The position numbers and the translations under genes are program-made. Shown here piece by piece: positions 1 through 64,000 of a stretch of DNA of 64,000 nucleotides. Each line of letters begins with the position of its first letter. Positions within the stretch are counted from its first letter, which is position 1. The stretch comes from Halomonas sp. HL-93 (GTDB lineage Bacteria > Pseudomonadota > Gammaproteobacteria > Pseudomonadales > Halomonadaceae). The stretch spans positions 620,001-684,000 of the forward strand of contig NZ_LT593974.1 of NCBI RefSeq assembly GCF_900086985.1, read 5' to 3'. Under the pieces are notes generated by a model. It was not told the origin of the DNA and searched no databases. It saw nothing but the letters and a program-made list of their open reading frames with translations.

Positions 1-319
1 CCGGCTCACCGCGCCAACCAATCATCATCACAAGCGGGATGGAGTAAACGCATTTGTCAGTAAGAGAAATCAAGGGGTTCATGGCGTTGCCCATACCGGA
101 GTTTTGCATATAAACCAACGGTACGGTGTTGGTGGCAAGGTGATAGCCTGCGGCTAGAGCAATTGCATTTCCCTCGTTCGCTGCAAGAACATGTCTGTTC
201 TTATCCCATGAGGTATCGAGTCCAAGGCAGAAATCATTCAACAGGGTGTCAGGCACACCACTAATAAATTCGACACCATTTTGTTTAAGAACTTGATAGA
301 CATTTTTAAGATCGATCAT
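1..319 (-). CDS. aepY: Phosphonopyruvate decarboxylase-like TPP enzyme, N-terminal part (cut by window edge)
   Basis: Only the first ~106 codons are present; the gene runs off the left edge. The start is the ATG whose complement is at 317-319, 19 bases after the stop of the PrpD-like gene. The translation begins MIDLKNVYQVLKQNGVEFIS and carries GVPDTLLNDF, the NEGNAIALAAGYH stretch with the TPP-activating glutamate, VYMQNSGMGNAMNPL and MIGWRGEP. These match the N-terminal pyrimidine-binding domain of phosphonopyruvate decarboxylases, which convert phosphonopyruvate to phosphonoacetaldehyde and pull the unfavourable PEP mutase reaction forward. Sulfopyruvate decarboxylase is a close relative and cannot be excluded from this half. 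It is the last visible gene of the leftward glycan operon. A PEP mutase gene would be expected to the left, outside the window. Confidence 0.8.
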   Translation of the reverse strand, partial: MIDLKNVYQVLKQNGVEFISGVPDTLLNDFCLGLDTSWDKNRHVLAANEGNAIALAAGYHLATNTVPLVYMQNSGMGNAMNPLISLTDKCVYSIPLVMMIGWRGEP

Positions 320-338
320 GAAAAGCCTTTAGAAGTAC

Positions 339-1694
339 TTAATTTTGTAGTAAGCGGTGGAACGCTTTGAGGTCTTGAGGCAATTGCCATACTTCATTTT
401 TCAGCAAATCACTTTTCTCTACAGCTACACCTCCATAACCGGCGAGATTCGTAAATTTTTCCTCTAGTTCCGCATCTGTAAGCGGATTTTCGGGCTCTCC
501 TTTCGGGAAGGTCACTAACTCCCTATATACGGTGCCATCATTTGTTTCAAGCCGCAGCTCAGCTGCCCGTTGATCAGGGACACGATCCGTATACTTTTGA
601 TCTGCTGAGATCGTCACCTTTCGTGCCAAGGCACGAATTTCGGCGTCGTCAACGGTCTCCTGAGTAAATTCATTGATACCTGCAGAGCCCGTTTTTATTG
701 CCAGGGCCACACTAAAGGGAACACTCATTCGCGCAGCCGAAATATCTGAAACTTCCTTGTGATCATGGCGTCCTGCCAGGCCGTGGTAGGTGGTGATATG
801 TATGTTCTTTATATCCACAGGAAGCACATGGGCCTTCTCCAGTATACGAATCGTACCTTCAATTGACGGATGAGCATGTCGGCATGCTGCGTAAGGCTTT
901 ACGTATACGCTGTGAATCCAGTAGCCGCTCGGGCCGTTTGCAAGAATTAACTCCTCCCTGTATTCATCTGTCGTCATTCTCAGAAATCCGGTGTCTCCGT
1001 TTAATGCGTCCTCCGGAGCACTAAAGCCAGCACGCGCCATGATCGCAGAGTGGACAGCTAAAACAGCCGCTCGCCCTACACTGTAGGGTTTTAACTCAGA
1101 TCCTTTGTCGACAACTTTAAGGCTACCAGTTGCAGACACTGACGCTGCCGCCAAAGCATTCTCCATTTCCTGAGCATTGAACCCCAGCATCGCAGCAATG
1201 CCCATGGTTGCGCCAATGGCTCCACAAGTGGCCGTCGGGTGATAGCCTCGCCTGTAGTGTGTTGGCTGCATGGCGCTGGCTAACCGAAGGGCCGCATCGT
1301 AGCCCACCAACACCCCACGAATAAAGTCGTTCCCGGTCACGTTTAACTTTTCAGTCATTGGAATTAGGGCTGAAAATATAGGAGCGCCTGGGTGAATCAT
1401 GCCGAAGCGAACACCATCATCCATTTCGGCAACATGGGAACTCAATCCGTTTATCAGTGCGGCGGTTTCTATACCGATTTTAACCGAGCTGCCAATAACG
1501 CCGACACCATCCTTATTTTCGCCCGCCATGCCAATGATTTTGCCAACCCGCGGCTCAAGAACCCTGGCACCGGCCAGTGCAGCACCCAGGTAATCAAGTA
1601 GGCACCGTTTAACCTGATGCCGGGCGGCTTCATCCGGCTCTTGAATCATGATCCGCTGCAAGTCTGCGACTAACCGTTGAGTCAAATTACTCAT
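339..1694 (-). CDS. MmgE/PrpD family dehydratase-like protein
   Basis: 451 residues, the usual length of the MmgE/PrpD family, whose members include 2-methylcitrate dehydratase, cis-aconitate decarboxylase and many enzymes of unknown substrate. Family landmarks are visible: HVAEMDDG near residue 90, HPGAPIFSAL near 100, GYHPTATCGAIGATMG near 150, and KPYSVGRAAVLAVHSA with the all-helical bundle around it. It is not beside prpB/prpC, so a methylcitrate-cycle role is unlikely. It lies 36 bases after an aldo/keto reductase and 19 bases before the phosphonopyruvate-decarboxylase-like gene in one operon. By inference it dehydrates or isomerises a tricarboxylate-like or phosphonate analogue made by the neighbouring CitE-like enzyme. 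The exact reaction cannot be read from sequence. Confidence 0.85.
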   Translation of the reverse strand: MSNLTQRLVADLQRIMIQEPDEAARHQVKRCLLDYLGAALAGARVLEPRVGKIIGMAGENKDGVGVIGSSVKIGIETAALINGLSSHVAEMDDGVRFGMIHPGAPIFSALIPMTEKLNVTGNDFIRGVLVGYDAALRLASAMQPTHYRRGYHPTATCGAIGATMGIAAMLGFNAQEMENALAAASVSATGSLKVVDKGSELKPYSVGRAAVLAVHSAIMARAGFSAPEDALNGDTGFLRMTTDEYREELILANGPSGYWIHSVYVKPYAACRHAHPSIEGTIRILEKAHVLPVDIKNIHITTYHGLAGRHDHKEVSDISAARMSVPFSVALAIKTGSAGINEFTQETVDDAEIRALARKVTISADQKYTDRVPDQRAAELRLETNDGTVYRELVTFPKGEPENPLTDAELEEKFTNLAGYGGVAVEKSDLLKNEVWQLPQDLKAFHRLLQN

Positions 1695-1730
1695 TATTTA
1701 TGCTTGAACTGTCGTGGAGTGAAGTAGGTT

Positions 1731-2681
1731 TCAGCCTGTCGTTCTGAAGTACGGAGGAGCCTCCGACCTTGCATGGTGCCAAGCCGACTCAAAAGCGTCG
1801 AGTACCGCTGGAGGAAGAGCGCCACGCTTGAGAATATCAAGGTTTTCCTGCAACTGACTGAGGCTTGAAGCACCAATGAGAAGGCCATCGCCCTTTTGAG
1901 AGTCCAGGGCTGAGTGTTCAGATAACCATCTTAATGCGCCTTCCACCATTGTAATGCCCGTATCATGGCACGCATCCTGGAGCACCTGCAGCGCATTGAA
2001 GAACTCTTTCTTCCAATAACGCTGCTTGTAATTAGGGCGGTGAGTGAACCGGCCCGGGCTTGGTTCAGAGTCGAAATTTGAATAATTACCCGCCAAGATG
2101 CCACCAGCAAGAGGATTATAAGCGTAGAAACTCATATCCAGTTCCCGCAGCGCGGGAATGAGTTCACTCTCAACGTTCCGGCTTAGGCCATTATATAGCC
2201 CTTGATAAACTGAAGGGAGCGTCCAGCCATTTCTATCGCATATATGCCAGATATGAGCGACTTCCCAAGCGGCGTAATTACTGAGCCCTAACTTCTCAAA
2301 GTAACCCTGCTGACGTAATTCAGCACATGCTTTCAGCGTTACTTCCAAGGGCGTACTCGGATCAGGAAAATGAAGATACAGTGTTTCTACAGAAGGCTGT
2401 TGTAGTCGTTCAAGTGAAGTAAGCAATTGCTCTTTGATCGATTTTTCGTCCAACTTCCCGGTCACTCGTGGATTGACCTTCGTGGCTATTTTCAGTCTTT
2501 GTTCAGTTAGCTGTTTGCATGCCTGTCCCAAAAATTTCTCACTATCACCGGAGTTGTATACATAGGCCGTATCCAATTCATCATTACCCCGGCTTGTGAA
2601 GTGCTCAGTCATTTCAACACTTTCATCTAGAGTAACCTGGGGGCCAAATGTCATAGTGCCCAGGATTGCCTTAACAGGCAT
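1731..2681 (-). CDS. Aldo/keto reductase, AKR7-like
   Basis: 316 residues with the aldo/keto reductase TIM-barrel pattern: LGTMTFGP at the N-terminus, the Asp/Tyr catalytic segment DTAYVYNSGDSE near residue 38, the catalytic Lys in KIATKVNP, the His in YLHFPDPSTP, LGLSNYAAW, and a C-terminal cofactor-binding region (GALRWLSEHS, LLIGASSL). The DTAYVYNSGDSE form and overall layout resemble the AKR7 group, which reduces short dicarbonyls and semialdehydes. Its ATG overlaps the stop of the upstream U32-like gene (TAATG), so the two are probably translationally coupled. In this operon a natural substrate would be phosphonoacetaldehyde from the downstream decarboxylase-like enzyme; that is inference. 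The substrate could equally be another aldehyde or a keto sugar. Confidence 0.85.
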   Translation of the reverse strand: MPVKAILGTMTFGPQVTLDESVEMTEHFTSRGNDELDTAYVYNSGDSEKFLGQACKQLTEQRLKIATKVNPRVTGKLDEKSIKEQLLTSLERLQQPSVETLYLHFPDPSTPLEVTLKACAELRQQGYFEKLGLSNYAAWEVAHIWHICDRNGWTLPSVYQGLYNGLSRNVESELIPALRELDMSFYAYNPLAGGILAGNYSNFDSEPSPGRFTHRPNYKQRYWKKEFFNALQVLQDACHDTGITMVEGALRWLSEHSALDSQKGDGLLIGASSLSQLQENLDILKRGALPPAVLDAFESAWHHARSEAPPYFRTTG

Positions 2682-3574
2682 TATTTACCCTCCGCTTTAG
2701 GTGAGCGCTTTGCTTCCGGATAGTACTGATCAATCATTCGCTGAACTAAATGAACCTGTTTTATCCGTTTTTTTGCATCCTCTGAACTGGTGTCCCATGA
2801 GTGGGTTTTAGCGACTGATCCCCCAGTTTTGAGATATATGGGCGACGCGACCCTAATCATCTCTGGAACTTCGTAATGACGAATGAATCCACCAGTGGAG
2901 GCTGGGTTCTCAGTATGAATGTCTACCGGAACGTTAATTGTTTGGCGAATGGCTGCCAGCATCTGGAGCTGGATATCGCGCACCGGATTGATTGAATCGG
3001 CACCATTAAGTTCCAACAGCCTTGCTGAGCATGGGTTGCCATGTCCGGTATGGGCCGAAATTTTGAATCTACAGGCTTCCGGGATTTCCCCAGCTTTGCG
3101 CATTTCATTTAATACCCAGAGATGGCCTTCGTCATAGAGCAGGAACGATCGGCACCCGAGCATTGCCGCGCGCTTTATGTCTTCAATAGCCCGTACGATT
3201 TGATCCTGCCCACGAAGGCGGTAGCCCATGCGTTGACCTTCTGGGGTGTTTACTGAGGCGCTGGTGTCGTATGTTGCCCTGGGGCCAACCGATAGCACCA
3301 AGTCCACCTTATGCTTGCCAGCGAGTGAAACCATCTCACTGATTTCCGCATCCGACAGCAACATGATGCCTTTGGTTTGCGTCACTCTGTGGATGACCGC
3401 TCCTGTCTCTTTCGCTTCTTCGAGTAAGGTTTTCATTACACCTGGCCCTTGAATGCCGGGAACTTCGAAGCGATATTGGCCACCATCGGGAAAGCGTTTT
3501 TCAGAAGAACTCAGAGCGAAATCATCTCCCTGCGGCAGACCTATTTTTTTGAGGAAGTCCTGCGTTGCTTTCAT
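2681..3574 (-). CDS. U32-like TIM-barrel protein of unknown function
   Basis: 297 residues, no signal peptide or membrane segment. The order of segments (SVGPRATYDTSA, GCRSFLLYDEGHLWVL, KISAHTGHGNPCSARLLELN, VDIHTENPASTGGFI, PIYLKTGG) looks like a (beta/alpha)8 barrel related to peptidase family U32, which is often wrongly read as a protease and includes RNA- and cofactor-modifying enzymes. The SAHTGHGN motif sits where U32 proteins have SVHT/TQAN. I cannot assign a reaction. It lies between a CitE-like lyase (52 bases upstream) and the AKR-like gene (1-base overlap downstream), which suggests a dedicated biosynthetic step. It lacks the long C-terminal collagenase-like domain of larger U32 proteins. 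Confidence 0.6.
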   Translation of the reverse strand: MKATQDFLKKIGLPQGDDFALSSSEKRFPDGGQYRFEVPGIQGPGVMKTLLEEAKETGAVIHRVTQTKGIMLLSDAEISEMVSLAGKHKVDLVLSVGPRATYDTSASVNTPEGQRMGYRLRGQDQIVRAIEDIKRAAMLGCRSFLLYDEGHLWVLNEMRKAGEIPEACRFKISAHTGHGNPCSARLLELNGADSINPVRDIQLQMLAAIRQTINVPVDIHTENPASTGGFIRHYEVPEMIRVASPIYLKTGGSVAKTHSWDTSSEDAKKRIKQVHLVQRMIDQYYPEAKRSPKAEGK

Positions 3575-3626
3575 GGTATCTTTCTCTTGGTGGCAATCGT
3601 TAGAAAATCAGGTGGTGAAGTCAAGT

Positions 3627-4769
3627 TTAATGCTTGAACAGTTTCAGATAGCATGACTCTTCTTCAATTACCCCGAACGCCTTGGCACACTGAACGACCT
3701 TCTGGGCCCAATTTCGGTGTGGGTTTATTTCATTCATTTTGTTGGATTTTTTACTCTTTATCACCCCACCGCTGGCATCAAGAACTTGCAAAGCGTCCTC
3801 GTACTCTTCTAGCGTCACGGCCTGCATCGCATTTACATACTTTAGATGCGAAGGATGGATAATGGTCTTTCCGATAAATCCATTTGATTTATCCAGAATC
3901 ACCTCTCTGAGCAGGCCGTCAATCGCATCATTTACAATAGGCTGGCGATTGACCAATGAATGGTGAATATTCTGCTCGATAATATCGTCGATATTGTCGC
4001 CTGAAGAGGCAAGGAAATACTCCCATACCGGAGCAGAAACGATGTAACCATCGGTGGCGCGATTAAAAAAGTTCAATATGTCTGAAAGACAATCTCGAAC
4101 CACAAGAATGTCGTAAATAGATGAATTCATGCCCCTACGGACACCAAACAACGATGAGAAATCCGTAGCACCCACGCGAATGTTGAGAATAAGGTCCCGG
4201 AATGGTTCTAGCGTGTTCTTGAGCAGTCTGAGCTCCATTGTTCGGGTTTCATGAAAGGCTATTGCCGAGCCTTCCAGAATGGGCATGCCGTATAACCTTA
4301 CGCCAAGACGCTGGTTCAACTTTGCCAAATGATTCAGAAACAGAAGGCTGTTTTCGGAGCTGAATTTTGGAAAAACAAATCCTGTTAGTAGGTCAGCCTC
4401 TTCCGCTATCAAACGATCAGTAAAACTAATGAAGTGTTTTTCGTTTCTAACCCTAAGAAAAATTAACGGGATGTCTGACTGACCAATTTTCCCTGCCCGA
4501 ATCGCTCCAGCAAGCGACCGAAGATGCCTGAGAACATTATCTTCCGCTTCCGGCAAGTTTTCTTCAGTAATCGCATCCTCGAAGCACATAACCATGGACG
4601 TAAGATCATTAAGGTCTTGGCTCAACAGCTTATTAATTACTTGCCTGGTTGCTGGCATATATAAAGTGCCACCAAGACAATACTGGAGAAGATTTTTTTC
4701 GGTATATTTGTCAAACTCGACTGGAGTGTGGACAAATGGGAAGTCTGGCTTGTGTCTGTGATGCTTCAT
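3627..4769 (-). CDS. CitE-like C-C bond lyase (HpcH/HpaI/citrate lyase superfamily)
   Basis: 380 residues. LYMPATR near residue 36, MCFEDAITEENL near 62, PLIFLRVRN near 100, LTGFVFPKFS near 128, YGMPILEGSAIAF with the metal-binding Glu near 162, NIRVGATDFSSLFGVRR near 197 and GFIGKTIIHPSHL near 310 follow the HpcH/HpaI aldolase/CitE barrel, in the form seen in the C-C_Bond_Lyase group (PF15617) known from tellurium-resistance-associated biosynthetic operons. Such enzymes make or break a C-C bond next to a carboxylate using Mg2+, for example on malyl-, citramalyl- or citryl-thioesters. Its ATG overlaps the stop of the aminotransferase gene by four bases (ATGA). No ter genes are visible, so the context is glycan biosynthesis. 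Low GC compared with the right-hand genes. Confidence 0.75.
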   Translation of the reverse strand: MKHHRHKPDFPFVHTPVEFDKYTEKNLLQYCLGGTLYMPATRQVINKLLSQDLNDLTSMVMCFEDAITEENLPEAEDNVLRHLRSLAGAIRAGKIGQSDIPLIFLRVRNEKHFISFTDRLIAEEADLLTGFVFPKFSSENSLLFLNHLAKLNQRLGVRLYGMPILEGSAIAFHETRTMELRLLKNTLEPFRDLILNIRVGATDFSSLFGVRRGMNSSIYDILVVRDCLSDILNFFNRATDGYIVSAPVWEYFLASSGDNIDDIIEQNIHHSLVNRQPIVNDAIDGLLREVILDKSNGFIGKTIIHPSHLKYVNAMQAVTLEEYEDALQVLDASGGVIKSKKSNKMNEINPHRNWAQKVVQCAKAFGVIEEESCYLKLFKH

Positions 4770-5860
4770 GCAACGCTTCTTATCAGATCAATGATACGTT
4801 GAGATGCTGATGGTGTTATGCCTACGTAGAGGGGTAGGCAGATAATTCTATTTGCTAAATTTTGTGAATTGATACAAGTTTTTTGACAACTTGATTGAAG
4901 TTGGGCCAATTGGTTGAGCGAAGGATAGAAATACCTTCTGGCCAGTATGTCTTCACCCGCCAATACGTCCAAGAGCTCTTTCAGTTGAGTTTCGCTTTTT
5001 AATGCTAAGGGGAAGTAGGCACAGTTTTGTGTCGCATGCGGGCTCCAGGCCTGAAGCTGCCCGCATGGCTTCAAGCCACGCTCATACGCCTTCCAAACTG
5101 CCACTCTCGCGTCATGGTTACTTTCCTTTTCATCCAGTACACAAAGCCCCATCGCCGCATGTAGCTCGCTCATTTTAGCGTTGATGCCTAGTTCTTCGAT
5201 TGCCTCTGGCCCAGTGATGCCGAAATTGATCATTTTCTTGGCACGCTCGAGGTCTTCTTTCTTCTTGAATACAATCGCGCCGCCTTCACCGGTGTGAAAT
5301 AGCTTGGTGGCATGGAAGCTAAGCGTAGCTGCATCCCCATGTTTGAGAAGGCTTTCGCCTTTGTAGTTCACACCAAAGGCGTGGGAGGCGTCGTATATTA
5401 CTTTCAGGTTATGCTGGCTTGCAATTTCGTCAATGGCTTCCACGTCACAGGCGTTGCCAAAGACATGTACGGGAACAAGGGCGCGCGTGCGTGGGGTAAT
5501 GGCCTCTTCGATGAGGCTTGGATCTAAACACCAGGTATTCGGGTCAATATCTGTAAAGGCAGGATACACGCCTTCCCATTTTAGCGAGCTTGCGGTAGCT
5601 ACAAAGGTGAATGGCGTGGTGATCGCCTCGGTAAGCTCGCTACGACCACTAATATCCAGTGCTCGGTAAGCAATCTGCAAGGCTAAGGTGCCGTTGGCGA
5701 CAAGCAAGAGGTTTTCTACCCCGAGGTATTCTTCCAGGCGCTGAGTAAGTTGTTGCACTAATTCGCCGTTGTTCGTGAGCCAAGCGCGCTCATAAATGCC
5801 ATCTATATAGCGGTCGAGCTTTTCACGGCTAGGCAAGTAGGGCTTGGTCACAGGTATCAT
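4766..5860 (-). CDS. VioA-like dTDP-sugar aminotransferase (DegT/DnrJ/EryC1 family)
   Basis: 364 residues from the MIPVTKPYLP start at 5860, chosen over an in-frame ATG seven codons upstream because an AAAGG site lies at the right distance and because VioA-type proteins begin this way. It has LTNNGELVQQL, the GTLALQIAYRAL PLP-phosphate loop, TTPFTFVATASS, VPVHVFGNACDV, YDASHAFG with the PLP-binding Asp, and SFHATKLFHTGEGGA with the Schiff-base Lys. DegT enzymes with these forms aminate nucleotide-linked 4-keto-6-deoxysugars. With RmlA and RmlB made from the same transcript, dTDP-4-amino-4,6-dideoxyglucose (viosamine) is the most economical product. A 3-aminotransferase (FdtB type) is less likely because no 3,4-ketoisomerase gene is visible. 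It ends in an ATGA overlap with the CitE-like gene. Confidence 0.85.
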   Translation of the reverse strand: MIPVTKPYLPSREKLDRYIDGIYERAWLTNNGELVQQLTQRLEEYLGVENLLLVANGTLALQIAYRALDISGRSELTEAITTPFTFVATASSLKWEGVYPAFTDIDPNTWCLDPSLIEEAITPRTRALVPVHVFGNACDVEAIDEIASQHNLKVIYDASHAFGVNYKGESLLKHGDAATLSFHATKLFHTGEGGAIVFKKKEDLERAKKMINFGITGPEAIEELGINAKMSELHAAMGLCVLDEKESNHDARVAVWKAYERGLKPCGQLQAWSPHATQNCAYFPLALKSETQLKELLDVLAGEDILARRYFYPSLNQLAQLQSSCQKTCINSQNLANRIICLPLYVGITPSASQRIIDLIRSVA

Positions 5861-5901
5861 AGTAGGCCTTTCATCACGCATGAATGATGCGACAGGGTTG
5901 C

Positions 5902-6771
5902 TTATGCATCACTCACCAATTGCTGTAAGTAAGCGCCGTAGCCGCTCTTTTCCAATGCCTTGCTTAGGTCCATCAACATCTCTTGGTTGAGCCAGCCTTG
6001 ATTGAAGGCGATTTCTTCAAGGCAGGCAATTTTGTAGCCTTGGCGCTTTTCAATGGTTTCAACAAACTGCGCAGCTTCCAATAAGCTGGCATGAGTACCT
6101 GTATCCAACCAAGCAAAGCCGCGACCAAGCAGTTCAACGTGTAAATCTCCGCGCTCCAGATACGCTTGGTTAATACTGGTGATTTCAAGCTCGCCTCGAA
6201 CTGAGGGCTGCACCTGCTTGGCAATATCAATTACATCATTATCGTAAAAATACAAGCCTGTTACGGCATAGTGTGAGCGCGGTTTTTTGGGCTTTTCTTC
6301 GATACTCACCGCACGTCGTTCTGAGTCAAACTCCACGACTCCGAAGCGTTCCGGGTCTTTTACTTGGTAGCCAAACACAGTTGCTCCGCTATCTCGAGCA
6401 GCCGCTTGACGAAGCTTGGGTGTAAAACCTTGACCATAGAAGATGTTGTCGCCGAGCACGAGGCAGACATTGTCGCCACCGATAAATGTTTCTCCGATGA
6501 TAAATGCCTGTGCTAAACCTTCTGGATTGGGCTGTACTGCATAATTTAGGTTAATGCCAAAGCGGCTGCCATCGCCGAGCAGGCCCTGAAAGCTCGCCTG
6601 GTCATGGGGTGTGGTGATAATCAACACATCCCTAATGCCTGCCAGCATCAGTACTGACAATGGGTAATAGATCATCGGTTTGTCGTAAATTGGCAGCAAC
6701 TGTTTGGAAACGCCCATGGTGATAGGGTAAAGCCGGGAGCCGCTGCCCCCTGCTAAGATGATGCCTTTCAT
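5902..6771 (-). CDS. rfbA: Glucose-1-phosphate thymidylyltransferase RmlA
   Basis: 289 residues, typical for RmlA/RfbA. The N-terminal nucleotidyltransferase signature [11 protein letters not shown] is followed by [39 protein letters not shown], a Lys-containing [20 protein letters not shown] and [12 protein letters not shown]. The enzyme joins dTTP and glucose-1-phosphate to make dTDP-glucose, feeding RmlB encoded just upstream. The ATG overlaps the rfbB stop by four bases (ATGA). No rmlC or rmlD follows, so the pathway branches at dTDP-4-keto-6-deoxyglucose to the aminotransferase next door and not to rhamnose, at least within this window. Confidence 0.95.
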
Positions 6772-7838
6772 GCTTTGCCCTCGCCCAATACTGGTATTGG
6801 CTTATCGGCCAACAGCGAAGGTTCTTTATCTTGGTGATTCGCTGCGGCATGCAGTGTCCACAGGACTGTCTTGCGTAACCCGCTACCAAAGCTTTCCAGA
6901 GGGCGCCAGCCTAACTCAAAAGTGATTTTGCTGTTGTCGACCGCGTAACGCAGGTCGTGCCCCGGACGGTCTTCCACGAAGGTGATTTGTTCGATATATG
7001 AGTTCTGACCACGGGGTGCTAGCTCATCCAGCAATCCGCAAATTCGGCGAACTGTTTGTATATTACTATGCTCGTTGTTGCCGCCGATGTCGTACGTTTC
7101 TCCCAGGCGACCTTTGGTCAGCACCAAGTGCAAAGCGCGAGCGTGGTCTTCCACATAAAGCCAGTCACGGATCTGCGTACCGCTGCCGTATACCGGTAGC
7201 GGTTTGCCACTTAGCGCGTTTTTTATGGTGAGGGGAATGAGCTTCTCTGAGTGTTGCCAGGGGCCGTAGTTGTTGGAGCAATTGGTGATCACTACGGGCA
7301 AGCCATAGGTGCGGTACCAGGCGCGAACGAGATGGTCTGAACTGGCTTTGCTGGCAGAGTAGGGCGAGCTAGGTGCGTAAGGAGTCGTTTCATTAAATGC
7401 AGGTGCGTCGGGGGTTGCTAAATCACCGTACACCTCATCGGTAGAAACGTGATGAAAGCGGAAGTACTTACGTTTTATTTCAGCAAGCCCTTGCCAGTAG
7501 TCCCGGGCGGCTTCTAAAAGCGTGTAGGTGCCCACAATATTGGTTTCTATAAAGGCGGCTGGTCCACGAATTGAGCGGTCAACGTGGCTTTCAGCGGCTA
7601 GATGCATGATGGCATCGGGGTGGTGTTGTTGAAACAGCCGATCAATCGCTTGCCGGTCGCAAATATCTACTTGTACGAGTTGGTAGCGTTCACTTTGCGC
7701 TGCACCTTCTAGCGCGTTGAGGTTGGCGGCATAGGTGAGCTTGTCAGCATTGATGATGTCCCAGTCAGTATTCGCCATCAAAAAGCGTATAACGGCGCTG
7801 CCAATAAAACCTGCACCGCCAGTGATGAGTAGCTTCAT
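6768..7838 (-). CDS. rfbB: dTDP-glucose 4,6-dehydratase RmlB
   Basis: 356 residues. The N-terminal Rossmann motif GGAGFIGS, the segment [11 protein letters not shown], the catalytic [11 protein letters not shown] with Thr-Asp-Glu, the YSASK catalytic Tyr/Lys, [17 protein letters not shown] and [12 protein letters not shown] are all present. It converts dTDP-glucose to dTDP-4-keto-6-deoxyglucose in the cytoplasm. It is the first gene of the leftward operon; its promoter should lie in 7839-7990, but I could not pick a convincing -35/-10 pair. The C-terminal ~20 residues after [11 protein letters not shown] are a non-conserved extension. Confidence 0.95.
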
Positions 7839-8005
7839 CTAAATGCCTTAGAATAGTTTTATCACGTTAGGTACAGTGTGCCTGAGATTTCTGCAGCAAA
7901 ACGCTTGAAATGCGCATGTTTTTGTTCACAGACGCATCAATTAAAAGTTTTGATGATGGGAAAAGATCACAAGCCTCGTTAGGGGAAGCTGATTGTTCTT
8001 GTCCT

Positions 8006-8171
8006 CACCGCGATTTAGGCTTCACCGATGCTGACCGTGTTGAAAACGTACGCCGGATAGCGGAAACCGCCAAGCTTGCGGGATATTCATCTCAATACTG
8101 AGATGATGAACCCTGAAGCTGCCGCTGATACAGTAATGGAAGCGTTACGCGAGCGTGGAATGATTGGCTAG
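8006..8171 (+). pseudogene. cysC: Remnant of cysC (adenylylsulfate kinase)
   Basis: Two pieces in different frames. Bases 8006-8080 encode HRDLGFTDADRVENVRRIAETAKLA, read in the frame of a 63-codon ORF; this matches the conserved DLGFSDADRxENIRRVGEVA segment of APS kinase. From 8082 the next frame reads DIHLNTEMMNPEAAADTVME and ends ALRERGMIG-stop at 8171, matching the end of CysC. The P-loop N-terminus and roughly 50 residues between the pieces are missing, so this cannot be active. APS kinase makes PAPS for sulfate assimilation or sulfotransferases. The remnant lies just upstream of the divergent glycan operon, which may point to a lost sulfation or sulfate-assimilation gene set. Confidence 0.75.
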
Positions 8172-8400
8172 GCAATACTGGATATAGTCGACAGGGCCGT
8201 GAAGTATCAACATGTGCAAACACGAGTAGTGCCAGGAGCATAACAGTTGTAGTCTTCCCCTCTCACACAGGTCTGTCCTATGGATAGAAGCAGGGCGAGT
8301 AACTTAGTGTATGATTTTCGTCTGATGTATACTTGTTGGCTGCGCAGTTCAGGCGGCTCGCAAGGCAGCGCTCACCACACTAATTAGAAGAGAACCGGCA
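8172..8400. other. Gene-free stretch before the ZipA-like gene
   Basis: Together with 7839-8005 this flanks the cysC remnant. I see no open frame, tRNA or clear repeat. It should contain the promoter of the rightward ZipA-like gene. I looked for a JUMPstart/ops element for the divergent glycan operon (7839-7990, minus strand) and did not find one. Confidence 0.4.
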
Positions 8401-9009
8401 GTGGATTCCACAGACTTGATACTCATGATCGCCATTTTGTCGGTCTGGTTCAGCCTTAACTGTGGCTTGGTGTTGTTGTATTTGCTGCTCAACGGAGAAG
8501 CTCCGAAGTTCAGGTTCCGCTCTGCTAAGCGTTCTAAATCCTTGCCTGTTGCCCCGTCCAATTCAGCAGAGCCAGATGATGCGCCGGTTCTTGTGGATGA
8601 AAACGCTAGTGCGTGGGGGCTGTTTGTGATGTTTGATGAGCCGACGATGGCTAGCAATGAGCGCTTAAGCATCGTGCTTTTATCTTCTGGCGCGGTGTAT
8701 GAAAGCAGCACTAAGTCTTTCACCCTGGCGGGAGACTCACCCCGCAACCCGATTCATATTGCTAACGCCTACCCACCTGCCTCACTGCCTTCCTTCAACC
8801 AGGATAACGGTCAATTCCCTGTGAAGGGCGTGGCGTTGAAAATGATCAAGAAATCGCGTAGTGCCACGCCCAACAAACTTCAGCTGGTGCGCTTGGTAAA
8901 GTTAGCCAAAGAACTCGCACGGATTGGCGGAAAGGTCGTGGATGCCGACAAGCAACCAGTGACCCCCAGCGGTTTTCAAGCAGTGATCGACGGGAAGGCG
9001 AAAGTGTAG
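8401..9009 (+). CDS. One-TM protein with ZipA C-terminal-like domain (paralogue 1)
   Basis: 202 residues from a GTG start preceded by an AGAAGAGAA purine stretch. Residues ~6-30 form a membrane helix (ILMIAILSVWFSLNCGLVLL), then a short charged linker, then a domain from ~65 with WGLFVMFDEPTMASNERL, NPIHIANAYPPASLPSF, PVKGVALKMIKK and a final helix KELARIGGKVVDADKQPVTP. The order (strand, xIAN/SVAN-like, hydrophobic strand, ARxLAxxxGGxxxDxxxxPLT helix) is that of the FtsZ-binding C-terminal domain of the division protein ZipA. It is clearly paralogous to the gene at 11618: both share W-x-S-x-N in the helix, NP(I/L)xIANAYPP, and A-x-x-GG-x-(V/I)-(V/L)-DA. It lacks ZipA's long Pro/Gln linker. 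The function is unknown. Confidence 0.75.
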   Translation: MDSTDLILMIAILSVWFSLNCGLVLLYLLLNGEAPKFRFRSAKRSKSLPVAPSNSAEPDDAPVLVDENASAWGLFVMFDEPTMASNERLSIVLLSSGAVYESSTKSFTLAGDSPRNPIHIANAYPPASLPSFNQDNGQFPVKGVALKMIKKSRSATPNKLQLVRLVKLAKELARIGGKVVDADKQPVTPSGFQAVIDGKAKV

Positions 9010-9096
9010 GTGTTTCTCAGAAGTGGAGCAGTTGCTTAGAGTAGAGAGACAGCGCCTTATTTACCTGATTTTGTATGCGCTGTATGCCCCAAAAGC

Positions 9097-9513
9097 TCAA
9101 TGGAAAAAGAGGGCAGGGCTCACGCCAAAGCGTTTGGCGAGCGCCTCGATATGGCGGCGGGTAAGGTCGCGTCCCTTGCGGTTGAGTATTCTGGAAACCA
9201 GCGACTTGCTGCCTATTTCGGGTAGGTCTGCGACACCAAGCCCGTGCTGGTCCATCAGGGACCTGAGCATATCCACCGCATCCTGAGACTGAACACCGGC
9301 ATTGAACTCGGTAAATTCTTTGGAGGCATTTTCCCACTCCTCAATGGCATCGGTAAGGCGCTCAATAAGGGCGATATTGTTATCGACGTCGTCAATCAGC
9401 TCGCCGACCATGGTCAGCGCCTCTTGATACTCCGCCTCAGAGTGGATATGAGACAAGAACGGTACGGCGTGGAAAACAGCCTTGGCCTCTTCGAGGTAGG
9501 GGGTGGCATTCAT
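9097..9513 (-). CDS. higA: HigA-type antitoxin / HTH regulator
   Basis: 138 residues. The C-terminal half (from ~residue 75: SQDAVDMLRSLMDQHGLGVA, IGSKSLVSRILN, LTRRHIEALAKRFGVSP) is an Xre-type helix-turn-helix of the HigA kind. The N-terminal half is helical and acidic, as in the HigA partner of HigB toxins. It overlaps the 3' end of the higB remnant by four bases (9510-9513), the normal gene order for toxin-first HigBA systems. It probably binds its own promoter. It appears intact while its toxin does not, so it may now work only as an orphan antitoxin or regulator. Confidence 0.8.
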   Translation of the reverse strand: MNATPYLEEAKAVFHAVPFLSHIHSEAEYQEALTMVGELIDDVDNNIALIERLTDAIEEWENASKEFTEFNAGVQSQDAVDMLRSLMDQHGLGVADLPEIGSKSLVSRILNRKGRDLTRRHIEALAKRFGVSPALFFH

Positions 9514-9698
9514 TTATCGGCCTCCTTGGCATACCGACGACAAAGCTTGTCGTATTCGGAATGCGTAGTAATGTGCTTCACGTACAGAATCTGTTGCTCG
9601 AACGAGATAAACGCAATTAGTCTCAGGCCTGAGAAGATTGCCAAGCCACTAGCTTTCACGCGACCACTGAGCGAGCCGCCAGCTTTTATTGTATGCAA
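9510..9698 (-). pseudogene. higB: Truncated HigB toxin (mRNA interferase)
   Basis: A 62-codon frame whose second half, RLIAFISFEQQILYVKHI followed by THSEYDKLC, is the conserved C-terminal end of HigB_toxin family proteins, which are normally ~95-105 residues. The N-terminal half with the conserved ISKKxLRxFW and RAWYxxxxxAxW segments is missing, and the NIGGNKYRLI motif is reduced to LAIFSGLRLI. Upstream bases to 9750 give no in-frame continuation that restores it. I read it as a 5'-truncated toxin gene next to an intact antitoxin gene. A short but functional variant is less likely. Confidence 0.7.
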
Positions 9699-9821
9699 TA
9701 TTACTCGCCCCTGTGCCTCAAGCCCTTCCCCCCGCAGCCGATACTATAAAAGATAGGATGCATCTTAATCCCGCCAGGGTCGGCTTCACCATTATAAGTA
9801 TTACAATCAGCAGGTGATGCA

Positions 9822-11480
9822 ATGCTGGAGAAACTCCACAAGATCAATGTGAAATACACCCTGGCGTTTATCCTGGTGGCCTTGTCGCTGCTGGGCGTTG
9901 TAGTGGTCGATAGCCTGCTAGTCCAATCCATACGCGAGCGCATGACGGCGTTCAGCGGCTCGTTTAATCCGGCGGTGTCAGCGGTGCTCAATGCGGACCG
10001 TGATTTGTATCAGTCGCGGGTAGCAGAGCTTGAAGTGCTGCGCGAAGAATCGGGTAGTCAGGCGGCTAGCGCCCAGTACGACGATTACCTTGAAAATGCC
10101 GAGCAGGCGTATGACCGGATGCATGACTTCCTCACGTTACTGGACGCGTATCCGCAGGTGAGCGAGGGGCTTGAGCCGTTCGAGGATCGCTTTACGGCCT
10201 GGGAGGCGGCGTCCCTGCGTGTCTTTGAGCTTCATGCGGACGGCGAAGTTGACGCCGCTGAGGAGCAACTGGAAGGTGACTCGCTGACGGCCTTTAACTC
10301 CTTGCGTGAGCTATACAACATCGCCGGTGAAAGTGCTGATGCGCGTGGCTTGGCCCTTGAGGAAGAAACGCTGGCCCAGGTGGCCGTGCAGCAGCGCTGG
10401 GTGATGGGCTTCACCGCCTTGGTGCTCCTTGCCACATTGGTTATTGCCTTGATGGGGCCGAACCTGATGTCCCGGGCACTTCGTCAAGTCAGCGGTCGCA
10501 TTCGCGATATTACCCAGGGGGAGGGCGACCTGACGGCGCGCATTAATAGCCAGCGTCGCGACGAGATCGGCGAGCTGGCCCGCGAGTTTGATGGCTTCAT
10601 TGCCCGTATGGATGTCAGCTTCCAGGCGGTGCGAGATGGCGCCCGCAATGTCAATGTGGCATCGAATGAGATTGCCACCGGCAGTGAGGATCTCGCGTCG
10701 CGAACGGAAGAGCAAGCTTCGGCGCTGCAAGAGACGGCGTCCAGCATGGAGGAAATGTCCTCTATCGTCCGCCAGAACAGCGAGTCGGCCAGCAATGCCG
10801 ATACGCTTTCCAGTCAAGCCTCCGAAAAAGCCGAGAAGGGTGTCAAAGAGGTCCAGCACTCGGTGGCCTTGATGCGCGAGCTTGAGACCAGTTCGCGCCA
10901 GGTGGGTGAAATTGTCGAAGTCATCGATTCGATTGCCTTCCAGACTAATATCCTGGCGCTTAACGCCTCGGTCGAGGCGGCGCGTGCGGGCGAACATGGC
11001 CGTGGCTTTGCGGTGGTGGCCAGCGAAGTGCGCAACCTCGCCAGCCGCAGCGCGGACTCATCCAAAAAAATCCGTGAGATGATTACGGATATTAGTCAGC
11101 GCATCGCCAGCGGGGCCGAGCAAGCGGTACGCAGCGGCGAGGGCATTCAGGATACGGTAGAAGCCATCCGCCAAGTCTCGGGACTAATGAACGAGATTTC
11201 GCTGGCCGTACGCGAGCAGGAATCTGGTATTCAGCAGGTGGGCACGGCGCTAACACAGATGGATTCCGCCACGCAGCAGAACGTCACGCTGGTGTCGCAA
11301 ACCAGCGGCTCGGCGGCCTCCCTTCAGCAGGAGGCCAACCGCCTCACGCGCCTGGTGGATGCGTTCAAGCTGAGTGGCGATAGCTCAGATACCGCTTCTT
11401 CAGCGCTACCCAAGCCGGCTTCCCAGCAGGTAGCGCAGCGCAACCCGATGAAAAACGAACCTGAGTGGGAAGCTTTTTAG
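9822..11480 (+). CDS. Methyl-accepting chemotaxis protein
   Basis: 552 residues. A membrane helix at ~13-33, a periplasmic four-helix-bundle-type sensor region ~34-188, a second membrane helix ~191-211, a HAMP domain ~212-265 and the long cytoplasmic coiled coil follow. The signalling tip is conserved (DSIAFQTNILALNASVEAAR, then GEHGRGFAVVASEVR). The protein ends NEPEWEAF: the last five residues resemble the NWETF tether for CheR/CheB at the end of high-abundance E. coli receptors. The ligand cannot be read from sequence. The gene stands alone between the higBA remnant and a ZipA-like gene and has no che genes nearby. Confidence 0.9.
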   Translation: MLEKLHKINVKYTLAFILVALSLLGVVVVDSLLVQSIRERMTAFSGSFNPAVSAVLNADRDLYQSRVAELEVLREESGSQAASAQYDDYLENAEQAYDRMHDFLTLLDAYPQVSEGLEPFEDRFTAWEAASLRVFELHADGEVDAAEEQLEGDSLTAFNSLRELYNIAGESADARGLALEEETLAQVAVQQRWVMGFTALVLLATLVIALMGPNLMSRALRQVSGRIRDITQGEGDLTARINSQRRDEIGELAREFDGFIARMDVSFQAVRDGARNVNVASNEIATGSEDLASRTEEQASALQETASSMEEMSSIVRQNSESASNADTLSSQASEKAEKGVKEVQHSVALMRELETSSRQVGEIVEVIDSIAFQTNILALNASVEAARAGEHGRGFAVVASEVRNLASRSADSSKKIREMITDISQRIASGAEQAVRSGEGIQDTVEAIRQVSGLMNEISLAVREQESGIQQVGTALTQMDSATQQNVTLVSQTSGSAASLQQEANRLTRLVDAFKLSGDSSDTASSALPKPASQQVAQRNPMKNEPEWEAF

Positions 11481-11522
11481 ATGAGTTGTCAGTGCTCGAC
11501 CCGTCACGGGTCTGGGCCAAAA

Positions 11523-11550
11523 TTGATTTTCCTGGTTTTTGTTCGATAAT
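11523..11550 (+). promoter_or_regulatory. Putative sigma-70 promoter for the second ZipA-like gene
   Basis: TTGATT at 11523-11528 and GATAAT at 11545-11550 with 16 bases between. It lies after the chemoreceptor stop and ~70 bases before the ATG at 11618. A GC-rich hairpin (GCGCCCC/GGGGCGC, 11566-11587, 8-base loop) sits in the predicted 5' leader. Confidence 0.45.
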
Positions 11551-11617
11551 GAGAGGCTTTACATGGCGCCCCTGGGGGATGGGGCGCTCAGTTCCTCTTT
11601 CAGCAGGGAATCAACGC

Positions 11618-12310
11618 ATGGACCCGCATAAACTGGCGGTAGCCTTGGCCATTGCAGCAGGCTGGCTAAGTTTTAACAGTCTTATCCTCTCAATGTATTT
11701 CATACTAAGTAAAAGAGGGATATTGGAAGTCGACGGTTGGAAAATGGGCGAGTGGCTGAAGCTTGGGCGACGATTATCACCTGTTGCCGAGCGGGACGTA
11801 TTGCCATCCCGGTCGCCTGTCGCGGATATAAAGGTGAACACCTCCTCTACGCTACCTAGCCATGAAGATAGTGTAGAGGAGGTGGCTCCTGAAAAGGGCA
11901 AGGCTGGCGAATACAGCGCTGTGCATGTGCTTTTTGTCATGTATAGCCAGCCCAATATCGCAATCAATAAAAAACTCCAGCTGTGCTTACAAAACTGGGA
12001 GGCCCACTACGATGCCGATCTTAAGGTTTACATCGTGCCTGGGGTTACCCCGCAGAACCCGTTACGCATTGCCAACGCTTACCCGCCTGGGGAAATGCCT
12101 TCCCTGGAGGCTTTTCAGCAGACGGAAAACCTGATTAGCGGCGTGAGCGTGATACTCGAAAAGCCGAAGCGTAAGCGTGGTTTTGATAAGGTCCAGTTGG
12201 AAAAGCTTATCATCTTTACGCAACAATTAGCCGCCTTAGGCGGCGAGATACTCGATGCCCAGCGCCAAGTCGCTACGCTTAAAACGTTCAACGCTATACG
12301 GTACAAATAG
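11618..12310 (+). CDS. One-TM protein with ZipA C-terminal-like domain (paralogue 2)
   Basis: 230 residues from the ATG at 11618 (CAGGGAA upstream); an earlier in-frame start inside the chemoreceptor gene is rejected because it would precede the membrane helix with unrelated sequence. A membrane helix ~5-30 (ALAIAAGWLSFNSLILSMYF), a ~75-residue linker with acidic and Ser/Pro content, then a domain from ~100 with VHVLFVMYSQPN, NPLRIANAYPPGEMPSLEAF, ISGVSVILEKPK and a helix IFTQQLAALGGEILDAQRQ. Segment order and hydrophobic pattern match the ZipA C-terminal domain, which binds the FtsZ tail. It is a diverged copy of the gene at 8401. A real zipA is expected elsewhere, beside ligA. Function unknown; FtsZ binding is a hypothesis. 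Confidence 0.75.
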   Translation: MDPHKLAVALAIAAGWLSFNSLILSMYFILSKRGILEVDGWKMGEWLKLGRRLSPVAERDVLPSRSPVADIKVNTSSTLPSHEDSVEEVAPEKGKAGEYSAVHVLFVMYSQPNIAINKKLQLCLQNWEAHYDADLKVYIVPGVTPQNPLRIANAYPPGEMPSLEAFQQTENLISGVSVILEKPKRKRGFDKVQLEKLIIFTQQLAALGGEILDAQRQVATLKTFNAIRYK

Positions 12311-12370
12311 TCCACCAACGAGGCTGGCTGTATATTCAATAAAAGAATAAAAAGTGGCTTTAATATTCTT

Positions 12371-12399
12371 TTGTTCGCTTTTTTCGATGCGCTTAAAAT
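12371..12399 (+). promoter_or_regulatory. Putative sigma-70 promoter of the amino-acid ABC transporter
   Basis: TTGTTC at 12371-12376 and TAAAAT at 12394-12399, 17 bases apart, 79 bases before the ATG of the binding-protein gene. The surrounding 12330-12400 is clearly AT-richer than the flanking coding DNA. Confidence 0.5.
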
Positions 12400-12477
12400 A
12401 GCCATCATCAACGCCACATGGCTTTCTGTGCGGCTATTTGAATCGTCGGAATATCGACCTAACGAGGTAACAGATTC

Positions 12478-13248
12478 ATGCGACTAACACGCACGCTGAA
12501 TATGACCCTGGGCGCGTTTGCATTAAGCATTGCCAGCGGGTTATTTGCCGCCACTACCCAAGCCGATACGCTGAAGGTTGGCATGTCGGGCGGTTATTTC
12601 CCCTTTACCTTTGTGGAGCAAGACGAACTCAAAGGGTTTGAAGTCGATGTCATGAACGCCGTAGGTGAGATAACCGGCGATGACATCGAGTTCGTGACGG
12701 CAAGCTTTTCTGGCTTGGCCGGTATGCTGGAATCTGGACGGATCGATACGATTGCCAACCAGATTACGATAACTGAAGAGCGCCAAGCGAAGTATGCATT
12801 CACCTCACCGTATGTTTACGATGGTGCGCAGGTAGTGGTTCGGGCAGGTAACGACACCATTCAAGGCGTTGAGGACTTATCCGGTAAAAGCGTCGCCGTG
12901 AACCTCGGGTCTAATTTCGAGCAACTGCTACGTGAACTGCCCAATGCTGATGAAATCGATATCCGCACCTACGAGTCTAACGTCGAGCAGGACGTGGCGG
13001 TTGGCCGGGTGGATGCCTTCGTGATGGATCGAGTGAGTGCCAGCCAGGTCATTAGCGAGCGCAATTTGCCGCTTGAGTTGTCTGGGCAGCCATTCAATAC
13101 CATCGAAAATGCGCTACCGTTCCGTGATGATGAAGAAGGCCGTGCCCAGCGCGACCGTGTTGACGCAGCGCTCGAAGAACTGCGCGATAACGGAACGCTA
13201 GCGGATATATCGCAGAAATGGTTCGATACTGACATCACCCAACCATAA
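12478..13248 (+). CDS. Periplasmic amino-acid (cystine-type) ABC transporter binding protein
   Basis: 256 residues. A Sec signal peptide (~1-30, charged N-terminus, hydrophobic core, cleavage after TTQA) is followed by a family-3 solute-binding fold: KVGMSGGYFPFTF, LKGFEVDVMNAV, FSGLAGMLESGRIDTI, ITITEERQAKYAFTSPYVYD and VAVGRVDAFVMDR. The family carries polar amino acids; the ATPase and permease that follow are closest in form to the FliY/TcyJ-YecSC cystine importers, so L-cystine is the best guess, not a proven substrate. The gene is preceded by GAGG at a good distance and followed by a strong hairpin that should raise its level over the permease. Confidence 0.85.
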   Translation: MRLTRTLNMTLGAFALSIASGLFAATTQADTLKVGMSGGYFPFTFVEQDELKGFEVDVMNAVGEITGDDIEFVTASFSGLAGMLESGRIDTIANQITITEERQAKYAFTSPYVYDGAQVVVRAGNDTIQGVEDLSGKSVAVNLGSNFEQLLRELPNADEIDIRTYESNVEQDVAVGRVDAFVMDRVSASQVISERNLPLELSGQPFNTIENALPFRDDEEGRAQRDRVDAALEELRDNGTLADISQKWFDTDITQP

Positions 13249-13271
13249 TCGAGGCTCTCGCCTGTTGATGG

Positions 13272-13298
13272 CGGCCGTGGCAATGCCACGGCCGTTTT
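13272..13298 (+). terminator. Intra-operon terminator-like hairpin
   Basis: A perfect 10-bp stem CGGCCGTGGC / GCCACGGCCG with a 3-base AAT loop, followed by TTTT. It sits in the 69-base gap between the binding-protein stop and the permease start. Such hairpins commonly stop most transcripts or protect the upstream 3' end, giving more binding protein than membrane components. Confidence 0.75.
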
Positions 13299-13317
13299 GC
13301 TTATAAGCGACGTAACT

Positions 13318-13986
13318 ATGCTGAATGTGGAGTATATGTGGGGCCTGCTGCCGGTCCTGTTAAGGTATTTACCGTTAACGCTGCAGATGGCGACTATCGC
13401 CATGCTGTTTGCGCTGATTATCGCCTGTCTGTTAGCGGTAGTTCGAGTCTCGCGGATACCGGTGCTGAATGGTGGGGCACTGCTGTTTATTTCGTTCTTC
13501 CGCGGAACGCCGCTGCTGGTGCAGCTGTTTCTGTTTTACTACGGCCTACCGCAACTGATTGATGCGCTCATTTCCATTAATGGCGTGACCGCTGCCGTGC
13601 TGGGTCTAACGCTGCATTTCTCCGCGTACATGGCGGAATCCATTCGTGCGGCCATTGTAGGTATTGACCGGAGCCAGACCGAGGCGGCGCTTTCCATCGG
13701 CATGACCCAGTCGCAATTGATGCGCCGTATTATCCTGCCCCAGGCAACCCGTGTGGCAACGCCGACGCTGATGAATTATTTCATCGATATGATCAAGGCC
13801 ACCTCGCTGGCGTTTACCCTGGGTGTCACCGAGCTAATGGGCGCTACCCAAAAAGAGGCCTCAGGAAGCTTTCTCTATTTGGAAGCGTTCTTGCTAGTGG
13901 CGATTATTTACTGGGTGGTGGTGGAGGTACTCTCATGGGGCCAGCGCCGTCTGGAAACGTATCTGAATAAGGCGTATCAGCGATGA
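13318..13986 (+). CDS. Amino-acid ABC transporter permease
   Basis: 222 residues from the ATG at 13318 (a TTG seven codons earlier is in frame but overlaps the hairpin T-run region and is less likely). Several membrane helices; the SFFRGTPLLVQLFLFYYGLP signature of His/Glu/Gln/Arg/opine permeases and the ATPase-docking EAALSIGMTQSQLMRRIILP loop are clear. It forms the membrane channel for the importer with the ATPase encoded immediately downstream (4-base overlap). Confidence 0.9.
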   Translation: MLNVEYMWGLLPVLLRYLPLTLQMATIAMLFALIIACLLAVVRVSRIPVLNGGALLFISFFRGTPLLVQLFLFYYGLPQLIDALISINGVTAAVLGLTLHFSAYMAESIRAAIVGIDRSQTEAALSIGMTQSQLMRRIILPQATRVATPTLMNYFIDMIKATSLAFTLGVTELMGATQKEASGSFLYLEAFLLVAIIYWVVVEVLSWGQRRLETYLNKAYQR

Positions 13987-14738
13987 TCACTCTGGAATCT
14001 GTCAGCAAGCGATTTGGTCAGCAGCCAGTGTTTACAGACATCAATTTGCATTTAGACCAGGGTGAAATCATTGTCATTATCGGCCCATCGGGGACCGGTA
14101 AATCAACTCTGCTGCGCTGTATTAACTTTCTTGAACGCCCGGAAGCGGGGCATATCACGGTAGGCAACTTACGCGTCGATGCACGCCAAGTGAGCCGCGC
14201 CGATATTCTGGCACTGCGGCGAAGAACCGCCTTTGTGTTTCAGAACTATGGTCTGTTTGCGAACAAAACGGCGTTGGAAAACATTAGCGAAGGCATGATT
14301 GTGGTAGACAAGCTGCCCAAGGCTCAAGCCGACGCGCGGGCGAGGGATATTTTGGCGCGGATTGGCTTGGCGGATAAAGCGGATGCCTACCCGGCGTCGC
14401 TTTCCGGTGGCCAGCAGCAACGGGTTGGTATTGGTCGGGCGATGGCGGCCAATGCCGATGTGATTCTGTTTGATGAGCCTACTTCGTCGCTTGATCCCCA
14501 ATGGGTAGAGGAAGTGTTAAGCTTGATGAAGCAGTTGGCGGTAGAGCGGCAGACGATGATCGTCGTCACCCACGAGATGCAGTTCGCCCGTGACGTGGCG
14601 GATCGCGTGGTATTTATGGACGAGGGTGGTATTGTCGAGCAGGGCCCGCCCGAGGAACTGTTCACGGCACCCAAGGATGAGCGCACTCGCCACTTCCTGC
14701 GCAAGATTTTGGCGCCCATGGGGCAGACAGTGCCGTGA
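13983..14738 (+). CDS. Amino-acid ABC transporter ATP-binding protein
   Basis: 251 residues. Walker A GPSGTGKST near residue 37, Q-loop FVFQNYGLF near 83, signature LSGGQQQRVGIGRAM near 140, Walker B VILFDEPTSSLDP near 160 and the switch His in VVTHEMQFA. It is the ATPase of the preceding cystine-type importer. The ATG overlaps the permease stop by four bases. Confidence 0.92.
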   Translation: MITLESVSKRFGQQPVFTDINLHLDQGEIIVIIGPSGTGKSTLLRCINFLERPEAGHITVGNLRVDARQVSRADILALRRRTAFVFQNYGLFANKTALENISEGMIVVDKLPKAQADARARDILARIGLADKADAYPASLSGGQQQRVGIGRAMAANADVILFDEPTSSLDPQWVEEVLSLMKQLAVERQTMIVVTHEMQFARDVADRVVFMDEGGIVEQGPPEELFTAPKDERTRHFLRKILAPMGQTVP

Positions 14739-14760
14739 GTGTCGATAGCATTATGGTTTG

Positions 14761-14771
14761 CGAAAATTTCG
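14761..14771. promoter_or_regulatory. Inverted repeat before the HTH/PIN operon
   Basis: CGAAAATTTCG is an inverted repeat (CGAAA-A-TTTCG) overlapping the likely promoter, with TAATGC just downstream at 14773-14778 as a possible -10. Antitoxins of this kind usually repress their own promoter, so this is a plausible operator. Confidence 0.4.
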
Positions 14772-14823
14772 AATAATGCTACTCTGAAGGGTAAGTCCCT
14801 TGTGTTTTTTAGGAGGAGAGGCA

Positions 14824-15279
14824 ATGGTCTCGCTTACCGCCATGCTGCCCAGCCAAGAAGAGGCCGCGCTTGCTAAGCTATCAAGCCGGGAATTAGCTGC
14901 GTCTGTGGAAACAAAAGCCTCCACGCAGCAGGTAATGCTTTCCGGCAAGGATGGTCATGCGCATCACGTTGAAGTGCCCGTAAGCGCGCTTCGTTTGTTG
15001 GTAGATATTCTGACGGAGCTAGGTGAAGGTAATACCGTAAAGCTGATCCCTGTTCATGCAGAGATGACCACCCAGGAAGCGGCCGATTTGATGAATATGT
15101 CGCGTCCGACGTTTATCAAGTTATTGGACGAAGGAAATATTCCTTACCATCGAGTCGGGAATCGTCGCAAAGTTAAGTACACGGATGTGATGGCTTATAA
15201 GCAAGAGGTTGATCAGCAGCGGCTTGAAGCCCTTGATGAGCTGTCATCGCTGGATCAGTCACTCGGTCTGGGCTATTGA
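14824..15279 (+). CDS. Antitoxin with excisionase-type helix-turn-helix
   Basis: 151 residues from the ATG at 14824, which has an excellent AGGAGG site at 14811-14816. Residues ~82-130 (MTTQEAADLMNMSRPTFIKL, LLDEGNIPYHRVGNRRKVK) are a MerR/excisionase-type winged helix that binds DNA; the N-terminal region is helical and the last ~20 residues are acidic, as expected for a toxin-binding tail. It overlaps the PIN-domain gene at the TGATG junction, so it forms a typical antitoxin-first toxin-antitoxin pair and probably represses its own promoter. Codon use and composition differ little from neighbours. Confidence 0.85.
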   Translation: MVSLTAMLPSQEEAALAKLSSRELAASVETKASTQQVMLSGKDGHAHHVEVPVSALRLLVDILTELGEGNTVKLIPVHAEMTTQEAADLMNMSRPTFIKLLDEGNIPYHRVGNRRKVKYTDVMAYKQEVDQQRLEALDELSSLDQSLGLGY

Positions 15280-15851
15280 TGAGTTCGTATTACACAGTGG
15301 TTTACGATGCCTGTGTCCTTTATCCGGCGCCGTTAAGAAGCTTTCTCATTCATTTGGCAATAACCGATTTGTATCGTGCTCGTTGGTCGCGTCAAATACA
15401 TGAGGAATGGATGCGAAACCTGCTGGCTCAGCGTGATGACCTGTCATGGGAAAAGCTTGAGCGCGTTCGTGAGCTAATGGATAGGCACACACGCGATGCA
15501 GTCGTGGAAGGTTTTGAGTCTTTGATTGATGGGTTGACGTTGCCAGACCCAAATGACCGCCATGTGCTTGCTTGCGCTATTCATAGCGGGGCTGAGGCGA
15601 TTATTACCTTTAATCTCAAAGACTTTCCAGACGCTGTTCTGGCTCAGTACGATATTAGATCGATACATCCTGATGAGTTTTTATCGGACATGTTGGCGTT
15701 AAGTCCAGGTGATGTTATCCAGGCAGCTCAGCGCCATAGACAAAGCTTGAAGAGCCCACCCTTTAATGCCGAAGAATATCTTGATTTGCTATTAAATCAG
15801 CGGCTTCCTGAAACGGTCAGTGAGCTTAGGCGCTATCGTCTAATGCTTTGA
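15279..15851 (+). CDS. PIN-domain ribonuclease toxin
   Basis: 190 residues from the ATG at 15279 (a TTG one codon earlier is possible). The acidic active-site residues are in place: Asp in VYDACVLYP near residue 9, Glu in IHEEWMRN near 40, Asp in LPDPNDRHVLACAI near 88-92 and Asp in ITFNLKDFP near 112. PIN toxins cut RNA with Mg2+. The form with YDACVLYPAPLRSFL and an excisionase-type antitoxin is a recognised chromosomal VapC-like pair. A C-terminal ~60-residue extension (HPDEFLSDML, NAEEYLDLLL) goes beyond the minimal PIN fold. It looks complete. Confidence 0.85.
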   Translation: MSSYYTVVYDACVLYPAPLRSFLIHLAITDLYRARWSRQIHEEWMRNLLAQRDDLSWEKLERVRELMDRHTRDAVVEGFESLIDGLTLPDPNDRHVLACAIHSGAEAIITFNLKDFPDAVLAQYDIRSIHPDEFLSDMLALSPGDVIQAAQRHRQSLKSPPFNAEEYLDLLLNQRLPETVSELRRYRLML

Positions 15852-16135
15852 TGCTTAGCGTGGTGTGTTGGCGGCGGACTTTTTACGCTGTTGAAACACC
15901 CTAGCAAGCCCGCATTCTGCGTGATAGACTATGCCATCCTCTCAGACAAGACCCGTGAGCGGGCAGCTGAAATGAACTGCTCGCTACACTAATTTGGCCG
16001 GGCTATTGCACAAAAATAGCTGCCAAATCAATTGGTTGTTACGGAAGCGTCGTATTGTCCGAGTCGGCGTGCGACGAACACATAGTTAATCCGTTGCCCT
16101 TTAATCGGCAACCTTATTCTCCAAGGAGATACCCA

Positions 16136-16402
16136 GTGGCGAACAGCAAGCAAGCTCGCAAGCGCGCCCGTCAGGCCGAGAACCGTCGCGTCCTGAAAGC
16201 TAGCCAACGCAGCATGGTCCGCACCTACATCAAGCGTGTGATCAAAGCGATCAACACCGGTGACCATGGCAAGGCGATGGAAGAGTTCAAGGCAGCGCAG
16301 CCGGTCATCGACCGCATTGCGGATAAAGACGTGCTTTCCAAGAAGAAAGCCGCGCGTCTGAAAAGCCGCATGAACAAGCGCATTAAAGCACTGGCGGCGT
16401 AA
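16136..16402 (+). CDS. rpsT: 30S ribosomal protein S20
   Basis: 88 residues from a GTG at 16136 with AAGGAG at 16123-16128; the family is 86-88 long. ANSKQARKRARQAENRRV at the N-terminus, SMVRTYIKRVIKAI, and the C-terminal KKKAARLKSRMNKRIKAL are diagnostic. S20 binds 16S rRNA helices early in 30S assembly. E. coli rpsT also starts at a rare codon (TTG) and is autoregulated at translation, so the GTG here may be meaningful. Followed by a strong terminator. Confidence 0.97.
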   Translation: MANSKQARKRARQAENRRVLKASQRSMVRTYIKRVIKAINTGDHGKAMEEFKAAQPVIDRIADKDVLSKKKAARLKSRMNKRIKALAA

Positions 16403-16417
16403 GCCGGCAGGCGCCTT

Positions 16418-16444
16418 AAAAAACCGGCTGCGGCCGGTTTTTTT
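16418..16444 (+). terminator. Intrinsic terminator of rpsT
   Basis: AAAAAACCGGC / GCCGGTTTTTT stem with a TGCG loop, ending in a T-run, 15 bases after the rpsT stop. Confidence 0.9.
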
Positions 16445-16481
16445 GTGTCTGTGGATTGCCAATGGAAGGGTGACGAGGGCG

Positions 16482-18059
16482 ATGACCACAAATTCGCAGC
16501 CGGAAGTCCACGAGCAGCCCCCCCGGCGTGGGTTGATGCGCTCGGGGTTGATTGTCAGCGCCATGACCATGCTCTCGCGGGTCATGGGCTTGGTGCGCGA
16601 TGTGGTAGTGGCCGCATTGCTGGGCGCGGGTGACGGGGCCGATGCGTTTTTTGTGGCCTTCAAAATCCCCAATTTTCTGCGTCGCTTGTTCGCCGAGGGA
16701 GCGTTCAACCAGGCGTTTGTGCCGGTGCTTTCCGAGTACTCGACCCAGCGTGACAAGCAGGAAATCCGCGAGTTGCTCAACGCCGTGGCGGGCAGTTTAA
16801 CGGCCATTCTGGCACTGATTTCGGCGCTTGCCATGCTGGGAGCACCCTGGCTGATTTGGCTGTTTGCACCGGGGTTCGGGCGAGACCCGGAAAAGCTCGC
16901 CATGACGGCGGACATGCTGCGGTTAACCTTTCCCTATTTATTGCTGATCTCGCTCACCGCCTTTGCCGGTAGCGTGCTGAACACCTGGAACCGCTTTGCA
17001 GTGCCAGCGTTCACCCCGGTATTGCTCAATATATCGCTGATTGGCGCGGCCGTGCTGCTAACGCCGTTGATGCAAGAGCCCGCCATGGCCCTGGCCTGGG
17101 GGGTGTTAATCGCCGGCGTCGCCCAGTTGGTGTTCCAGGTGCCGTTTTTGCTGCGCCTGGGGTTGATGCCGACCCCATGGCCCAACCTGGCCCATGAGGG
17201 CGTGCGGCGGATTTTGAAGCTGATGGGCCCGGCGCTGTTTGGCGTGTCGGTGTCGCAGATCAATCTGCTGCTGGACACCGTATTGGCTTCTTTGCTGGCC
17301 GCAGGCAGTGTCTCGTGGCTGTACTACTCGGATCGTCTGGTTGAACTGCCGCTGGGGGTATTTGGCGTGGCGATTGGCACGGTGATCTTGCCAGCGCTTT
17401 CCAAACGGCATGCTGACCAGTCAAACGTGCACTTTGCCGCCATGCTGGACTGGGCGATCCGCATGGTGCTGTTGCTGGGGTTGCCCGCCGCCCTGGCGCT
17501 GGTGGTGCTGGCCGAGCCGCTGTTGATCACGCTGTTTCACTATGGCGCGATGACCGATACCGATATACAAATGGCGGCGATGAGCCTGCGCGCCTACGCC
17601 GTGGGGCTGGTGGCCTTTATGCTGATTAAGGTGCTTGCGCCGGGCTTTTTTGCCCGCCAAAACACTAAAACGCCGGTCAAGGTGGCCATTTTTGCCATGG
17701 CCGCCAACATGCTGTTCAACCTGATACTGGTTTGGCCGCTGGCCCATGCCGGGTTGGCGTTAGCCACGGCGCTGTCGGCGTTTTTGAATGCTGGGCTGCT
17801 GGGTTACCTGCTTTATAAAGAGGGTGTGCTGGTGTTTCAGCCGGGCTGGGGGCGCTTTGCGGTGCAACTGGTGGGCGGCTGTGTCCTGATGAGCCTCGCG
17901 CTGTATTTTGTCGCGCCCGAATGGACGGCATGGCTTGCCATGAGCCTATGGCAGCGGGTCGCCTGGGTGTCAGGGCTGGTGGCGCTGGGCGCGGGGCTGT
18001 ACTTTACCTGGCTGGGGGCGTTGGGTTTACGAATACGGCATTTGAAAATGCGTGCCTAA
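16482..18059 (+). CDS. murJ: Lipid II flippase MurJ
   Basis: 525 residues from the ATG at 16482 (GAGGGC upstream); an earlier in-frame start inside the rpsT terminator is rejected. About 14 membrane helices of the MOP/MviN fold. GLMRSGLIVSAMTMLSRVMG, VRDVVVAALLGAG, DAFFVAFKIPNFLRRLFAEG with the essential Arg residues, and FNQAFVPVLSEY are the MurJ N-terminal signature. It flips lipid-linked peptidoglycan precursors across the inner membrane. It lies between rpsT and ribF as in Pseudomonas and relatives. Confidence 0.95.
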   Translation: MTTNSQPEVHEQPPRRGLMRSGLIVSAMTMLSRVMGLVRDVVVAALLGAGDGADAFFVAFKIPNFLRRLFAEGAFNQAFVPVLSEYSTQRDKQEIRELLNAVAGSLTAILALISALAMLGAPWLIWLFAPGFGRDPEKLAMTADMLRLTFPYLLLISLTAFAGSVLNTWNRFAVPAFTPVLLNISLIGAAVLLTPLMQEPAMALAWGVLIAGVAQLVFQVPFLLRLGLMPTPWPNLAHEGVRRILKLMGPALFGVSVSQINLLLDTVLASLLAAGSVSWLYYSDRLVELPLGVFGVAIGTVILPALSKRHADQSNVHFAAMLDWAIRMVLLLGLPAALALVVLAEPLLITLFHYGAMTDTDIQMAAMSLRAYAVGLVAFMLIKVLAPGFFARQNTKTPVKVAIFAMAANMLFNLILVWPLAHAGLALATALSAFLNAGLLGYLLYKEGVLVFQPGWGRFAVQLVGGCVLMSLALYFVAPEWTAWLAMSLWQRVAWVSGLVALGAGLYFTWLGALGLRIRHLKMRA

Positions 18060-18150
18060 CGCTGCACGGCAGCGGCTAGGTTCGTTATAATCAAGGGCTT
18101 TGCTGCCTGCTTCTTGGGCGGGTAAGCGGGCTAGCAACGGCTGAGGTGCC

Positions 18151-19188
18151 ATGCGGGTCATTCGAGGTTTGCACAATTTAACGGTGTCTTCGCGGGGCTG
18201 CGTGGCGACCATCGGCAATTTTGATGGTGTGCACCGTGGCCATCAGGCGATTTTGCAGCAGTGCCGCGAGCACGCTGCCCGCCTGGGGGCGCCGTTAACC
18301 GTGGTGGTGTTTGAACCCCAACCGCGTGAGTTTTTTGCCGGCGACCAGGCACCGCCAAGGCTTACGCGGCTGCGCGAAAAGGTCCGCCTGCTGGGCCAGC
18401 ACGGCGCCGAGCAGGTGCTGTGCCTGCCGTTTAACGATGCGCTGCGTAGCCTCACCGGCCGTGAGTTTATCGATCAGGTGCTGATTGACGGGCTCAACGT
18501 AAAACATCTGGTGGTCGGCGACGACTTCCGCTTTGGCTGTGATCGGCGTGGCGATTTTACCCTGCTGGAAGCCGTGGGCCGGGAGTACGGTTTTGGCGTT
18601 GAGCATACCCGTACCTTTACCGTTGACGACGAGCGCGTGTCCAGCTCGCGGGTGCGCACGCTGTTGGCCAGCGGCAATTTTACCGCCGCCGAGCGCCAGT
18701 TGGGTCGGCCCTATTCAGTCGATGGCCGGGTGGTGCGCGACCAGCAACTGGGGCGTACCATCGGCGTTCCCACTGCTAATTTGCCGATGCTGCCCCAGCC
18801 GCTCACGCTACGCGGCGTGTACGCAGTGGTGAGTGAGCTGGAAAACGGCAAGCGCTACTTCGGCGTAGCCAACGTTGGGTTTCGCCCCACGGTAGGCGCC
18901 AAGCGGCCGACCTTGGAGGTGCACCTGTTCGATTTTTCAGGCGACCTTTACGGCCAGCGCATGACGGTAGTGCCTTGCGCACGGCTGCGGGGCGAGGTGA
19001 AGTTTGACGATATTGAGGCACTGAAAGCGCAGATTGAGCGCGATCAGCGCCAGGCGCGGCGCTATTTTGCGGCCGCCGCCGCTGGCAAAAGCGCAACATT
19101 ACCGCTGGCCTCGGCCCCGCTCGGGCGAGAGACCGCTTCTTCTGATTCTTCCTTGGCGGGCGATTCCGCCGATGATAACGACGGCTGA
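18151..19188 (+). CDS. ribF: Bifunctional riboflavin kinase / FAD synthetase
   Basis: 345 residues. The N-terminal FMN adenylyltransferase domain has [16 protein letters not shown] near residue 20, [11 protein letters not shown], and [13 protein letters not shown] near 118. The C-terminal riboflavin kinase domain starts near 185 with [19 protein letters not shown] and GVPTANLP, then NVGFRPTVG and [13 protein letters not shown]. It makes FMN and then FAD. The last ~35 residues ([14 protein letters not shown] onward, Ser/Ala/Asp-rich) extend beyond the normal end at the ARRYFA helix. The ileS ATG follows eight bases after the stop, so the two are probably cotranscribed. Confidence 0.95.
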
Positions 19189-19195
19189 CCGGATT

Positions 19196-22027
19196 ATGGA
19201 TTATAAGCACACGCTAAACTTGCCAGAAACCGACTTTCCCATGCGAGGTATGCTGCCTAAGCAGGAGCCAGGGCGCGTGTCCGCATGGCAGGATATGAAC
19301 CTTTACCAGCGCCTGCGCGAAGCACGCGCGGGAGCGCCGCTGTTCGTGCTGCACGATGGCCCTCCGTATGCCAATGGCAGCATTCATATCGGTCACGCCG
19401 TTAACAAAATTCTTAAAGATATTATCGTCAAATCGAAGAACCTGGCGGGTTTTGATGCGCCCTACGTGCCGGGCTGGGACTGTCACGGCCTGCCCATTGA
19501 GCACAAGGTGGAAACCACCCACGGCAAGCATCTGGCGCCAGATACTGCCCGCGAGCTATGCCGCGAGTACGCCGCCGCACAGATTGAAACCCAACTGGCT
19601 GACTTTGTGCGTCTGGGTGTAATTGGCGATTGGGACCACCCCTACCGCTCGATGGATTTCGCCAACGAAGCGGGCGAGATCCGCGCGCTGGCCGAGATGG
19701 TCGACGCGGGCTACGTCTTCAAGGGCTTGAAGCCGGTCAACTGGTGTTTCGACTGTGGCTCGGCGCTGGCTGAAGCCGAGGTCGAGTACGCCGATAAAAA
19801 ATCTGACGCCATCGACGTGGCCTTCCCGGTGGAAGACGCAGACAAGCTGGCCGCGGCCTTTGGTTTGAAGGCGCTGCCCAAACCCGCCGCCGTGGTGATC
19901 TGGACCACTACGCCCTGGACCATCCCGGCCAACCAGGCGCTCAACGTTCATCCCGAGTTCACCTACGCGCTGGTCGATACCGGCGAGCGCCTATTGCTGT
20001 TGGTGGAAGATCTGGTCGAAAGCTGCCTGGAACGCTATGAACTGACTGGCGAGGTGATCGCCACCACCAAGGGTGAGGCGCTGGATTTAATCAATTTCCG
20101 CCATCCGTTCTATGATCGTCTCTCGCCGGTATACCTGGCCGATTACGTCGAGTCCGAAGTGGGCAGCACCGGTATCGTGCACTCTGCGCCGTCCTACGGT
20201 ATGGACGACTTCATTACCTGCCGCGAGCATGGCATGGAGTTCGATGACATGCTCAACCCGGTGCAGGGCAACGGCGTGTATGCGGACGACCTGCCGTTCT
20301 TCGGCGGCCAGATGATCTGGAAGGCCAACCCGCATATCGTCGAGAAGCTGCGTGAAGTGAACGCCTTGATGGCCCACACGCCGATCAAACACAGCTACAT
20401 GCACTGCTGGCGGCATAAAACGCCGGTGATTTACCGTGCCACCGCCCAGTGGTTTGTGGGCATGGATATCCAAGGTAAGGACGGCAAAACCCTGCGCGAA
20501 CGTGCGCTGGAAGGCATCGAGGCGACGCAATTTACCCCTGCCTGGGGCCAGGCGCGCCTGCACAGTATGATCGCCAATCGCCCGGACTGGTGTATTTCCC
20601 GCCAGCGCAACTGGGGCGTGCCAATCCCGTTCTTCCTGCACAAGCAGACCGGCGAGCTGCACCTGCGCACCGTGGAATTGATGGGGGAGGCTGCCAAACG
20701 CGTCGAGCAGCAAGGCATCGACGCCTGGTTTAAACTCGACCCGGCGGAGCTGCTAGGCGCGGAAGCCGACGAGTACGACAAAGTCACCGATACGCTGGAT
20801 GTGTGGTTCGACTCCGGCACCACTCACCGCCACGTGCTGCGCGGCTCGCACCCGCATGGCCACGAGAGCGGCCCGAGGGCGGACCTGTACCTGGAAGGCT
20901 CCGACCAGCACCGCGGCTGGTTCCATTCGTCACTGTTGACCGGCTCGGCCATCGACGGCCACGCGCCGTATCGCCAGCTGTTGACCCATGGCTTCACCGT
21001 GGACGCCCAGGGTCGCAAGATGTCCAAGTCGATCGGCAACGTGGTTGTGCCGCAAACGGTGATGGATAAGCTGGGCGCCGACATTTTGCGCCTGTGGGTG
21101 GCGTCCACCGATTACTCTGGTGAAATGGCGGTCTCCGATGAGATTTTGAAGCGCACTGCGGATGTTTACCGGCGTATCCGTAACACCGCGCGCTTCCTGC
21201 TCTCTAACCTTAACGGCTTTGATCCCGCGAAGGACCAGGTGGCGTTTGGCGACATGCTGGCGCTGGATCAATGGGTGGTCGACCGCGCCGCGCAGTTGCA
21301 GGGGCGTATCGACACCGCTTATGACGAATACCGCTTCCTGGATGTCTACCAGCAGGTGCACGGCTTCTGCGCCCGTGAACTGGGCGGCTTCTACCTGGAT
21401 GTGATCAAGGATCGCCAATACACCACGCAAGCCGATTCGCTTGCCCGGCGCAGCGCGCAAACGGCGCTGTACCATGTGGTGGAAGCGCTGAGCCGCTGGG
21501 TGGCGCCGATTCTGTCGTTCACCGCCGAGGAGATTTATGAGCATATCCCCGGTGAGCGCGGCGACAGTGTCCTGCTGGAAACCTATTACACCGGCCTTGA
21601 TACCCTGGATGATAACGCCAAGATGGGTCGTGATTTCTGGGAGCAGGTGCTTGAGGTCAAGCACGCGGTTAACAAGTGTCTGGAAGATGCCCGCAACGCC
21701 AAGGTGATCAAGGGCAGCCTGGCGGCCGAGGTGACGCTTTTCGTGAGTGACGAGCTCAACATGACGCTGACCAAACTGGGCGATGAGCTGCGCTTTGTGA
21801 TGCTGACCAGCGAGGTGCACTTGAAACCGCTGGCCGAGGCCGAAGATGCCGAAGCCACCGAGCTTGAAAGCCTGAAGGTCGTGGTCTCTCAAAGTGAGCA
21901 CACCAAGTGCGAGCGCTGCTGGCACCATCGTCCGGATGTGGGCACCCATGCGGCGCATCCCGATTTATGCGGCCGCTGTATCAGCAACTTGCCCGAAGGC
22001 AGCGGAGAGATTCGTTACTATGCCTAA
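19196..22027 (+). CDS. ileS: Isoleucyl-tRNA synthetase
   Basis: 943 residues from the ATG at 19196 ([18 protein letters not shown], the family start); E. coli IleS is 938. [16 protein letters not shown] carries the HIGH motif near residue 60, WDCHGLPIE near 100, the editing domain ~200-400 with [23 protein letters not shown] the KMSKS motif near 606, and a C-terminal zinc site [10 protein letters not shown]...CGRC near 905. It charges tRNA-Ile. The presence of the zinc finger and HIGH/KMSKS spacing fit the bacterial type 1, mupirocin-sensitive form. Overlaps lspA by eight bases. Confidence 0.97.
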
Positions 22028-22583
22028 TGATACAAGCCCAGCAAACGCCCACCCCTTACAGCGGCCGCCGATGCACCGGCCGCTGCGCTGGTTGTGGTTG
22101 GCGGCGGCGGTGATCGTGCTCGACCTGGCCACCAAGTACCTGGCGACGAGCATGTTGAACTACGCCCAGCCGGTCGAGGTGCTGCCGTTTTTCAATCTCA
22201 CGCTTTTACACAACACGGGAGCGGCGTTCAGCTTTTTATCAGAGCACCCGGGCTGGCAGCGTTGGTTCTTTGCGATTGTTGCGATTGGGGCGAGTATTGG
22301 TCTGAGCATTTGGCTGTCGCGTATCAGGGCCGATGAAAAGCTGCTGGCTGTCGCGCTACCACTGATTATCGGCGGCGCGCTGGGCAATCTTTATGATCGG
22401 CTTGTTCACGGCTACGTGGTCGATTTTCTGTCTTTTCATGCGGCGGGCTGGTACTACCCTGCATTTAATGTGGCAGATATAGGCATTACCCTAGGGGCGG
22501 TCGGGCTAATTTGGGAATCGGTAATGGGCGAGCGGCGGCGCAAAAAAGCCCAGCGGACTTCGTCTACCTCCAACAGCGAGTAA
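22020..22583 (+). CDS. lspA: Lipoprotein signal peptidase (signal peptidase II)
   Basis: 187 residues from the ATG at 22020, which overlaps the ileS stop by eight bases. Four membrane helices; the two catalytic Asp are in [16 protein letters not shown] near residue 130-140 and [10 protein letters not shown] near 150. N14-type family motif NTGAAFSFL is at ~65. It cleaves prolipoproteins after lipidation. Both ends are slightly longer than in E. coli: ~22 polar residues before the first helix and a basic/Ser tail. Confidence 0.95.
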
Positions 22584-22587
22584 CGCA

Positions 22588-23034
22588 ATGAGCGACTATT
22601 TAATTGATGACGGCATGGAAGTGACTCTGCACTTCACGCTCAAGCTGGAAGACGGCACCGTGGTGGACTCGACCAAAGAGAAAGTGCCCGCTACCTTCCA
22701 GTATGGAGATGGCAACTTGCCACCCGGTTTTGAGCATCCGATTAAAGGCATGGCGGCGGGTCAAGAGGGCAGCTTCGAGATTACCCCCGAACATGCCTTT
22801 GGTCAGCATAATCCGCAGAACATTCAAACGCTGAAGCGTGATGACTTCGGCGATGAAGTGCCGGAGATTGGTATGGTCATGTCATTTGCCGATAAAGCGG
22901 GAACGGAATTGCCAGGTGTGGTCAAAACCATTGAAGGTGATCGGATTGAGGTCGACTTTAATCATCCCTTGGCGGGGCGTACCCTTACGTTTGAGGTTGA
23001 AGTGCTCGACGTGAAGCCGGTCACGACGCACTGA
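22588..23034 (+). CDS. fkpB: FKBP-type peptidyl-prolyl isomerase (SlpA/FkpB)
   Basis: 148 residues. [40 protein letters not shown] and [19 protein letters not shown] are the FKBP strands, interrupted by the IF (insert-in-flap) chaperone domain [16 protein letters not shown]. No His-rich metal-binding tail, so it is the FkpB/SlpA type and not SlyD. It sits in the conserved ileS-lspA-fkpB-ispH order, four bases after lspA. Confidence 0.93.
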
Positions 23035-23098
23035 GAGATCACTTACTGACAGGCGGCTGAATTCATCCAACGGTGCTCTGTACCAAGGCGCGAGACTC

Positions 23099-24091
23099 AT
23101 GTTGTCAAAACCGCAATCACAGCAGCAAACACACCCCATCGAAATCAAGCTGGCCAACCCGCGTGGCTTTTGCGCAGGGGTCGACCGGGCAATCGATATT
23201 GTTAACCGGGCGCTGGATGTGTTTGGGCCGCCGATCTATGTCCGTCATGAAGTGGTGCATAATCGCTTCGTGGTTGAAACCCTGCGTGAGCGCGGCGCGG
23301 TATTCGTCGAGGAACTGCACGAAGTGCCCGACGATGTGATTGTGATTTTCTCGGCCCATGGGGTTTCCCGTGCAGTCCAGCAAGAAGCCGAGCAGCGCGG
23401 CCTGAAAGTGTTTGACGCTACCTGCCCGTTGGTCACCAAGGTGCACATTGAAGTGCTGCGATATGCCAAGCGCGGCCAGGAGTGCATCTTGATCGGCCAT
23501 CAGGGCCATCCGGAAGTTGAAGGCACCATGGGGCGTTACGATACTTCCCACGGTGGCCGTATTTACTTGGTGGAAGACGAGCACGATGCCGCCAACCTGG
23601 ACGTCAAGGACCCTTCGCAACTGGCCTTTGTGACGCAAACCACGCTGTCGATGGACGACACCGCCAAGGTGATCGACGCGCTGCGCGATAAATTCCCCGC
23701 GATTCAAGGCCCGCGCAAAGACGACATCTGCTACGCCACGCAAAACCGTCAGGATGCAGTGCGTGAACTCGCCGCCGACAGCGATCTGCTGTTGGTGGTG
23801 GGTAGTCCTAATAGCTCCAACTCGAATCGTCTACGCGAGCTTTCCGAGCGCATGGGCACGCCCGCTTATCTGATCGATAACGCCGAGCAGATCGTTCCCG
23901 AGTGGCTGGACGGCGTCAGCTGCGTAGGCGTTACCGCCGGTGCCAGTGCCCCGGAAGTACTGGTCAAAGGTGTGATCGAGCGCCTTCAATCCATGGGCGC
24001 GACCGTGCCACAAGAGCTTCAAGGGCGTGAAGAAACGATTACCTTTTCGATGCCCCGTGAACTGCGTGAACGGGTGATTGCCAGCGGCTAA
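23099..24091 (+). CDS. ispH: 4-hydroxy-3-methylbut-2-enyl diphosphate reductase
   Basis: 330 residues. The three cluster-binding cysteines are in [12 protein letters not shown] near residue 25, [12 protein letters not shown] near 109 and [11 protein letters not shown] near 211; substrate residues lie in [23 protein letters not shown] and [12 protein letters not shown]. The enzyme makes IPP and DMAPP in the last step of the MEP pathway using a [4Fe-4S] cluster. It ends the ribF-ileS-lspA-fkpB-ispH run. A glutamine-rich N-terminal stretch of ~14 residues precedes the conserved [10 protein letters not shown]. Confidence 0.96.
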
Positions 24092-24172
24092 ACAAAGACT
24101 TCGTGATGCAAAGCGTATGGGTTTACGACATACTGAAATAGTATGAGTTAACCAATACAGGAGCAGAGCCGC

Positions 24173-24577
24173 GTGTCTTATGTTTCTCATCCTTCCTCCG
24201 GCCGCATTTCATCAGGCGGCCAACGCGGCTTTACCCTAATTGAACTGATGATTGTGTTGGCCATCATCGGCATCGTGGCGGCCATTGCCTACCCCAGCTA
24301 TACCCGCTACGCACAAAAATCGCTGCGAACGGATGCCCATGCGGGGCTCATGCAAGCGGCATCTGCGCTTGAGCGCTGTAACACTCAGTCCTATACCTAC
24401 GACAATTGCGATGACGTACCGGCCACCTCGCCAGAAGGGCACTACACCATTGAAGTGTCGACCGGCAGTCAGAATGGCGGCTATACGCTAACGGCCGAGA
24501 CCGACCGAGACGATGGCTGCGGCGAGCCGTTGATCCTGGATGCCAGGGGCAGACAATCACCCGATGGATGCTGGTAG
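24173..24577 (+). CDS. Type IV (minor) pilin, PilE-like
   Basis: 134 residues from GTG at 24173 with AGGAGC upstream. A 19-residue leader ending in QRG is followed by [20 protein letters not shown], the class III signal cut and methylated by PilD; Glu5 is present. Downstream are [20 protein letters not shown] and two cysteine-containing parts ([21 protein letters not shown]-type end). The form is PilE-like, as in the fimU-pilVWX-pilE minor pilin group. It is the first gene of a five-gene operon. No regulatory site was recognised in the 80 bases after ispH. Confidence 0.85.
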
Positions 24578-24580
24578 CCT

Positions 24581-25144
24581 ATGCGTCAACGCGGTTTTAC
24601 CCTTATTGAATTGATGCTGGTACTGGTTATCGCGGCGTTGTTAATGCTAATCGCCGTGCCCTCCTTTTCTACGTTTATGGCCCGCCAGCAACTGGCCGGT
24701 GATGTTAACCAACTTCAATCGGTGATGACCTTTGCGCGCAGCGAAGCCATCAAGCAACGCCAGCCGATCACCGTCAACTTCTCACCGCCTGACACAGCAA
24801 CCTCGATACGCCGTCCTGATGAATGCCGCGACGAAGAGCGGATTGATGAAAGTGGCGACGATGGTCCCCGGTACGTTTACAACGCTTGGTGTTACTGGGC
24901 CGAAAGCCCGCAGAATGGCGGCGAGGCGGCTGTTATGCGAGTAGGGCAAACGGCCAATATTACCAAGCCCCAAGGCAATTTCTCGTTAGTGTTTGAAAGC
25001 CTGGGCGACGCGGATATCAGCGATTGTGACGATGGTGAGGGCCAATGCGAGATTACGCTCGCGCCAGCCGACTCGGAAGACGATATTGACCCGGTGACGA
25101 TCCGTGTTCGTGAAACCGGCAGCCTGCGCAAGGTGACCTCATGA
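24581..25144 (+). CDS. fimT: GspH/FimT family minor pilin
   Basis: 187 residues. A five-residue leader MRQRG precedes FTLIELMLVLVIAALLMLIA with Glu5, then VPSFSTFMARQQLAGDVNQL and MTFARSEAIKQRQPITV, the GspH/FimT signature. The globular part is acidic (DDGEGQCE, DSEDDIDPV), in line with a halophile. It probably helps prime assembly of a type IV pilus. It starts three bases after the previous gene and overlaps the next by four. Confidence 0.85.
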   Translation: MRQRGFTLIELMLVLVIAALLMLIAVPSFSTFMARQQLAGDVNQLQSVMTFARSEAIKQRQPITVNFSPPDTATSIRRPDECRDEERIDESGDDGPRYVYNAWCYWAESPQNGGEAAVMRVGQTANITKPQGNFSLVFESLGDADISDCDDGEGQCEITLAPADSEDDIDPVTIRVRETGSLRKVTS

Positions 25145-25563
25145 CGTCGCAGCGCGGCTTCAGCCTTGTCGAGGCACTGATTGCGCTACTGGTGCTGTCG
25201 CTTGGCCTGGTGGGCGTGGCAGCCATGCAGCTGAAAGCACTGCAAAGCGCCTCGCTTGGCTACCAACGCTCAGTGGCAAGCGTGGCCGCCGCCGATGCAC
25301 AGGAGCGCCTGTGGGCAACGCTTGAGCCTGGACAAGGCTGCGATGCTATTGACGTTGGGGCGGTTCAAACAGACTGGCGAGATCAATGGTTTGAGGATAG
25401 CGACCACACCCCCTTGCGTAATGCCATTGAAAGCGACAGCGGCATCGAGAAAGACAGTGATGAAGGTGCGTGTCGGTTTACCGTCACCCTTGCACTTAGC
25501 GAAGACGCTAATGACCAGCTTGACTATACCTTCCGCCTGCCCAGCCTGGAGGGAGTGCAATGA
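25141..25563 (+). CDS. pilV: Minor pilin PilV-like
   Basis: 140 residues. Leader MTSQRG, then FSLVEALIALLVLSLGLVGV and AAMQLKALQSASLGYQRSVA, the PilV pattern with Glu5. The rest is acidic with two cysteines (GQGCDAID, EGACRFTV) that may form a disulfide. PilV helps start type IV pilus assembly and sits in the tip complex. Overlaps both neighbours by four bases, so it is tightly coupled in the operon. Confidence 0.85.
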   Translation: MTSQRGFSLVEALIALLVLSLGLVGVAAMQLKALQSASLGYQRSVASVAAADAQERLWATLEPGQGCDAIDVGAVQTDWRDQWFEDSDHTPLRNAIESDSGIEKDSDEGACRFTVTLALSEDANDQLDYTFRLPSLEGVQ

Positions 25564-26198
25564 GGCATTCCCAACGCGGGTTTACTCTGGTAGAGCTGAT
25601 GGTGGCGATGGTGATCGGCACCATCATCATCCTGGGGGCGGGGCAGCTGTTCTTGACGACCTTTCAAACCTTCCAAAACGTTGACACGATTAGCCGTAAG
25701 CAGGAAAACCTGGTGTTTATCGCCCAGCGCGTGACAAGTGAGATTCGCCAGAATGGGCCAGGGCGCTACACGCTTGAATGCGAGACAGAGCAGGTGCAGG
25801 AAAAAGACCAGTGCACCTGCACCGTGGCCGATACCGACGAAGGCAATCAGCCGCTGGTCAGCTTTCCCAAGGGTAGCTCCGGTGGTGACAGCCATTGCAC
25901 GGAAGACGCTCACGAGTTGGGTGATCCCGTTCTGGATAACAACGCCCTTTATCGCGTGTCACTGCCGATTGAAAATAACGGTGAGTCGATTGTCTTCCAT
26001 GTCACCCACCGCACTGCTGTGCTGGGTACTGAGCAAAATGGCGACGATAATGATGGCAACGATGATAATGACACCCGGGACCCCGACCCTAATAACCCCG
26101 GTTACTACATGAATGGTGACCAGATGTATAACGATCGGTGTTATGTTCCCGGGAATGGAAATTTGAACACCAATCGAAATGGATGTAATGCACCATGA
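25560..26198 (+). CDS. pilW: Minor pilin PilW-like
   Basis: 212 residues. Leader MRHSQRG, then FTLVELMVAMVIGTIIILGA with Glu5 and the PilW-like GQLFLTTFQTFQNVDTISRK, VFIAQRVTSEIRQNG. The C-terminal part holds a run extremely rich in Asp and Asn (from QNGDDNDGNDDNDTRD to DPNNPG, about residues 160-180), longer than I would expect in this family. Three cysteines cluster in ECETEQVQEKDQCTC. Fourth gene of the minor pilin operon. Confidence 0.8.
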   Translation: MRHSQRGFTLVELMVAMVIGTIIILGAGQLFLTTFQTFQNVDTISRKQENLVFIAQRVTSEIRQNGPGRYTLECETEQVQEKDQCTCTVADTDEGNQPLVSFPKGSSGGDSHCTEDAHELGDPVLDNNALYRVSLPIENNGESIVFHVTHRTAVLGTEQNGDDNDGNDDNDTRDPDPNNPGYYMNGDQMYNDRCYVPGNGNLNTNRNGCNAP

Positions 26199-27985
26199 AA
26201 CAACAAGGCGCGGCGCTAGTGATCGTTATGGCGCTGCTCGCCGGTGCCATGACGCTGGGCCTTTCGGGCATGCAAACCGCGCTGGTGGATGAGCGCTTGG
26301 CGGGTAATTATCGTGCTTCGACTCAGGCGCAGATGACCGCAGAAAATACCTTATCAGCGTTGGTCGACCCAGATAACACAACGCGCCGCAACGAATATCT
26401 TAATGATCTATTAGCTAATAACGAATTAGTTTCTGTCGGGCAAACCAAAAGTCTACGCGGGCGAGAGGTGGAAGCATTGCTCGAAGAAGGTGCATTGGAT
26501 GATTTTTTCAAACAACTGCTGCCCAACAATTATGAGGAGCTAAGCTCAGAAGACCAAGCCGAAATACACGGTACGCTGGTGGAAAATTTTGTATTGGAAT
26601 TTGAGCGACTAGAGGGCGATCAAATTGCTATTACCGCCTTGGATGATGGGTTACGCCAAAGTGCGCGCGGTCAATCGAGATTAGTTTATGCCCTAGGTGA
26701 AGGTTCGGGCAACCCAACGCCTTTTCAATCTCCTGTAGTGGGTTGTGAGGGGGTATCATCAGGAGGTGGCTCCATCATTAGCAGCTATCGTTCTAGCGAT
26801 GGGGGATGGAGTGGGGAGCCGGGGCGGTTTGCCAGCGATGATTTACCACTACTAAGAACGACCACTGAAAACGCCAATGTTGAACTGGGCGGGAATGAAC
26901 AACTTCACGGTGGAATAGAGGCCTTGGGCAGCGTGACAATGACTGGTTCGTCCCAGGTGTTTGGTAGCATATTGGCCAACCAAAATGTCAATCTGAACGC
27001 TGGGGGTGGGCGCGTCAGAGGGAACGTTGACAGCTTGTCCAATGTATTGTTCGGCAGTAGCACGCGGGTGGATGGGGAAGTTCGCGCTGAACAAGACATT
27101 AGGTTTAGCAATTATGCTGCTAGCGTAGGAGAGGCTATTTACGCTGGGGGCGATATTATATCTAGCCGCGACCCCGTTTCGGACCACTTAGATGCCGCCA
27201 ATCGGCAGAATTTTATGACCAATGCCGAACTTTCTTTAACGCCGATAGCCGAGCAAGACTGCGATCCCATCGATTTTAACGGCAAGAGTCTCAAAGATGA
27301 GATCGTTCGCTATCAAGATGAAATACCCACTATTGGTGATGTCACAGTTGGTAGTTATCCCAATGAACAATGGCGCTTCACGCCAACTGCCATGTCACGT
27401 TTTGATAAAACATGGAACGTTAATCGCTGGGTTGAGCATGCTGAACCAACTTCAAATACGCTAATGGAAGAACCGACAAGTTTCTATCGAGTTAATCATC
27501 TTCGTCTAACGAGCTCACCATCCTTGCGCGTCAGCGGTGGTGATATAGCGGTCATTGTGGATGGTGACTTTACTATGGACGGCGGTGGTGCAGGCTTAGT
27601 GATTGATGACGACAGTAGCTTGACTATTTTTGTCTCTGGCCGGGTTGATTTTGGGAGCGTATTAAATATGCCCGAAGCGAACTCGCTGAATAATCAAGGT
27701 AACCCAACGTTTTCGATATTTTCAGGCTACTCCGGCAATCAAACTGGAGTGAACTTTAGTGCCAGTAATCGCGTAGTGGCCAATGTATACGCACCCTACA
27801 CCGATATATCAGTAAACTCGGGATCCGATTTTTTCGGGAGTCTAAGAGGTCAGCGTGTAACGGTGAGCGGTAGTGGTAGCATTGTTTATGATGAATTGTT
27901 AGCTAGCGCCTTTTCAGAATCTATATCTGGGTCAGGATCAGGGGACAGTACTCGCTCAGGGTGGCAGCTTGTCGATTGGCAGTAG
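26195..27985 (+). CDS. pilX: Large PilX-like protein with beta-helix C-terminal region
   Basis: 596 residues, about three times a normal PilX. The N-terminus MKQQGAALVIVMALLAGAMT and the following MQTALVDERLAGNYRASTQA are the PilX signature (no Glu5, as usual for PilX). Residues ~50-160 are acidic and helical. From ~225 a series of ~18-residue turns with regular Gly/Asn/Val (LGGNEQLHGGIEALGSV, TGSSQVFGSILANQNVNL, GGGRVRGNVDSLSNV, GSSTRVDGEVRAEQDI) predicts a right-handed beta-helix, followed by a second such region near 450-590 (DUF7305-like). It is clearly AT-richer than its neighbours. No pilY1 follows; trpS comes next. The beta-helix may replace part of PilY1's tip role, which is inference. 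Confidence 0.75.
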   Translation: MKQQGAALVIVMALLAGAMTLGLSGMQTALVDERLAGNYRASTQAQMTAENTLSALVDPDNTTRRNEYLNDLLANNELVSVGQTKSLRGREVEALLEEGALDDFFKQLLPNNYEELSSEDQAEIHGTLVENFVLEFERLEGDQIAITALDDGLRQSARGQSRLVYALGEGSGNPTPFQSPVVGCEGVSSGGGSIISSYRSSDGGWSGEPGRFASDDLPLLRTTTENANVELGGNEQLHGGIEALGSVTMTGSSQVFGSILANQNVNLNAGGGRVRGNVDSLSNVLFGSSTRVDGEVRAEQDIRFSNYAASVGEAIYAGGDIISSRDPVSDHLDAANRQNFMTNAELSLTPIAEQDCDPIDFNGKSLKDEIVRYQDEIPTIGDVTVGSYPNEQWRFTPTAMSRFDKTWNVNRWVEHAEPTSNTLMEEPTSFYRVNHLRLTSSPSLRVSGGDIAVIVDGDFTMDGGGAGLVIDDDSSLTIFVSGRVDFGSVLNMPEANSLNNQGNPTFSIFSGYSGNQTGVNFSASNRVVANVYAPYTDISVNSGSDFFGSLRGQRVTVSGSGSIVYDELLASAFSESISGSGSGDSTRSGWQLVDWQ

Positions 27986-28045
27986 TGACCACTGACACAA
28001 GGCCGCGTTATCATAGCGCTATTTGCCCAAGAGCTTGAATGCCTT

Positions 28046-29068
28046 ATGAGTCAGTCACCCAAAACCCGTGTTCTAACCGGTATCACTACGTCCGGTACGC
28101 CCCATCTGGGCAACTACGTGGGGGCGATCAAACCCGCCATTGAGGCGAGCCAGGATCCCAGCGTTCAGTCGTTCTACTTTCTGGCCGATTTCCACGCGCT
28201 GATCAAGTGCCAGGATCCCGAGCGCGTTCAGCAGTCGCGCCTGGAAATCGCCGCGACCTGGCTGGCCCTTGGGCTGGATACCGATAACGCCATTTTTTAC
28301 CGCCAGTCGGATATTCCAGAAATCCCCGAGCTAACCTGGATGCTTTCCTGCGTATGCGCCAAGGGGCTGATGAACCGCGCCCACGCCTATAAAGCCGCTG
28401 TGGCTGAGAACGAGGAAGCAGGTAATCAGGATCCGGATAAAGGCATCACCATGGGGTTATTCGGCTACCCCGTGCTGATGGCGGCGGATATTCTGATGTT
28501 TAACGCCAACAAGGTGCCTGTGGGCCGCGACCAGATTCAGCATATCGAGATGGCGCGGGATATCGCCGGGCGCTTCAATCACCTATATAAAGGCGAGTAT
28601 TTCATCCTGCCCAACGCGGTGGTGGATGAAAAGAGCCAGGTGCTTGGCGGGCTGGACGGGCGCAAAATGTCCAAGAGCTACAACAACACGATTCCGTTAT
28701 TCGCGGCTGAGAAAAAGCTGCAAAAGCTGGTGCGTAAAATCAAAACCAACTCGCTGGAGCCCGGCGAGCCAAAAGACCCTGATACCTGCACGCTGTTTCA
28801 GATTTATGCGGCCTTTGCCTCGGCCGAGGAAACCGCGACCATGCGCCAGCAGTACGCCGAGGGCATTGGCTGGGGTGATGCGAAAAATCAGGTGTTTGAG
28901 TATCTCAACGCCCATCTTGAAAAACCCCGCGAGCGTTACAACGCGCTAATGGAAGACCCTGGGCATATTGAAACGGTACTCCAGCGCGGGGCAGAGCGCG
29001 CACGCGAGGAAGCCGCGGTGACGATGGATAAGTTGCGTACCGCTGTGGGTCTGGGGCGCTTTATTTAA
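28046..29068 (+). CDS. trpS: Tryptophanyl-tRNA synthetase
   Basis: 340 residues. The HIGH-type motif is in [16 protein letters not shown] near residue 15 and KMSKS in [18 protein letters not shown] near 207; [16 protein letters not shown] and [10 protein letters not shown] are also conserved. It charges tRNA-Trp. The slightly shorter bacterial form fits the second TrpS type found in many gammaproteobacteria. Followed by a bidirectional-looking terminator. Confidence 0.96.
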
Positions 29069-29103
29069 GCTCTCATCTTCGCCCCTTTCGTGGTATTGCT
29101 ACT

Positions 29104-29144
29104 AAAACGCCCCGCTTTATTTAAAAGCAGGGCGTTTGTTTTTT
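29104..29144 (+). terminator. Intrinsic terminator of trpS
   Basis: AAACGCCCCGCTTT / AAAGCAGGGCGTTT stem with one C-A mismatch and a four-base loop, then GTTTTTT. An A-run before the stem could also let it act on the converging gene that ends at 29171. Confidence 0.85.
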
Positions 29145-29170
29145 AACGCTATCCGTTATGGCCTGAGTGG

Positions 29171-30019
29171 TTAAGCACCCGGATTTTGCTCGATGCCTTG
29201 CAGGTACCAGGGGGCATCGTCGCGCATCGCCCGGGTTAAGTGCCAGGTCTCGTTGAACTCGGTTTGTTCTCCGTTTTCTTCCAGTAGGCCGTGGAAAATG
29301 ACCGTCGCTTCGGCCTGGTCGCCCACTTCGGCAACATTACCCAACTCGGCGAATAAGCGCACAATCTCGGTACGGTTATTGGCGGGCTGCTGGGCGCGTT
29401 CTTCGCGCAGCACGTTGTAATATGCGGGCGTTACGTACTCCTGAATGCGGCTGAAGTCGTTATTGTCCCAGGCGCGCTGCAGGGTCATGAAATGCTCTTT
29501 GGCGCCACTCAAGAAGCGTTCTTTATCAAACCACTCAGGCGTTGTTGCGCCTGAGTGGCTGTCGGTTGCAGCGCTGCTGCCTTCTTGCGCGTCGAAACGT
29601 GGTGCAGAGGTGGGGCCGCTCGACCGTGCATGACCCGAAGACGAGGGTGCGGGCGCTCGCTGCTGGCGCATTGCCCGGAAGGCCATGACTGCCAGCAGAG
29701 CGACGCCTGCCATGACCAGCAGATCCATCAAGCGCAACTCATCAAAGGCGCCGCCAAAGAACAGCGCGGCCAAAAGTCCGCCGGCCAATAAGCCTCCGAA
29801 CATGCCGCCCATTCCGCCGCGACGGGCCGCTGCTGAACCTGCTTGGCCCTGGTCGTTGCGCTGTGCCTGCTGTTGCTGGGTAGCCGCCGGACGATCTGCC
29901 GAGCGCGACATGCTGCCGCTGCTGGCGCCGCCACCGAAGCGTCGTGCGTCGGCGGACTCGACCGCCAGGCCAAAGCCCATTGCGCCTACCAATAAGATGA
30001 CGAAAAACTGTCGCAACAT
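29171..30019 (-). CDS. Tim44-like domain membrane protein
   Basis: 282 residues from the ATG at 30019 (GGAGACAC upstream; 19 codons shorter than the longest frame). A hydrophobic signal-like N-terminus (LRQFFVILLVGAMGFGLAV) is followed by an Ala/Gln/Ser-rich stretch, a Gly-rich hydrophobic pair (GGMGGMFGGLLAGGLLAALF, LMDLLVMAGVALLAVMA), a Pro/Ser linker and a C-terminal Tim44-like domain from ~165 (KERFLSGAKEHFMTLQRAWD, YVTPAYYNVLREE, TWHLTRA). This architecture is widespread in proteobacteria and is of unknown function. Confidence 0.85.
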   Translation of the reverse strand: MLRQFFVILLVGAMGFGLAVESADARRFGGGASSGSMSRSADRPAATQQQQAQRNDQGQAGSAAARRGGMGGMFGGLLAGGLLAALFFGGAFDELRLMDLLVMAGVALLAVMAFRAMRQQRAPAPSSSGHARSSGPTSAPRFDAQEGSSAATDSHSGATTPEWFDKERFLSGAKEHFMTLQRAWDNNDFSRIQEYVTPAYYNVLREERAQQPANNRTEIVRLFAELGNVAEVGDQAEATVIFHGLLEENGEQTEFNETWHLTRAMRDDAPWYLQGIEQNPGA

Positions 30020-30150
30020 TGTGTGTCTCCGGATTAACAAGCGCCGCTGGGGCGCGAAGGTGATGCAATGAACCAAGTTTAACGCCTATACGCATCGTGC
30101 GTCGTCTGTTTCAATCTGTCTTTGTATAAAGACAATAATGAGGTGGCATC

Positions 30151-30726
30151 GTGCGCTTGCAACGCGATAAAAGTTTACTGCTGATGGTCGATTTCCAAGC
30201 GGGCTTACTGCCAGCGATTGACGGCGGTGAGGCCGCTATAAGCGAGGCTCATTGGCTGTTTGGCGTAGCCGATGCGCTGGCAGTGCCCGTATGGCTAACT
30301 GAACAAATGCCCGAGAAACTTGGGGGCACGGCACTAGCGTTACTGGAAGCCCGACAAGCGCCCACGATATGGCAAAAGCAGCACTTCGGGATTATGGAGG
30401 AAGCCGTGTTTCGTGAGGCGCTGCATGCGTCGGGCAGGCATCAGGTGGTGTTGTGCGGCACCGAGGCGCATATTTGCGTACTGCAAACGGCACTCGGGCT
30501 ATTAGCCGAAGGCTATGCGGTCTATTGGCTCAGCGAGGCGACGGCAAGCCGCCGGGCCGAGGAAGCGATGCTGGCGCGCGAGAGGGCCTGTGCCTTGGGG
30601 GCGCAGGCGGTCTCGGCGGATATGGTGGCCTACGAGTGGCTTCACCGCTGTGATACAGCGTCTTTCAGCGCGGTCCACCAGCAGTTTTTGAAGCCTCGTG
30701 CGGCGAAAGCAGTGCGTTTTTTCTAG
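30151..30726 (+). CDS. Isochorismatase-like cysteine hydrolase (YcaC type)
   Basis: 191 residues from GTG at 30151 with AGGTGG upstream. Catalytic Asp in LLMVDFQAGLL near residue 14, Lys in WQKQHFGIM near 75 and Cys in CGTEAHICVLQTALGL near 111. Isochorismatase-superfamily hydrolases cut C-N or C-O bonds in small compounds; YcaC-like members have no settled substrate. It stands alone and converges with yaaA. Confidence 0.85.
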   Translation: MRLQRDKSLLLMVDFQAGLLPAIDGGEAAISEAHWLFGVADALAVPVWLTEQMPEKLGGTALALLEARQAPTIWQKQHFGIMEEAVFREALHASGRHQVVLCGTEAHICVLQTALGLLAEGYAVYWLSEATASRRAEEAMLARERACALGAQAVSADMVAYEWLHRCDTASFSAVHQQFLKPRAAKAVRFF

Positions 30727-30734
30727 GCGTGTGT

Positions 30735-31514
30735 TTAACGCTCGGCTTCGCGCCGGGTGAAGACAAAGGTATCGCCTTGTGACGCGGCGGCATCGAAGCG
30801 GTAACCGGCAACATCAAATGCTTTTAGCGCCTCGGGGTCGTTAATGTTCTGACGAATTATCCAGGCGCTCATCAGGCCGCGCGCCTTTTTGGCGTAGAAG
30901 CTGATGATCTTGAAGGTGCCATTTTTTTCATCTTTAAATACCGGCGTGATGATCCGGGCATCCAGTTTCTTGGCATCAACGGCTTTGAAATACTCGTTGG
31001 AAGCCAGGTTAACCAGCACCTTTGAACCGCTTTCGGCAATAGCTGCGTCCAGCGCTTTGGTTAGCGTGGGCTTCCAGTAGGCATAGAGATCCTTGCCTGC
31101 CGAGTTAGCTAGTTTGGTGCCCATCTCAAGCCGGTAGGGCTGGATCAGATCCAGCGGGCGCAACAGGCCATAAAGACCTGAGAGAATACGCAGGTGCTGT
31201 TGAGCAAAGCGATTCTCACTGTCGCTGAACGTGTCAGCTTCAAGCCCCGTGTACACATCACCCTGAAAGGCCTGGGCGGCGGGCTTGGCGTTTTCCAGCG
31301 AAAACGGCGGCTGCCATTCGGTAAAGCGGGCCGCGTTCAAGCCTGCCAGTTTGTCGCTAATGCCCATGAGGTCGCTGATCTGCTGCGGTGAATAGTCGCG
31401 CAGGATATCGATGAGTGCTTGGCTATCAGCCAGAAAATCCGGCTGACTGACGTCTTGGGTGGTTGACGGGGTTTCAAAATCCAGCGTTTTGGCCGGTGAA
31501 ATAACGCTCAACAT
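30735..31514 (-). CDS. yaaA: Peroxide stress protein YaaA
   Basis: 259 residues, full family length. [16 protein letters not shown] at the N-terminus, [61 protein letters not shown] and [13 protein letters not shown] are the DUF328/YaaA landmarks. In E. coli YaaA is induced through OxyR and limits free iron during peroxide stress. An OxyR site is not obvious here. Confidence 0.92.
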
Positions 31515-31552
31515 GGCAGCTTCCTTGGGACATCGTCGATGTAATGGACCAC

Positions 31553-31583
31553 ATTATACCAAGCCTCGGCGATGGCCGAGGCT
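31553..31583 (-). promoter_or_regulatory. Hairpin and -10 element between tas-like gene and yaaA
   Basis: On the minus strand a perfect 9-bp hairpin AGCCTCGGC / GCCGAGGCT (31562-31583) is followed within four bases by TATAAT (31553-31558), 39 bases before the yaaA ATG. The hairpin lacks a U-tract, so it may be a weak terminator for the upstream gene or part of the yaaA control region. No clear -35 was found. Confidence 0.45.
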
Positions 31584-31608
31584 ATGAGATCGATAGCGTA
31601 ATCTTCTA

Positions 31609-32640
31609 TCAAGGGCAGGGGTTGGGCATGCGGTGATGGATATCGTCGATTGCTTCCAACAGGTCGTCGTCAAGCTTGAGACTTTCGCTGGCTAAGTTGC
31701 TTTCCAACTGTTCCATGGTGGTGGCGCCAATGATGTTGCTGGTCAGAAAACTGCGCGAATTGACGAACGCGAGGGCCATTTGCGCTGGGTCGAGGCCGTA
31801 ATCCCGCGCCAGCGCTACATAGGCGTGGGTGGCGGCTTCGGCTTCTGGCGATGTGTAGCGCTTGAAACGTTCGTACAAGGTGAGGCGCCCTTTAGGCGGC
31901 CGTGCGCCATTCAGATATTTACCCGAGAGCACGCCAAAACCCAGCGGCGAGTAGGCCAGTAGCCCGACGTCTTCGCGGTGGGCGATTTCCGCCATACCCA
32001 CTTCAAACGAACGGTTGAGCAGGTTGTAGGGGTTTTGGATCGAGGCAACCCGCGGTACATCGAGCTGGTCGGCAAGCTGAAGGGCGCGCATGGTGCCCCA
32101 GGGGGTATCGTTTGACAGGCCGATAGCGCGAATTTTACCGGCGTCGACGAGCTCTTTCAGGGCGCTCAAGGTCTCCTCAAGCGGTGTGGCATCTTCTTCT
32201 TCGTTATGCGTATAGCCCAGCTTGCCGAAAAAGTTGGTGCTGCGATCGGGCCAATGCAGCTGGTAAAGGTCGACGTAGTCGGTTTGCAGGCGCTCAAGGC
32301 TTGCGTCGATCGCCTTGAAGAGGTGTTCGCGGGTCAGACGCGGCCCACCGCGTATATGGTCAAGCCCGGGGCCGGCAGCCTTGGTGGCGATAATGACGTC
32401 GTCGCGTTCGCCGCGCTGCTTGAGCCAGCTACCGATATAGTGTTCGGTTAACCCCTGGGTCTCGGCCTTGGGCGGCACTGGGTACATTTCGGCAGTATCA
32501 ATAAAGTTGATGCCAAAGGCGACGGCGCGATCAAGCTGTTCGTGGGCCTCGGCTTCGCTGTTTTGTTCGCCAAACGTCATGGTGCCCAGGCAAAGACGGC
32601 TGACGTCCATCCCGGTTCTGCCCAATGGTCGCGTTTGCAT
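31609..32640 (-). CDS. tas: Tas-like aldo/keto reductase
   Basis: 343 residues. LGRTGMDVSRLCLGTMTFGE, INFIDTAEMYPVPPKAE with catalytic Asp and Tyr near residue 48-53, VIIATKAAGPG with the Lys, VDLYQLHWPDRST with the His, and a C-terminal NADP site (NIIGATTMEQLESNL). Length and the VPP insertion after the Tyr match E. coli Tas, an NADP(H)-dependent reductase whose physiological substrate is not settled. It is unrelated in subgroup to the AKR at 1731. Confidence 0.88.
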   Translation of the reverse strand: MQTRPLGRTGMDVSRLCLGTMTFGEQNSEAEAHEQLDRAVAFGINFIDTAEMYPVPPKAETQGLTEHYIGSWLKQRGERDDVIIATKAAGPGLDHIRGGPRLTREHLFKAIDASLERLQTDYVDLYQLHWPDRSTNFFGKLGYTHNEEEDATPLEETLSALKELVDAGKIRAIGLSNDTPWGTMRALQLADQLDVPRVASIQNPYNLLNRSFEVGMAEIAHREDVGLLAYSPLGFGVLSGKYLNGARPPKGRLTLYERFKRYTSPEAEAATHAYVALARDYGLDPAQMALAFVNSRSFLTSNIIGATTMEQLESNLASESLKLDDDLLEAIDDIHHRMPNPCP

Positions 32641-32890
32641 GATGGTCTCCTTGTATGAATACGATTACCAGCGGGATGCACACCGATTTCAGTGCATCGC
32701 GACGGGGGTTGTGTGGCATGTTAGCGAGGCGTTCGCCAAGCAGCAAATCAGAGGGGTTGAGTCGTTGCCACGGCAGGCGTATGCTTGCCAGCCCATTGAC
32801 CGGCCAAGGGCCGGTTTATCGCGTGGTTGGTTGTCTCATAGGGAGTGACGGCTAGCCCAATGTTTCAACAAACAGGCAGAGTCGTTTGCC

Positions 32891-33379
32891 ATGACACAGG
32901 CATCATCTTTGTTTACTCGGCTGGAGTTTCGGCTAGCCGAGCGGCTGTTTCAAAATCGTTGGTTATTGCCACGCTCGCCGCGTACCCAGCGGTTAACGCT
33001 GCGCTTGTTTAAGCGCTGCGCCGAGGCGGGCCATCCCGATGCACTTTCCGTTTACGGCCACATGCTGTTTCAACGTAGCTTATCGCCCCAGGATAAAGCG
33101 CGTGGTGCACGCTATGTGCTGGAAGCTGCCCATGCAGGCGATGTAAAGTCTCAGTATCAGGCAGCAAAAATTTACGAGCACGGCTGCGTGCAGTATCCGC
33201 GCCGTGATGATTATGCGGTCACCTGGTATGCCCGTGCGGCGCAATCCGGCCACTCGTTAGCGGCTGAGCGTCTTGCGCATGCTTACCGGGTTGGTGAGCT
33301 GGGCTTAACGGCCGATGCCGACCAGGCCGCTTACTGGCAAAGTCTGGTGCGTCAGCCGTCCGACCCTGTCGCGGCATGA
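32891..33379 (+). CDS. Sel1-like repeat protein
   Basis: 162 residues, no signal peptide. Three to four Sel1/TPR-like units can be seen: CAEAGHPDALSVYGHMLFQR, ARYVLEAAHAGDVKSQYQAA, YARAAQSGHSLAAERLAHAY, with an extra insertion between them. Such solenoids bind partner proteins. Small members next to unrelated genes have no known role. The next gene starts 34 bases later. Confidence 0.8.
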   Translation: MTQASSLFTRLEFRLAERLFQNRWLLPRSPRTQRLTLRLFKRCAEAGHPDALSVYGHMLFQRSLSPQDKARGARYVLEAAHAGDVKSQYQAAKIYEHGCVQYPRRDDYAVTWYARAAQSGHSLAAERLAHAYRVGELGLTADADQAAYWQSLVRQPSDPVAA

Positions 33380-33413
33380 TGTGCCGTTGCCTTTTTCGCA
33401 AGTGAGGCCGTCC

Positions 33414-33914
33414 GTGTCCGAGACGCTACCTACCGTGTTGGATATTGAAGCGTCCGGTTTCGGGCGCGGTAGCTACCCGATTGAGGTGGGAATTGCCCGT
33501 GCCGACGGCACCAGCTGCGCGTTTCTGATTCAACCGCTTGAAGAGTGGACGCACTGGGACCCCAAGGCTGAGTTGCTACACGGCATTGCGCGCGAGCGCT
33601 TAATGCGTGAAGGCTATCCGGTGCGCCAAGTGGCGCGCTGGCTTAACGACGAGCTAAGTGGCGAGGGTAAGGCGTATAGCGATAGCTGGGGGTACGACAA
33701 CACCTGGCTTTCGCTGCTGTTTCATCACGCGGGGATGCTGCCGGGTTTTCGTCTGGAAGCGTTGAGAATCTTGCTTAGCGAAGACCAGCAGGCGCTGTGG
33801 AGCGATACCAAGGAAGCCGTCATTGCCGAGCGCGGTATTCACCGCCACCGCGCCGGTGAGGATGCGCGGCTACTGCAGTTGACCTACCAGCGAACCCGCC
33901 AGCTTTGCCAGTAG
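33414..33914 (+). CDS. 3'-5' exonuclease (DEDD fold)
   Basis: 166 residues from the GTG at 33414, which has GAGG six bases upstream; longer in-frame starts at 33315 and 33381 overlap or abut the Sel1 gene and lack a better site. The first acidic pair lies in VLDIEASGFGRGSYPIEVG, another Asp in SDSWGYDNTWLSLLF, and the last motif is HRHRAGEDARLLQLTY. This is the RNase H-like DEDD pattern. Probably acts on DNA or RNA 3' ends; the substrate is unknown. Confidence 0.8.
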   Translation: MSETLPTVLDIEASGFGRGSYPIEVGIARADGTSCAFLIQPLEEWTHWDPKAELLHGIARERLMREGYPVRQVARWLNDELSGEGKAYSDSWGYDNTWLSLLFHHAGMLPGFRLEALRILLSEDQQALWSDTKEAVIAERGIHRHRAGEDARLLQLTYQRTRQLCQ

Positions 33915-33932
33915 ATGGCTCGCCGCGCCCCT

Positions 33933-34475
33933 CTATCCTTGTGCTTCTAGCGCCTCAAGCAGCGCGTCGGGGGTCTCGGCATCAAGTAGCATGTCACGGG
34001 TTGCTTGTGCCATGAACCCTTGCTCGACGGTGCTATTCAAAAATGTCAGTAGCGGCGTATAGAAACCCTCAATATTGAGCAGCCCCAGCGGTTTTTCATG
34101 TAAGCCCAGATAGCCCCAGGTCCACGTCTCGAACAGTTCTTCAAAGGTGCCAATGCCGCCGGGCAAGGCGATGAAACCATCGGCGTTAGCGGCCATGGTG
34201 GCCTTGCGTTCGTGCATGTTGGGTACGCGGATTAACTCGCTGAGGCCAAAATGGGCCTGCTCGCGCTCTACCAGATGGTCCGGCATGACGCCGATAACTT
34301 CGCCGCCCGCCTCCAGTGCCGCATTGGCTAGCACGCCCATCAAACCAACCCGGGCGCCCCCGTAAACCAGCGTGTGTCCGCGAGCCGCAAGGGTTTGTCC
34401 AAGTGTTTGGGCGGCATGACGGAAGGCGGGGCTGTTACCTTCCCGCGAGCCAAGGTAAACGCAAATTCGAGACAT
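33933..34475 (-). CDS. LOG family protein (nucleoside 5'-monophosphate phosphoribohydrolase type)
   Basis: 180 residues from the ATG at 34475 (GGAAG upstream; an in-frame start 18 codons earlier overlaps the DUF501 gene). GGARVGLMGVLANAAL and the family motif ALPGGIGTFEELFETWTW (PGGxGTxxE) are clear, with the Arg in ELIRVPNMHERKATM. LOG proteins split the base from nucleoside monophosphates; in bacteria the role is usually housekeeping or unknown. It is the last gene of a five-gene leftward group starting at 36326. Confidence 0.9.
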   Translation of the reverse strand: MSRICVYLGSREGNSPAFRHAAQTLGQTLAARGHTLVYGGARVGLMGVLANAALEAGGEVIGVMPDHLVEREQAHFGLSELIRVPNMHERKATMAANADGFIALPGGIGTFEELFETWTWGYLGLHEKPLGLLNIEGFYTPLLTFLNSTVEQGFMAQATRDMLLDAETPDALLEALEAQG

Positions 34476-34486
34476 CTCACTTCCTT

Positions 34487-35008
34487 TTAAGCTAGGCAGG
34501 TGTTGACGTGATGGTGGGTATCCAGCCATTGGCCAATGACATTATTGCCGCACAGGTGGTGCGCGTACTGGGTGTGTAAACAACGTACCTGATGCCAGTT
34601 GCTAATGCCGCCGATGCCGCGCTTGGTGAGTACGTCCGTGTAACCGCGCTCAGCGACCTCGGCGCGCTGTGCCTCACTCATCAACGCCCAGCGCGTCTCA
34701 ACATAGTCACGGTGGCTTTGCTGGTAGGCGGCCAGGAAGTCAGGCTCGTCCTGTAACTGCTGTTCCAGTGACTTGATGACGCCCACGGCTTCGATGCGCG
34801 AAATCTCGACTTTAAGTACATCGGAGCATAGCCAGTAAAGCGTCGGGAAAGGTTTGCCTTCGACAATCGGTGCCATACGCAGCACCAGCGGCGTGTTGTT
34901 GCTATCCACGGCGGCCACGGCCTCAATGCCTTTTGGTGGGCGGCCAAGCTGTTGGGTAATAATCGCCAGTTGGCGCTCGTCTGGGGCATGATCGGTGCGA
35001 ATCACCAT
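34487..35008 (-). CDS. DUF501 domain protein
   Basis: 173 residues. QLGRPPKGIEAVAAV, PTLYWLCSDVLKVEISRIEA and the C-terminal GIGGISNWHQVRCLHTQYAH with LCGNNVIGQWLD are conserved in DUF501 proteins. Conserved His and Cys residues in the last part suggest a metal site, but no function is established. Cotranscribed with the LOG gene 11 bases downstream. Confidence 0.85.
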   Translation of the reverse strand: MVIRTDHAPDERQLAIITQQLGRPPKGIEAVAAVDSNNTPLVLRMAPIVEGKPFPTLYWLCSDVLKVEISRIEAVGVIKSLEQQLQDEPDFLAAYQQSHRDYVETRWALMSEAQRAEVAERGYTDVLTKRGIGGISNWHQVRCLHTQYAHHLCGNNVIGQWLDTHHHVNTCLA

Positions 35009-35044
35009 GGGCGGGTCTCTTACTGGCAGTATTGTTGTGCAGGA

Positions 35045-35338
35045 TTATTCCCGAACAAACTTGGTGGAGCGGCCAACGGCGCGAAAAAAGCAGCGGTTGA
35101 GCTGTTCCGGAGACGCGACATAATGCCAGGTACGTTCACAGTATTCAGCCGCTCGCGCCATTAGCACATCGTAAAGTCGGTTGAACGGCGCATCATAATC
35201 GTAGGGGTCGGCACCGAACAAGCGGATATGCGGATAGTCTGCAAAGCGCTCCATAAAATAGCGCTCAAGGTCCGCCTCAACGGCGCGGTGTTGGGCAGTG
35301 TTGTCCGGGTCTAGCCATAGATTGTAGCGGATCGCCAT
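35045..35338 (-). CDS. Conserved small protein of unknown function
   Basis: 97 residues. I do not recognise a family. It has no signal or membrane segment, is rich in aromatic residues (DPYDYDAPFNRLYDVLMA, YCERTWHYVASPEQLNR) and has a plausible start with GGAG (antisense of CTCC at 35345-35348) upstream. It lies between the thioesterase and DUF501 genes with short gaps, so it is probably real and coexpressed. Confidence 0.6.
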   Translation of the reverse strand: MAIRYNLWLDPDNTAQHRAVEADLERYFMERFADYPHIRLFGADPYDYDAPFNRLYDVLMARAAEYCERTWHYVASPEQLNRCFFRAVGRSTKFVRE

Positions 35339-35377
35339 GGGGCACTCCTGGCCGCCCCGTTGCCGGGGCGTAGCGGT

Positions 35378-35794
35378 TCAGGCGGGGGCGGGCGCTTCTT
35401 GCAGATGGGCTTCGAGCGCTTCCCGCAAATCGCCTTCAATGGGCACGGTGCATTTGGCATGATGATCGTATTGCACCAGGATCGTATGCCCAACATTGGT
35501 TAACTTGCCGTGCTGGCGCGCCTCCTGGGTGACGGTAAATGAGCTGTTGCCCAGGCGCGTCAGGTACGTACGTAATTCGATATCGTGACCGTAAAACAGT
35601 TCAGCACGGTAGTCGACCTCCATCCGCGCCATGATCAGCCGCCACGCTTTAGGGTTCAGGTCGGGGGTGAATAACCTGAACAGGTCGTTGCGAGCTAGCT
35701 CAAACCAGGCGGGAAGACGGGTGTTATTGATATGGCCAAGGGCATCGGTGTCATAAAACGCCGGTTCGATGATACGGGTAAACATTGGCGCCAT
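35378..35794 (-). CDS. Acyl-CoA thioesterase (hotdog, YbgC/FadM-like)
   Basis: 138 residues; the start could also be the ATG three codons downstream (MFTRI). The hotdog signature AFYDTDALGHINNTRLPAWF contains the catalytic Asp, and AELFYGHDIELRTYLTRLGN and VGHTILVQYDH follow. It hydrolyses acyl-CoA thioesters in the cytoplasm. Middle gene of the leftward group of small genes. Confidence 0.85.
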   Translation of the reverse strand: MAPMFTRIIEPAFYDTDALGHINNTRLPAWFELARNDLFRLFTPDLNPKAWRLIMARMEVDYRAELFYGHDIELRTYLTRLGNSSFTVTQEARQHGKLTNVGHTILVQYDHHAKCTVPIEGDLREALEAHLQEAPAPA

Positions 35795-35894
35795 CCTTTA
35801 ATTTTATTAGCAGCGTAGGGGATAAACCAGAAGGTTGGTTAAGCGCTCAAGGATTACCCCAAGCAAGCGCTTGGTCAAGTCTAGGCGGTGCGCA

Positions 35895-36326
35895 TTACAC
35901 TAAACGAAGCCCTTGCTGGTCACGCCAGGCAGCTGCCAGCGCGCTTTTCAGGGGTGCCTGCAAATGCGCGGGCAACGCCCGTTGGGCATCTTCCAAGTGG
36001 TCAAAATGGCGGTTGCGCAGCCAGCAGTAGGCCCAGGCGCAGGCTTCAGAGTCGCTGTCTGGTAGCGGCTTGGCCGGCATCTGGTTTAGCAAGAACACGG
36101 CCGTGCGTGGTGCCCAGAGCGGGATATCGACGTTCTTGGCCTGGCTCCAGGCATCCAGTGTGGCCCCGGTGGGCGTCTCGCTGGGTTCGCCGATTTTAGC
36201 GACCCGCGCCGTCTCGGCAAGAATCAGCGCGAGGCCGTCGGCATCGGCCTGTCCGAGCGCTCGCCATTGGCGCAACAGCGCCGGACATCCCTCGCGCACC
36301 TTGGTATAAAAGTCATCTTGCGGCAT
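35895..36326 (-). CDS. Conserved hypothetical protein
   Basis: 143 residues, all helical in appearance, no signal or membrane segment. The sequence (GCPALLRQWRALGQADADGL, WSQAKNVDIPLWAPRTAVFL, ACAWAYCWLRNRHFDHLEDA) matches no family I know. It is divergent from the malY-like gene and is the first gene of the leftward group. Its composition matches the core genome, so it is likely a lineage-specific core gene. Confidence 0.6.
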   Translation of the reverse strand: MPQDDFYTKVREGCPALLRQWRALGQADADGLALILAETARVAKIGEPSETPTGATLDAWSQAKNVDIPLWAPRTAVFLLNQMPAKPLPDSDSEACAWAYCWLRNRHFDHLEDAQRALPAHLQAPLKSALAAAWRDQQGLRLV

Positions 36327-36365
36327 GCTCTATAGCACCCCCGTATTAGATAAGTGAGAGCAATA

Positions 36366-37529
36366 ATGGCATTTGATTTTGCCACGCCCATTGAGCGACG
36401 CCACCCCGCTGAGGGTTGGGCATCGCAAAAATGGCACCGCTATGGTGACGACGTGCTGCCCTTGTGGGTCGCAGATATGGACTTTCGATCGCCGCCTGCG
36501 GTGATTGACGCCCTGCACGCTAGGGTGGCGCACGGCGTTTACGGCTACGGTGAAGTGCCTGCCACGTTAACAGAAACCCTATGCCAGTGGAGCGCTAACC
36601 ACTACCAGTGGCCGATCCAGGCTGAGTGGCAGCAGTGGCTGCCGGGCGTGGTGCCGGCGTTGCATCTGGCGTCCTTGGCGCTGACCGCACCAGGGGACGG
36701 CGTACTAACCGTCACGCCGATCTATCCGCCGTTTCTGGCCGTGGCCGAGCGCACCGGCCGGTTGCCCCAGCAGGCGGCATTGGCCACACCGATCAGCTCA
36801 GACGATAGCTGGCGGCTGGATATCGGTGCGCTGGAGGCCGCCGTCACCCCGCAAACCCGTTTGCTACTCTGGTGTCACCCGCATAACCCCACCGGCCGCG
36901 TGTGGTCGCATGGTGAGTTGGCCGCGCTTGCTGCGTTTGTCGAGCGTCACGATCTATGGGTCGTGTCGGATGAGCTGCATTGCGATTTGCTGCTTGACGA
37001 AGGGGCGCGTCACCAGCCGCTGGTGGCGGCTTTCCCTGAGTTGGTCAAGCGCACCATTACCCTCTGGGCGCCATCGAAGACGTTTAATCTGGCGGGCCTT
37101 ACCACTGCCTGCGCGGTGGTCCCCGACCCGAGCCTGCGTAAGCGTTTCGCCCAGGCGACCAAAGGCCTGCTGCCCGATGGCAACGTGCTTGGGTTGGTGG
37201 CAGCGGAGGCCGCCTACCGCGATGGCGAGCCATGGCGTCAAGCATTGTTGCAGGTGCTGCGAGAGCATCGAGCAACGCTTAAGGCACATGTCGCTACTTG
37301 GCCTGGGGTCGACATGAGCCCGCCGTCGTCGACCTACCTAGCGTGGTTGGATATGCGCCAAGCCAGCCTTGGTGAATCGCCGCAGGCGGCGCTGCTTGAA
37401 CAGGCGGGCGTTGCTCTGTCAGACGGCGCGGCCTTCGGTCATCCTGGATTTGTGCGGCTCAATTTTGGCACTACCGCCCCGCAGTTGGAGGCGGCGCTAG
37501 CCCGGATGGATGCGTTACTGGCTCGCTGA
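36366..37529 (+). CDS. MalY/PatB family cystathionine beta-lyase
   Basis: 387 residues from the ATG at 36366. PLWVADMDFRSPPAVIDAL near residue 35, GVYGYGE, CHPHNPTGRVW near 165 with the PLP-contacting Asn, VSDELHCDLL near 200 and LWAPSKTFNLAGLTTA near 235 with the Schiff-base Lys. Fold type I PLP enzymes of this family split cystathionine or other beta-C-S substrates; E. coli MalY also binds MalT. No maltose genes are nearby, so the metabolic role is more likely. Confidence 0.88.
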   Translation: MAFDFATPIERRHPAEGWASQKWHRYGDDVLPLWVADMDFRSPPAVIDALHARVAHGVYGYGEVPATLTETLCQWSANHYQWPIQAEWQQWLPGVVPALHLASLALTAPGDGVLTVTPIYPPFLAVAERTGRLPQQAALATPISSDDSWRLDIGALEAAVTPQTRLLLWCHPHNPTGRVWSHGELAALAAFVERHDLWVVSDELHCDLLLDEGARHQPLVAAFPELVKRTITLWAPSKTFNLAGLTTACAVVPDPSLRKRFAQATKGLLPDGNVLGLVAAEAAYRDGEPWRQALLQVLREHRATLKAHVATWPGVDMSPPSSTYLAWLDMRQASLGESPQAALLEQAGVALSDGAAFGHPGFVRLNFGTTAPQLEAALARMDALLAR

Positions 37530-37533
37530 GCAA

Positions 37534-38490
37534 TTAGTAAAGCAGGGCGAATAGCTTGCGGCGATAGGCGACGGTGAGCGGGTGGTCGGCGCCCAGCGCG
37601 TCGAATGCCTGCAACAACGTCTTGCGCGCGGCATCGTCGTTATAGGCACGGTCCTGCTTCATCAGCGCAAGCAGGGCATCGAGTCCGGCTTCGTAGTGGC
37701 CATCTGCTACTTGGCGTAGGGCGCGCTGGTATTGTGCTTCGCTATCAGTGCGATCGCCAAACGCGGCAATTTCTTCGCCGGAAAGTGCTTGTTCGCCAAA
37801 CTCGATGCTGGCCCGAACGCCGCGAGCGGGGGCTGCATCGCGTTCTTCCGGCGGCAGGTTATCCAGCAGGCTGCGGGCTTCGTCGCGGCGCCCTTCGGCG
37901 ACCAGCGCACGGGCGAGGCTGACCTGATAGGGGTAGTGGTCCGGGTATTGGCTGATCAGCGTTTGATAAATTTCCCGTGCCCCGGCTGGGTCGCCAGCGT
38001 TGAGTGCCGCTTCGGCCTGTTCTTCGGGGCTGGGGGGTGCGTCTTCGGGAGCAGGGAAATAGCGGTTTAGCCACTCACGGATCTGTTTTTCAGGCAGCGC
38101 GCCTTGGAAGCCGTCTACCAAGCCGCCCTGGCTGATCAGTTTGACGTCAGGAACCGATTGCACTCCCAGCTGACTGGCGATTTCCGGGTTGGCCTGAGTA
38201 TCCAGTTTGGCGAGCAAGAACGCCCCACCGTACTCGACCACCAGCGTTTCCAATACCGCCATGAGCTGCCTGCACGGCTCGGAGTCTGGTGTCCAGCAAT
38301 CCATCAATACCGGGACTTTCATTGAGGCTTCAAGAACTTGCTGGATATTGCCCGCATTAAGGTCAATGATGACCTCTTCGGGGCGAACCGGTGGCCGGTC
38401 AGCGTTCGCTTGCCCGTCGTTACCAGCATCAGGGGTGGTTAATGCTTCACCGGTGCGAGGATCAATAATGGACGACATAAACGTGCTCAT
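37534..38490 (-). CDS. cnoX: Chaperedoxin CnoX (YbbN)
   Basis: 318 residues, with an alternate start at MSSII four codons later. An N-terminal thioredoxin domain (~40-145) is followed by a TPR-like region. The active-site position reads DCWTPDSEPCRQLM: Ser-Glu-Pro-Cys in place of Cys-x-x-Cys, as in E. coli CnoX, so it is not an oxidoreductase of the usual kind but a holdase that passes clients to GroEL/DnaK. SVPDVKLISQGGLVDGFQGA is the cis-Pro region. Divergent from the YeeE/YedE gene. Confidence 0.88.
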   Translation of the reverse strand: MSTFMSSIIDPRTGEALTTPDAGNDGQANADRPPVRPEEVIIDLNAGNIQQVLEASMKVPVLMDCWTPDSEPCRQLMAVLETLVVEYGGAFLLAKLDTQANPEIASQLGVQSVPDVKLISQGGLVDGFQGALPEKQIREWLNRYFPAPEDAPPSPEEQAEAALNAGDPAGAREIYQTLISQYPDHYPYQVSLARALVAEGRRDEARSLLDNLPPEERDAAPARGVRASIEFGEQALSGEEIAAFGDRTDSEAQYQRALRQVADGHYEAGLDALLALMKQDRAYNDDAARKTLLQAFDALGADHPLTVAYRRKLFALLY

Positions 38491-38643
38491 GAATGAGGAA
38501 ATTTAGCTATTGATATGCAGCCGAACGCGCGAGGATTCAAGGTGGACTGGCTAAAAAAGCGGTCATGCCGCGCCGTAAGTTTCTTATATATGCCATAATG
38601 ATATAAAAGGCGATGAATAAAGCATTTCACGCTATCTTTTGCC

Positions 38644-38708
38644 AGCGGTAGGCTTACCGCTGTTGTCCATATCGTCCAAAAGCGCCTGTTGCCCCGACAG
38701 GCGTTTTT
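38644..38708 (+). promoter_or_regulatory. Two hairpins in the 5' leader of the YeeE/YedE gene
   Basis: The first, AGCGGTA-GGCT-TACCGCT (38644-38661), is a perfect 7-bp stem. The second, CGCCTGT / ACAGGCG (38683-38703, 7-base loop) flanked by AAAA and TTTTT, has the form of an intrinsic terminator and ends only 22 bases before the ATG. Upstream, 38580-38640 is AT-rich and likely holds the promoter. Either an attenuator controlling the transporter, or a terminator for a short RNA. Confidence 0.5.
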
Positions 38709-38729
38709 GGTGTTGCTGAAGGTGAGTGT

Positions 38730-39941
38730 ATGTCTACAACGACTGTAACCCCGTCCGCTAGCAATCGCGTGCCACTCATTGTGGCGGCGGCAATTGTACT
38801 GGGTGCGCTGGTCATCGGCGTGGTATTTGAAGCCAATACCGGCCTGTTAATGATCGTCGGTGGGCTGTTTGGCATGGTGCTTTATCACGCCGCGTTTGGC
38901 TTTACCTCCGCCTGGCGTGTCTTCATTAAAGAGCGGCGTGGGCGTGGCCTTCGAGCACAAATGATCATGCTGGCGCTGGCCGTCATATTGTTTTTCCCGG
39001 CGCTTGGCGCCGGCACGCTATTCGGCCGAGAGGTGGCTGGGTTTGTGTCGCCAATTGGTATCTCAGTGCTGGTTGGCGCGTTTCTGTTCGGCGTGGGCAT
39101 GCAGTTAGGCGGCGGCTGCGCCTCGGGCACCTTGTTTACAGCTGGGGGCGGGAATGCGCGCATGGTCATTACCCTGGTGTTTTTCATTGTCGGGTCGGTA
39201 ATTGGTACCGCGCACTTTGCCTGGTGGCAAAGTCTGCCTGCCTTCCAGCCAGTGTCTCTGGTGAATGTGGCGGGCGCCGGTGGTGGTATCGCCATCAGCT
39301 TGGTGCTATTTGCGGCGATTGCAGCGTTTACTGTGGTGATGGAAAAAGGCCGTCATGGCAAGTTGGAAAAAGCGCCGTTGGTTGAGAAGCACGGGTATCA
39401 ACGCTGGTTAACCGGTCCGTGGCCGCTGGTAGCCGGGGCGGTAGCGCTGGCGGTGTTGAACTTTGCCACCTTGGCGCTGGCAGGTCGACCTTGGGGTATT
39501 ACCTCGGCATTTGCGCTGTGGGGCGCTAAAGGCTTCGAATTGGTCGGCGGCGATGTTTCCCAGTGGGGCTATTGGCAGTCTGCAGGCAACGAGGCGGCTC
39601 TGGCATCCAGCGTGTGGGGCGATGTGACCACGGTGATGAATGTGGGCATCATGCTAGGAGCGTTAGCGGCTGCCAGCCTGGCAGGGCGGTTTGCGCCAAA
39701 CTTCAAGATCCCGCTGCGCTCGGTGCTGGCGGCAATTATTGGCGGCCTATTACTTGGTTATGGCGCGCGGTTAGCGTTTGGCTGCAATATTGGCGCGTAT
39801 TTCAGTGGGATCGCCTCGGGCAGCCTCCACGGTTGGGTGTGGCTAGTTGCGGCGTTTGCGGGCAACATAGTGGGCGTTAAACTACGTCCGTTATTTTTTA
39901 CCGGTGAGGCGGCTAAGCAGCCTACTGCTAAAACCTGCTAA
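38730..39941 (+). CDS. YeeE/YedE family (TsuA-like) sulfur-compound transporter
   Basis: 403 residues with ~9-10 membrane helices. The family cysteine motifs are present: [20 protein letters not shown] near residue 125 and [20 protein letters not shown] near 345. TsuA-type members carry thiosulfate across the inner membrane by passing it along these cysteines; other members are selenium or sulfur related. Single gene, preceded by a leader with terminator-like hairpins. No sulfurtransferase gene is adjacent. Confidence 0.85.
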
Positions 39942-40120
39942 TTAACCTCGCTTTTAGGTCATTTTACTCTTTGCGCCTCAACTTCGGTTGGGGCGTTTTT
40001 GTCGCTTTAAAACGCCTGTTTGCTACCTTTGTCGAACGAGCATGTTACATTACGCCCAATGACTGCAGACGCGCTATGTTGCTGCATTGCAATAGAAATT
40101 TGCGAAAAAAGAGAGTGCTT

Positions 40121-41800
40121 ATGACCACCGCGAGCAAACGCCCCTTATACCTTCCTTATGCCGGTCCTTCCCTTCTTGAAATGCCGCTATTGAATAAAGG
40201 CAGTGCGTTTACTCAGCAGGAGCGGCTAGCGTTCAACTTGATCGGCCTATTGCCCCAAAAGGTCGAGACCATCGAGGACCAACTCGAACGCGCCTATCGC
40301 CAGTACCAGCAGTGTCATAGTGACTTGGAGCGCCACATTCACCTGCGCGCCATTCAGGATGATAACGAAACGCTGTATTTCCGCCTTGTGTCGCAGCATC
40401 TAGAAGAAATGCTGCCGATTATCTACACGCCTACGGTGGGCAAGGCGTGTCAGGAATTTTCCAATATCTATCGCAACCACCGCGGGCTGTTTATCAGCTA
40501 CCCCGACCGCGAGCACATGGATGACATTCTGCGCAGTGCCACCAAGGATAACGTCAAGGTGATCGTGGTGACCGACGGCGAGCGGATTCTGGGCCTGGGT
40601 GACCAAGGCATCGGCGGAATGGGTATTCCCATCGGCAAACTAGCGTTATATACGGCCTGCGGCGGCATTAGCCCAGCGTACACGCTGCCCATCATGCTTG
40701 ATGTGGGTACTAACAATAAGGCTTTGTTGGATGACCCTATGTATATGGGTTGGCGGCATGAACGGGTCAGCCAGGACGAATACAATGAGTTCATGGCGAC
40801 GTTTATCGCTGCGGTCAAGCGTCGCTGGCCCAATGTATTGCTGCAGTTTGAGGATTTTGCTCAGGCCAACGCAATGCCGCTTTTAGAGCAGTACCGCGAC
40901 CAGCTGTGCTGTTTTAACGACGATGTACAGGGGACCGCCTCGGTGGTTGTCGGTACGCTCATGGCTGCGTGTCAGGCCCGCGAGCAAACGATTGCCGATC
41001 AGCGGGTGGTGTTTGTGGGTGGCGGGTCTGCCGGTTGCGGCATTGCCGAGCAGGTCGTGGTGGCGATGCAGGCCGAAGGCTTGACCGAAAGCGAAGCCCG
41101 CGCGCGCATTTATATGGTGGATCGCGAGGGCTTGATGACTACCGACCAGCCCTGGCAACGCGATTTTCAACGCCGCTTGGCCCACGATGCTGCCTTGGTA
41201 GCCAACTGGAACGGACAAGGGCTCGAGGAGACCATCGCGCAAATCAGTCCGACGGTATTGATTGGGGTGTGCGGCCAGCGGGGGATTTTCACCGAGCAGG
41301 TGGTGCGCACCATGCACGCGAGTTGTGAGCACCCGGTGATTATGCCGCTTTCCAACCCGACGTCTCAGGCGGAAGCGGTACCGGAAGATGTCATCCGCTG
41401 GACGGAAGGTCAGGCATTAGTGGCAACCGGCAGCCCGTTTGCACCTGTGGTGTTCAACGGCCGCACCTATCCCATCGCGCAGTGTAATAACGCCTATATC
41501 TTCCCAGGTATTGGCTTGGGCGTGGTGGCGGCTAAAGCAACCCGGGTGACCGATGAAATGCTGATGAGTGCCTCGCGGGCGCTGGCTCGGGAAGCTCCGC
41601 TGGTAAAAGAAGGCAAGGGCGCATTGCTGCCGCCGCTATCGCGTATCCGCGATATTAGCAAGTCGATTGCCTTTGAAGTGGCGGCTCAGGCGCAACAGAA
41701 TGGTGTGGCCCTCAAAACCGGTGGTACTGAGTTGCGCGATGCTATCGAGCGCGCTTGCTGGGCTCCAGATTACCGTGTCTACCGGCGTCGTGCCTTTTAG
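40121..41800 (+). CDS. maeA: NAD-dependent malic enzyme
   Basis: 559 residues from the ATG at 40121 (a 50-codon longer frame crosses the intergenic region and is rejected); E. coli MaeA is 565. [19 protein letters not shown] with the catalytic Tyr near 101, [20 protein letters not shown] near 165 with Lys, [14 protein letters not shown] near 265 with metal ligands, [16 protein letters not shown] near 298 as the NAD site and [14 protein letters not shown]. Oxidatively decarboxylates malate to pyruvate. Confidence 0.95.
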
Positions 41801-41820
41801 TAACGCCGACCGTCCGCGCA

Positions 41821-41847
41821 AAAAAAAGCCCCCACCAAGTGGGGGCT
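41821..41847 (-). terminator. Intrinsic terminator of acnA
   Basis: Read on the minus strand: AGCCCCCAC-TTG-GTGGGGGCT followed by seven T. It lies 25 bases after the acnA stop; maeA converges from the other side and may use the same stem. Confidence 0.88.
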
Positions 41848-41871
41848 AGCAAGCATTGGTCGGTTTCCCGA

Positions 41872-44604
<2,733 letters not shown>

Positions 44605-44746
44605 GCGATTCTCCTCTATTGCTTGGCATTGCGCGTTGCGCGCCGGTCACGGTCTTTTTTTCGTATAGCTAATATTAGTATGGCTCATCTGAGTCGCTAC
44701 ACCCGAACATCATGACCTCCAACTATTACGAGAGATGGGTATGTGA

Positions 44747-45823
<1,077 letters not shown>

Positions 45824-45849
45824 GCGGCAATGCCAATCAGCTTCTCAGC

Positions 45850-46398
45850 TTAGTGTGGGCATTCGGCGGGTGCGTTAGCCATCCGCCAGCGCCCAAGCTG
45901 GCTGAGCACCAAGGTGCTGCCCTTAGCGCGAGACGTATCGCTTGGTGGGCAGAGAGTGAAACGCCCGTTGAAGCCGCTGGTGTGGCCTAGCGCATCGTAG
46001 CGTATCCGCCGCCATCCCCTGCTGTAGTTAACGTCGACGCGTTCAGTGGCTGGGAAGCTGCGTAGCACGTCGGCCGATGAGATACCCTCCGTTTGATCCC
46101 CACGAATCACCATCAGCGTCTGGTTCCATTGGTCGCCGCAGCGCGTGGTATCTTGTGGACCGTGGATTGGGCAAAGCGTGATGGGGTGGCGCTGGCTAAT
46201 TGCCGTTTGTCGAGCGAAACCCAAAGCTGTTTGCAGACGGCTGGCTTCCCCGGTGCGTGCGCTACGCTCGCCCAGCGCCTGAAAGCTGGGTATGCCCCAG
46301 GCAGCGATGATCCCCATGATGAGTAGCGTGACCAATAGTTCTAAAAGAGTAAATCCCTGTGCCTTAGCGCCGCTCACGCAGCGTGTTGACTGATGCAT
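45850..46398 (-). CDS. Solitary GspH/FimT pseudopilin
   Basis: 182 residues. A 14-residue leader ending in AQG precedes FTLLELLVTLLIMGIIAAWG with Glu5; LGFARQTAISQRHPITLCP is the GspH/FimT signature. The C-terminus carries cysteines (CPIHGPQDTTRCGD, FTLCPPSD, AECPH) that may pair. It is a different lineage from the FimT-like gene at 24581 and is not in a pilin operon: thiO diverges from it and trxB converges. Confidence 0.82.
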   Translation of the reverse strand: MHQSTRCVSGAKAQGFTLLELLVTLLIMGIIAAWGIPSFQALGERSARTGEASRLQTALGFARQTAISQRHPITLCPIHGPQDTTRCGDQWNQTLMVIRGDQTEGISSADVLRSFPATERVDVNYSRGWRRIRYDALGHTSGFNGRFTLCPPSDTSRAKGSTLVLSQLGRWRMANAPAECPH

Positions 46399-46525
46399 CT
46401 TGCCTCCTTGCGCTTGACCCCTTCGCTCCCACCGTTATGCTCATTGCGTGCTTGGCATGCGTTTGAGTGTCTTTATCCTAGGCGCTGCTGATATTTTTTG
46501 ATGTAAGCCATAGTGGACAAAACGT

Positions 46526-47620
46526 GTGAGCGATTTCTTAATTGTGGGGGGCGGTGTTATCGGTATGATGACCGCGCTCCAGCTAGCCGACGCCGGGCAG
46601 CGAGTCAGTCTGGTCGAGCGTGGAAACTGTGGCCAAGAGGCTTCATGGGCGGGGGGCGGCATCGTTTCGCCACTGTATCCGTGGCGCTATGCCCCGCCGA
46701 TTTCTCAGCTATCGCGCTGGTCGGAAGGCGCTTACCCCAGCTTGTCGCTACGTTTGTTGGAAGAGACAGGTATTGACCCTGAGTACCGTCAAAAAGGGCT
46801 TTTGTACTTAAGCGTGGATGACCCAGAGGCGGCGCTTACCTGGGCGCGGCAAATGGGCAAGCCGCTTGAGCGAGTGAGCGCCGATATGGTGCGCGCTAAA
46901 GAGCGTTCCCTGCCACCCGCCGATGGAGCGCTTTGGATGCCGACGCTTGGGAGTGTGCGTAATCCTCGCCTCGGCAAAGCGTTGCGCGCCAGGCTGTCCG
47001 CGATGCCTCAGGTGACACTGCATGAGCAATGTGAGGTGAATGGGTTTATCCGCCATGGCGAGCACATTCAGGGCGTACACACTCCCCAGCGGACGATCAC
47101 CGCGGGGCATACGATTATTTGTGGTGGGGCGTGGGCGGGGACGTTACTTGAAACGCTGAATGTTTCGCTGCCGGTGCGGCCGGTAAAAGGTCAGATGATT
47201 GCCTATCAAACGCCGCCTGACTTGGTGCGGCGGGTAGTGCTCAAGGCAGGCCGTTACGTGATTCCTAGGGCCGATGGTGTGTTACTAGTGGGGTCGACGC
47301 TTGAGGAGTGCGGCTTCAACAAAACCACCGATCAAGAGGCCTTGGCGTCACTACGGCAAAGCGCGGAGGATATTGTGCCAGCGCTTGCCAACTATCCGGT
47401 GGCGTACCACTGGGCGGGCTTGAGACCAGGCTCACCGGATGGTGTGCCGTTCATCGGCGAGCTGCCCGGCTGGCAGAATATATCGGTAAACGCGGGCCAT
47501 TACCGTAATGGGTTGGTACTTGCACCGGCGTCAACCCATCTGCTGGTGGATCAGTTGCTTGGGCGCCCGCCGTTGATCGACCCGACACCTTATCAAATGA
47601 CGCCGGAGCGGCTCGGCTAG
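46526..47620 (+). CDS. thiO: Glycine oxidase ThiO-like FAD enzyme
   Basis: 364 residues from a GTG at 46526 (a second GTG in another frame overlaps). DFLIVGGGVIGMMTALQLAD is the FAD-binding N-terminus, CGQEASWAGGGIVSPLYPW near residue 35, HTIICGGAWAGTLLE near 190, PVRPVKGQMIAYQ, and the C-terminal HWAGLRPGSPDGVPFIGELP with GHYRNGLVLAP. ThiO oxidises glycine to iminoglycine for thiamine thiazole synthesis. thiS/thiG are not adjacent, so the thiamine role rests on family similarity. Confidence 0.85.
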   Translation: MSDFLIVGGGVIGMMTALQLADAGQRVSLVERGNCGQEASWAGGGIVSPLYPWRYAPPISQLSRWSEGAYPSLSLRLLEETGIDPEYRQKGLLYLSVDDPEAALTWARQMGKPLERVSADMVRAKERSLPPADGALWMPTLGSVRNPRLGKALRARLSAMPQVTLHEQCEVNGFIRHGEHIQGVHTPQRTITAGHTIICGGAWAGTLLETLNVSLPVRPVKGQMIAYQTPPDLVRRVVLKAGRYVIPRADGVLLVGSTLEECGFNKTTDQEALASLRQSAEDIVPALANYPVAYHWAGLRPGSPDGVPFIGELPGWQNISVNAGHYRNGLVLAPASTHLLVDQLLGRPPLIDPTPYQMTPERLG

Positions 47621-47626
47621 ATTAGG

Positions 47627-47911
47627 CTAGGCATCCTTATCATTGTCGCGCGGGTCTTGTTTTTGTTCCTGAAGGAAACGATCGCGATGTGCGCTGGAGC
47701 AAAACCACTGCTCCGCATCGCGTAGCGCTTCGTCTTCCGGTAGGTGCACCTCGCACCAGCGACAGCGCACCATATGGCCGCCGTTTTGTTGTTGCTCTTG
47801 GCGTTCTTGAGTCAGGCGGTCACGTTGCCGCTGTCGGTACATGCCGTAAAGCTTGAGCCCTGCATAAAGCAATACCGCGAAAATGAGTAGCCGAATAATC
47901 AAAAGGTTCAT
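47627..47911 (-). CDS. PP0621-type small membrane protein
   Basis: 94 residues from the ATG at 47911. One membrane helix at the N-terminus (NLLIIRLLIFAVLLYAGLKL), a Gln/Arg-rich stretch, then a putative zinc site MVRCRWCEVHLPEDEAL and WFCSSAHRDRF (CxxC...CxxxH). Such proteins are found beside many gammaproteobacterial core genes, and their function is unknown. Confidence 0.75.
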   Translation of the reverse strand: MNLLIIRLLIFAVLLYAGLKLYGMYRQRQRDRLTQERQEQQQNGGHMVRCRWCEVHLPEDEALRDAEQWFCSSAHRDRFLQEQKQDPRDNDKDA

Positions 47912-48031
47912 CCTGTTGTCGCCCCCATGCAATATGCAAGCGCAGCCTTTGCCTGCGAGCGGCCCTTGCGGGACAATGCGGGTTGATGGTGTGCATCTAT
48001 TCTAAAAGATTCTCAAGAGATTTTATCGCCC

Positions 48032-49666
48032 ATGCAAGATTTAACCCTGGTCATGGCCCAACTCGACCCCTTGGTCGGGGATATTCCCGGCAATGCCGCG
48101 CGCGCTATTGAAGCCGTGCGCGAAGCGCGCATCGAGCACGGTGCTGACATTGTGGTATTTCCTGAGTTGTTTTTATCGGGCTATCCACCGGAAGATCTGC
48201 TGCTGCGCCCTTCCATGGAAACGCGCCTGCGTGAAGCACGCGCCACTATGGCCGAGAAAATGGTACGGGACGTCTTGGTGATCATCGGCTATCCCGGCAT
48301 GCGTGAAGGACAATGCTACAACCTGGCCGGTGTGCTGTATAACGGCCAGTGGGAGGCCGAGTACGCCAAGCAGGCGCTACCCAATTATCAAGTATTCGAC
48401 GAGCAGCGTTATTTCGCGCCGGGCACCGAACCGCTGGTGTATGAGCACAAGGGCGCTAAGCTGGGCCTGTTAATTTGTGAGGACTTATGGGAAGGCGCAC
48501 CGGTGCAAGCGGCGACCGCGGCGGGTGCCGAAGTGCTGATCAGCCTGAATGCCTCGCCCTATCATCAGGACAAGCCCAGCGAGCGTCTGCGCTTGCTCGA
48601 GCAGCGCGCTCAGGATGTCGAGCGGCCGATCTTTTACGTCAATACCATTGGCGGCCAGGATGAACTGGTGTTTGACGGCGGCTCATGCTGCGTTAATGCC
48701 CAGGGGCAATTACAGGTATTGGCGCCTTATTGGCAGGTCGGCTTGATGCCGGTGCAGTTACTGCAAACCAGCGCCGCCACCTGGGAGCCTCAAGCCGGGG
48801 AAATCGAACCCGAGGTTGAGCCCGAGGAGAGCCTCTATTGCGCCTTGGTCACCGGTGTACGTGATTACGTCAACAAAAGCGGCTTTGACGGTGTCGTGCT
48901 GGGGCTTTCCGGCGGCATTGATTCGGCCCTGTCATTGGCGATTGCCGTGGACGCGCTGGGGCCGCAGCGCGTTCAGGCGGTGATGATGCCCTATCACTAC
49001 ACCGCCGATATCTCCAAACAGGACGCCGCCGAGCAGGCCAAATTATTGGGCGTGCATTACGACATCATGCCCATTGAGCCGATGGTGGAGGCGTTTATGG
49101 GCACGCTTTCGGAAAGCTTTGCGGGTACTGAGCGCGATACTACCGAAGAAAATTTGCAGTCCCGCTGCCGTGGCGTGCTGCTGATGGCAATCTCCAATAA
49201 AAAAGGCCTAATGGTGTTAACCACGGGCAATAAAAGCGAAATGGCGGTGGGCTATGCCACGCTGTACGGCGATATGGTGGGCGGCTACAACGCCATCAAG
49301 GACGTTTATAAAACCTGGGTGTACCGACTGGCCCGCTGGCGTAATACGCAATCAGCGGCTATTCCAGAGCGCGTGATTGAGCGTCCGCCCAGCGCCGAGC
49401 TGGCACCCGATCAGCAGGATAGCGACTCATTGCCTGACTATGATGTACTTGACGCCATCCTGGCGCGCTATATCGAAGGCGATATGAGTGCCGAGGCGAT
49501 CATTGCCGCAGGCTTTGCCCGTGAGGATGTTTATCAGGTGGTTAAGCTTGTTGACCGCTGCGAATACAAACGCCGTCAGGCACCCGTAGGTGTGCGGGTC
49601 ACGCCACGCGGCTTTGGTCGCGACCGTCGCTATCCAATTGTTAACGGCTGGCAGCCCGGCGAATAG
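48032..49666 (+). CDS. nadE: Glutamine-dependent NAD+ synthetase
   Basis: 544 residues. The N-terminal nitrilase-type glutaminase domain has Glu in VVFPELFLSGYPPEDLL near 44, Lys in YAKQALPNYQVFDEQRYF near 113 and Cys in LLICEDLWEG near 149. The C-terminal synthetase domain has the P-loop LGLSGGIDSALSLAIAVDAL near 291, TTGNKSEMAVGY near 410 and a metal/substrate Asp. It makes NAD+ from deamido-NAD+, ATP and glutamine. Confidence 0.95.
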   Translation: MQDLTLVMAQLDPLVGDIPGNAARAIEAVREARIEHGADIVVFPELFLSGYPPEDLLLRPSMETRLREARATMAEKMVRDVLVIIGYPGMREGQCYNLAGVLYNGQWEAEYAKQALPNYQVFDEQRYFAPGTEPLVYEHKGAKLGLLICEDLWEGAPVQAATAAGAEVLISLNASPYHQDKPSERLRLLEQRAQDVERPIFYVNTIGGQDELVFDGGSCCVNAQGQLQVLAPYWQVGLMPVQLLQTSAATWEPQAGEIEPEVEPEESLYCALVTGVRDYVNKSGFDGVVLGLSGGIDSALSLAIAVDALGPQRVQAVMMPYHYTADISKQDAAEQAKLLGVHYDIMPIEPMVEAFMGTLSESFAGTERDTTEENLQSRCRGVLLMAISNKKGLMVLTTGNKSEMAVGYATLYGDMVGGYNAIKDVYKTWVYRLARWRNTQSAAIPERVIERPPSAELAPDQQDSDSLPDYDVLDAILARYIEGDMSAEAIIAAGFAREDVYQVVKLVDRCEYKRRQAPVGVRVTPRGFGRDRRYPIVNGWQPGE

Positions 49667-49682
49667 CCGGGCACTGCGAGGC

Positions 49683-51839
49683 CTAGGTCAGCATCGGTGG
49701 CGGCGTCAGGCTACGCTTTACCATCTCGACTGCGGATAACGGTTTGCAGAAATAATAGCCCTGGTAAGCGTGGCACTGGTGATCATTGAGATAACGCCAG
49801 TGTTCGAGGGTTTCGACTCCCTCCGCTATTACGTTTAACCCCAGCGCCCGCCCCATGGCAATAATGGTCTGCACAATGGCCATATCATCTGGGTTTTGAT
49901 GAAGATCGCGCACAAAGGACTGATCAATTTTGATTTGATCTAGAGGAAGCCGCTTCAGGTACTGCAGTGACGAGTAGCCGGTGCCAAAATCATCCATCGC
50001 GAAACTGATGCCAAGGGCCTTGAGTTGATGCATGCGAGCAATGGTGTCGTCTACGCTGCCGATCACGGTGCTTTCGGTCAGCTCCAGCTTCAATCGTTGC
50101 GCCGAAGCTCCGCTATTGGCCAAAGCGCCGCGGACGGTGTCGACAAAATCGGGTTGTTGGAACTGTTTGGCGCTGACGTTTACTGCCAGTACAAGATGGT
50201 CAGTGCTGGTGTCGTTGGCCCAGGCAACCAGCTGCGCGCAGGCCGCTTCAAGTACCCACTGGCCAATCGGTACGATTAGCCCAGTTTCTTCCGCCAAGGG
50301 GATAAACGTACCTGGCGAGATAAAGCCTTGTTGAGGATGCTGCCAGCGAATCAATGCTTCCGCGCCAATCGCCCGTCCTTTGCTGTCTACCTGTGTTTGG
50401 TAAACCAGTACAAACTCCTGTCGCTCGATGGCCAGGCGCAGGTCACGCTCTAACTCGGTTTTGGCTTCAAGTTCAGCCTGCACCGCCGGGTCGTAAAACC
50501 GGAGGCCGTTGGGGGCTGACTGCTTGGCAAGGTTGGCGGCGGCGCTGGCGTATTGAAATAGGTTGTCAACGTTATGTTCAGAGTCCCCGAACAACGCAAT
50601 GCCGATGCTGGCGCTAAGATAATGTTCCTTTTGTCCCCATTGGTAAGGTTGGCCGAGGGAGTGTTGTAGTTGTTCAGTCAGCCGTTCGGTTTTCTCGGCC
50701 GCTTTTAGCAGGTCTGCTGGCAAGCCATCGACAATCATCACAAACTCATCCCCGCCCACGCGACCTAACGTTGCGCCGTCGATGTTAAGGGCTGATAGCC
50801 GCTCGGAGAGTTCCTGAAGCAGGCAATCACCCGCTCGGTGGCCGCAGCTGTCGTTGATGCGTTTGAAGTTGTCTATATCTAAGTATACGAGAGCGCCAAA
50901 CGTATCGGTTTGCTGATTGGTGTCAATGGAAAGCTGTAGGTGTTCTTTCATCAGGCGCCAGTTGGGCAACTGGGTCAGCGTATCGTAGTAAGCTAGTCGA
51001 TGTACCTTACGCTCGGCCTCGCGGCGCTTTTGTTCGGTTTTCCGAAACGAAAGCAGAGCGGTGGCAATATGTTTTAAAGGACCACTATGGCGCTGGCTTA
51101 TGCGCTGGATATCGTCAAAGTCAGGAATAGTCTGGTGGGAGGTGGATAAGTCGAGGATGGCATCGCCGATTATCATTAGCCGTCGATTGATACGCCAAGA
51201 TGCAAAGGCGGCGCCGCCGATGAGGACGCATACTAATCCCAGTCCAAACCATACCAAGGTGCCGATGGACCGGCTTAAGGCTTGAAAGGTTTGTTGATGG
51301 CGCTCGTTAGCTCGTTCGGTGAGCGCTTCAAAGGTGCGCTGGGTAAATATGATGAACCGGTTGAAGTTGGCCTCCGCTTCTTGCATGAAGTCACCGACGT
51401 TGTTCTGGTTCAACGTTGCCGCCTCGTTTGCCATGTCAATAAAGCGCCGGTATTCCTGGAAGGATAAGAGCAACGTTTCAGCGTTGTCGGCATGTAAATC
51501 GTCAATCAGGCCGGATCCGGCTAAATGTTCAATACGCTCGCCCATTTCGTCCAGCTGTAGGTCGATATAACTGTATTCGCTGTAGCGATCCAATTTGCTG
51601 GGGTGGTTGTTTTTTGACTCATTAAGCGCTTGGGTCAGGCTTTCATGTAGGTTGCCGAGGCGGCGCTCAAAATTGGCCATTTCAACTAGCGTCGCAAGGT
51701 CGGCTGACTGTATGCGGTAACTGTCGAGTGCTTTTTCCCTGGCAATGGTTAGCGCGAAGGCGCCGAGTATTAGCGCAGGGACAATGATCATTAGAACAGG
51801 CAACAGAAAAACCATGAGTAGGCTTTGGGTGGGCTTCAT
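49683..51839 (-). CDS. GGDEF-EAL cyclic di-GMP protein with membrane sensor
   Basis: 718 residues. Two membrane helices (~8-30 and ~195-215) enclose a helical periplasmic region without a named domain. The GGDEF domain (~285-440) has an intact active site GRVGGDEFVMIVDG near 360; the EAL domain (~455-700) has AIGAEALIRW near 495, a DDFGTGYSSLQYLKRLPL segment and ELTESTVIG. Both halves look catalytically competent, so it could make or break c-di-GMP depending on the signal. It lies next to a chemoreceptor transcribed in the same direction but separated by a hairpin at 51871-51892. Confidence 0.92.
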   Translation of the reverse strand: MKPTQSLLMVFLLPVLMIIVPALILGAFALTIAREKALDSYRIQSADLATLVEMANFERRLGNLHESLTQALNESKNNHPSKLDRYSEYSYIDLQLDEMGERIEHLAGSGLIDDLHADNAETLLLSFQEYRRFIDMANEAATLNQNNVGDFMQEAEANFNRFIIFTQRTFEALTERANERHQQTFQALSRSIGTLVWFGLGLVCVLIGGAAFASWRINRRLMIIGDAILDLSTSHQTIPDFDDIQRISQRHSGPLKHIATALLSFRKTEQKRREAERKVHRLAYYDTLTQLPNWRLMKEHLQLSIDTNQQTDTFGALVYLDIDNFKRINDSCGHRAGDCLLQELSERLSALNIDGATLGRVGGDEFVMIVDGLPADLLKAAEKTERLTEQLQHSLGQPYQWGQKEHYLSASIGIALFGDSEHNVDNLFQYASAAANLAKQSAPNGLRFYDPAVQAELEAKTELERDLRLAIERQEFVLVYQTQVDSKGRAIGAEALIRWQHPQQGFISPGTFIPLAEETGLIVPIGQWVLEAACAQLVAWANDTSTDHLVLAVNVSAKQFQQPDFVDTVRGALANSGASAQRLKLELTESTVIGSVDDTIARMHQLKALGISFAMDDFGTGYSSLQYLKRLPLDQIKIDQSFVRDLHQNPDDMAIVQTIIAMGRALGLNVIAEGVETLEHWRYLNDHQCHAYQGYYFCKPLSAVEMVKRSLTPPPMLT

Positions 51840-51870
51840 AATCGCCTCAATACAGAGGGGCTAAAGTAGT

Positions 51871-51892
51871 GGCTCCCTTCCACTCGGGAGCC
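51871..51892. other. Hairpin between chemoreceptor and GGDEF-EAL genes
   Basis: GGCTCCC / GGGAGCC with an eight-base loop. On the minus strand, where both genes are transcribed, no U-run follows the stem, so termination is uncertain; it may set the relative level of the two transcripts. Confidence 0.4.
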
Positions 51893-51943
51893 TTCCTTTT
51901 GGTGAGCGCTTATCATGTGGCAATGAAGAGTAGCGTTGTGTGC

Positions 51944-53659
51944 TTAGAAGCTTTCCCACTCGGGTTCTGGCTGCTGTTGTGTTGTGGCAGGTCGAGGTTT
52001 TGTGAGGGAGCTAGAGGTGGTGGCAGATAAGCCTGCCAAGGTGAGGGCATGTTCACGGCCGCTGCTGGGCAGTTTGAAGACCGCCATTGAATTGATTAGC
52101 TTATGTGCATTGTCGCGCAGGTTATTGGCCGAGCGAGCGCTTTCCTGCACCAAACCGGCATTTTGTTGGGTAACTTGATCCATCTCGGTGACTGCTTTGC
52201 CAACTTCTTGAACCCCCTTGCTTTGCTCAGCGCTGGCATAGCTGATTTCTTTCATGATGTCGGTGACTCGGCTGATAGCTGCCACAATCTCTTCGGTTGA
52301 TTTACTAGCCTCAGCAGCGCGCTCGTTACCATGATTGACACGCTCCAGGTTGCTGGAAATCAGGTTGTTGATTTCGCGTGCGGCATCGGCGCTGCGTTGG
52401 GCAAGTTTGCGGACTTCTTCGGCTACCACAGCGAAGCCACGGCCATGCTCCCCAGCGCGTGCGGCTTCCACCGAAGCATTCAGCGCCAAAATATTGGTCT
52501 GGAAGGCGATGGAGTCGATGGTCGAGATGATGCCAGCAATTTCCTGAGAGCTTTTGTTGAGATCGTTCATAGTGGCGACCACCTGGTGAACCGCTTCGCC
52601 CCCTTGTGTGGCGGTAGTGGATGCGCTGGAGGCTTCCTGGCTGGCCTGTTCGGAATTGTCGGCGTTGAGCTTGACCGTGCTGTTTAGCTGTTCCATTGCC
52701 GAGGCGGTTTCCGCCAGTGCGCTGGCCTGTTGTTCGGTACGCGACGATAGGTCGTTGTTACCTTCGGCAATTTGCTCACTATTGCTGGCGACGGCCTCGG
52801 CTGACGCGCGTACCTCGGCAACGATACCTTGTAGCTGGCGTGCCATTTCCACCTGAGACGCCATGATGCTGCGCTTATCACCCTTCTTTAAGCGTCCTTG
52901 GCTGTCCAGTTCGCCACGGCCGATGGCTTCCGCGAAAGCCTTGACTTCATGGGGCTCAGCGCCGAGCTCACGCAGGAGTTGACGAGTAAGGAACACGGCA
53001 ATGATCCCGCCAACGACTAAGGCGAAAAGGGTTAAACCAAGCATCTGTATTTGGAAGCCGGAAGCTGTGTCTCGCGCGGCAGCTGTCACCGCGTTGTTTT
53101 GCTGTTCTTGAAGATCGATAAACTGGTTAATGCGGTTAAGCCACTCAGCATAGGCAGGCCCGGCTTCAGCCAGCAGTAACTCTTGAGCCGATTGATAATT
53201 TCCTTGTGCATGGGCGCTTAATACCTCGTCGGTGAGCGCTCGAGTCGAATCTGCTTGCTCTTCAATACGGCTGAGTATTGATTGTTCGTCGTTAACGTTT
53301 TGGCTTTGACTATTGTCTGCATTATCCGCAATAACCGTCTGCATACCTTCTGAGGCGCTTGCGTAGTTATCCTGCAATTGCTGCATGGTGTCTTGGAGAG
53401 GGGTAATGTCGCCTTCGCCTGTCATCACGATGTCGCGTAACGCAATGGCTCGATCGTGGACGCTGCCGCGCCAGTCAATCGCGTGGCGCTGTTTTTCGCC
53501 GTTAACATCGTTGATGGTGGTAAGGCCACGATCGATTTGGTTGACCTGATAGATACCGATGCCCGTCAATATCACCAGAAGGGCGAGCAGTGCCGAAAAG
53601 CCAAGGGTAAGGCGCGTACTTATCTTGGTTCCCGAGAACCGTGCGCTAGACAAGAACAT
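51944..53659 (-). CDS. Methyl-accepting chemotaxis protein
   Basis: 571 residues, AGGAGAAATATA upstream of the ATG. Membrane helices near residues 20-40 and 200-222, a four-helix-bundle periplasmic domain with acidic loops between them, a short HAMP-like region, and the cytoplasmic signalling coil with DSIAFQTNILALNASVEAAR near the tip. It ends QQPEPEWESF, again a CheR/CheB-type tether similar to the chemoreceptor at 9822 (EPEWEAF). The N-terminal half is unrelated to that protein, so the ligand differs. Confidence 0.9.
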   Translation of the reverse strand: MFLSSARFSGTKISTRLTLGFSALLALLVILTGIGIYQVNQIDRGLTTINDVNGEKQRHAIDWRGSVHDRAIALRDIVMTGEGDITPLQDTMQQLQDNYASASEGMQTVIADNADNSQSQNVNDEQSILSRIEEQADSTRALTDEVLSAHAQGNYQSAQELLLAEAGPAYAEWLNRINQFIDLQEQQNNAVTAAARDTASGFQIQMLGLTLFALVVGGIIAVFLTRQLLRELGAEPHEVKAFAEAIGRGELDSQGRLKKGDKRSIMASQVEMARQLQGIVAEVRASAEAVASNSEQIAEGNNDLSSRTEQQASALAETASAMEQLNSTVKLNADNSEQASQEASSASTTATQGGEAVHQVVATMNDLNKSSQEIAGIISTIDSIAFQTNILALNASVEAARAGEHGRGFAVVAEEVRKLAQRSADAAREINNLISSNLERVNHGNERAAEASKSTEEIVAAISRVTDIMKEISYASAEQSKGVQEVGKAVTEMDQVTQQNAGLVQESARSANNLRDNAHKLINSMAVFKLPSSGREHALTLAGLSATTSSSLTKPRPATTQQQPEPEWESF

Positions 53660-53814
53660 TATATTTCTCCTTAGGCACCGTTCAGGTGCTTTATTATGTC
53701 GATATTAGGATTCTAATCATCGGTATAGTTTTTGTACAACTTTATTTTGGTTCAAGGGGCGTGCGATTATTCATAAACAAGCATGAATATCCCGTAAGAA
53801 TCTGATATAAAATA

Positions 53815-53839
53815 AAAAAGCCACGCTCGGGCGTGGCTT
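53815..53839 (-). terminator. Intrinsic terminator of bamD
   Basis: On the minus strand AAGCCACGC-CCGA-GCGTGGCTT is followed by TTTT and AT-rich bases; it lies 76 bases after the bamD stop. The interval 53660-53914 otherwise shows only an AT-rich promoter zone for the chemoreceptor. Confidence 0.85.
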
Positions 53840-53914
53840 GAAGAAAAATCTTCTTTTGTGAAACTTGTACAAGCTAGGCGCTATGCTTAATGCTCATTTA
53901 GCGAAGTCTCAGCG

Positions 53915-54721
53915 TTAGTCGAGATGTTTTGGTGCAAATCGATTGCCATCAAGTTGGTCATGGTCGGGAGCATTTTCACGCAGCACGGCGAGTACTTCCT
54001 CTGCGCGGTCATCCATTTCCAGTCCCTGGTAGCCCTCAACCATAGTGGCAAGCGCGTCGTGACTGGCATTGGATTCGGGATAGTTCTCGACTACCCAGCG
54101 TCCGCGTTCAACGGCGGCGAGGTAAGCGCCACGCCGCAGGTAGTAATCAGCAACGTGTAGTTCGTGGCGAGCAAGCAATTCGCGCAGATACACAATCCGC
54201 TGCTGCGCGTCGGGGGCGTACTCGCTTTCCGGGTAGCGTTGAATCAGCTCGCGGAAATCGCTGTAAGCGTCTCGTGTTGCGCCAAGATCGCGCTTGGAGA
54301 TATCAATCAAGCGAAGACGCTCAAGGCTGAAACGCCCTGCCTGCCATGCTGATAAACCGCGCAGGTAATAGGCATAATCGACCTGTGGGTGGTCGGGGTG
54401 CAGGCGAATAAAGCGGCTGGCTGCGGCGCGAGCCTCTTCCCAATCGCTATTTTCGTAGTAGGCGTAGATGATCTCTAACTGAGCTTGCTCAGCGTGTTCG
54501 CCAAACGGGTAGCGTGTATCCAACGCTTCTAACCGTTCGATCGCAATGTTAAAGCGATTATCATCTAGGGCGTCGCGAGCTCGGTCGTATAGCTCACGTT
54601 CATCGACGCCAGCGTATTCATCCTCCTCTTCGGAGGTCGTATCGTTGCTGGCACAGCCGGCCAGCAAGGCAAAGCTTAAAGCTAACACGCCAAAGCGATT
54701 GGCAGCGGAAAAAACGCGCAT
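53915..54721 (-). CDS. bamD: Outer membrane assembly lipoprotein BamD
   Basis: 268 residues from the third of three consecutive ATGs (54721), the only one with GAGG at a proper distance. A lipoprotein signal peptide ends in the lipobox LLAGC-A near residue 21. Five TPR-like repeats follow: YDRARDALDDNRFNIAIERL, LDTRYPFGEHAEQAQLEII, RFIRLHPDHPQVDYAYYLRG, and FRELIQRYPESEYAPDAQQR. BamD is the essential lipoprotein partner of BamA that folds beta-barrels into the outer membrane. Divergent from rluD, as in E. coli and Pseudomonas. Confidence 0.95.
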   Translation of the reverse strand: MRVFSAANRFGVLALSFALLAGCASNDTTSEEEDEYAGVDERELYDRARDALDDNRFNIAIERLEALDTRYPFGEHAEQAQLEIIYAYYENSDWEEARAAASRFIRLHPDHPQVDYAYYLRGLSAWQAGRFSLERLRLIDISKRDLGATRDAYSDFRELIQRYPESEYAPDAQQRIVYLRELLARHELHVADYYLRRGAYLAAVERGRWVVENYPESNASHDALATMVEGYQGLEMDDRAEEVLAVLRENAPDHDQLDGNRFAPKHLD

Positions 54722-54880
54722 CATCATCCTCGTTGCAAACAAGCCTCAATCATCGAAAAGCGACGATGGCCATAAGTAGAAATGGTAGAATAGGTCGCAG
54801 TTCGTCCACTATAAATCACCTCGGCGCAAAACGCAGGCTTCGCATTACGTTGTCGAGGTGTCGTCAAAGGAAATTATCCC

Positions 54881-55840
54881 ATGCCTCGCAGTGTTGAAGC
54901 TACGCAACGCGTGCCGACATCATTGGCAGGTGCCCGCTTGGACCAAGCGGCGGCCGAGTTGTTCAGTGATTACTCCCGTGAACGTTTAAAAGCGTGGATC
55001 AATACCGGCGAATTGACCGTAGACGGCAAACCAGCCAAGCCGAAAGTCAAGCTCCACGGGCATGAAATGCTGGTGTTGCAAGCGACACTCGAAGAGGATA
55101 CCCGTTTTGAGCCGCAGGCCATACCATTGGATATCGTATTTGAGGATGATGCGGTGATGGTGGTCAACAAGCCGGCCGGTATGGTGGTTCATCCGGCGGC
55201 GGGCAACCCAGATGGCACCTTATTGAATGCGCTCTTGCATCATCACCCTGCGTTGGCTGAAGTGCCACGAGCTGGCATTGTGCATCGGCTTGATAAAGAC
55301 ACCACCGGGTTAATGATGGTGGCAAAAACGCTGCCTGCGCAAACCACTCTGGTCGAGCAATTGCAGGCGCGCAGTGTTTCCCGTCAATACGATGCAGTGG
55401 TGATTGGCAAGCCGATCGCCGGTAGCACTATCGATGCGCCGATTGGACGCCACCCCAAAGACCGTAAGCGGCAAGCAGTCAACGCTTCGGGAAAGCCCGC
55501 GGTGACCCATTTTCGTGTGGTGGAGCGTTTCCGGGCCCATACGCACGTTCGCTGCCAGTTGGAAACCGGGCGTACCCACCAAATTCGTGTGCATATGGCG
55601 CATGCCCGCTACCCGCTAATTGGCGACCCCTTGTACGGTGGCCGGGCCAAGCTACCGCCGGGAGCTGCTGGGCCCTTGAAAGAAATTCTGCGTGAATTTC
55701 CCCGTCAGGCGCTACATGCGCGCAAGCTGCGTTTCGTTCATCCCGTTAGCGGCGAAACGCTTACTTTCCACGCTGGTCTGCCCGATGATCTACTACTGTT
55801 ATTGGACTACCTGCGTGACGATAGCGAGACCATGCAATGA
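54881..55840 (+). CDS. rluD: 23S rRNA pseudouridine synthase RluD
   Basis: 319 residues. An N-terminal S4 RNA-binding domain (GARLDQAAAELFSDYSRERL, ELTVDGKPAKPKVKL) and the RluA-family catalytic motif GIVHRLDKDTTGLMMVAKT near residue 138 with the catalytic Asp. RGTGRTHQIRVHMAH-type motif reads ETGRTHQIRVHMAHARYPLI. It modifies uridines 1911, 1915 and 1917 of helix 69. First gene of rluD-pgeF-clpB. Confidence 0.95.
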   Translation: MPRSVEATQRVPTSLAGARLDQAAAELFSDYSRERLKAWINTGELTVDGKPAKPKVKLHGHEMLVLQATLEEDTRFEPQAIPLDIVFEDDAVMVVNKPAGMVVHPAAGNPDGTLLNALLHHHPALAEVPRAGIVHRLDKDTTGLMMVAKTLPAQTTLVEQLQARSVSRQYDAVVIGKPIAGSTIDAPIGRHPKDRKRQAVNASGKPAVTHFRVVERFRAHTHVRCQLETGRTHQIRVHMAHARYPLIGDPLYGGRAKLPPGAAGPLKEILREFPRQALHARKLRFVHPVSGETLTFHAGLPDDLLLLLDYLRDDSETMQ

Positions 55841-56592
55841 GCGATGCCATCGACCTGAGGCCCACGTTGCTGCTACCCGACTGGCCGGCGCCGAGCAATG
55901 TGCGGGCGTTTGTCACCACGCGTGAAACAGGGCCAAGCCAAGATAATTTTGCTGCTTTTAACCCAGCGTCTCATGTGGGCGATAACGCTGATCACGTGGC
56001 GCTGTGTCGGCGGCTTATGGGAAAAGAAATTGGCGATGAGCGCCCGTTTTTGTGGCTTAAGCAAACCCATGGCGCGCGGGTGCAACAGGCCTTCCAGGCC
56101 GATGTTCCGGAAGCAGATGCGTCGATTGCTAACGGTAATGACTATGCTTGCGTGGTGCTAACCGCCGACTGTTTGCCGGTATTGTTTTGTAATCGCCAGG
56201 GCTCCCAAGTGGCTGTTGCCCACGCGGGTTGGCGTGGTTTAGCAACCGGTGTGCTGGAAGCCACCGTGGCGGCGATGAACAGCGACCCGGATGATATTCT
56301 GGTTTGGTTGGGACCTGCGATTTCCAATGCTCAGTTCGAAGTAGGGCCGGAAGTGTATGGCGCGTTTGTCGCCGTTCAGCCTGAAACGGCTGAAGCGTTC
56401 GATCACAGCCCTTACCGCTTAGGTCATTACATGGCTGATCTTTACCGGTTGGCTCGCTTTCGCCTTGAGGCGTTGGGAATTCATCAGATCAGCGGTGGCC
56501 ATTTCTGTACTGCCTGTGAATCACGTTTTTATTCCTATCGTCGTGATGTTGGCAATACCGGAAGGATGGCGAGCGTGATCTGGATCAAATAA
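55837..56592 (+). CDS. pgeF: Purine nucleoside phosphorylase-like multicopper-type enzyme PgeF (YfiH)
   Basis: 251 residues. The family metal site is visible: LKQTHGARV near residue 70, VVLTADCLPVLF near 107, VAVAHAGWRGLATGVLEATV near 128 and GHFCTACESRFYSYRRD near 225. This group is reported both as a purine nucleoside phosphorylase/adenosine deaminase and as a peptidoglycan-editing factor. The ATG overlaps the rluD stop by four bases (ATGA); the order bamD/rluD-pgeF-clpB is conserved. Confidence 0.92.
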   Translation: MSDAIDLRPTLLLPDWPAPSNVRAFVTTRETGPSQDNFAAFNPASHVGDNADHVALCRRLMGKEIGDERPFLWLKQTHGARVQQAFQADVPEADASIANGNDYACVVLTADCLPVLFCNRQGSQVAVAHAGWRGLATGVLEATVAAMNSDPDDILVWLGPAISNAQFEVGPEVYGAFVAVQPETAEAFDHSPYRLGHYMADLYRLARFRLEALGIHQISGGHFCTACESRFYSYRRDVGNTGRMASVIWIK

Positions 56593-56616
56593 ACCGGCTG
56601 GCTGCTACCACGTCCC

Positions 56617-56645
56617 CTTGAAACCTCCTGGAATTGACGCCATTT
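56617..56645 (+). promoter_or_regulatory. Sigma-32 (heat shock) promoter of clpB
   Basis: CTTGAAA at 56617-56623 and CGCCATTT at 56638-56645 with 14 bases between, close to the RpoH consensus (CTTGAAA - 13 to 15 - CCCCATNT). It lies in the gap between pgeF and clpB, ~95 bases before the clpB ATG. Confidence 0.75.
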
Positions 56646-56740
56646 AACTTGTCAAGCTAATCGTGATTAGCACGTTTAACAGACAGGTTGTCGGGATACG
56701 CCGCGCGTCCAAACGCGCGGTCACCCCCAGGAGGAACTGC

Positions 56741-59335
56741 ATGAGATTCGATAAATTTACCGCCAAGCTCCAGGCCGGCATTGCCGAAGCGCAGTCGCTT
56801 GCGGTAGGCCGTGGGCATAATCAGCTTGAGCCTGCTCACCTGCTGCTGGCGCTGCTGGACACTAAAGATACCGGCATCAAAGCGCTGATTGAAAAAGCCG
56901 AGGGCAGCAGCTCACGTCTGCGCGATGGTTTAGTGCAACAGTTGGATGATTTGCCCAAGGTGGGCCAGTTCGATGGCGAAGTGCAGCCATCGCGGGAGTT
57001 CATCAAGCTATTTAACTTAACTGACCGCGAAGCGCAGAAGCGCGGCGACCAGTTCATCGCCAGCGAATTGGTGCTGCTGGCAGCATTGGAGATGAATTCG
57101 GCGGTCACCAAGCTGCTCAAAGCAGCAGGGATTGATCGAAAGTCACTTGAGGCTGCGATTAACAGCTTGCGTGGTGGAGAAACCGTCGATGATCCTAATG
57201 CGGAAGATCAGCGTGAAGCGCTTAATAAGTACACACTGGATCTGACCCAGCGCGCCCTGGACGGCAAGCTTGATCCGGTAATCGGCCGTGACGACGAAAT
57301 TCGCCGTACCATCCAAGTGCTGCAGCGGCGTACCAAAAACAACCCTGTTTTAATTGGGGAACCCGGTGTTGGTAAAACCGCCATCGTTGAAGGTCTGGCG
57401 CAGCGGATTGTCGATGGCGAGGTACCCGAAGGCCTTAAAGACAAACGCGTGCTGTCGCTGGACATGGGCTCGCTGTTGGCGGGCGCTAAATTCCGTGGGG
57501 AATTTGAAGAGCGCCTAAAAGCGGTGCTTAAAGAGCTTTCCCAGGAAGAAGGTCGGGTCATCCTGTTCATTGATGAGCTCCATACCATGGTGGGCGCCGG
57601 TAAGGCGGACGGTGCCATGGATGCGGGTAATATGCTCAAGCCGGCGCTAGCGCGGGGCGAATTGCACTGCGTCGGTGCCACCACGCTGGATGAATACCGC
57701 AAATATATTGAGAAGGATGCCGCGCTTGAGCGCCGCTTCCAAAAGGTGCTGGTCGATGAGCCCACGGAAGAAGATACCGTAGCGATTTTACGCGGTTTGA
57801 AAGAGCGCTACGAAGTGCACCATGGCGTGGATATCACCGACTCGGCGATTATTGCCGCAGCGAAGCTCTCTACGCGCTATATCACTGATCGCCAACTGCC
57901 CGACAAAGCTATCGACCTGATCGACGAGGCGGCTTCTCGTATCCGCATGGAGCTGGATTCCAAGCCCGAAGAGATGGACAAGCTCGATCGCCGCTTGATT
58001 CAGCTCAAAATGGAGCGCGAAGCGCTTAAAAAAGAGACGGACGAGGCGACCAAAAAGCGCTTGGAAGCACTCAATAACCAGATCCATGAATTGGAGCGCG
58101 AGTACGCGGATCTGGATGAAATATGGAAAGCCGAAAAGGCCAGCATTCAAGGCGCTGCGCAGTTCAAAGCCGAGCTGGAGCAAGCCCGGATTGATCTTGA
58201 GCAGGCCCGCCGCCAGGGCGACTTAGGCCGCATGTCGGAAATCCAGTACGGCAAGATTCCCGAGCTAGAGAAGAAAATTGCCGAAAGCGGCGAAGGCGAA
58301 GCAGATACCTCAAGCCATCAATTGCTGCGCTCCAACGTGACAGAAGAAGAAATCGCTGAGGTTGTCTCCCGCTGGACCGGTATTCCCGTCTCCAAAATGC
58401 TGGAAGGCGAGCGCGATAAGCTGTTGCGCATGGAAGAGGCATTGCACGAGCGGGTGATTGGGCAAGATGAAGCGGTCGGGGCGGTAGCCAATGCGGTACG
58501 TCGCTCTCGGGCAGGCCTTGCCGACCCCAATCGTCCCAACGGTTCATTCCTGTTCCTAGGCCCCACCGGCGTAGGTAAAACCGAGCTATGTAAGTCACTG
58601 GCTAACTTCCTGTTCGATACCGAAGAGGCCATGGTACGTATCGATATGTCCGAGTTTATGGAGAAGCACTCCGTGGCTCGCTTGATTGGTGCGCCCCCTG
58701 GCTACGTCGGCTATGAAGAGGGAGGTTATTTAACCGAAGCCGTGCGCCGTAAACCCTATTCGGTGATGTTGCTGGATGAGGTAGAGAAAGCCCACCCGGA
58801 TGTGTTCAATATCCTGCTACAGGTGTTGGAAGATGGCCGCCTAACCGACGGCCAGGGCCGTACGGTGGACTTCCGCAATACTGTGATCGTCATGACCTCG
58901 AACATGGGCTCGGATATTATCCAGCGCATGGGCGGTGACGTCAGTGCTGATAAGGATAGCGACTATGAGTCGATGAAGAGCATGGTCATGGAGGTGGTGG
59001 GTAACCACTTCCGACCTGAGCTGATCAACCGCATCGATGAAGTGGTGGTCTTTCACGCGCTTGGTCAGGAGCAAATTCAAGCGATTGCCGGCATCCAACT
59101 GGAACGCCTTAAAGCGCGCCTGGCTGAGCACGAGCTAAGCCTGGAGGTGAGCGACGACGCCATGGCGCAGTTGGCCGTGGTAGGCTTCGACCCTGTCTAT
59201 GGCGCAAGGCCACTCAAGCGGGCCATTCAAAGCCGTATTGAGAACCCCTTGGCGCAGGATTTGCTAGCCGGTAAGTTCTCGCCGGGTGACACTATCCATA
59301 TCAGTGCACAAGACGGCAAGTTAGTGTTCAGTTAA
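56741..59335 (+). CDS. clpB: ATP-dependent disaggregase ClpB
   Basis: 864 residues from the ATG at 56741 with CAGGAGGA at a good distance; a 26-codon longer frame crosses the promoter and is rejected. N-terminal Clp repeat domain ([20 protein letters not shown]), first AAA+ with Walker [18 protein letters not shown] near 205 and Walker [16 protein letters not shown], the coiled-coil middle domain ~410-520, second AAA+ with [14 protein letters not shown] near 606 and arginine-finger region, and the C-terminal [15 protein letters not shown]. It rescues aggregated proteins with DnaK. Heat-shock promoter upstream, terminator downstream. Confidence 0.97.
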
Positions 59336-59354
59336 TACCACCGCCGTGTTGTTA

Positions 59355-59388
59355 AGCTCCGTTGGGCGTTGCCAGCGGGGCTTTTTTT
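59355..59388 (+). terminator. Intrinsic terminator of clpB
   Basis: AGCTCCGTTGG / CCAGCGGGGCT, 11 bp with two G-U pairs and a six-base loop, followed by TTTTTTT; 19 bases after the clpB stop. Confidence 0.85.
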
Positions 59389-59399
59389 ATGCAAGTACT

Positions 59400-59792
59400 A
59401 GCCGTTTATGGCCTTTAACCTGATCGGAGGTTGACAGGCTGAGGATGCTAATGGAATCTTGTGGGTTCCTGATTTGCGGGCGCGGAACCAACGGGTAACC
59501 CCCAATCCCCGCGCGAAGGGTAGGCGAAGACCTTTACCCGCCGAAGGATTTCCGGGCTTGGGCTAACCGCCCGAACCTGGCCAACGCCCCGACACGGCAA
59601 ACCGCCGTGAAAGGGGATCGCTGATTTGTGCTCGCATAAATCAGGGTTCCCGATGAGAGTGCAGGCCCTAACCGGGCCATATGCCAGGGTTTGGCATCAG
59701 GTGCCGGCATGGACCGGCAGCGGCATACCGCCGCACTCGACACCGCAGAATCGTCTGCGGATCGCACTCGAGACCTCCAGGGGAGAAATACA
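59400..59792 (+). promoter_or_regulatory. Structured leader of ilvIH (array of consecutive stem-loops)
   Basis: About 390 bases with no convincing gene. Successive inverted repeats: GCGCGG/CCGCGC (59480-59514), GGGTA/TACCC (59518-59539), GGGC-TAACC-GCCC (59560-59572), CACGGC-AAACC-GCCGTG (59593-59609), CTGATTT/AAATCAG (59621-59644), GGCCC-TAACC-GGGCC (59664-59678), ATGCCA/TGGCAT (59681-59697), TGCCGG/CCGGCA (59702-59719), GCGGC-ATACC-GCCGC (59720-59734) and CCGCAGA-ATCG-TCTGCGG (59743-59760). Four of the loops are five bases ending in ACC. A 17-codon frame at 59445 could be a leader peptide but is not rich in Ile/Leu/Val. It probably forms a regulatory 5' leader; no known riboswitch is recognised. 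Confidence 0.6.
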
Positions 59793-61517
59793 GTGGAATT
59801 GCTTTCCGGCGCAGATATGATCGCCCGCTTCTTGCAAGATGAGGGCATCGAATATATTTATGGTTACCCCGGCGGTGCAGCGCTGCATATTTATGATGCG
59901 CTCTTCCGTCAGGACAAAGTGAAGCACATTCTGGTGCGTCACGAACAAGCGGCAACCCACGCTGCCGATGGTTACGCCCGTGCCTCGGGTAAGCCCGGCT
60001 GCGTGCTGGTCACCTCTGGCCCTGGTGCGACTAACGCCGTGACCGGCATAGCCACCGCCTACATGGACTCGATACCCATGGTGGTGCTATGTGGTCAGGT
60101 GGCTAGCCACCTGATCGGTGAAGACGCTTTCCAGGAGACTGATATCGTCGGTGTGACGCGGCCTATCGTGAAGCACAGCTTCTCGATACGTCACCCGTCT
60201 GAAATTCCTGAAGTGCTGAAAAAAGCCTTCTATTTAGCCGCAACGGGTCGGCCTGGCCCGGTAGTGGTCGATATTCCAAAAGATATGACCGCGCCCACCG
60301 AGCGCTACGAGTACGTCTACCCGAAAAAGGTCAAGATGCGCTCGTATAACCCGGTCACCCGGGGGCATACCGGCCAGATCAAAAAAGCCGTTGAGATGAT
60401 GCTCAAGGCCAAGCGTCCGGTGTTTTACACCGGCGGTGGTGTGGTGACAGGCAGGGCAAGCGAGGGCTTGACCGATCTGGTCAAACAGCTGGGTTTTCCG
60501 ATCACGACCACGCTGATGGGGATCGGCGCCTATCCCCAGAGCGACCGGCAATGCCTGGGATGGTTGGGTATGCACGGCTCGTATGAGTCAAACATGGCCA
60601 TGCATCATGCGGATTTGATTATTGCCGTTGGCGCGCGCTTTGATGATCGTGTGACTAATAATACATCGAAGTTTTGCCCTACGGCGAAGATTATCCATGT
60701 GGATGTCGACCCGAGCTCGATATCCAAAACCGTGCGTGCCGACGTGCCGATCGTTGGGCCGGCTTCGAGCGTTATTAACGAAATGATTAGCCTGGTGCAG
60801 GGGCAAAGCATTGCTAACCCTGAAGCGCTGACCGACTGGTGGCAGAAAATTGACGGCTGGCGTGCCGACCGTGAAGGCAAGCTTTACGAGCCAGCCAAGC
60901 CCGGTGAGCCGCTCAAGCCCCAGGAAGTGGTAGAGGCACTGTGTCGCGTGACGCGTGGCGAAGCCTACGTCACTACCGATGTTGGTCAGCACCAGATGTT
61001 CGCAGCGCAGTACTACAAGTTTGAGAAGCCCAACCGGCTGATTACCTCGGGTGGTTTGGGCACCATGGGTTTTGGCTTTCCTGCCGCCATGGGTATCAAG
61101 CAGAACTTTCCGGATGATGATGTGGTGTGCGTCACCGGTGAAGGCAGTTTCCAGATGATGATGCAGGAGCTCTCAACCTGTAAGCAGTATGGTATCGGCG
61201 TCAAGATCGTCAACCTTAACAATGCATCACTTGGTATGGTGCGCCAGTGGCAGGACTTGAACTACAAGTCTCGCCACGCCCACTCCTACATGGAGTCGCT
61301 GCCTGACTTCCATATGTTGATCGAGGCCTATGGATTTACCGCGATCACCGTTAATACCTTGGATGAGTTAGAGCCAGCGCTAGAACGGGCGTTTGCCGAC
61401 AAGCATGAGCTGGTATTTCTTGACGTGAAGGTCGACCCTTTTGAGCACGTCTATCCGATGCAGGTGCCGCTGGGTGCCATGCGCGACATGCTGCTGTCTA
61501 AAACGGAGCGTACCTGA
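59793..61517 (+). CDS. ilvI: Acetolactate synthase, large subunit (isozyme III type)
   Basis: 574 residues from GTG at 59793 with GGGGAG upstream, exactly the E. coli IlvI length; longer in-frame starts lie inside the structured leader. The TPP glutamate is in VRHEQAATHAADGYAR near residue 50, GYPGGAALHIYDAL near 25, and the TPP/Mg site GEGSFQMMMQELSTC to NNASLGMV near 449-480. It condenses two pyruvates, or pyruvate and 2-ketobutyrate, in branched-chain amino acid synthesis, with IlvH encoded next (1-base overlap). Confidence 0.96.
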   Translation: MELLSGADMIARFLQDEGIEYIYGYPGGAALHIYDALFRQDKVKHILVRHEQAATHAADGYARASGKPGCVLVTSGPGATNAVTGIATAYMDSIPMVVLCGQVASHLIGEDAFQETDIVGVTRPIVKHSFSIRHPSEIPEVLKKAFYLAATGRPGPVVVDIPKDMTAPTERYEYVYPKKVKMRSYNPVTRGHTGQIKKAVEMMLKAKRPVFYTGGGVVTGRASEGLTDLVKQLGFPITTTLMGIGAYPQSDRQCLGWLGMHGSYESNMAMHHADLIIAVGARFDDRVTNNTSKFCPTAKIIHVDVDPSSISKTVRADVPIVGPASSVINEMISLVQGQSIANPEALTDWWQKIDGWRADREGKLYEPAKPGEPLKPQEVVEALCRVTRGEAYVTTDVGQHQMFAAQYYKFEKPNRLITSGGLGTMGFGFPAAMGIKQNFPDDDVVCVTGEGSFQMMMQELSTCKQYGIGVKIVNLNNASLGMVRQWQDLNYKSRHAHSYMESLPDFHMLIEAYGFTAITVNTLDELEPALERAFADKHELVFLDVKVDPFEHVYPMQVPLGAMRDMLLSKTERT

Positions 61518-62008
61518 TGCGTCATATCATCTCGATTCTGATGGAAAACGAACCGGGTGCGCTGTCGCGTGTGGTCGGGCTGTTTTCCCAGCGAAATTTC
61601 AACATCGAAACGCTTAACGTGGCACCCACAGAAGACCCGTCGCTCTCGCGTCTGACGGTGACCACCGTGGGCGACGACCGGGTGATTGAGCAAATTACCA
61701 AGCATCTTAATAAGCTGATTGATGTGGTCAAGCTGGTGGATCTCACCGAAGGCAACCATATTGAACGTGAGCTCATGCTGGTGAAGGTAAAAGCGCTAGG
61801 TGCTGCCCGCGACGAGGTGAAGCGCACGGTGGATATTTTCCGCGCGCAAATCGTCGACGTTACGCCGAGCCTCTACACCGTGCAGATCACCGGTGATGCC
61901 TCGAAGCTGGATGCTTTCCTGCAGGCGATGGCGCCGGTGGGCATCCTTGAGGTCGCCCGTACCGGGGTCTCTGGCATTGCTCGTGGCGATAAAGTGCTAT
62001 CTCTGTAA
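61517..62008 (+). CDS. ilvH: Acetolactate synthase, small regulatory subunit
   Basis: 163 residues. The N-terminal ACT domain (HIISILMENEPGALSRVVGL, FNIETLNVAPTED) binds valine for feedback inhibition; the C-terminal half (ELMLVKVKALGAARDEVKR, VDVTPSLYTVQITGDASKLD) is the catalytic-subunit activator. E. coli IlvH is 163 residues. Starts at the ilvI stop (TGATG). Confidence 0.96.
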   Translation: MRHIISILMENEPGALSRVVGLFSQRNFNIETLNVAPTEDPSLSRLTVTTVGDDRVIEQITKHLNKLIDVVKLVDLTEGNHIERELMLVKVKALGAARDEVKRTVDIFRAQIVDVTPSLYTVQITGDASKLDAFLQAMAPVGILEVARTGVSGIARGDKVLSL

Positions 62009-62030
62009 GTCGTTGACTTAATCTAAGAAG

Positions 62031-62057
62031 GCCGCCCTTACCCAGGGCGGCTTTTTT
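62031..62057 (+). terminator. Intrinsic terminator after ilvH
   Basis: GCCGCCC-TTACCCA-GGGCGGC followed by TTTTTT, 23 bases after the ilvH stop. It ends the ilvIH transcript before the ilvY/ilvC remnants. Confidence 0.9.
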
Positions 62058-62102
62058 ATATGCGAAGGCTTTTCTAGCGCGCTAACGGTTGCCAAAAAAA
62101 CA

Positions 62103-62237
62103 CTAACGGTGAGCGCTTGAGCGATTTAAAGGCCAGCGCACTTGGCGGTATACGCGATACGCGGGCGAGGTTATTGCCATATCGTCAGCGCCATCCAGTA
62201 CGCGGGTCATGACATCGGCGGGGTCGCCGGTGTGTAG
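62103..62237 (-). pseudogene. ilvY: Fragment of an IlvY-like LysR regulator
   Basis: 45 codons on the minus strand, from 62237 to a TAG at 62103-62105: [20 protein letters not shown] then [15 protein letters not shown]. The TGDPAD-x(5)-VLDG-x-x-D-x-AI pattern fits the effector-binding domain of LysR regulators of the IlvY type, which control ilvC divergently in E. coli. No DNA-binding domain remains. The assignment rests on ~25 residues and on the adjacent ilvC remnant. Confidence 0.5.
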
Positions 62238-62238
62238 C

Positions 62239-62370
62239 TATAGTAATTACCCATCGATGACCGCACGCCGCCTCAACGCAGAGCATGAAATCGGGCAGGT
62301 AGGTGCTAAGCTGCGCGGCATAATGCCTTGGATTGCGGCCAACCAGCTGGTTGATAAATCTAAGAACTAA
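62239..62370 (+). pseudogene. ilvC: C-terminal remnant of ilvC (ketol-acid reductoisomerase)
   Basis: Bases 62239-62370 read [20 protein letters not shown], then [20 protein letters not shown] and SKN-stop, the very characteristic end of class I ketol-acid reductoisomerase. The first ~290 residues, including the Rossmann domain and catalytic residues, are absent. The remnant abuts the IlvY-like fragment, as expected if one deletion removed the 5' halves of two divergent genes. An intact ilvC must exist elsewhere if the cell makes valine and isoleucine. Confidence 0.88.
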
Positions 62371-62384
62371 GTGGTCACTTAGTT
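62365..62384. repeat. Perfect 9-bp inverted repeat at the ilvC remnant stop
   Basis: AACTAAGTG-GT-CACTTAGTT. It overlaps the remnant's stop codon and may be the old ilvC terminator without a T-run, or an operator. From here to pssA I see only a TAGAAT (62454-62459) that could be a -10 for pssA. Confidence 0.5.
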
Positions 62385-62505
62385 TAACGGGGCGCGCCTC
62401 GTTGCGTTTGGTAGGTACGTCGGTAATTGACTGGCTGAGTGCGTCACACCGTGTAGAATGAAATAGACGCTTTGCATGTCACTTCATATTCAACGGATGA
62501 CTTCT

Positions 62506-63378
62506 ATGACTCAGGATGCTCGTGATCAAGAGCACGAATCTACCTCGCGGCCAGATGGCCAAGAGGGCCGCAAAGGCGAAAGCAGTGAGGCGGTTGGTAA
62601 TGAAGATTTGGCCGCTGCTTTTCTGCGAGAAACCGAAGTGGTTGAAGAGGCGGTAGAGGATGGTAAGAAAGTCCGCCGCAAGGGAATTTATCTACTGCCT
62701 AATTTATTCACCACTTCAGCACTGTTTTCAGGGTTCTTTGCTGTGGTGGCGGGTATCAATGGCGACTTTACGGCGGCGGCTGTTGCCATTTTTATTGCCA
62801 TGGTGCTCGACGGTTTGGACGGCCGAGTTGCGCGAATGACCAATACGCAAAGTGCTTTCGGTGCCGAATACGACAGCCTGGCCGATATGATCTCCTTTGG
62901 CATGGCGCCGGCCCTGGTGGCCTTTACTTGGATTTTACAAGATATCGGTAAAACCGGCTGGGTCGTGGCGTTTCTCTATGTTGCCTGTGCGGCCCTGCGC
63001 TTGGCGCGTTTTAACGTGCAGATTGGTAGTGTGGACAAAAAATGGTTTATCGGCTTGCCCAGTCCTTCTGCGGCAGCCTTAGTGGCAGCCAGTGTATGGA
63101 CATTTCACAGCTTTGACGCGGATGCCTTCGGCTTCAAATTGTTGATGCTGGTCGTGGTGGCGGCGGCAGGCGTCCTTATGGTGAGTAATATCCGCTACTA
63201 CAGCTTTAAAGATCTCGACTTTAAAAAGCCGGTGCCTTTCGTTGTATTGTTGGCGGTGGTGCTAGGCTTTGTGATGATCTCCGTTGAACCATCTGTCATG
63301 CTGCTTTTGCTGTTCGGCGCCTATGTGCTCTCGGGGCCTGTACTGGCTGTTATGCGCAAGGCAAAGCCGAAAAGTTAG
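62506..63378 (+). CDS. pssA: CDP-diacylglycerol-serine O-phosphatidyltransferase
   Basis: 290 residues from the ATG at 62506; ATGs at 62476 and 62497 are also in frame, but a GGA site lies eight bases before 62506 and a -10-like TAGAAT ends at 62459. About 60 hydrophilic, acidic N-terminal residues precede ~8 membrane helices. The CDP-alcohol phosphotransferase motif is complete: DGLDGRVARMTNTQSAFGAE then YDSLADMISFG (D-x2-DG-x2-AR-x8-G-x3-D-x3-D). It makes phosphatidylserine, precursor of phosphatidylethanolamine. In Pseudomonas it follows ilvIHC, so the order ilvI-ilvH-(ilvC remnant)-pssA is ancestral. Confidence 0.92.
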   Translation: MTQDARDQEHESTSRPDGQEGRKGESSEAVGNEDLAAAFLRETEVVEEAVEDGKKVRRKGIYLLPNLFTTSALFSGFFAVVAGINGDFTAAAVAIFIAMVLDGLDGRVARMTNTQSAFGAEYDSLADMISFGMAPALVAFTWILQDIGKTGWVVAFLYVACAALRLARFNVQIGSVDKKWFIGLPSPSAAALVAASVWTFHSFDADAFGFKLLMLVVVAAAGVLMVSNIRYYSFKDLDFKKPVPFVVLLAVVLGFVMISVEPSVMLLLLFGAYVLSGPVLAVMRKAKPKS

Positions 63379-63551
63379 AATTTTATTGCCGAGGTTCTTG
63401 CTAACCTGTCTTTAAAACCGTAAAGTACGCATCCGCTGCCGGGGACGCCAAGCGTTGCTGGCGGTGGAAGGGGTTAAAAACCCTCGGTTTGTCAGTGAGT
63501 TAGGTTGCTGATGGTGACAGTGGGTTTGCATCACCTCGCGCCAATTAGTCA

Positions 63552-63579
63552 TTGACAACCACCTGGAAGTACGTAGAAT
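63552..63579 (+). promoter_or_regulatory. Ribosomal RNA operon promoter
   Basis: TTGACA at 63552-63557 and TAGAAT at 63574-63579, 16 bases apart, followed by a GC-rich stretch (CGCC), as in rrn P1 promoters controlled by ppGpp and initiating NTP. It lies ~255 bases before the 16S start. The interval 63379-63551 after pssA has no gene; it may hold upstream activation sites. Confidence 0.8.
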
Positions 63580-63636
63580 ACGCCTTCCTCGCTGAGGCCA
63601 AACCGTTCACCGGTTGGCCGGTTTTGTAAAGCGAAA

Positions 63637-63652
63637 CGCTCTTTAATAATTT
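63637..63652 (+). promoter_or_regulatory. boxA antitermination site of the rRNA leader
   Basis: CGCTCTTTAATAATTT is close to the rrn boxA (TGCTCTTTAACAATTT). Just upstream, AACCG-TTCAC-CGGTT and ACCGG-TTGG-CCGGT (63601-63624) are small hairpins where boxB usually lies. Nus factors bind here and prevent premature termination of rRNA transcripts. Confidence 0.8.
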
Positions 63653-63833
63653 GATCAGGTAATTCATGTGGGCGCTTGCCGATGAGGGTGATAAATCACC
63701 TATTATCAAGGCAAGCGACTCAAGCACTACGGCTTTTCGAAGCCGATATTGAATGAATTCGTTTGACCCTTGAGCCAAGTTTGGTTCGCTTTTGCTGCCC
63801 TTCGGGGTAGTGAGTAAGAATCACAATGATTTT

Positions 63834-64000
63834 AAACTGAAGAGTTTGATCATGGCTCAGATTGAACGCTGGCGGCAGGCCTAACACATGCAAGTCGAGC
63901 GGTAACAGATCCAGCTTGCTGGATGCTGACGAGCGGCGGACGGGTGAGTAATGCATAGGAATCTACCCGGTAGTGGGGGATAACCTGGGGAAACCCAGGC
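63834..64000 (+). rRNA. rrs: 16S ribosomal RNA, 5' end (cut by window edge)
   Basis: Starts with AAACTGAAGAGTTTGATCAT, followed by GCTGGCGGCAGGCCTAACAC and GAGCGGCGGACGGGTGAGTA. The V1 loop (AACAGATCCAGCTTGCTGGA) and the GCATAGGAATCTACCCGGTA region are Halomonas-like. The 5' end is placed by similarity to E. coli. Only ~167 bases are inside the window. Confidence 0.95.

Follow-up and report, generated by a model that had tools for sequence, protein, structure and literature searches.

The closest described system is the viosamine island of Pseudomonas syringae, which, according to PMC3927599, comprises vioA, vioM, vioT, vioS, vioB, vioR and acp, carries acyl-carrier-protein genes (vioS, vioR and acp) together with vioB, and supplies a 3-hydroxybutanoyl group as the acid. 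The operon analysed here, from Halomonas sp. HL-93, resembles that island in using an aminotransferase for a dTDP-viosamine that is N-acylated by a hydroxy acid made for that purpose and placed onto the flagellin glycan (a proposal in the present case), in varying between strains, and in having a large transferase (VioT, 1173 residues; the glycosyltransferase here, 1201 residues). It differs from the island in that its 11 genes include no acyl carrier protein, ketosynthase or VioB, and instead encode CitE, a ‘U32-like’ protein, PrpD, PcaB plus a hydrolase, Ppd plus an aldo-keto reductase (AKR), and an ATP-grasp ligase. A second comparison is offered by the citrate and methylcitrate cycles, which contain condense-dehydrate-rehydrate segments. 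A CitE-family C–C lyase, a PrpD-family dehydratase and a hydratase could likewise act in sequence in the present operon; unlike those cycles, however, it has no aconitase, a class I fumarase or PcaB plus a PF04199 protein being found instead, and the setting is that of glycan loci, not central metabolism. Phosphonate loci with PEP mutase and Ppd, such as that on a Segatella copri plasmid (L112), are also alike in that a polysaccharide locus contains a Ppd from the same family with a reductase after it, whereas the present operon lacks PEP mutase, has an AKR7-type enzyme in place of phosphonoacetaldehyde reductase, and adds the CitE, U32-like, PrpD, hydratase and ATP-grasp genes. Among open-licence PMC papers we found no description of this gene cassette; PMC4000134 deals with another cluster.

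The operon lies at the left end of the analysed stretch of 64,000 nucleotides (the window) and runs leftward out of it. All ORFs named in an earlier note, which had described a tightly coupled leftward operon, are present on the minus strand in their places, and the operon is longer than that description: the last three of its 11 genes lie left of the window. The distances between consecutive genes, from rmlB to the last gene, are −4, 20, −4, 52, −1, 36, 19, 19, 55 and −8 bases (minus denoting overlap). The first gene, rmlB (6768..7838, minus strand; dTDP-glucose 4,6-dehydratase), and the second, rmlA (5902..6771, minus strand; glucose-1-phosphate thymidylyltransferase), bear out their earlier identification by exceeding the cut-offs of their NCBIfam equivalog models (TIGR01181, 477 bits against 365.1; TIGR01207, 510.8 bits against 360.65), and rmlB is the sole gene of the genome above the TIGR01181 cut-off. 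A promoter scan 5′ of rmlB found none (shuffles mean 1.3).

Next comes a DegT-family sugar aminotransferase (4766..5881, minus strand; PF01041 above the Pfam cut-off), DesI/VioA-like by nearest match. Specifically, its nearest NCBIfam model is DesI (261 bits, below the cut-off of 650), and its nearest PDB chain is 2po3 (182.6 bits), a DesI structure, followed by perosamine synthetase (147.9 bits). The CitE-like C–C bond lyase (3627..4769, minus strand), a core cassette gene, deserves its name: it matches PF15617 above the cut-off (367.3 bits), and the CitE-type motifs MPIxE, GxTDfSs and GfxGxTxIHP are conserved across 73 cassette members. The operon contains no source of acyl-CoA for a CitE-type reaction, which counts against the best explanation given below. 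The AKR (1731..2681, minus strand; PF00248 above the Pfam cut-off), which forms the reductive module together with Ppd, was rightly called AKR7-like, with AKR7A3 and AKR7A2 as best PDB matches at about 290 bits and the next at 108.9. A further core gene encodes an MmgE/PrpD-family dehydratase-like enzyme (339..1694, minus strand), in which both Pfam domains exceed their cut-offs (PF03972, 169 bits; PF19305, 124 bits), in keeping with the earlier assignment; since its PDB relatives include an epimerase and decarboxylases (the nearest chains being IDS-epimerase and IRG1), dehydration is not assured. The Ppd-like ThDP decarboxylase (378 residues, minus strand) has its N-terminal part at 1..319 and continues leftward out of the window, occupying 8184-9320 of L004, a stretch reaching left of the window in which positions equal window positions plus 9001. 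Its assignment to the Ppd subfamily stands, with TIGR03297 at 393.6 bits against a cut-off of 312.5. Outside the window follow, each by Pfam match, an ATP-grasp ligase (L004:6920-8164), a PcaB-like lyase (L004:5512-6864) and, as the last gene, a PF04199 hydrolase (L004:4509-5519).

The remaining core cassette gene (2681..3574, minus strand) encodes the ‘U32-like’ protein, a name carried over from the earlier note that its sequence does not support: the protein matches no Pfam family, PF01136 is unmatched even at E 5, and a PF01136 search of the genome at E 0.001 found nothing, a difference from the U32 family (UbiU/UbiV, Mk0906). Profile comparison with E. coli UbiU/UbiV gave a probability of 0.2%, a weak comparison because the UbiU/UbiV alignment had just two sequences. 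An AlphaFold2 model shows a TIM barrel (pLDDT 84.7), and a fold search with this model returned class II aldolases, U32 Mk0906, PEP-mutase-superfamily enzymes and other TIM barrels, with no single winner; the protein is probably an aldolase. It is 71–93% identical in 47 relatives. More distant homologs occur in Thermomicrobium (45% identical), in surroundings that look like a sugar-acid operon, and on an Enterobacter plasmid (36% identical), inside an unlike cluster. E. coli genomes gave no match in a search at the DNA level and phages none at the protein level, which left no solved O-antigen to link with the gene by this means. The gene is rare, being found in 4 of 250 genomes of the family (including the present one; one of the four is only 36% identical), in 1 of 398 genomes of the phylum, namely the present genome, and in 2 of 196 genomes of the order of Mediterraneibacter.

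A search of other genomes for the gene set found the acid genes grouped in many of them. Among the best 80 of 233 GTDB loci with the ‘U32-like’ gene, and hence among its closest relatives, all 80 have CitE on the same strand (median gap 88.5 bases, largest 5776). Modules were counted in the 45 loci spanning 19 kb or more, with 35 of the 80 excluded as shorter and the present locus, an 18-kb stretch, not among the 45; because first-start-codon ORF calls misassigned some long ORFs, the counts were made by profile on six frames. With profiles built from the same loci that they scored, and with matches accepted at any position of the stretch, all 45 loci have PrpD and 40 of 45 have ATP-grasp, whereas rmlA lies within the stretch in only 11 of 45. 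The five loci without the two ATP-grasp groups include two with another ATP-grasp and one with a FemAB-like protein. As a control, two stretches of the present genome gave a single cassette-profile match, an AKR. Co-occurrence of the cassette genes is thus far beyond chance. Many of the loci are metagenome assemblies, and single-phylum rows and absences are less sure for that reason.

Two positions of the cassette are interchangeable. The reductive slot holds Ppd plus AKR, a D-2-hydroxyacid dehydrogenase or an Ldh_2 protein, with one module in 43 of 45 loci, one of which has Ppd but no AKR, and never two; of the two loci without any, one has an isocitrate dehydrogenase at that place. The hydratase slot holds either a class I fumarase or PcaB plus cyclase (one module in 44 of 45, never two), and all six combinations of reductive and hydratase modules occur among the 45 loci. 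A non-bootstrapped U32+CitE core tree, built by a quick method, shows 13 changes of the reductive label where 2 would suffice. With an AKR7-like AKR, a TIGR03297 Ppd and a sulfolactate-dehydrogenase-like Ldh_2, several of the enzyme types suit a 2-oxo acid whose tail is anionic. The acid genes are a transferable mix-and-match cassette in sugar-coat gene clusters of several phyla.

Left of the window, where the earlier note had suggested looking for glycosyltransferases, two such genes are present. They belong to a group with a flagellin gene and two fliD genes 3–12 kb left of the operon (Pfam matches to FliD, FliD, flagellin and glycosyltransferase); relative to the last gene of the operon, the glycosyltransferase genes end 3.4 kb to the left and flagellin ends 8.2 kb to the left. 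The cassette of Vreelandella nigrificans has the same flanking regions and carries a different reductive module. The link to flagellin is limited to two species: the cassette of Billgrantia campisalis has no flagellin, FliD or large-glycosyltransferase match within 37 kb, and of the remaining loci searched L014 alone matches flagellin. Relatives that have the same glycosyltransferase without the cassette were compared over 8 stretches, drawn from the 11 other genomes that matched it most strongly (G237, which carries the cassette, G228 and G190 being left out), and rmlA was found in 3 of these 8 (83–87% identity).

We propose, with a probability of about 0.55, that the operon builds one activated flagellin-glycan sugar, a dTDP-4-amino-4,6-dideoxyhexose bearing a hydroxy acid, made for the purpose, on its 4-amino group. 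As far as sequence can establish them, the gene families, the operon, the conservation of the cassette, its module swaps and its position near flagellin genes are firm. RmlA, RmlB and the aminotransferase would yield a dTDP-4-amino-4,6-dideoxyhexose of the viosamine type. In the acid branch, the CitE-like and ‘U32-like’ TIM barrels would make or break C–C bonds, and PrpD would remove water that the hydratase module puts back at another carbon. Here, a lactone-forming PcaB and a lactone-opening PF04199 hydrolase would together do the job of class I fumarase alone, so that the segment would work like citrate-to-isocitrate without aconitase. The outcome would be a 2-oxo diacid, from which Ppd would take off the 1-carboxylate and AKR would reduce the resulting aldehyde, giving an omega-hydroxy acid of the 4-hydroxybutyrate type; in other cassettes, the 2-oxo group would be reduced instead. 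Finally, the ATP-grasp ligase would link the remaining carboxylate to the sugar amine, and the glycosyltransferases of the island would move the product onto flagellin. The order of the steps from C–C bond chemistry to decarboxylation and reduction, and the exact acid, are guesses.

The earlier note had joined a dTDP-aminosugar pathway to an unusual branch that might supply a novel acid or phosphonate group. The coupling to an acid branch is supported by the recurrence of the acid genes and by relatives that keep the aminotransferase but lack those genes; the phosphonate group is not supported. In such a route, Ppd would convert phosphonopyruvate to phosphonoacetaldehyde and AKR would give hydroxyethylphosphonate to decorate the sugar, the C–P bond being made by a non-standard enzyme such as the CitE-like or ‘U32-like’ protein. 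All 35 cassette Ppds scanned do match TIGR03297, at E 1e-93 or better, and Ppd with a reductase is found in a phosphonate locus. However, no gene of the present genome exceeds the PEP mutase (TIGR02320) cut-off (319.55; the single match below it scores 123 bits), and of the 15 further cassette genomes with Ppd that were tested, 14 likewise have no PEP mutase above the cut-off; the remaining one carries it on another contig, paired with its own second Ppd. Over all 20 other cassette genomes, 1 has a match above the cut-off and six have weaker ones; none of the 14 control genomes exceeds the cut-off. In an unrooted tree with flagged long branches, the 35 cassette Ppds fall on one side of a branch (support 100/98), opposite six PEP-mutase-linked Ppds and L116, a Ppd without PEP mutase in its stretch. 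This grouping does not settle the substrate, because the nearest neighbours of the cassette Ppds among the rows compared are the PEP-mutase-linked L110 and L112, a single alignment column separates the two sets consistently, and L116 is placed with the linked ones. Furthermore, in 22 of 45 cassettes Ppd plus AKR gives way to a 2-hydroxyacid dehydrogenase from either of two families, and the route has no place for PrpD and the hydratase. On the PEP mutase search, the Ppd tree and the context of PEP-mutase-linked Ppds, we rejected it as the main reading and consider it highly improbable. A sulfonate, with sulfopyruvate as a 2-oxo acid that undergoes decarboxylation or reduction like that in coenzyme M synthesis, is likewise highly improbable. 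It would agree with resemblances that are all below cut-off, namely of Ldh_2 in other cassettes to L-sulfolactate dehydrogenase (its nearest match, 303 bits against 500; 2x06 in PDB), of Ppd to sulfopyruvate decarboxylase beta (103 against 221.5) and of the PcaB-like lyase to XcbD (438 against 600), but it leaves CitE and PrpD unexplained, the operon has no known C–S-forming enzyme, and ComA (PF02679) is absent from the present genome and found in 3 of the 21 genomes tested, a set that includes the present one. The route was unsupported after the ComA search.

Other readings concern the fate of the acid. Its acceptor could be, in place of the 4-amino group of the dTDP sugar, an amino acid, the growing glycan or a different sugar, and the rml and aminotransferase genes would then merely reside in the same operon. 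The aminotransferase is absent from 9 of 45 loci and, where present, diverse (22–69% identical to the present one), and an rmlB-profile match, although that profile also picks up other epimerases, is missing in 29 of 45. Against this, 36 of 45 loci do have a sugar aminotransferase, the aminotransferase and citE genes overlap by 4 bases here, and in 6 of 8 relatives' stretches an aminotransferase (44–74% identity) stands beside the same glycosyltransferase with other modification genes, making this reading unlikely. That the cassette makes a free small molecule, a secondary metabolite unrelated to glycan, is very unlikely. PF15617 owes its name to Ter-operon biosynthesis, remote homologs of the U32 gene sit in catabolic or other clusters, and the Billgrantia cassette has no flagellin nearby; yet flippases, sugar transferases, glycosyltransferases and aminotransferases recur around the cassette, and two species share the same flagellin site.

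Beyond this operon, we suggest tentatively, at somewhat less than even chances, that bacteria of about ten phyla share a combinatorial pathway which starts from central metabolites and makes hydroxy or omega-hydroxy acids for their surface glycans. Its core (‘U32’ as a new TIM-barrel aldolase family, CitE lyase and PrpD) would lead to a 2-oxo diacid, with hydration by class I fumarase or by PcaB-cycloisomerase plus lactone-hydrolase; one of three reductive modules would set the final group, ATP-grasp would attach the acid, and the ‘phosphonopyruvate decarboxylases’ of these loci would be a separate enzyme with another substrate. TIGR03297 calls for caution as an equivalog, given that the 35 cassette Ppds match it yet 15 of 16 Ppd-bearing genomes tested (the present one included) have no PEP mutase above the cut-off; such matches could inflate surveys of phosphonate makers. 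If true, the pathway would explain a recurring ‘central-metabolism-like’ gene block that gut and marine bacteria carry in surface-polysaccharide loci, would add a new aldolase family and a new route to glycan acyl groups, and would mean that cells diversify one acid by swapping a single reductive module.

The leftward operon that the earlier note described at the left end of the window is present and also runs past the window edge. In the fetched copy of this locus (L004, numbered as window position + 9001), it is composed of eleven same-strand genes, encoding RmlB, RmlA, a DegT aminotransferase, a CitE-like lyase, a 'U32-like' protein, an aldo-keto reductase (AKR), PrpD, a phosphonopyruvate-decarboxylase-like enzyme (Ppd), an ATP-grasp ligase, a PcaB-like lyase and a PF04199 hydrolase, with intergenic spacings of −8 to 55 bases. 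Its GC content is 47–52%, compared with 55–60% over window 16001–64000; the window covers positions 620001–684000 of a source genome of 4.14 Mb on a single contig. Left of the window, where the earlier note advised looking for glycosyltransferases (GTs), there are two GT genes left of the operon's last gene, the nearer ending 3.4 kb off, as well as a flagellin gene (8.2 kb left of that last gene) and two fliD genes. Transposase pieces occupy the interval between operon and GT genes (L004:1226–4408, window about −7775 to −4593), including IS66 TnpB and TnpC, the latter split over two frames; two pieces of one rve-type transposase flank the IS66 genes, as if an element had inserted in an element. 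Within the window, two proteins without a Pfam family (8401–9009 and 11465–12310) flank a methyl-accepting-type gene close to an ABC transporter, and ORFs with a similar start, read by eye, occur near ABC genes in several relatives, e.g. L140, L142, L143 and L147.

RmlA, RmlB and Ppd score over equivalog cut-offs. The aminotransferase, previously called VioA-like, does belong to the DegT sugar aminotransferase family; its nearest match is DesI, the enzyme making dTDP-4-amino-4,6-dideoxyglucose, yet it scores under the NCBIfam cut-off for DesI. The AKR7-like assignment of the reductase holds (AKR7A2/A3 about 290 bits, next 109); AKR7A2 is a succinic semialdehyde reductase. PrpD is nearest to iminodisuccinate epimerase and IRG1, and the PcaB-like lyase is nearest to PcaB models and, in the PDB, to fumarate lyase (3c8t) and trans-aconitate decarboxylase, scoring under every equivalog cut-off. 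The 'U32-like' protein matched no Pfam family.

When GTDB representative genomes were scanned with the 'U32-like' protein, 233 relatives emerged, and the best 80 loci were kept. The gene set recurs: among these best 80 of 233, CitE accompanies the U32-like gene on the same strand in every locus (median gap 88.5 bases), and PrpD is matched in 72 by tblastn with this genome's protein, the eight others all being only 3–17 kb long. Profile counts on six-frame translations of the 45 loci that reach 19 kb or more (U32 45 by construction) gave CitE 45, PrpD 45, ATP-grasp 40, aminotransferase 36, rmlB-profile matches 16 and rmlA 11. Five loci fall outside the ATP-grasp groups: two have another ATP-grasp protein, one has a FemAB-like protein, and L050 and L073 are the remaining two. 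The control stretches (window 9001–64000 and L003) gave one AKR match to the cassette profiles and no others. In Billgrantia campisalis (L027:8600–9950), the cassette PrpD matches in three separate pieces and looks broken, or carries sequence errors. An Enterobacter plasmid (L090:7883–18138) combines a distant U32-like homolog with an aminotransferase, an oxidoreductase, iron-containing redox enzymes and an M14 peptidase, and looks like an uncharacterised small-molecule cluster.

Around this core, two slots vary. In the 45 loci, the reductive slot holds Ppd and AKR (20), Ppd alone (1), a D-2-hydroxyacid dehydrogenase (12), Ldh_2 (10) or none (2), and for the hydratase slot the counts are class I fumarase alpha and beta 34, PcaB and PF04199 10, none 1. 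Every one of the six possible pairings is seen, and none of the best 80 loci of 233 has two kinds in one slot. In L038, an NADP isocitrate dehydrogenase scoring over its NCBIfam cut-off (8747–9961) lies between PrpD and the U32-like gene, with the usual reductive module absent; it has no match in the other loci searched. On a quick-method U32 and CitE tree (78 loci, row names from ten phyla), explaining the three reductive labels takes 13 changes against a minimum of 2, including sister loci with unlike modules, and U32 and CitE distances are correlated (r 0.72; none of 2000 permutations as high), indicating that the cassette core moves as one and that the tailoring module is swapped. The U32-like gene is rare: sampling of the family found it in 4 of 250 genomes, in one case at 36% identity, while a phylum sample gave 1 of 398 and the Mediterraneibacter order 2 of 196. 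Despite this rarity, the best 80 loci of 233 have 72–77% identity to this genome's protein across phyla, suggesting that the gene has passed between distantly related bacteria.

The earlier note had proposed that the operon may make a novel acid or phosphonate group for an aminosugar. The phosphonate route finds no support in this genome, where the best PEP mutase match is 123 bits against a cut-off of 319.55. Among twenty cassette genomes, one has a PEP mutase over the cut-off, six have weaker matches and 13 have none. Ppd is present in 15 of the twenty, and 14 of these lack a PEP mutase over the cut-off, an absence less sure for those that are metagenome assemblies; in the fifteenth, the PEP mutase adjoins that genome's own second Ppd. 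In a Ppd tree for which the program warns of long branches, 35 cassette Ppds lie on one side of a branch (support 100/98) and six PEP-mutase-linked Ppds on the other. Against this separation, the Ppd of L116, with no PEP mutase in its fetched stretch, groups with the linked Ppds, only a single alignment column consistently separates the two groups, and all 35 cassette Ppds have TIGR03297 E-values of 1e-93 or lower, a limit that estimates the model cut-off. Because of these three observations, the cassette Ppd substrate likely resembles a phosphonopyruvate-type substrate in shape.

The closest known system is the Pseudomonas syringae viosamine island, whose acid genes are of acyl-carrier-protein type (PMC3927599). 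No description of the cassette was found in the literature searched, a library without most subscription papers. In our proposed pathway, CitE and the U32-like protein would first perform C–C chemistry and PrpD would dehydrate; rehydration, through fumarase or through PcaB lactonisation and PF04199 lactone opening, would give a 2-oxo diacid. This would then be decarboxylated and reduced (Ppd and AKR) or reduced alone, and the ATP-grasp enzyme would finally ligate the acid to the sugar amine. On this model, the acyl groups of bacteria with the three reductive modules, for example the cultured Mediterraneibacter massiliensis, Mongoliibacter ruber and Tissierella simiarum, would differ at one end only. 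The 2-oxo diacid is a guess, made because the modules are replaceable, the AKR is of AKR7 type, Ldh_2 is sulfolactate-dehydrogenase-like and one locus has isocitrate dehydrogenase in the slot.

Vreelandella nigrificans carries a cassette of the D-2-hydroxyacid dehydrogenase type, flanked as here by the ABC transporter (85–93% match to window 12478–14738) and the GT-fliC-fliD-fliD block (68–81%, the GT matched over its first 765 residues). Nothing matching flagellin, FliD or the large GT was seen in the 37 kb fetched for the B. campisalis cassette, and among the remaining searched loci only L014 has a flagellin match, so outside flagellin islands the cassette would serve surface glycans of other kinds. 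Beside the same GT, eight stretches from relatives gave no match to the eight proteins of the acid cassette at the threshold applied; they contain an aminotransferase (6 of 8, 44–74% identity), rmlA (3 of 8, 83–87%) and the ABC flank (6 of 8). Among their other genes are those for WbqC-like and formyltransferase proteins, an AMP-ligase with an SDR and a hexapeptide transferase, NeuB, and an ATP-grasp/epimerase fusion. In one relative lacking the cassette (L145:15497–17530), the fused ATP-grasp and NAD-epimerase protein sits next to the flagellin-island aminotransferase and may be a further ligase for that aminosugar. The island is thus an exchange site for glycan-sugar modifications, with the cassette as one option.
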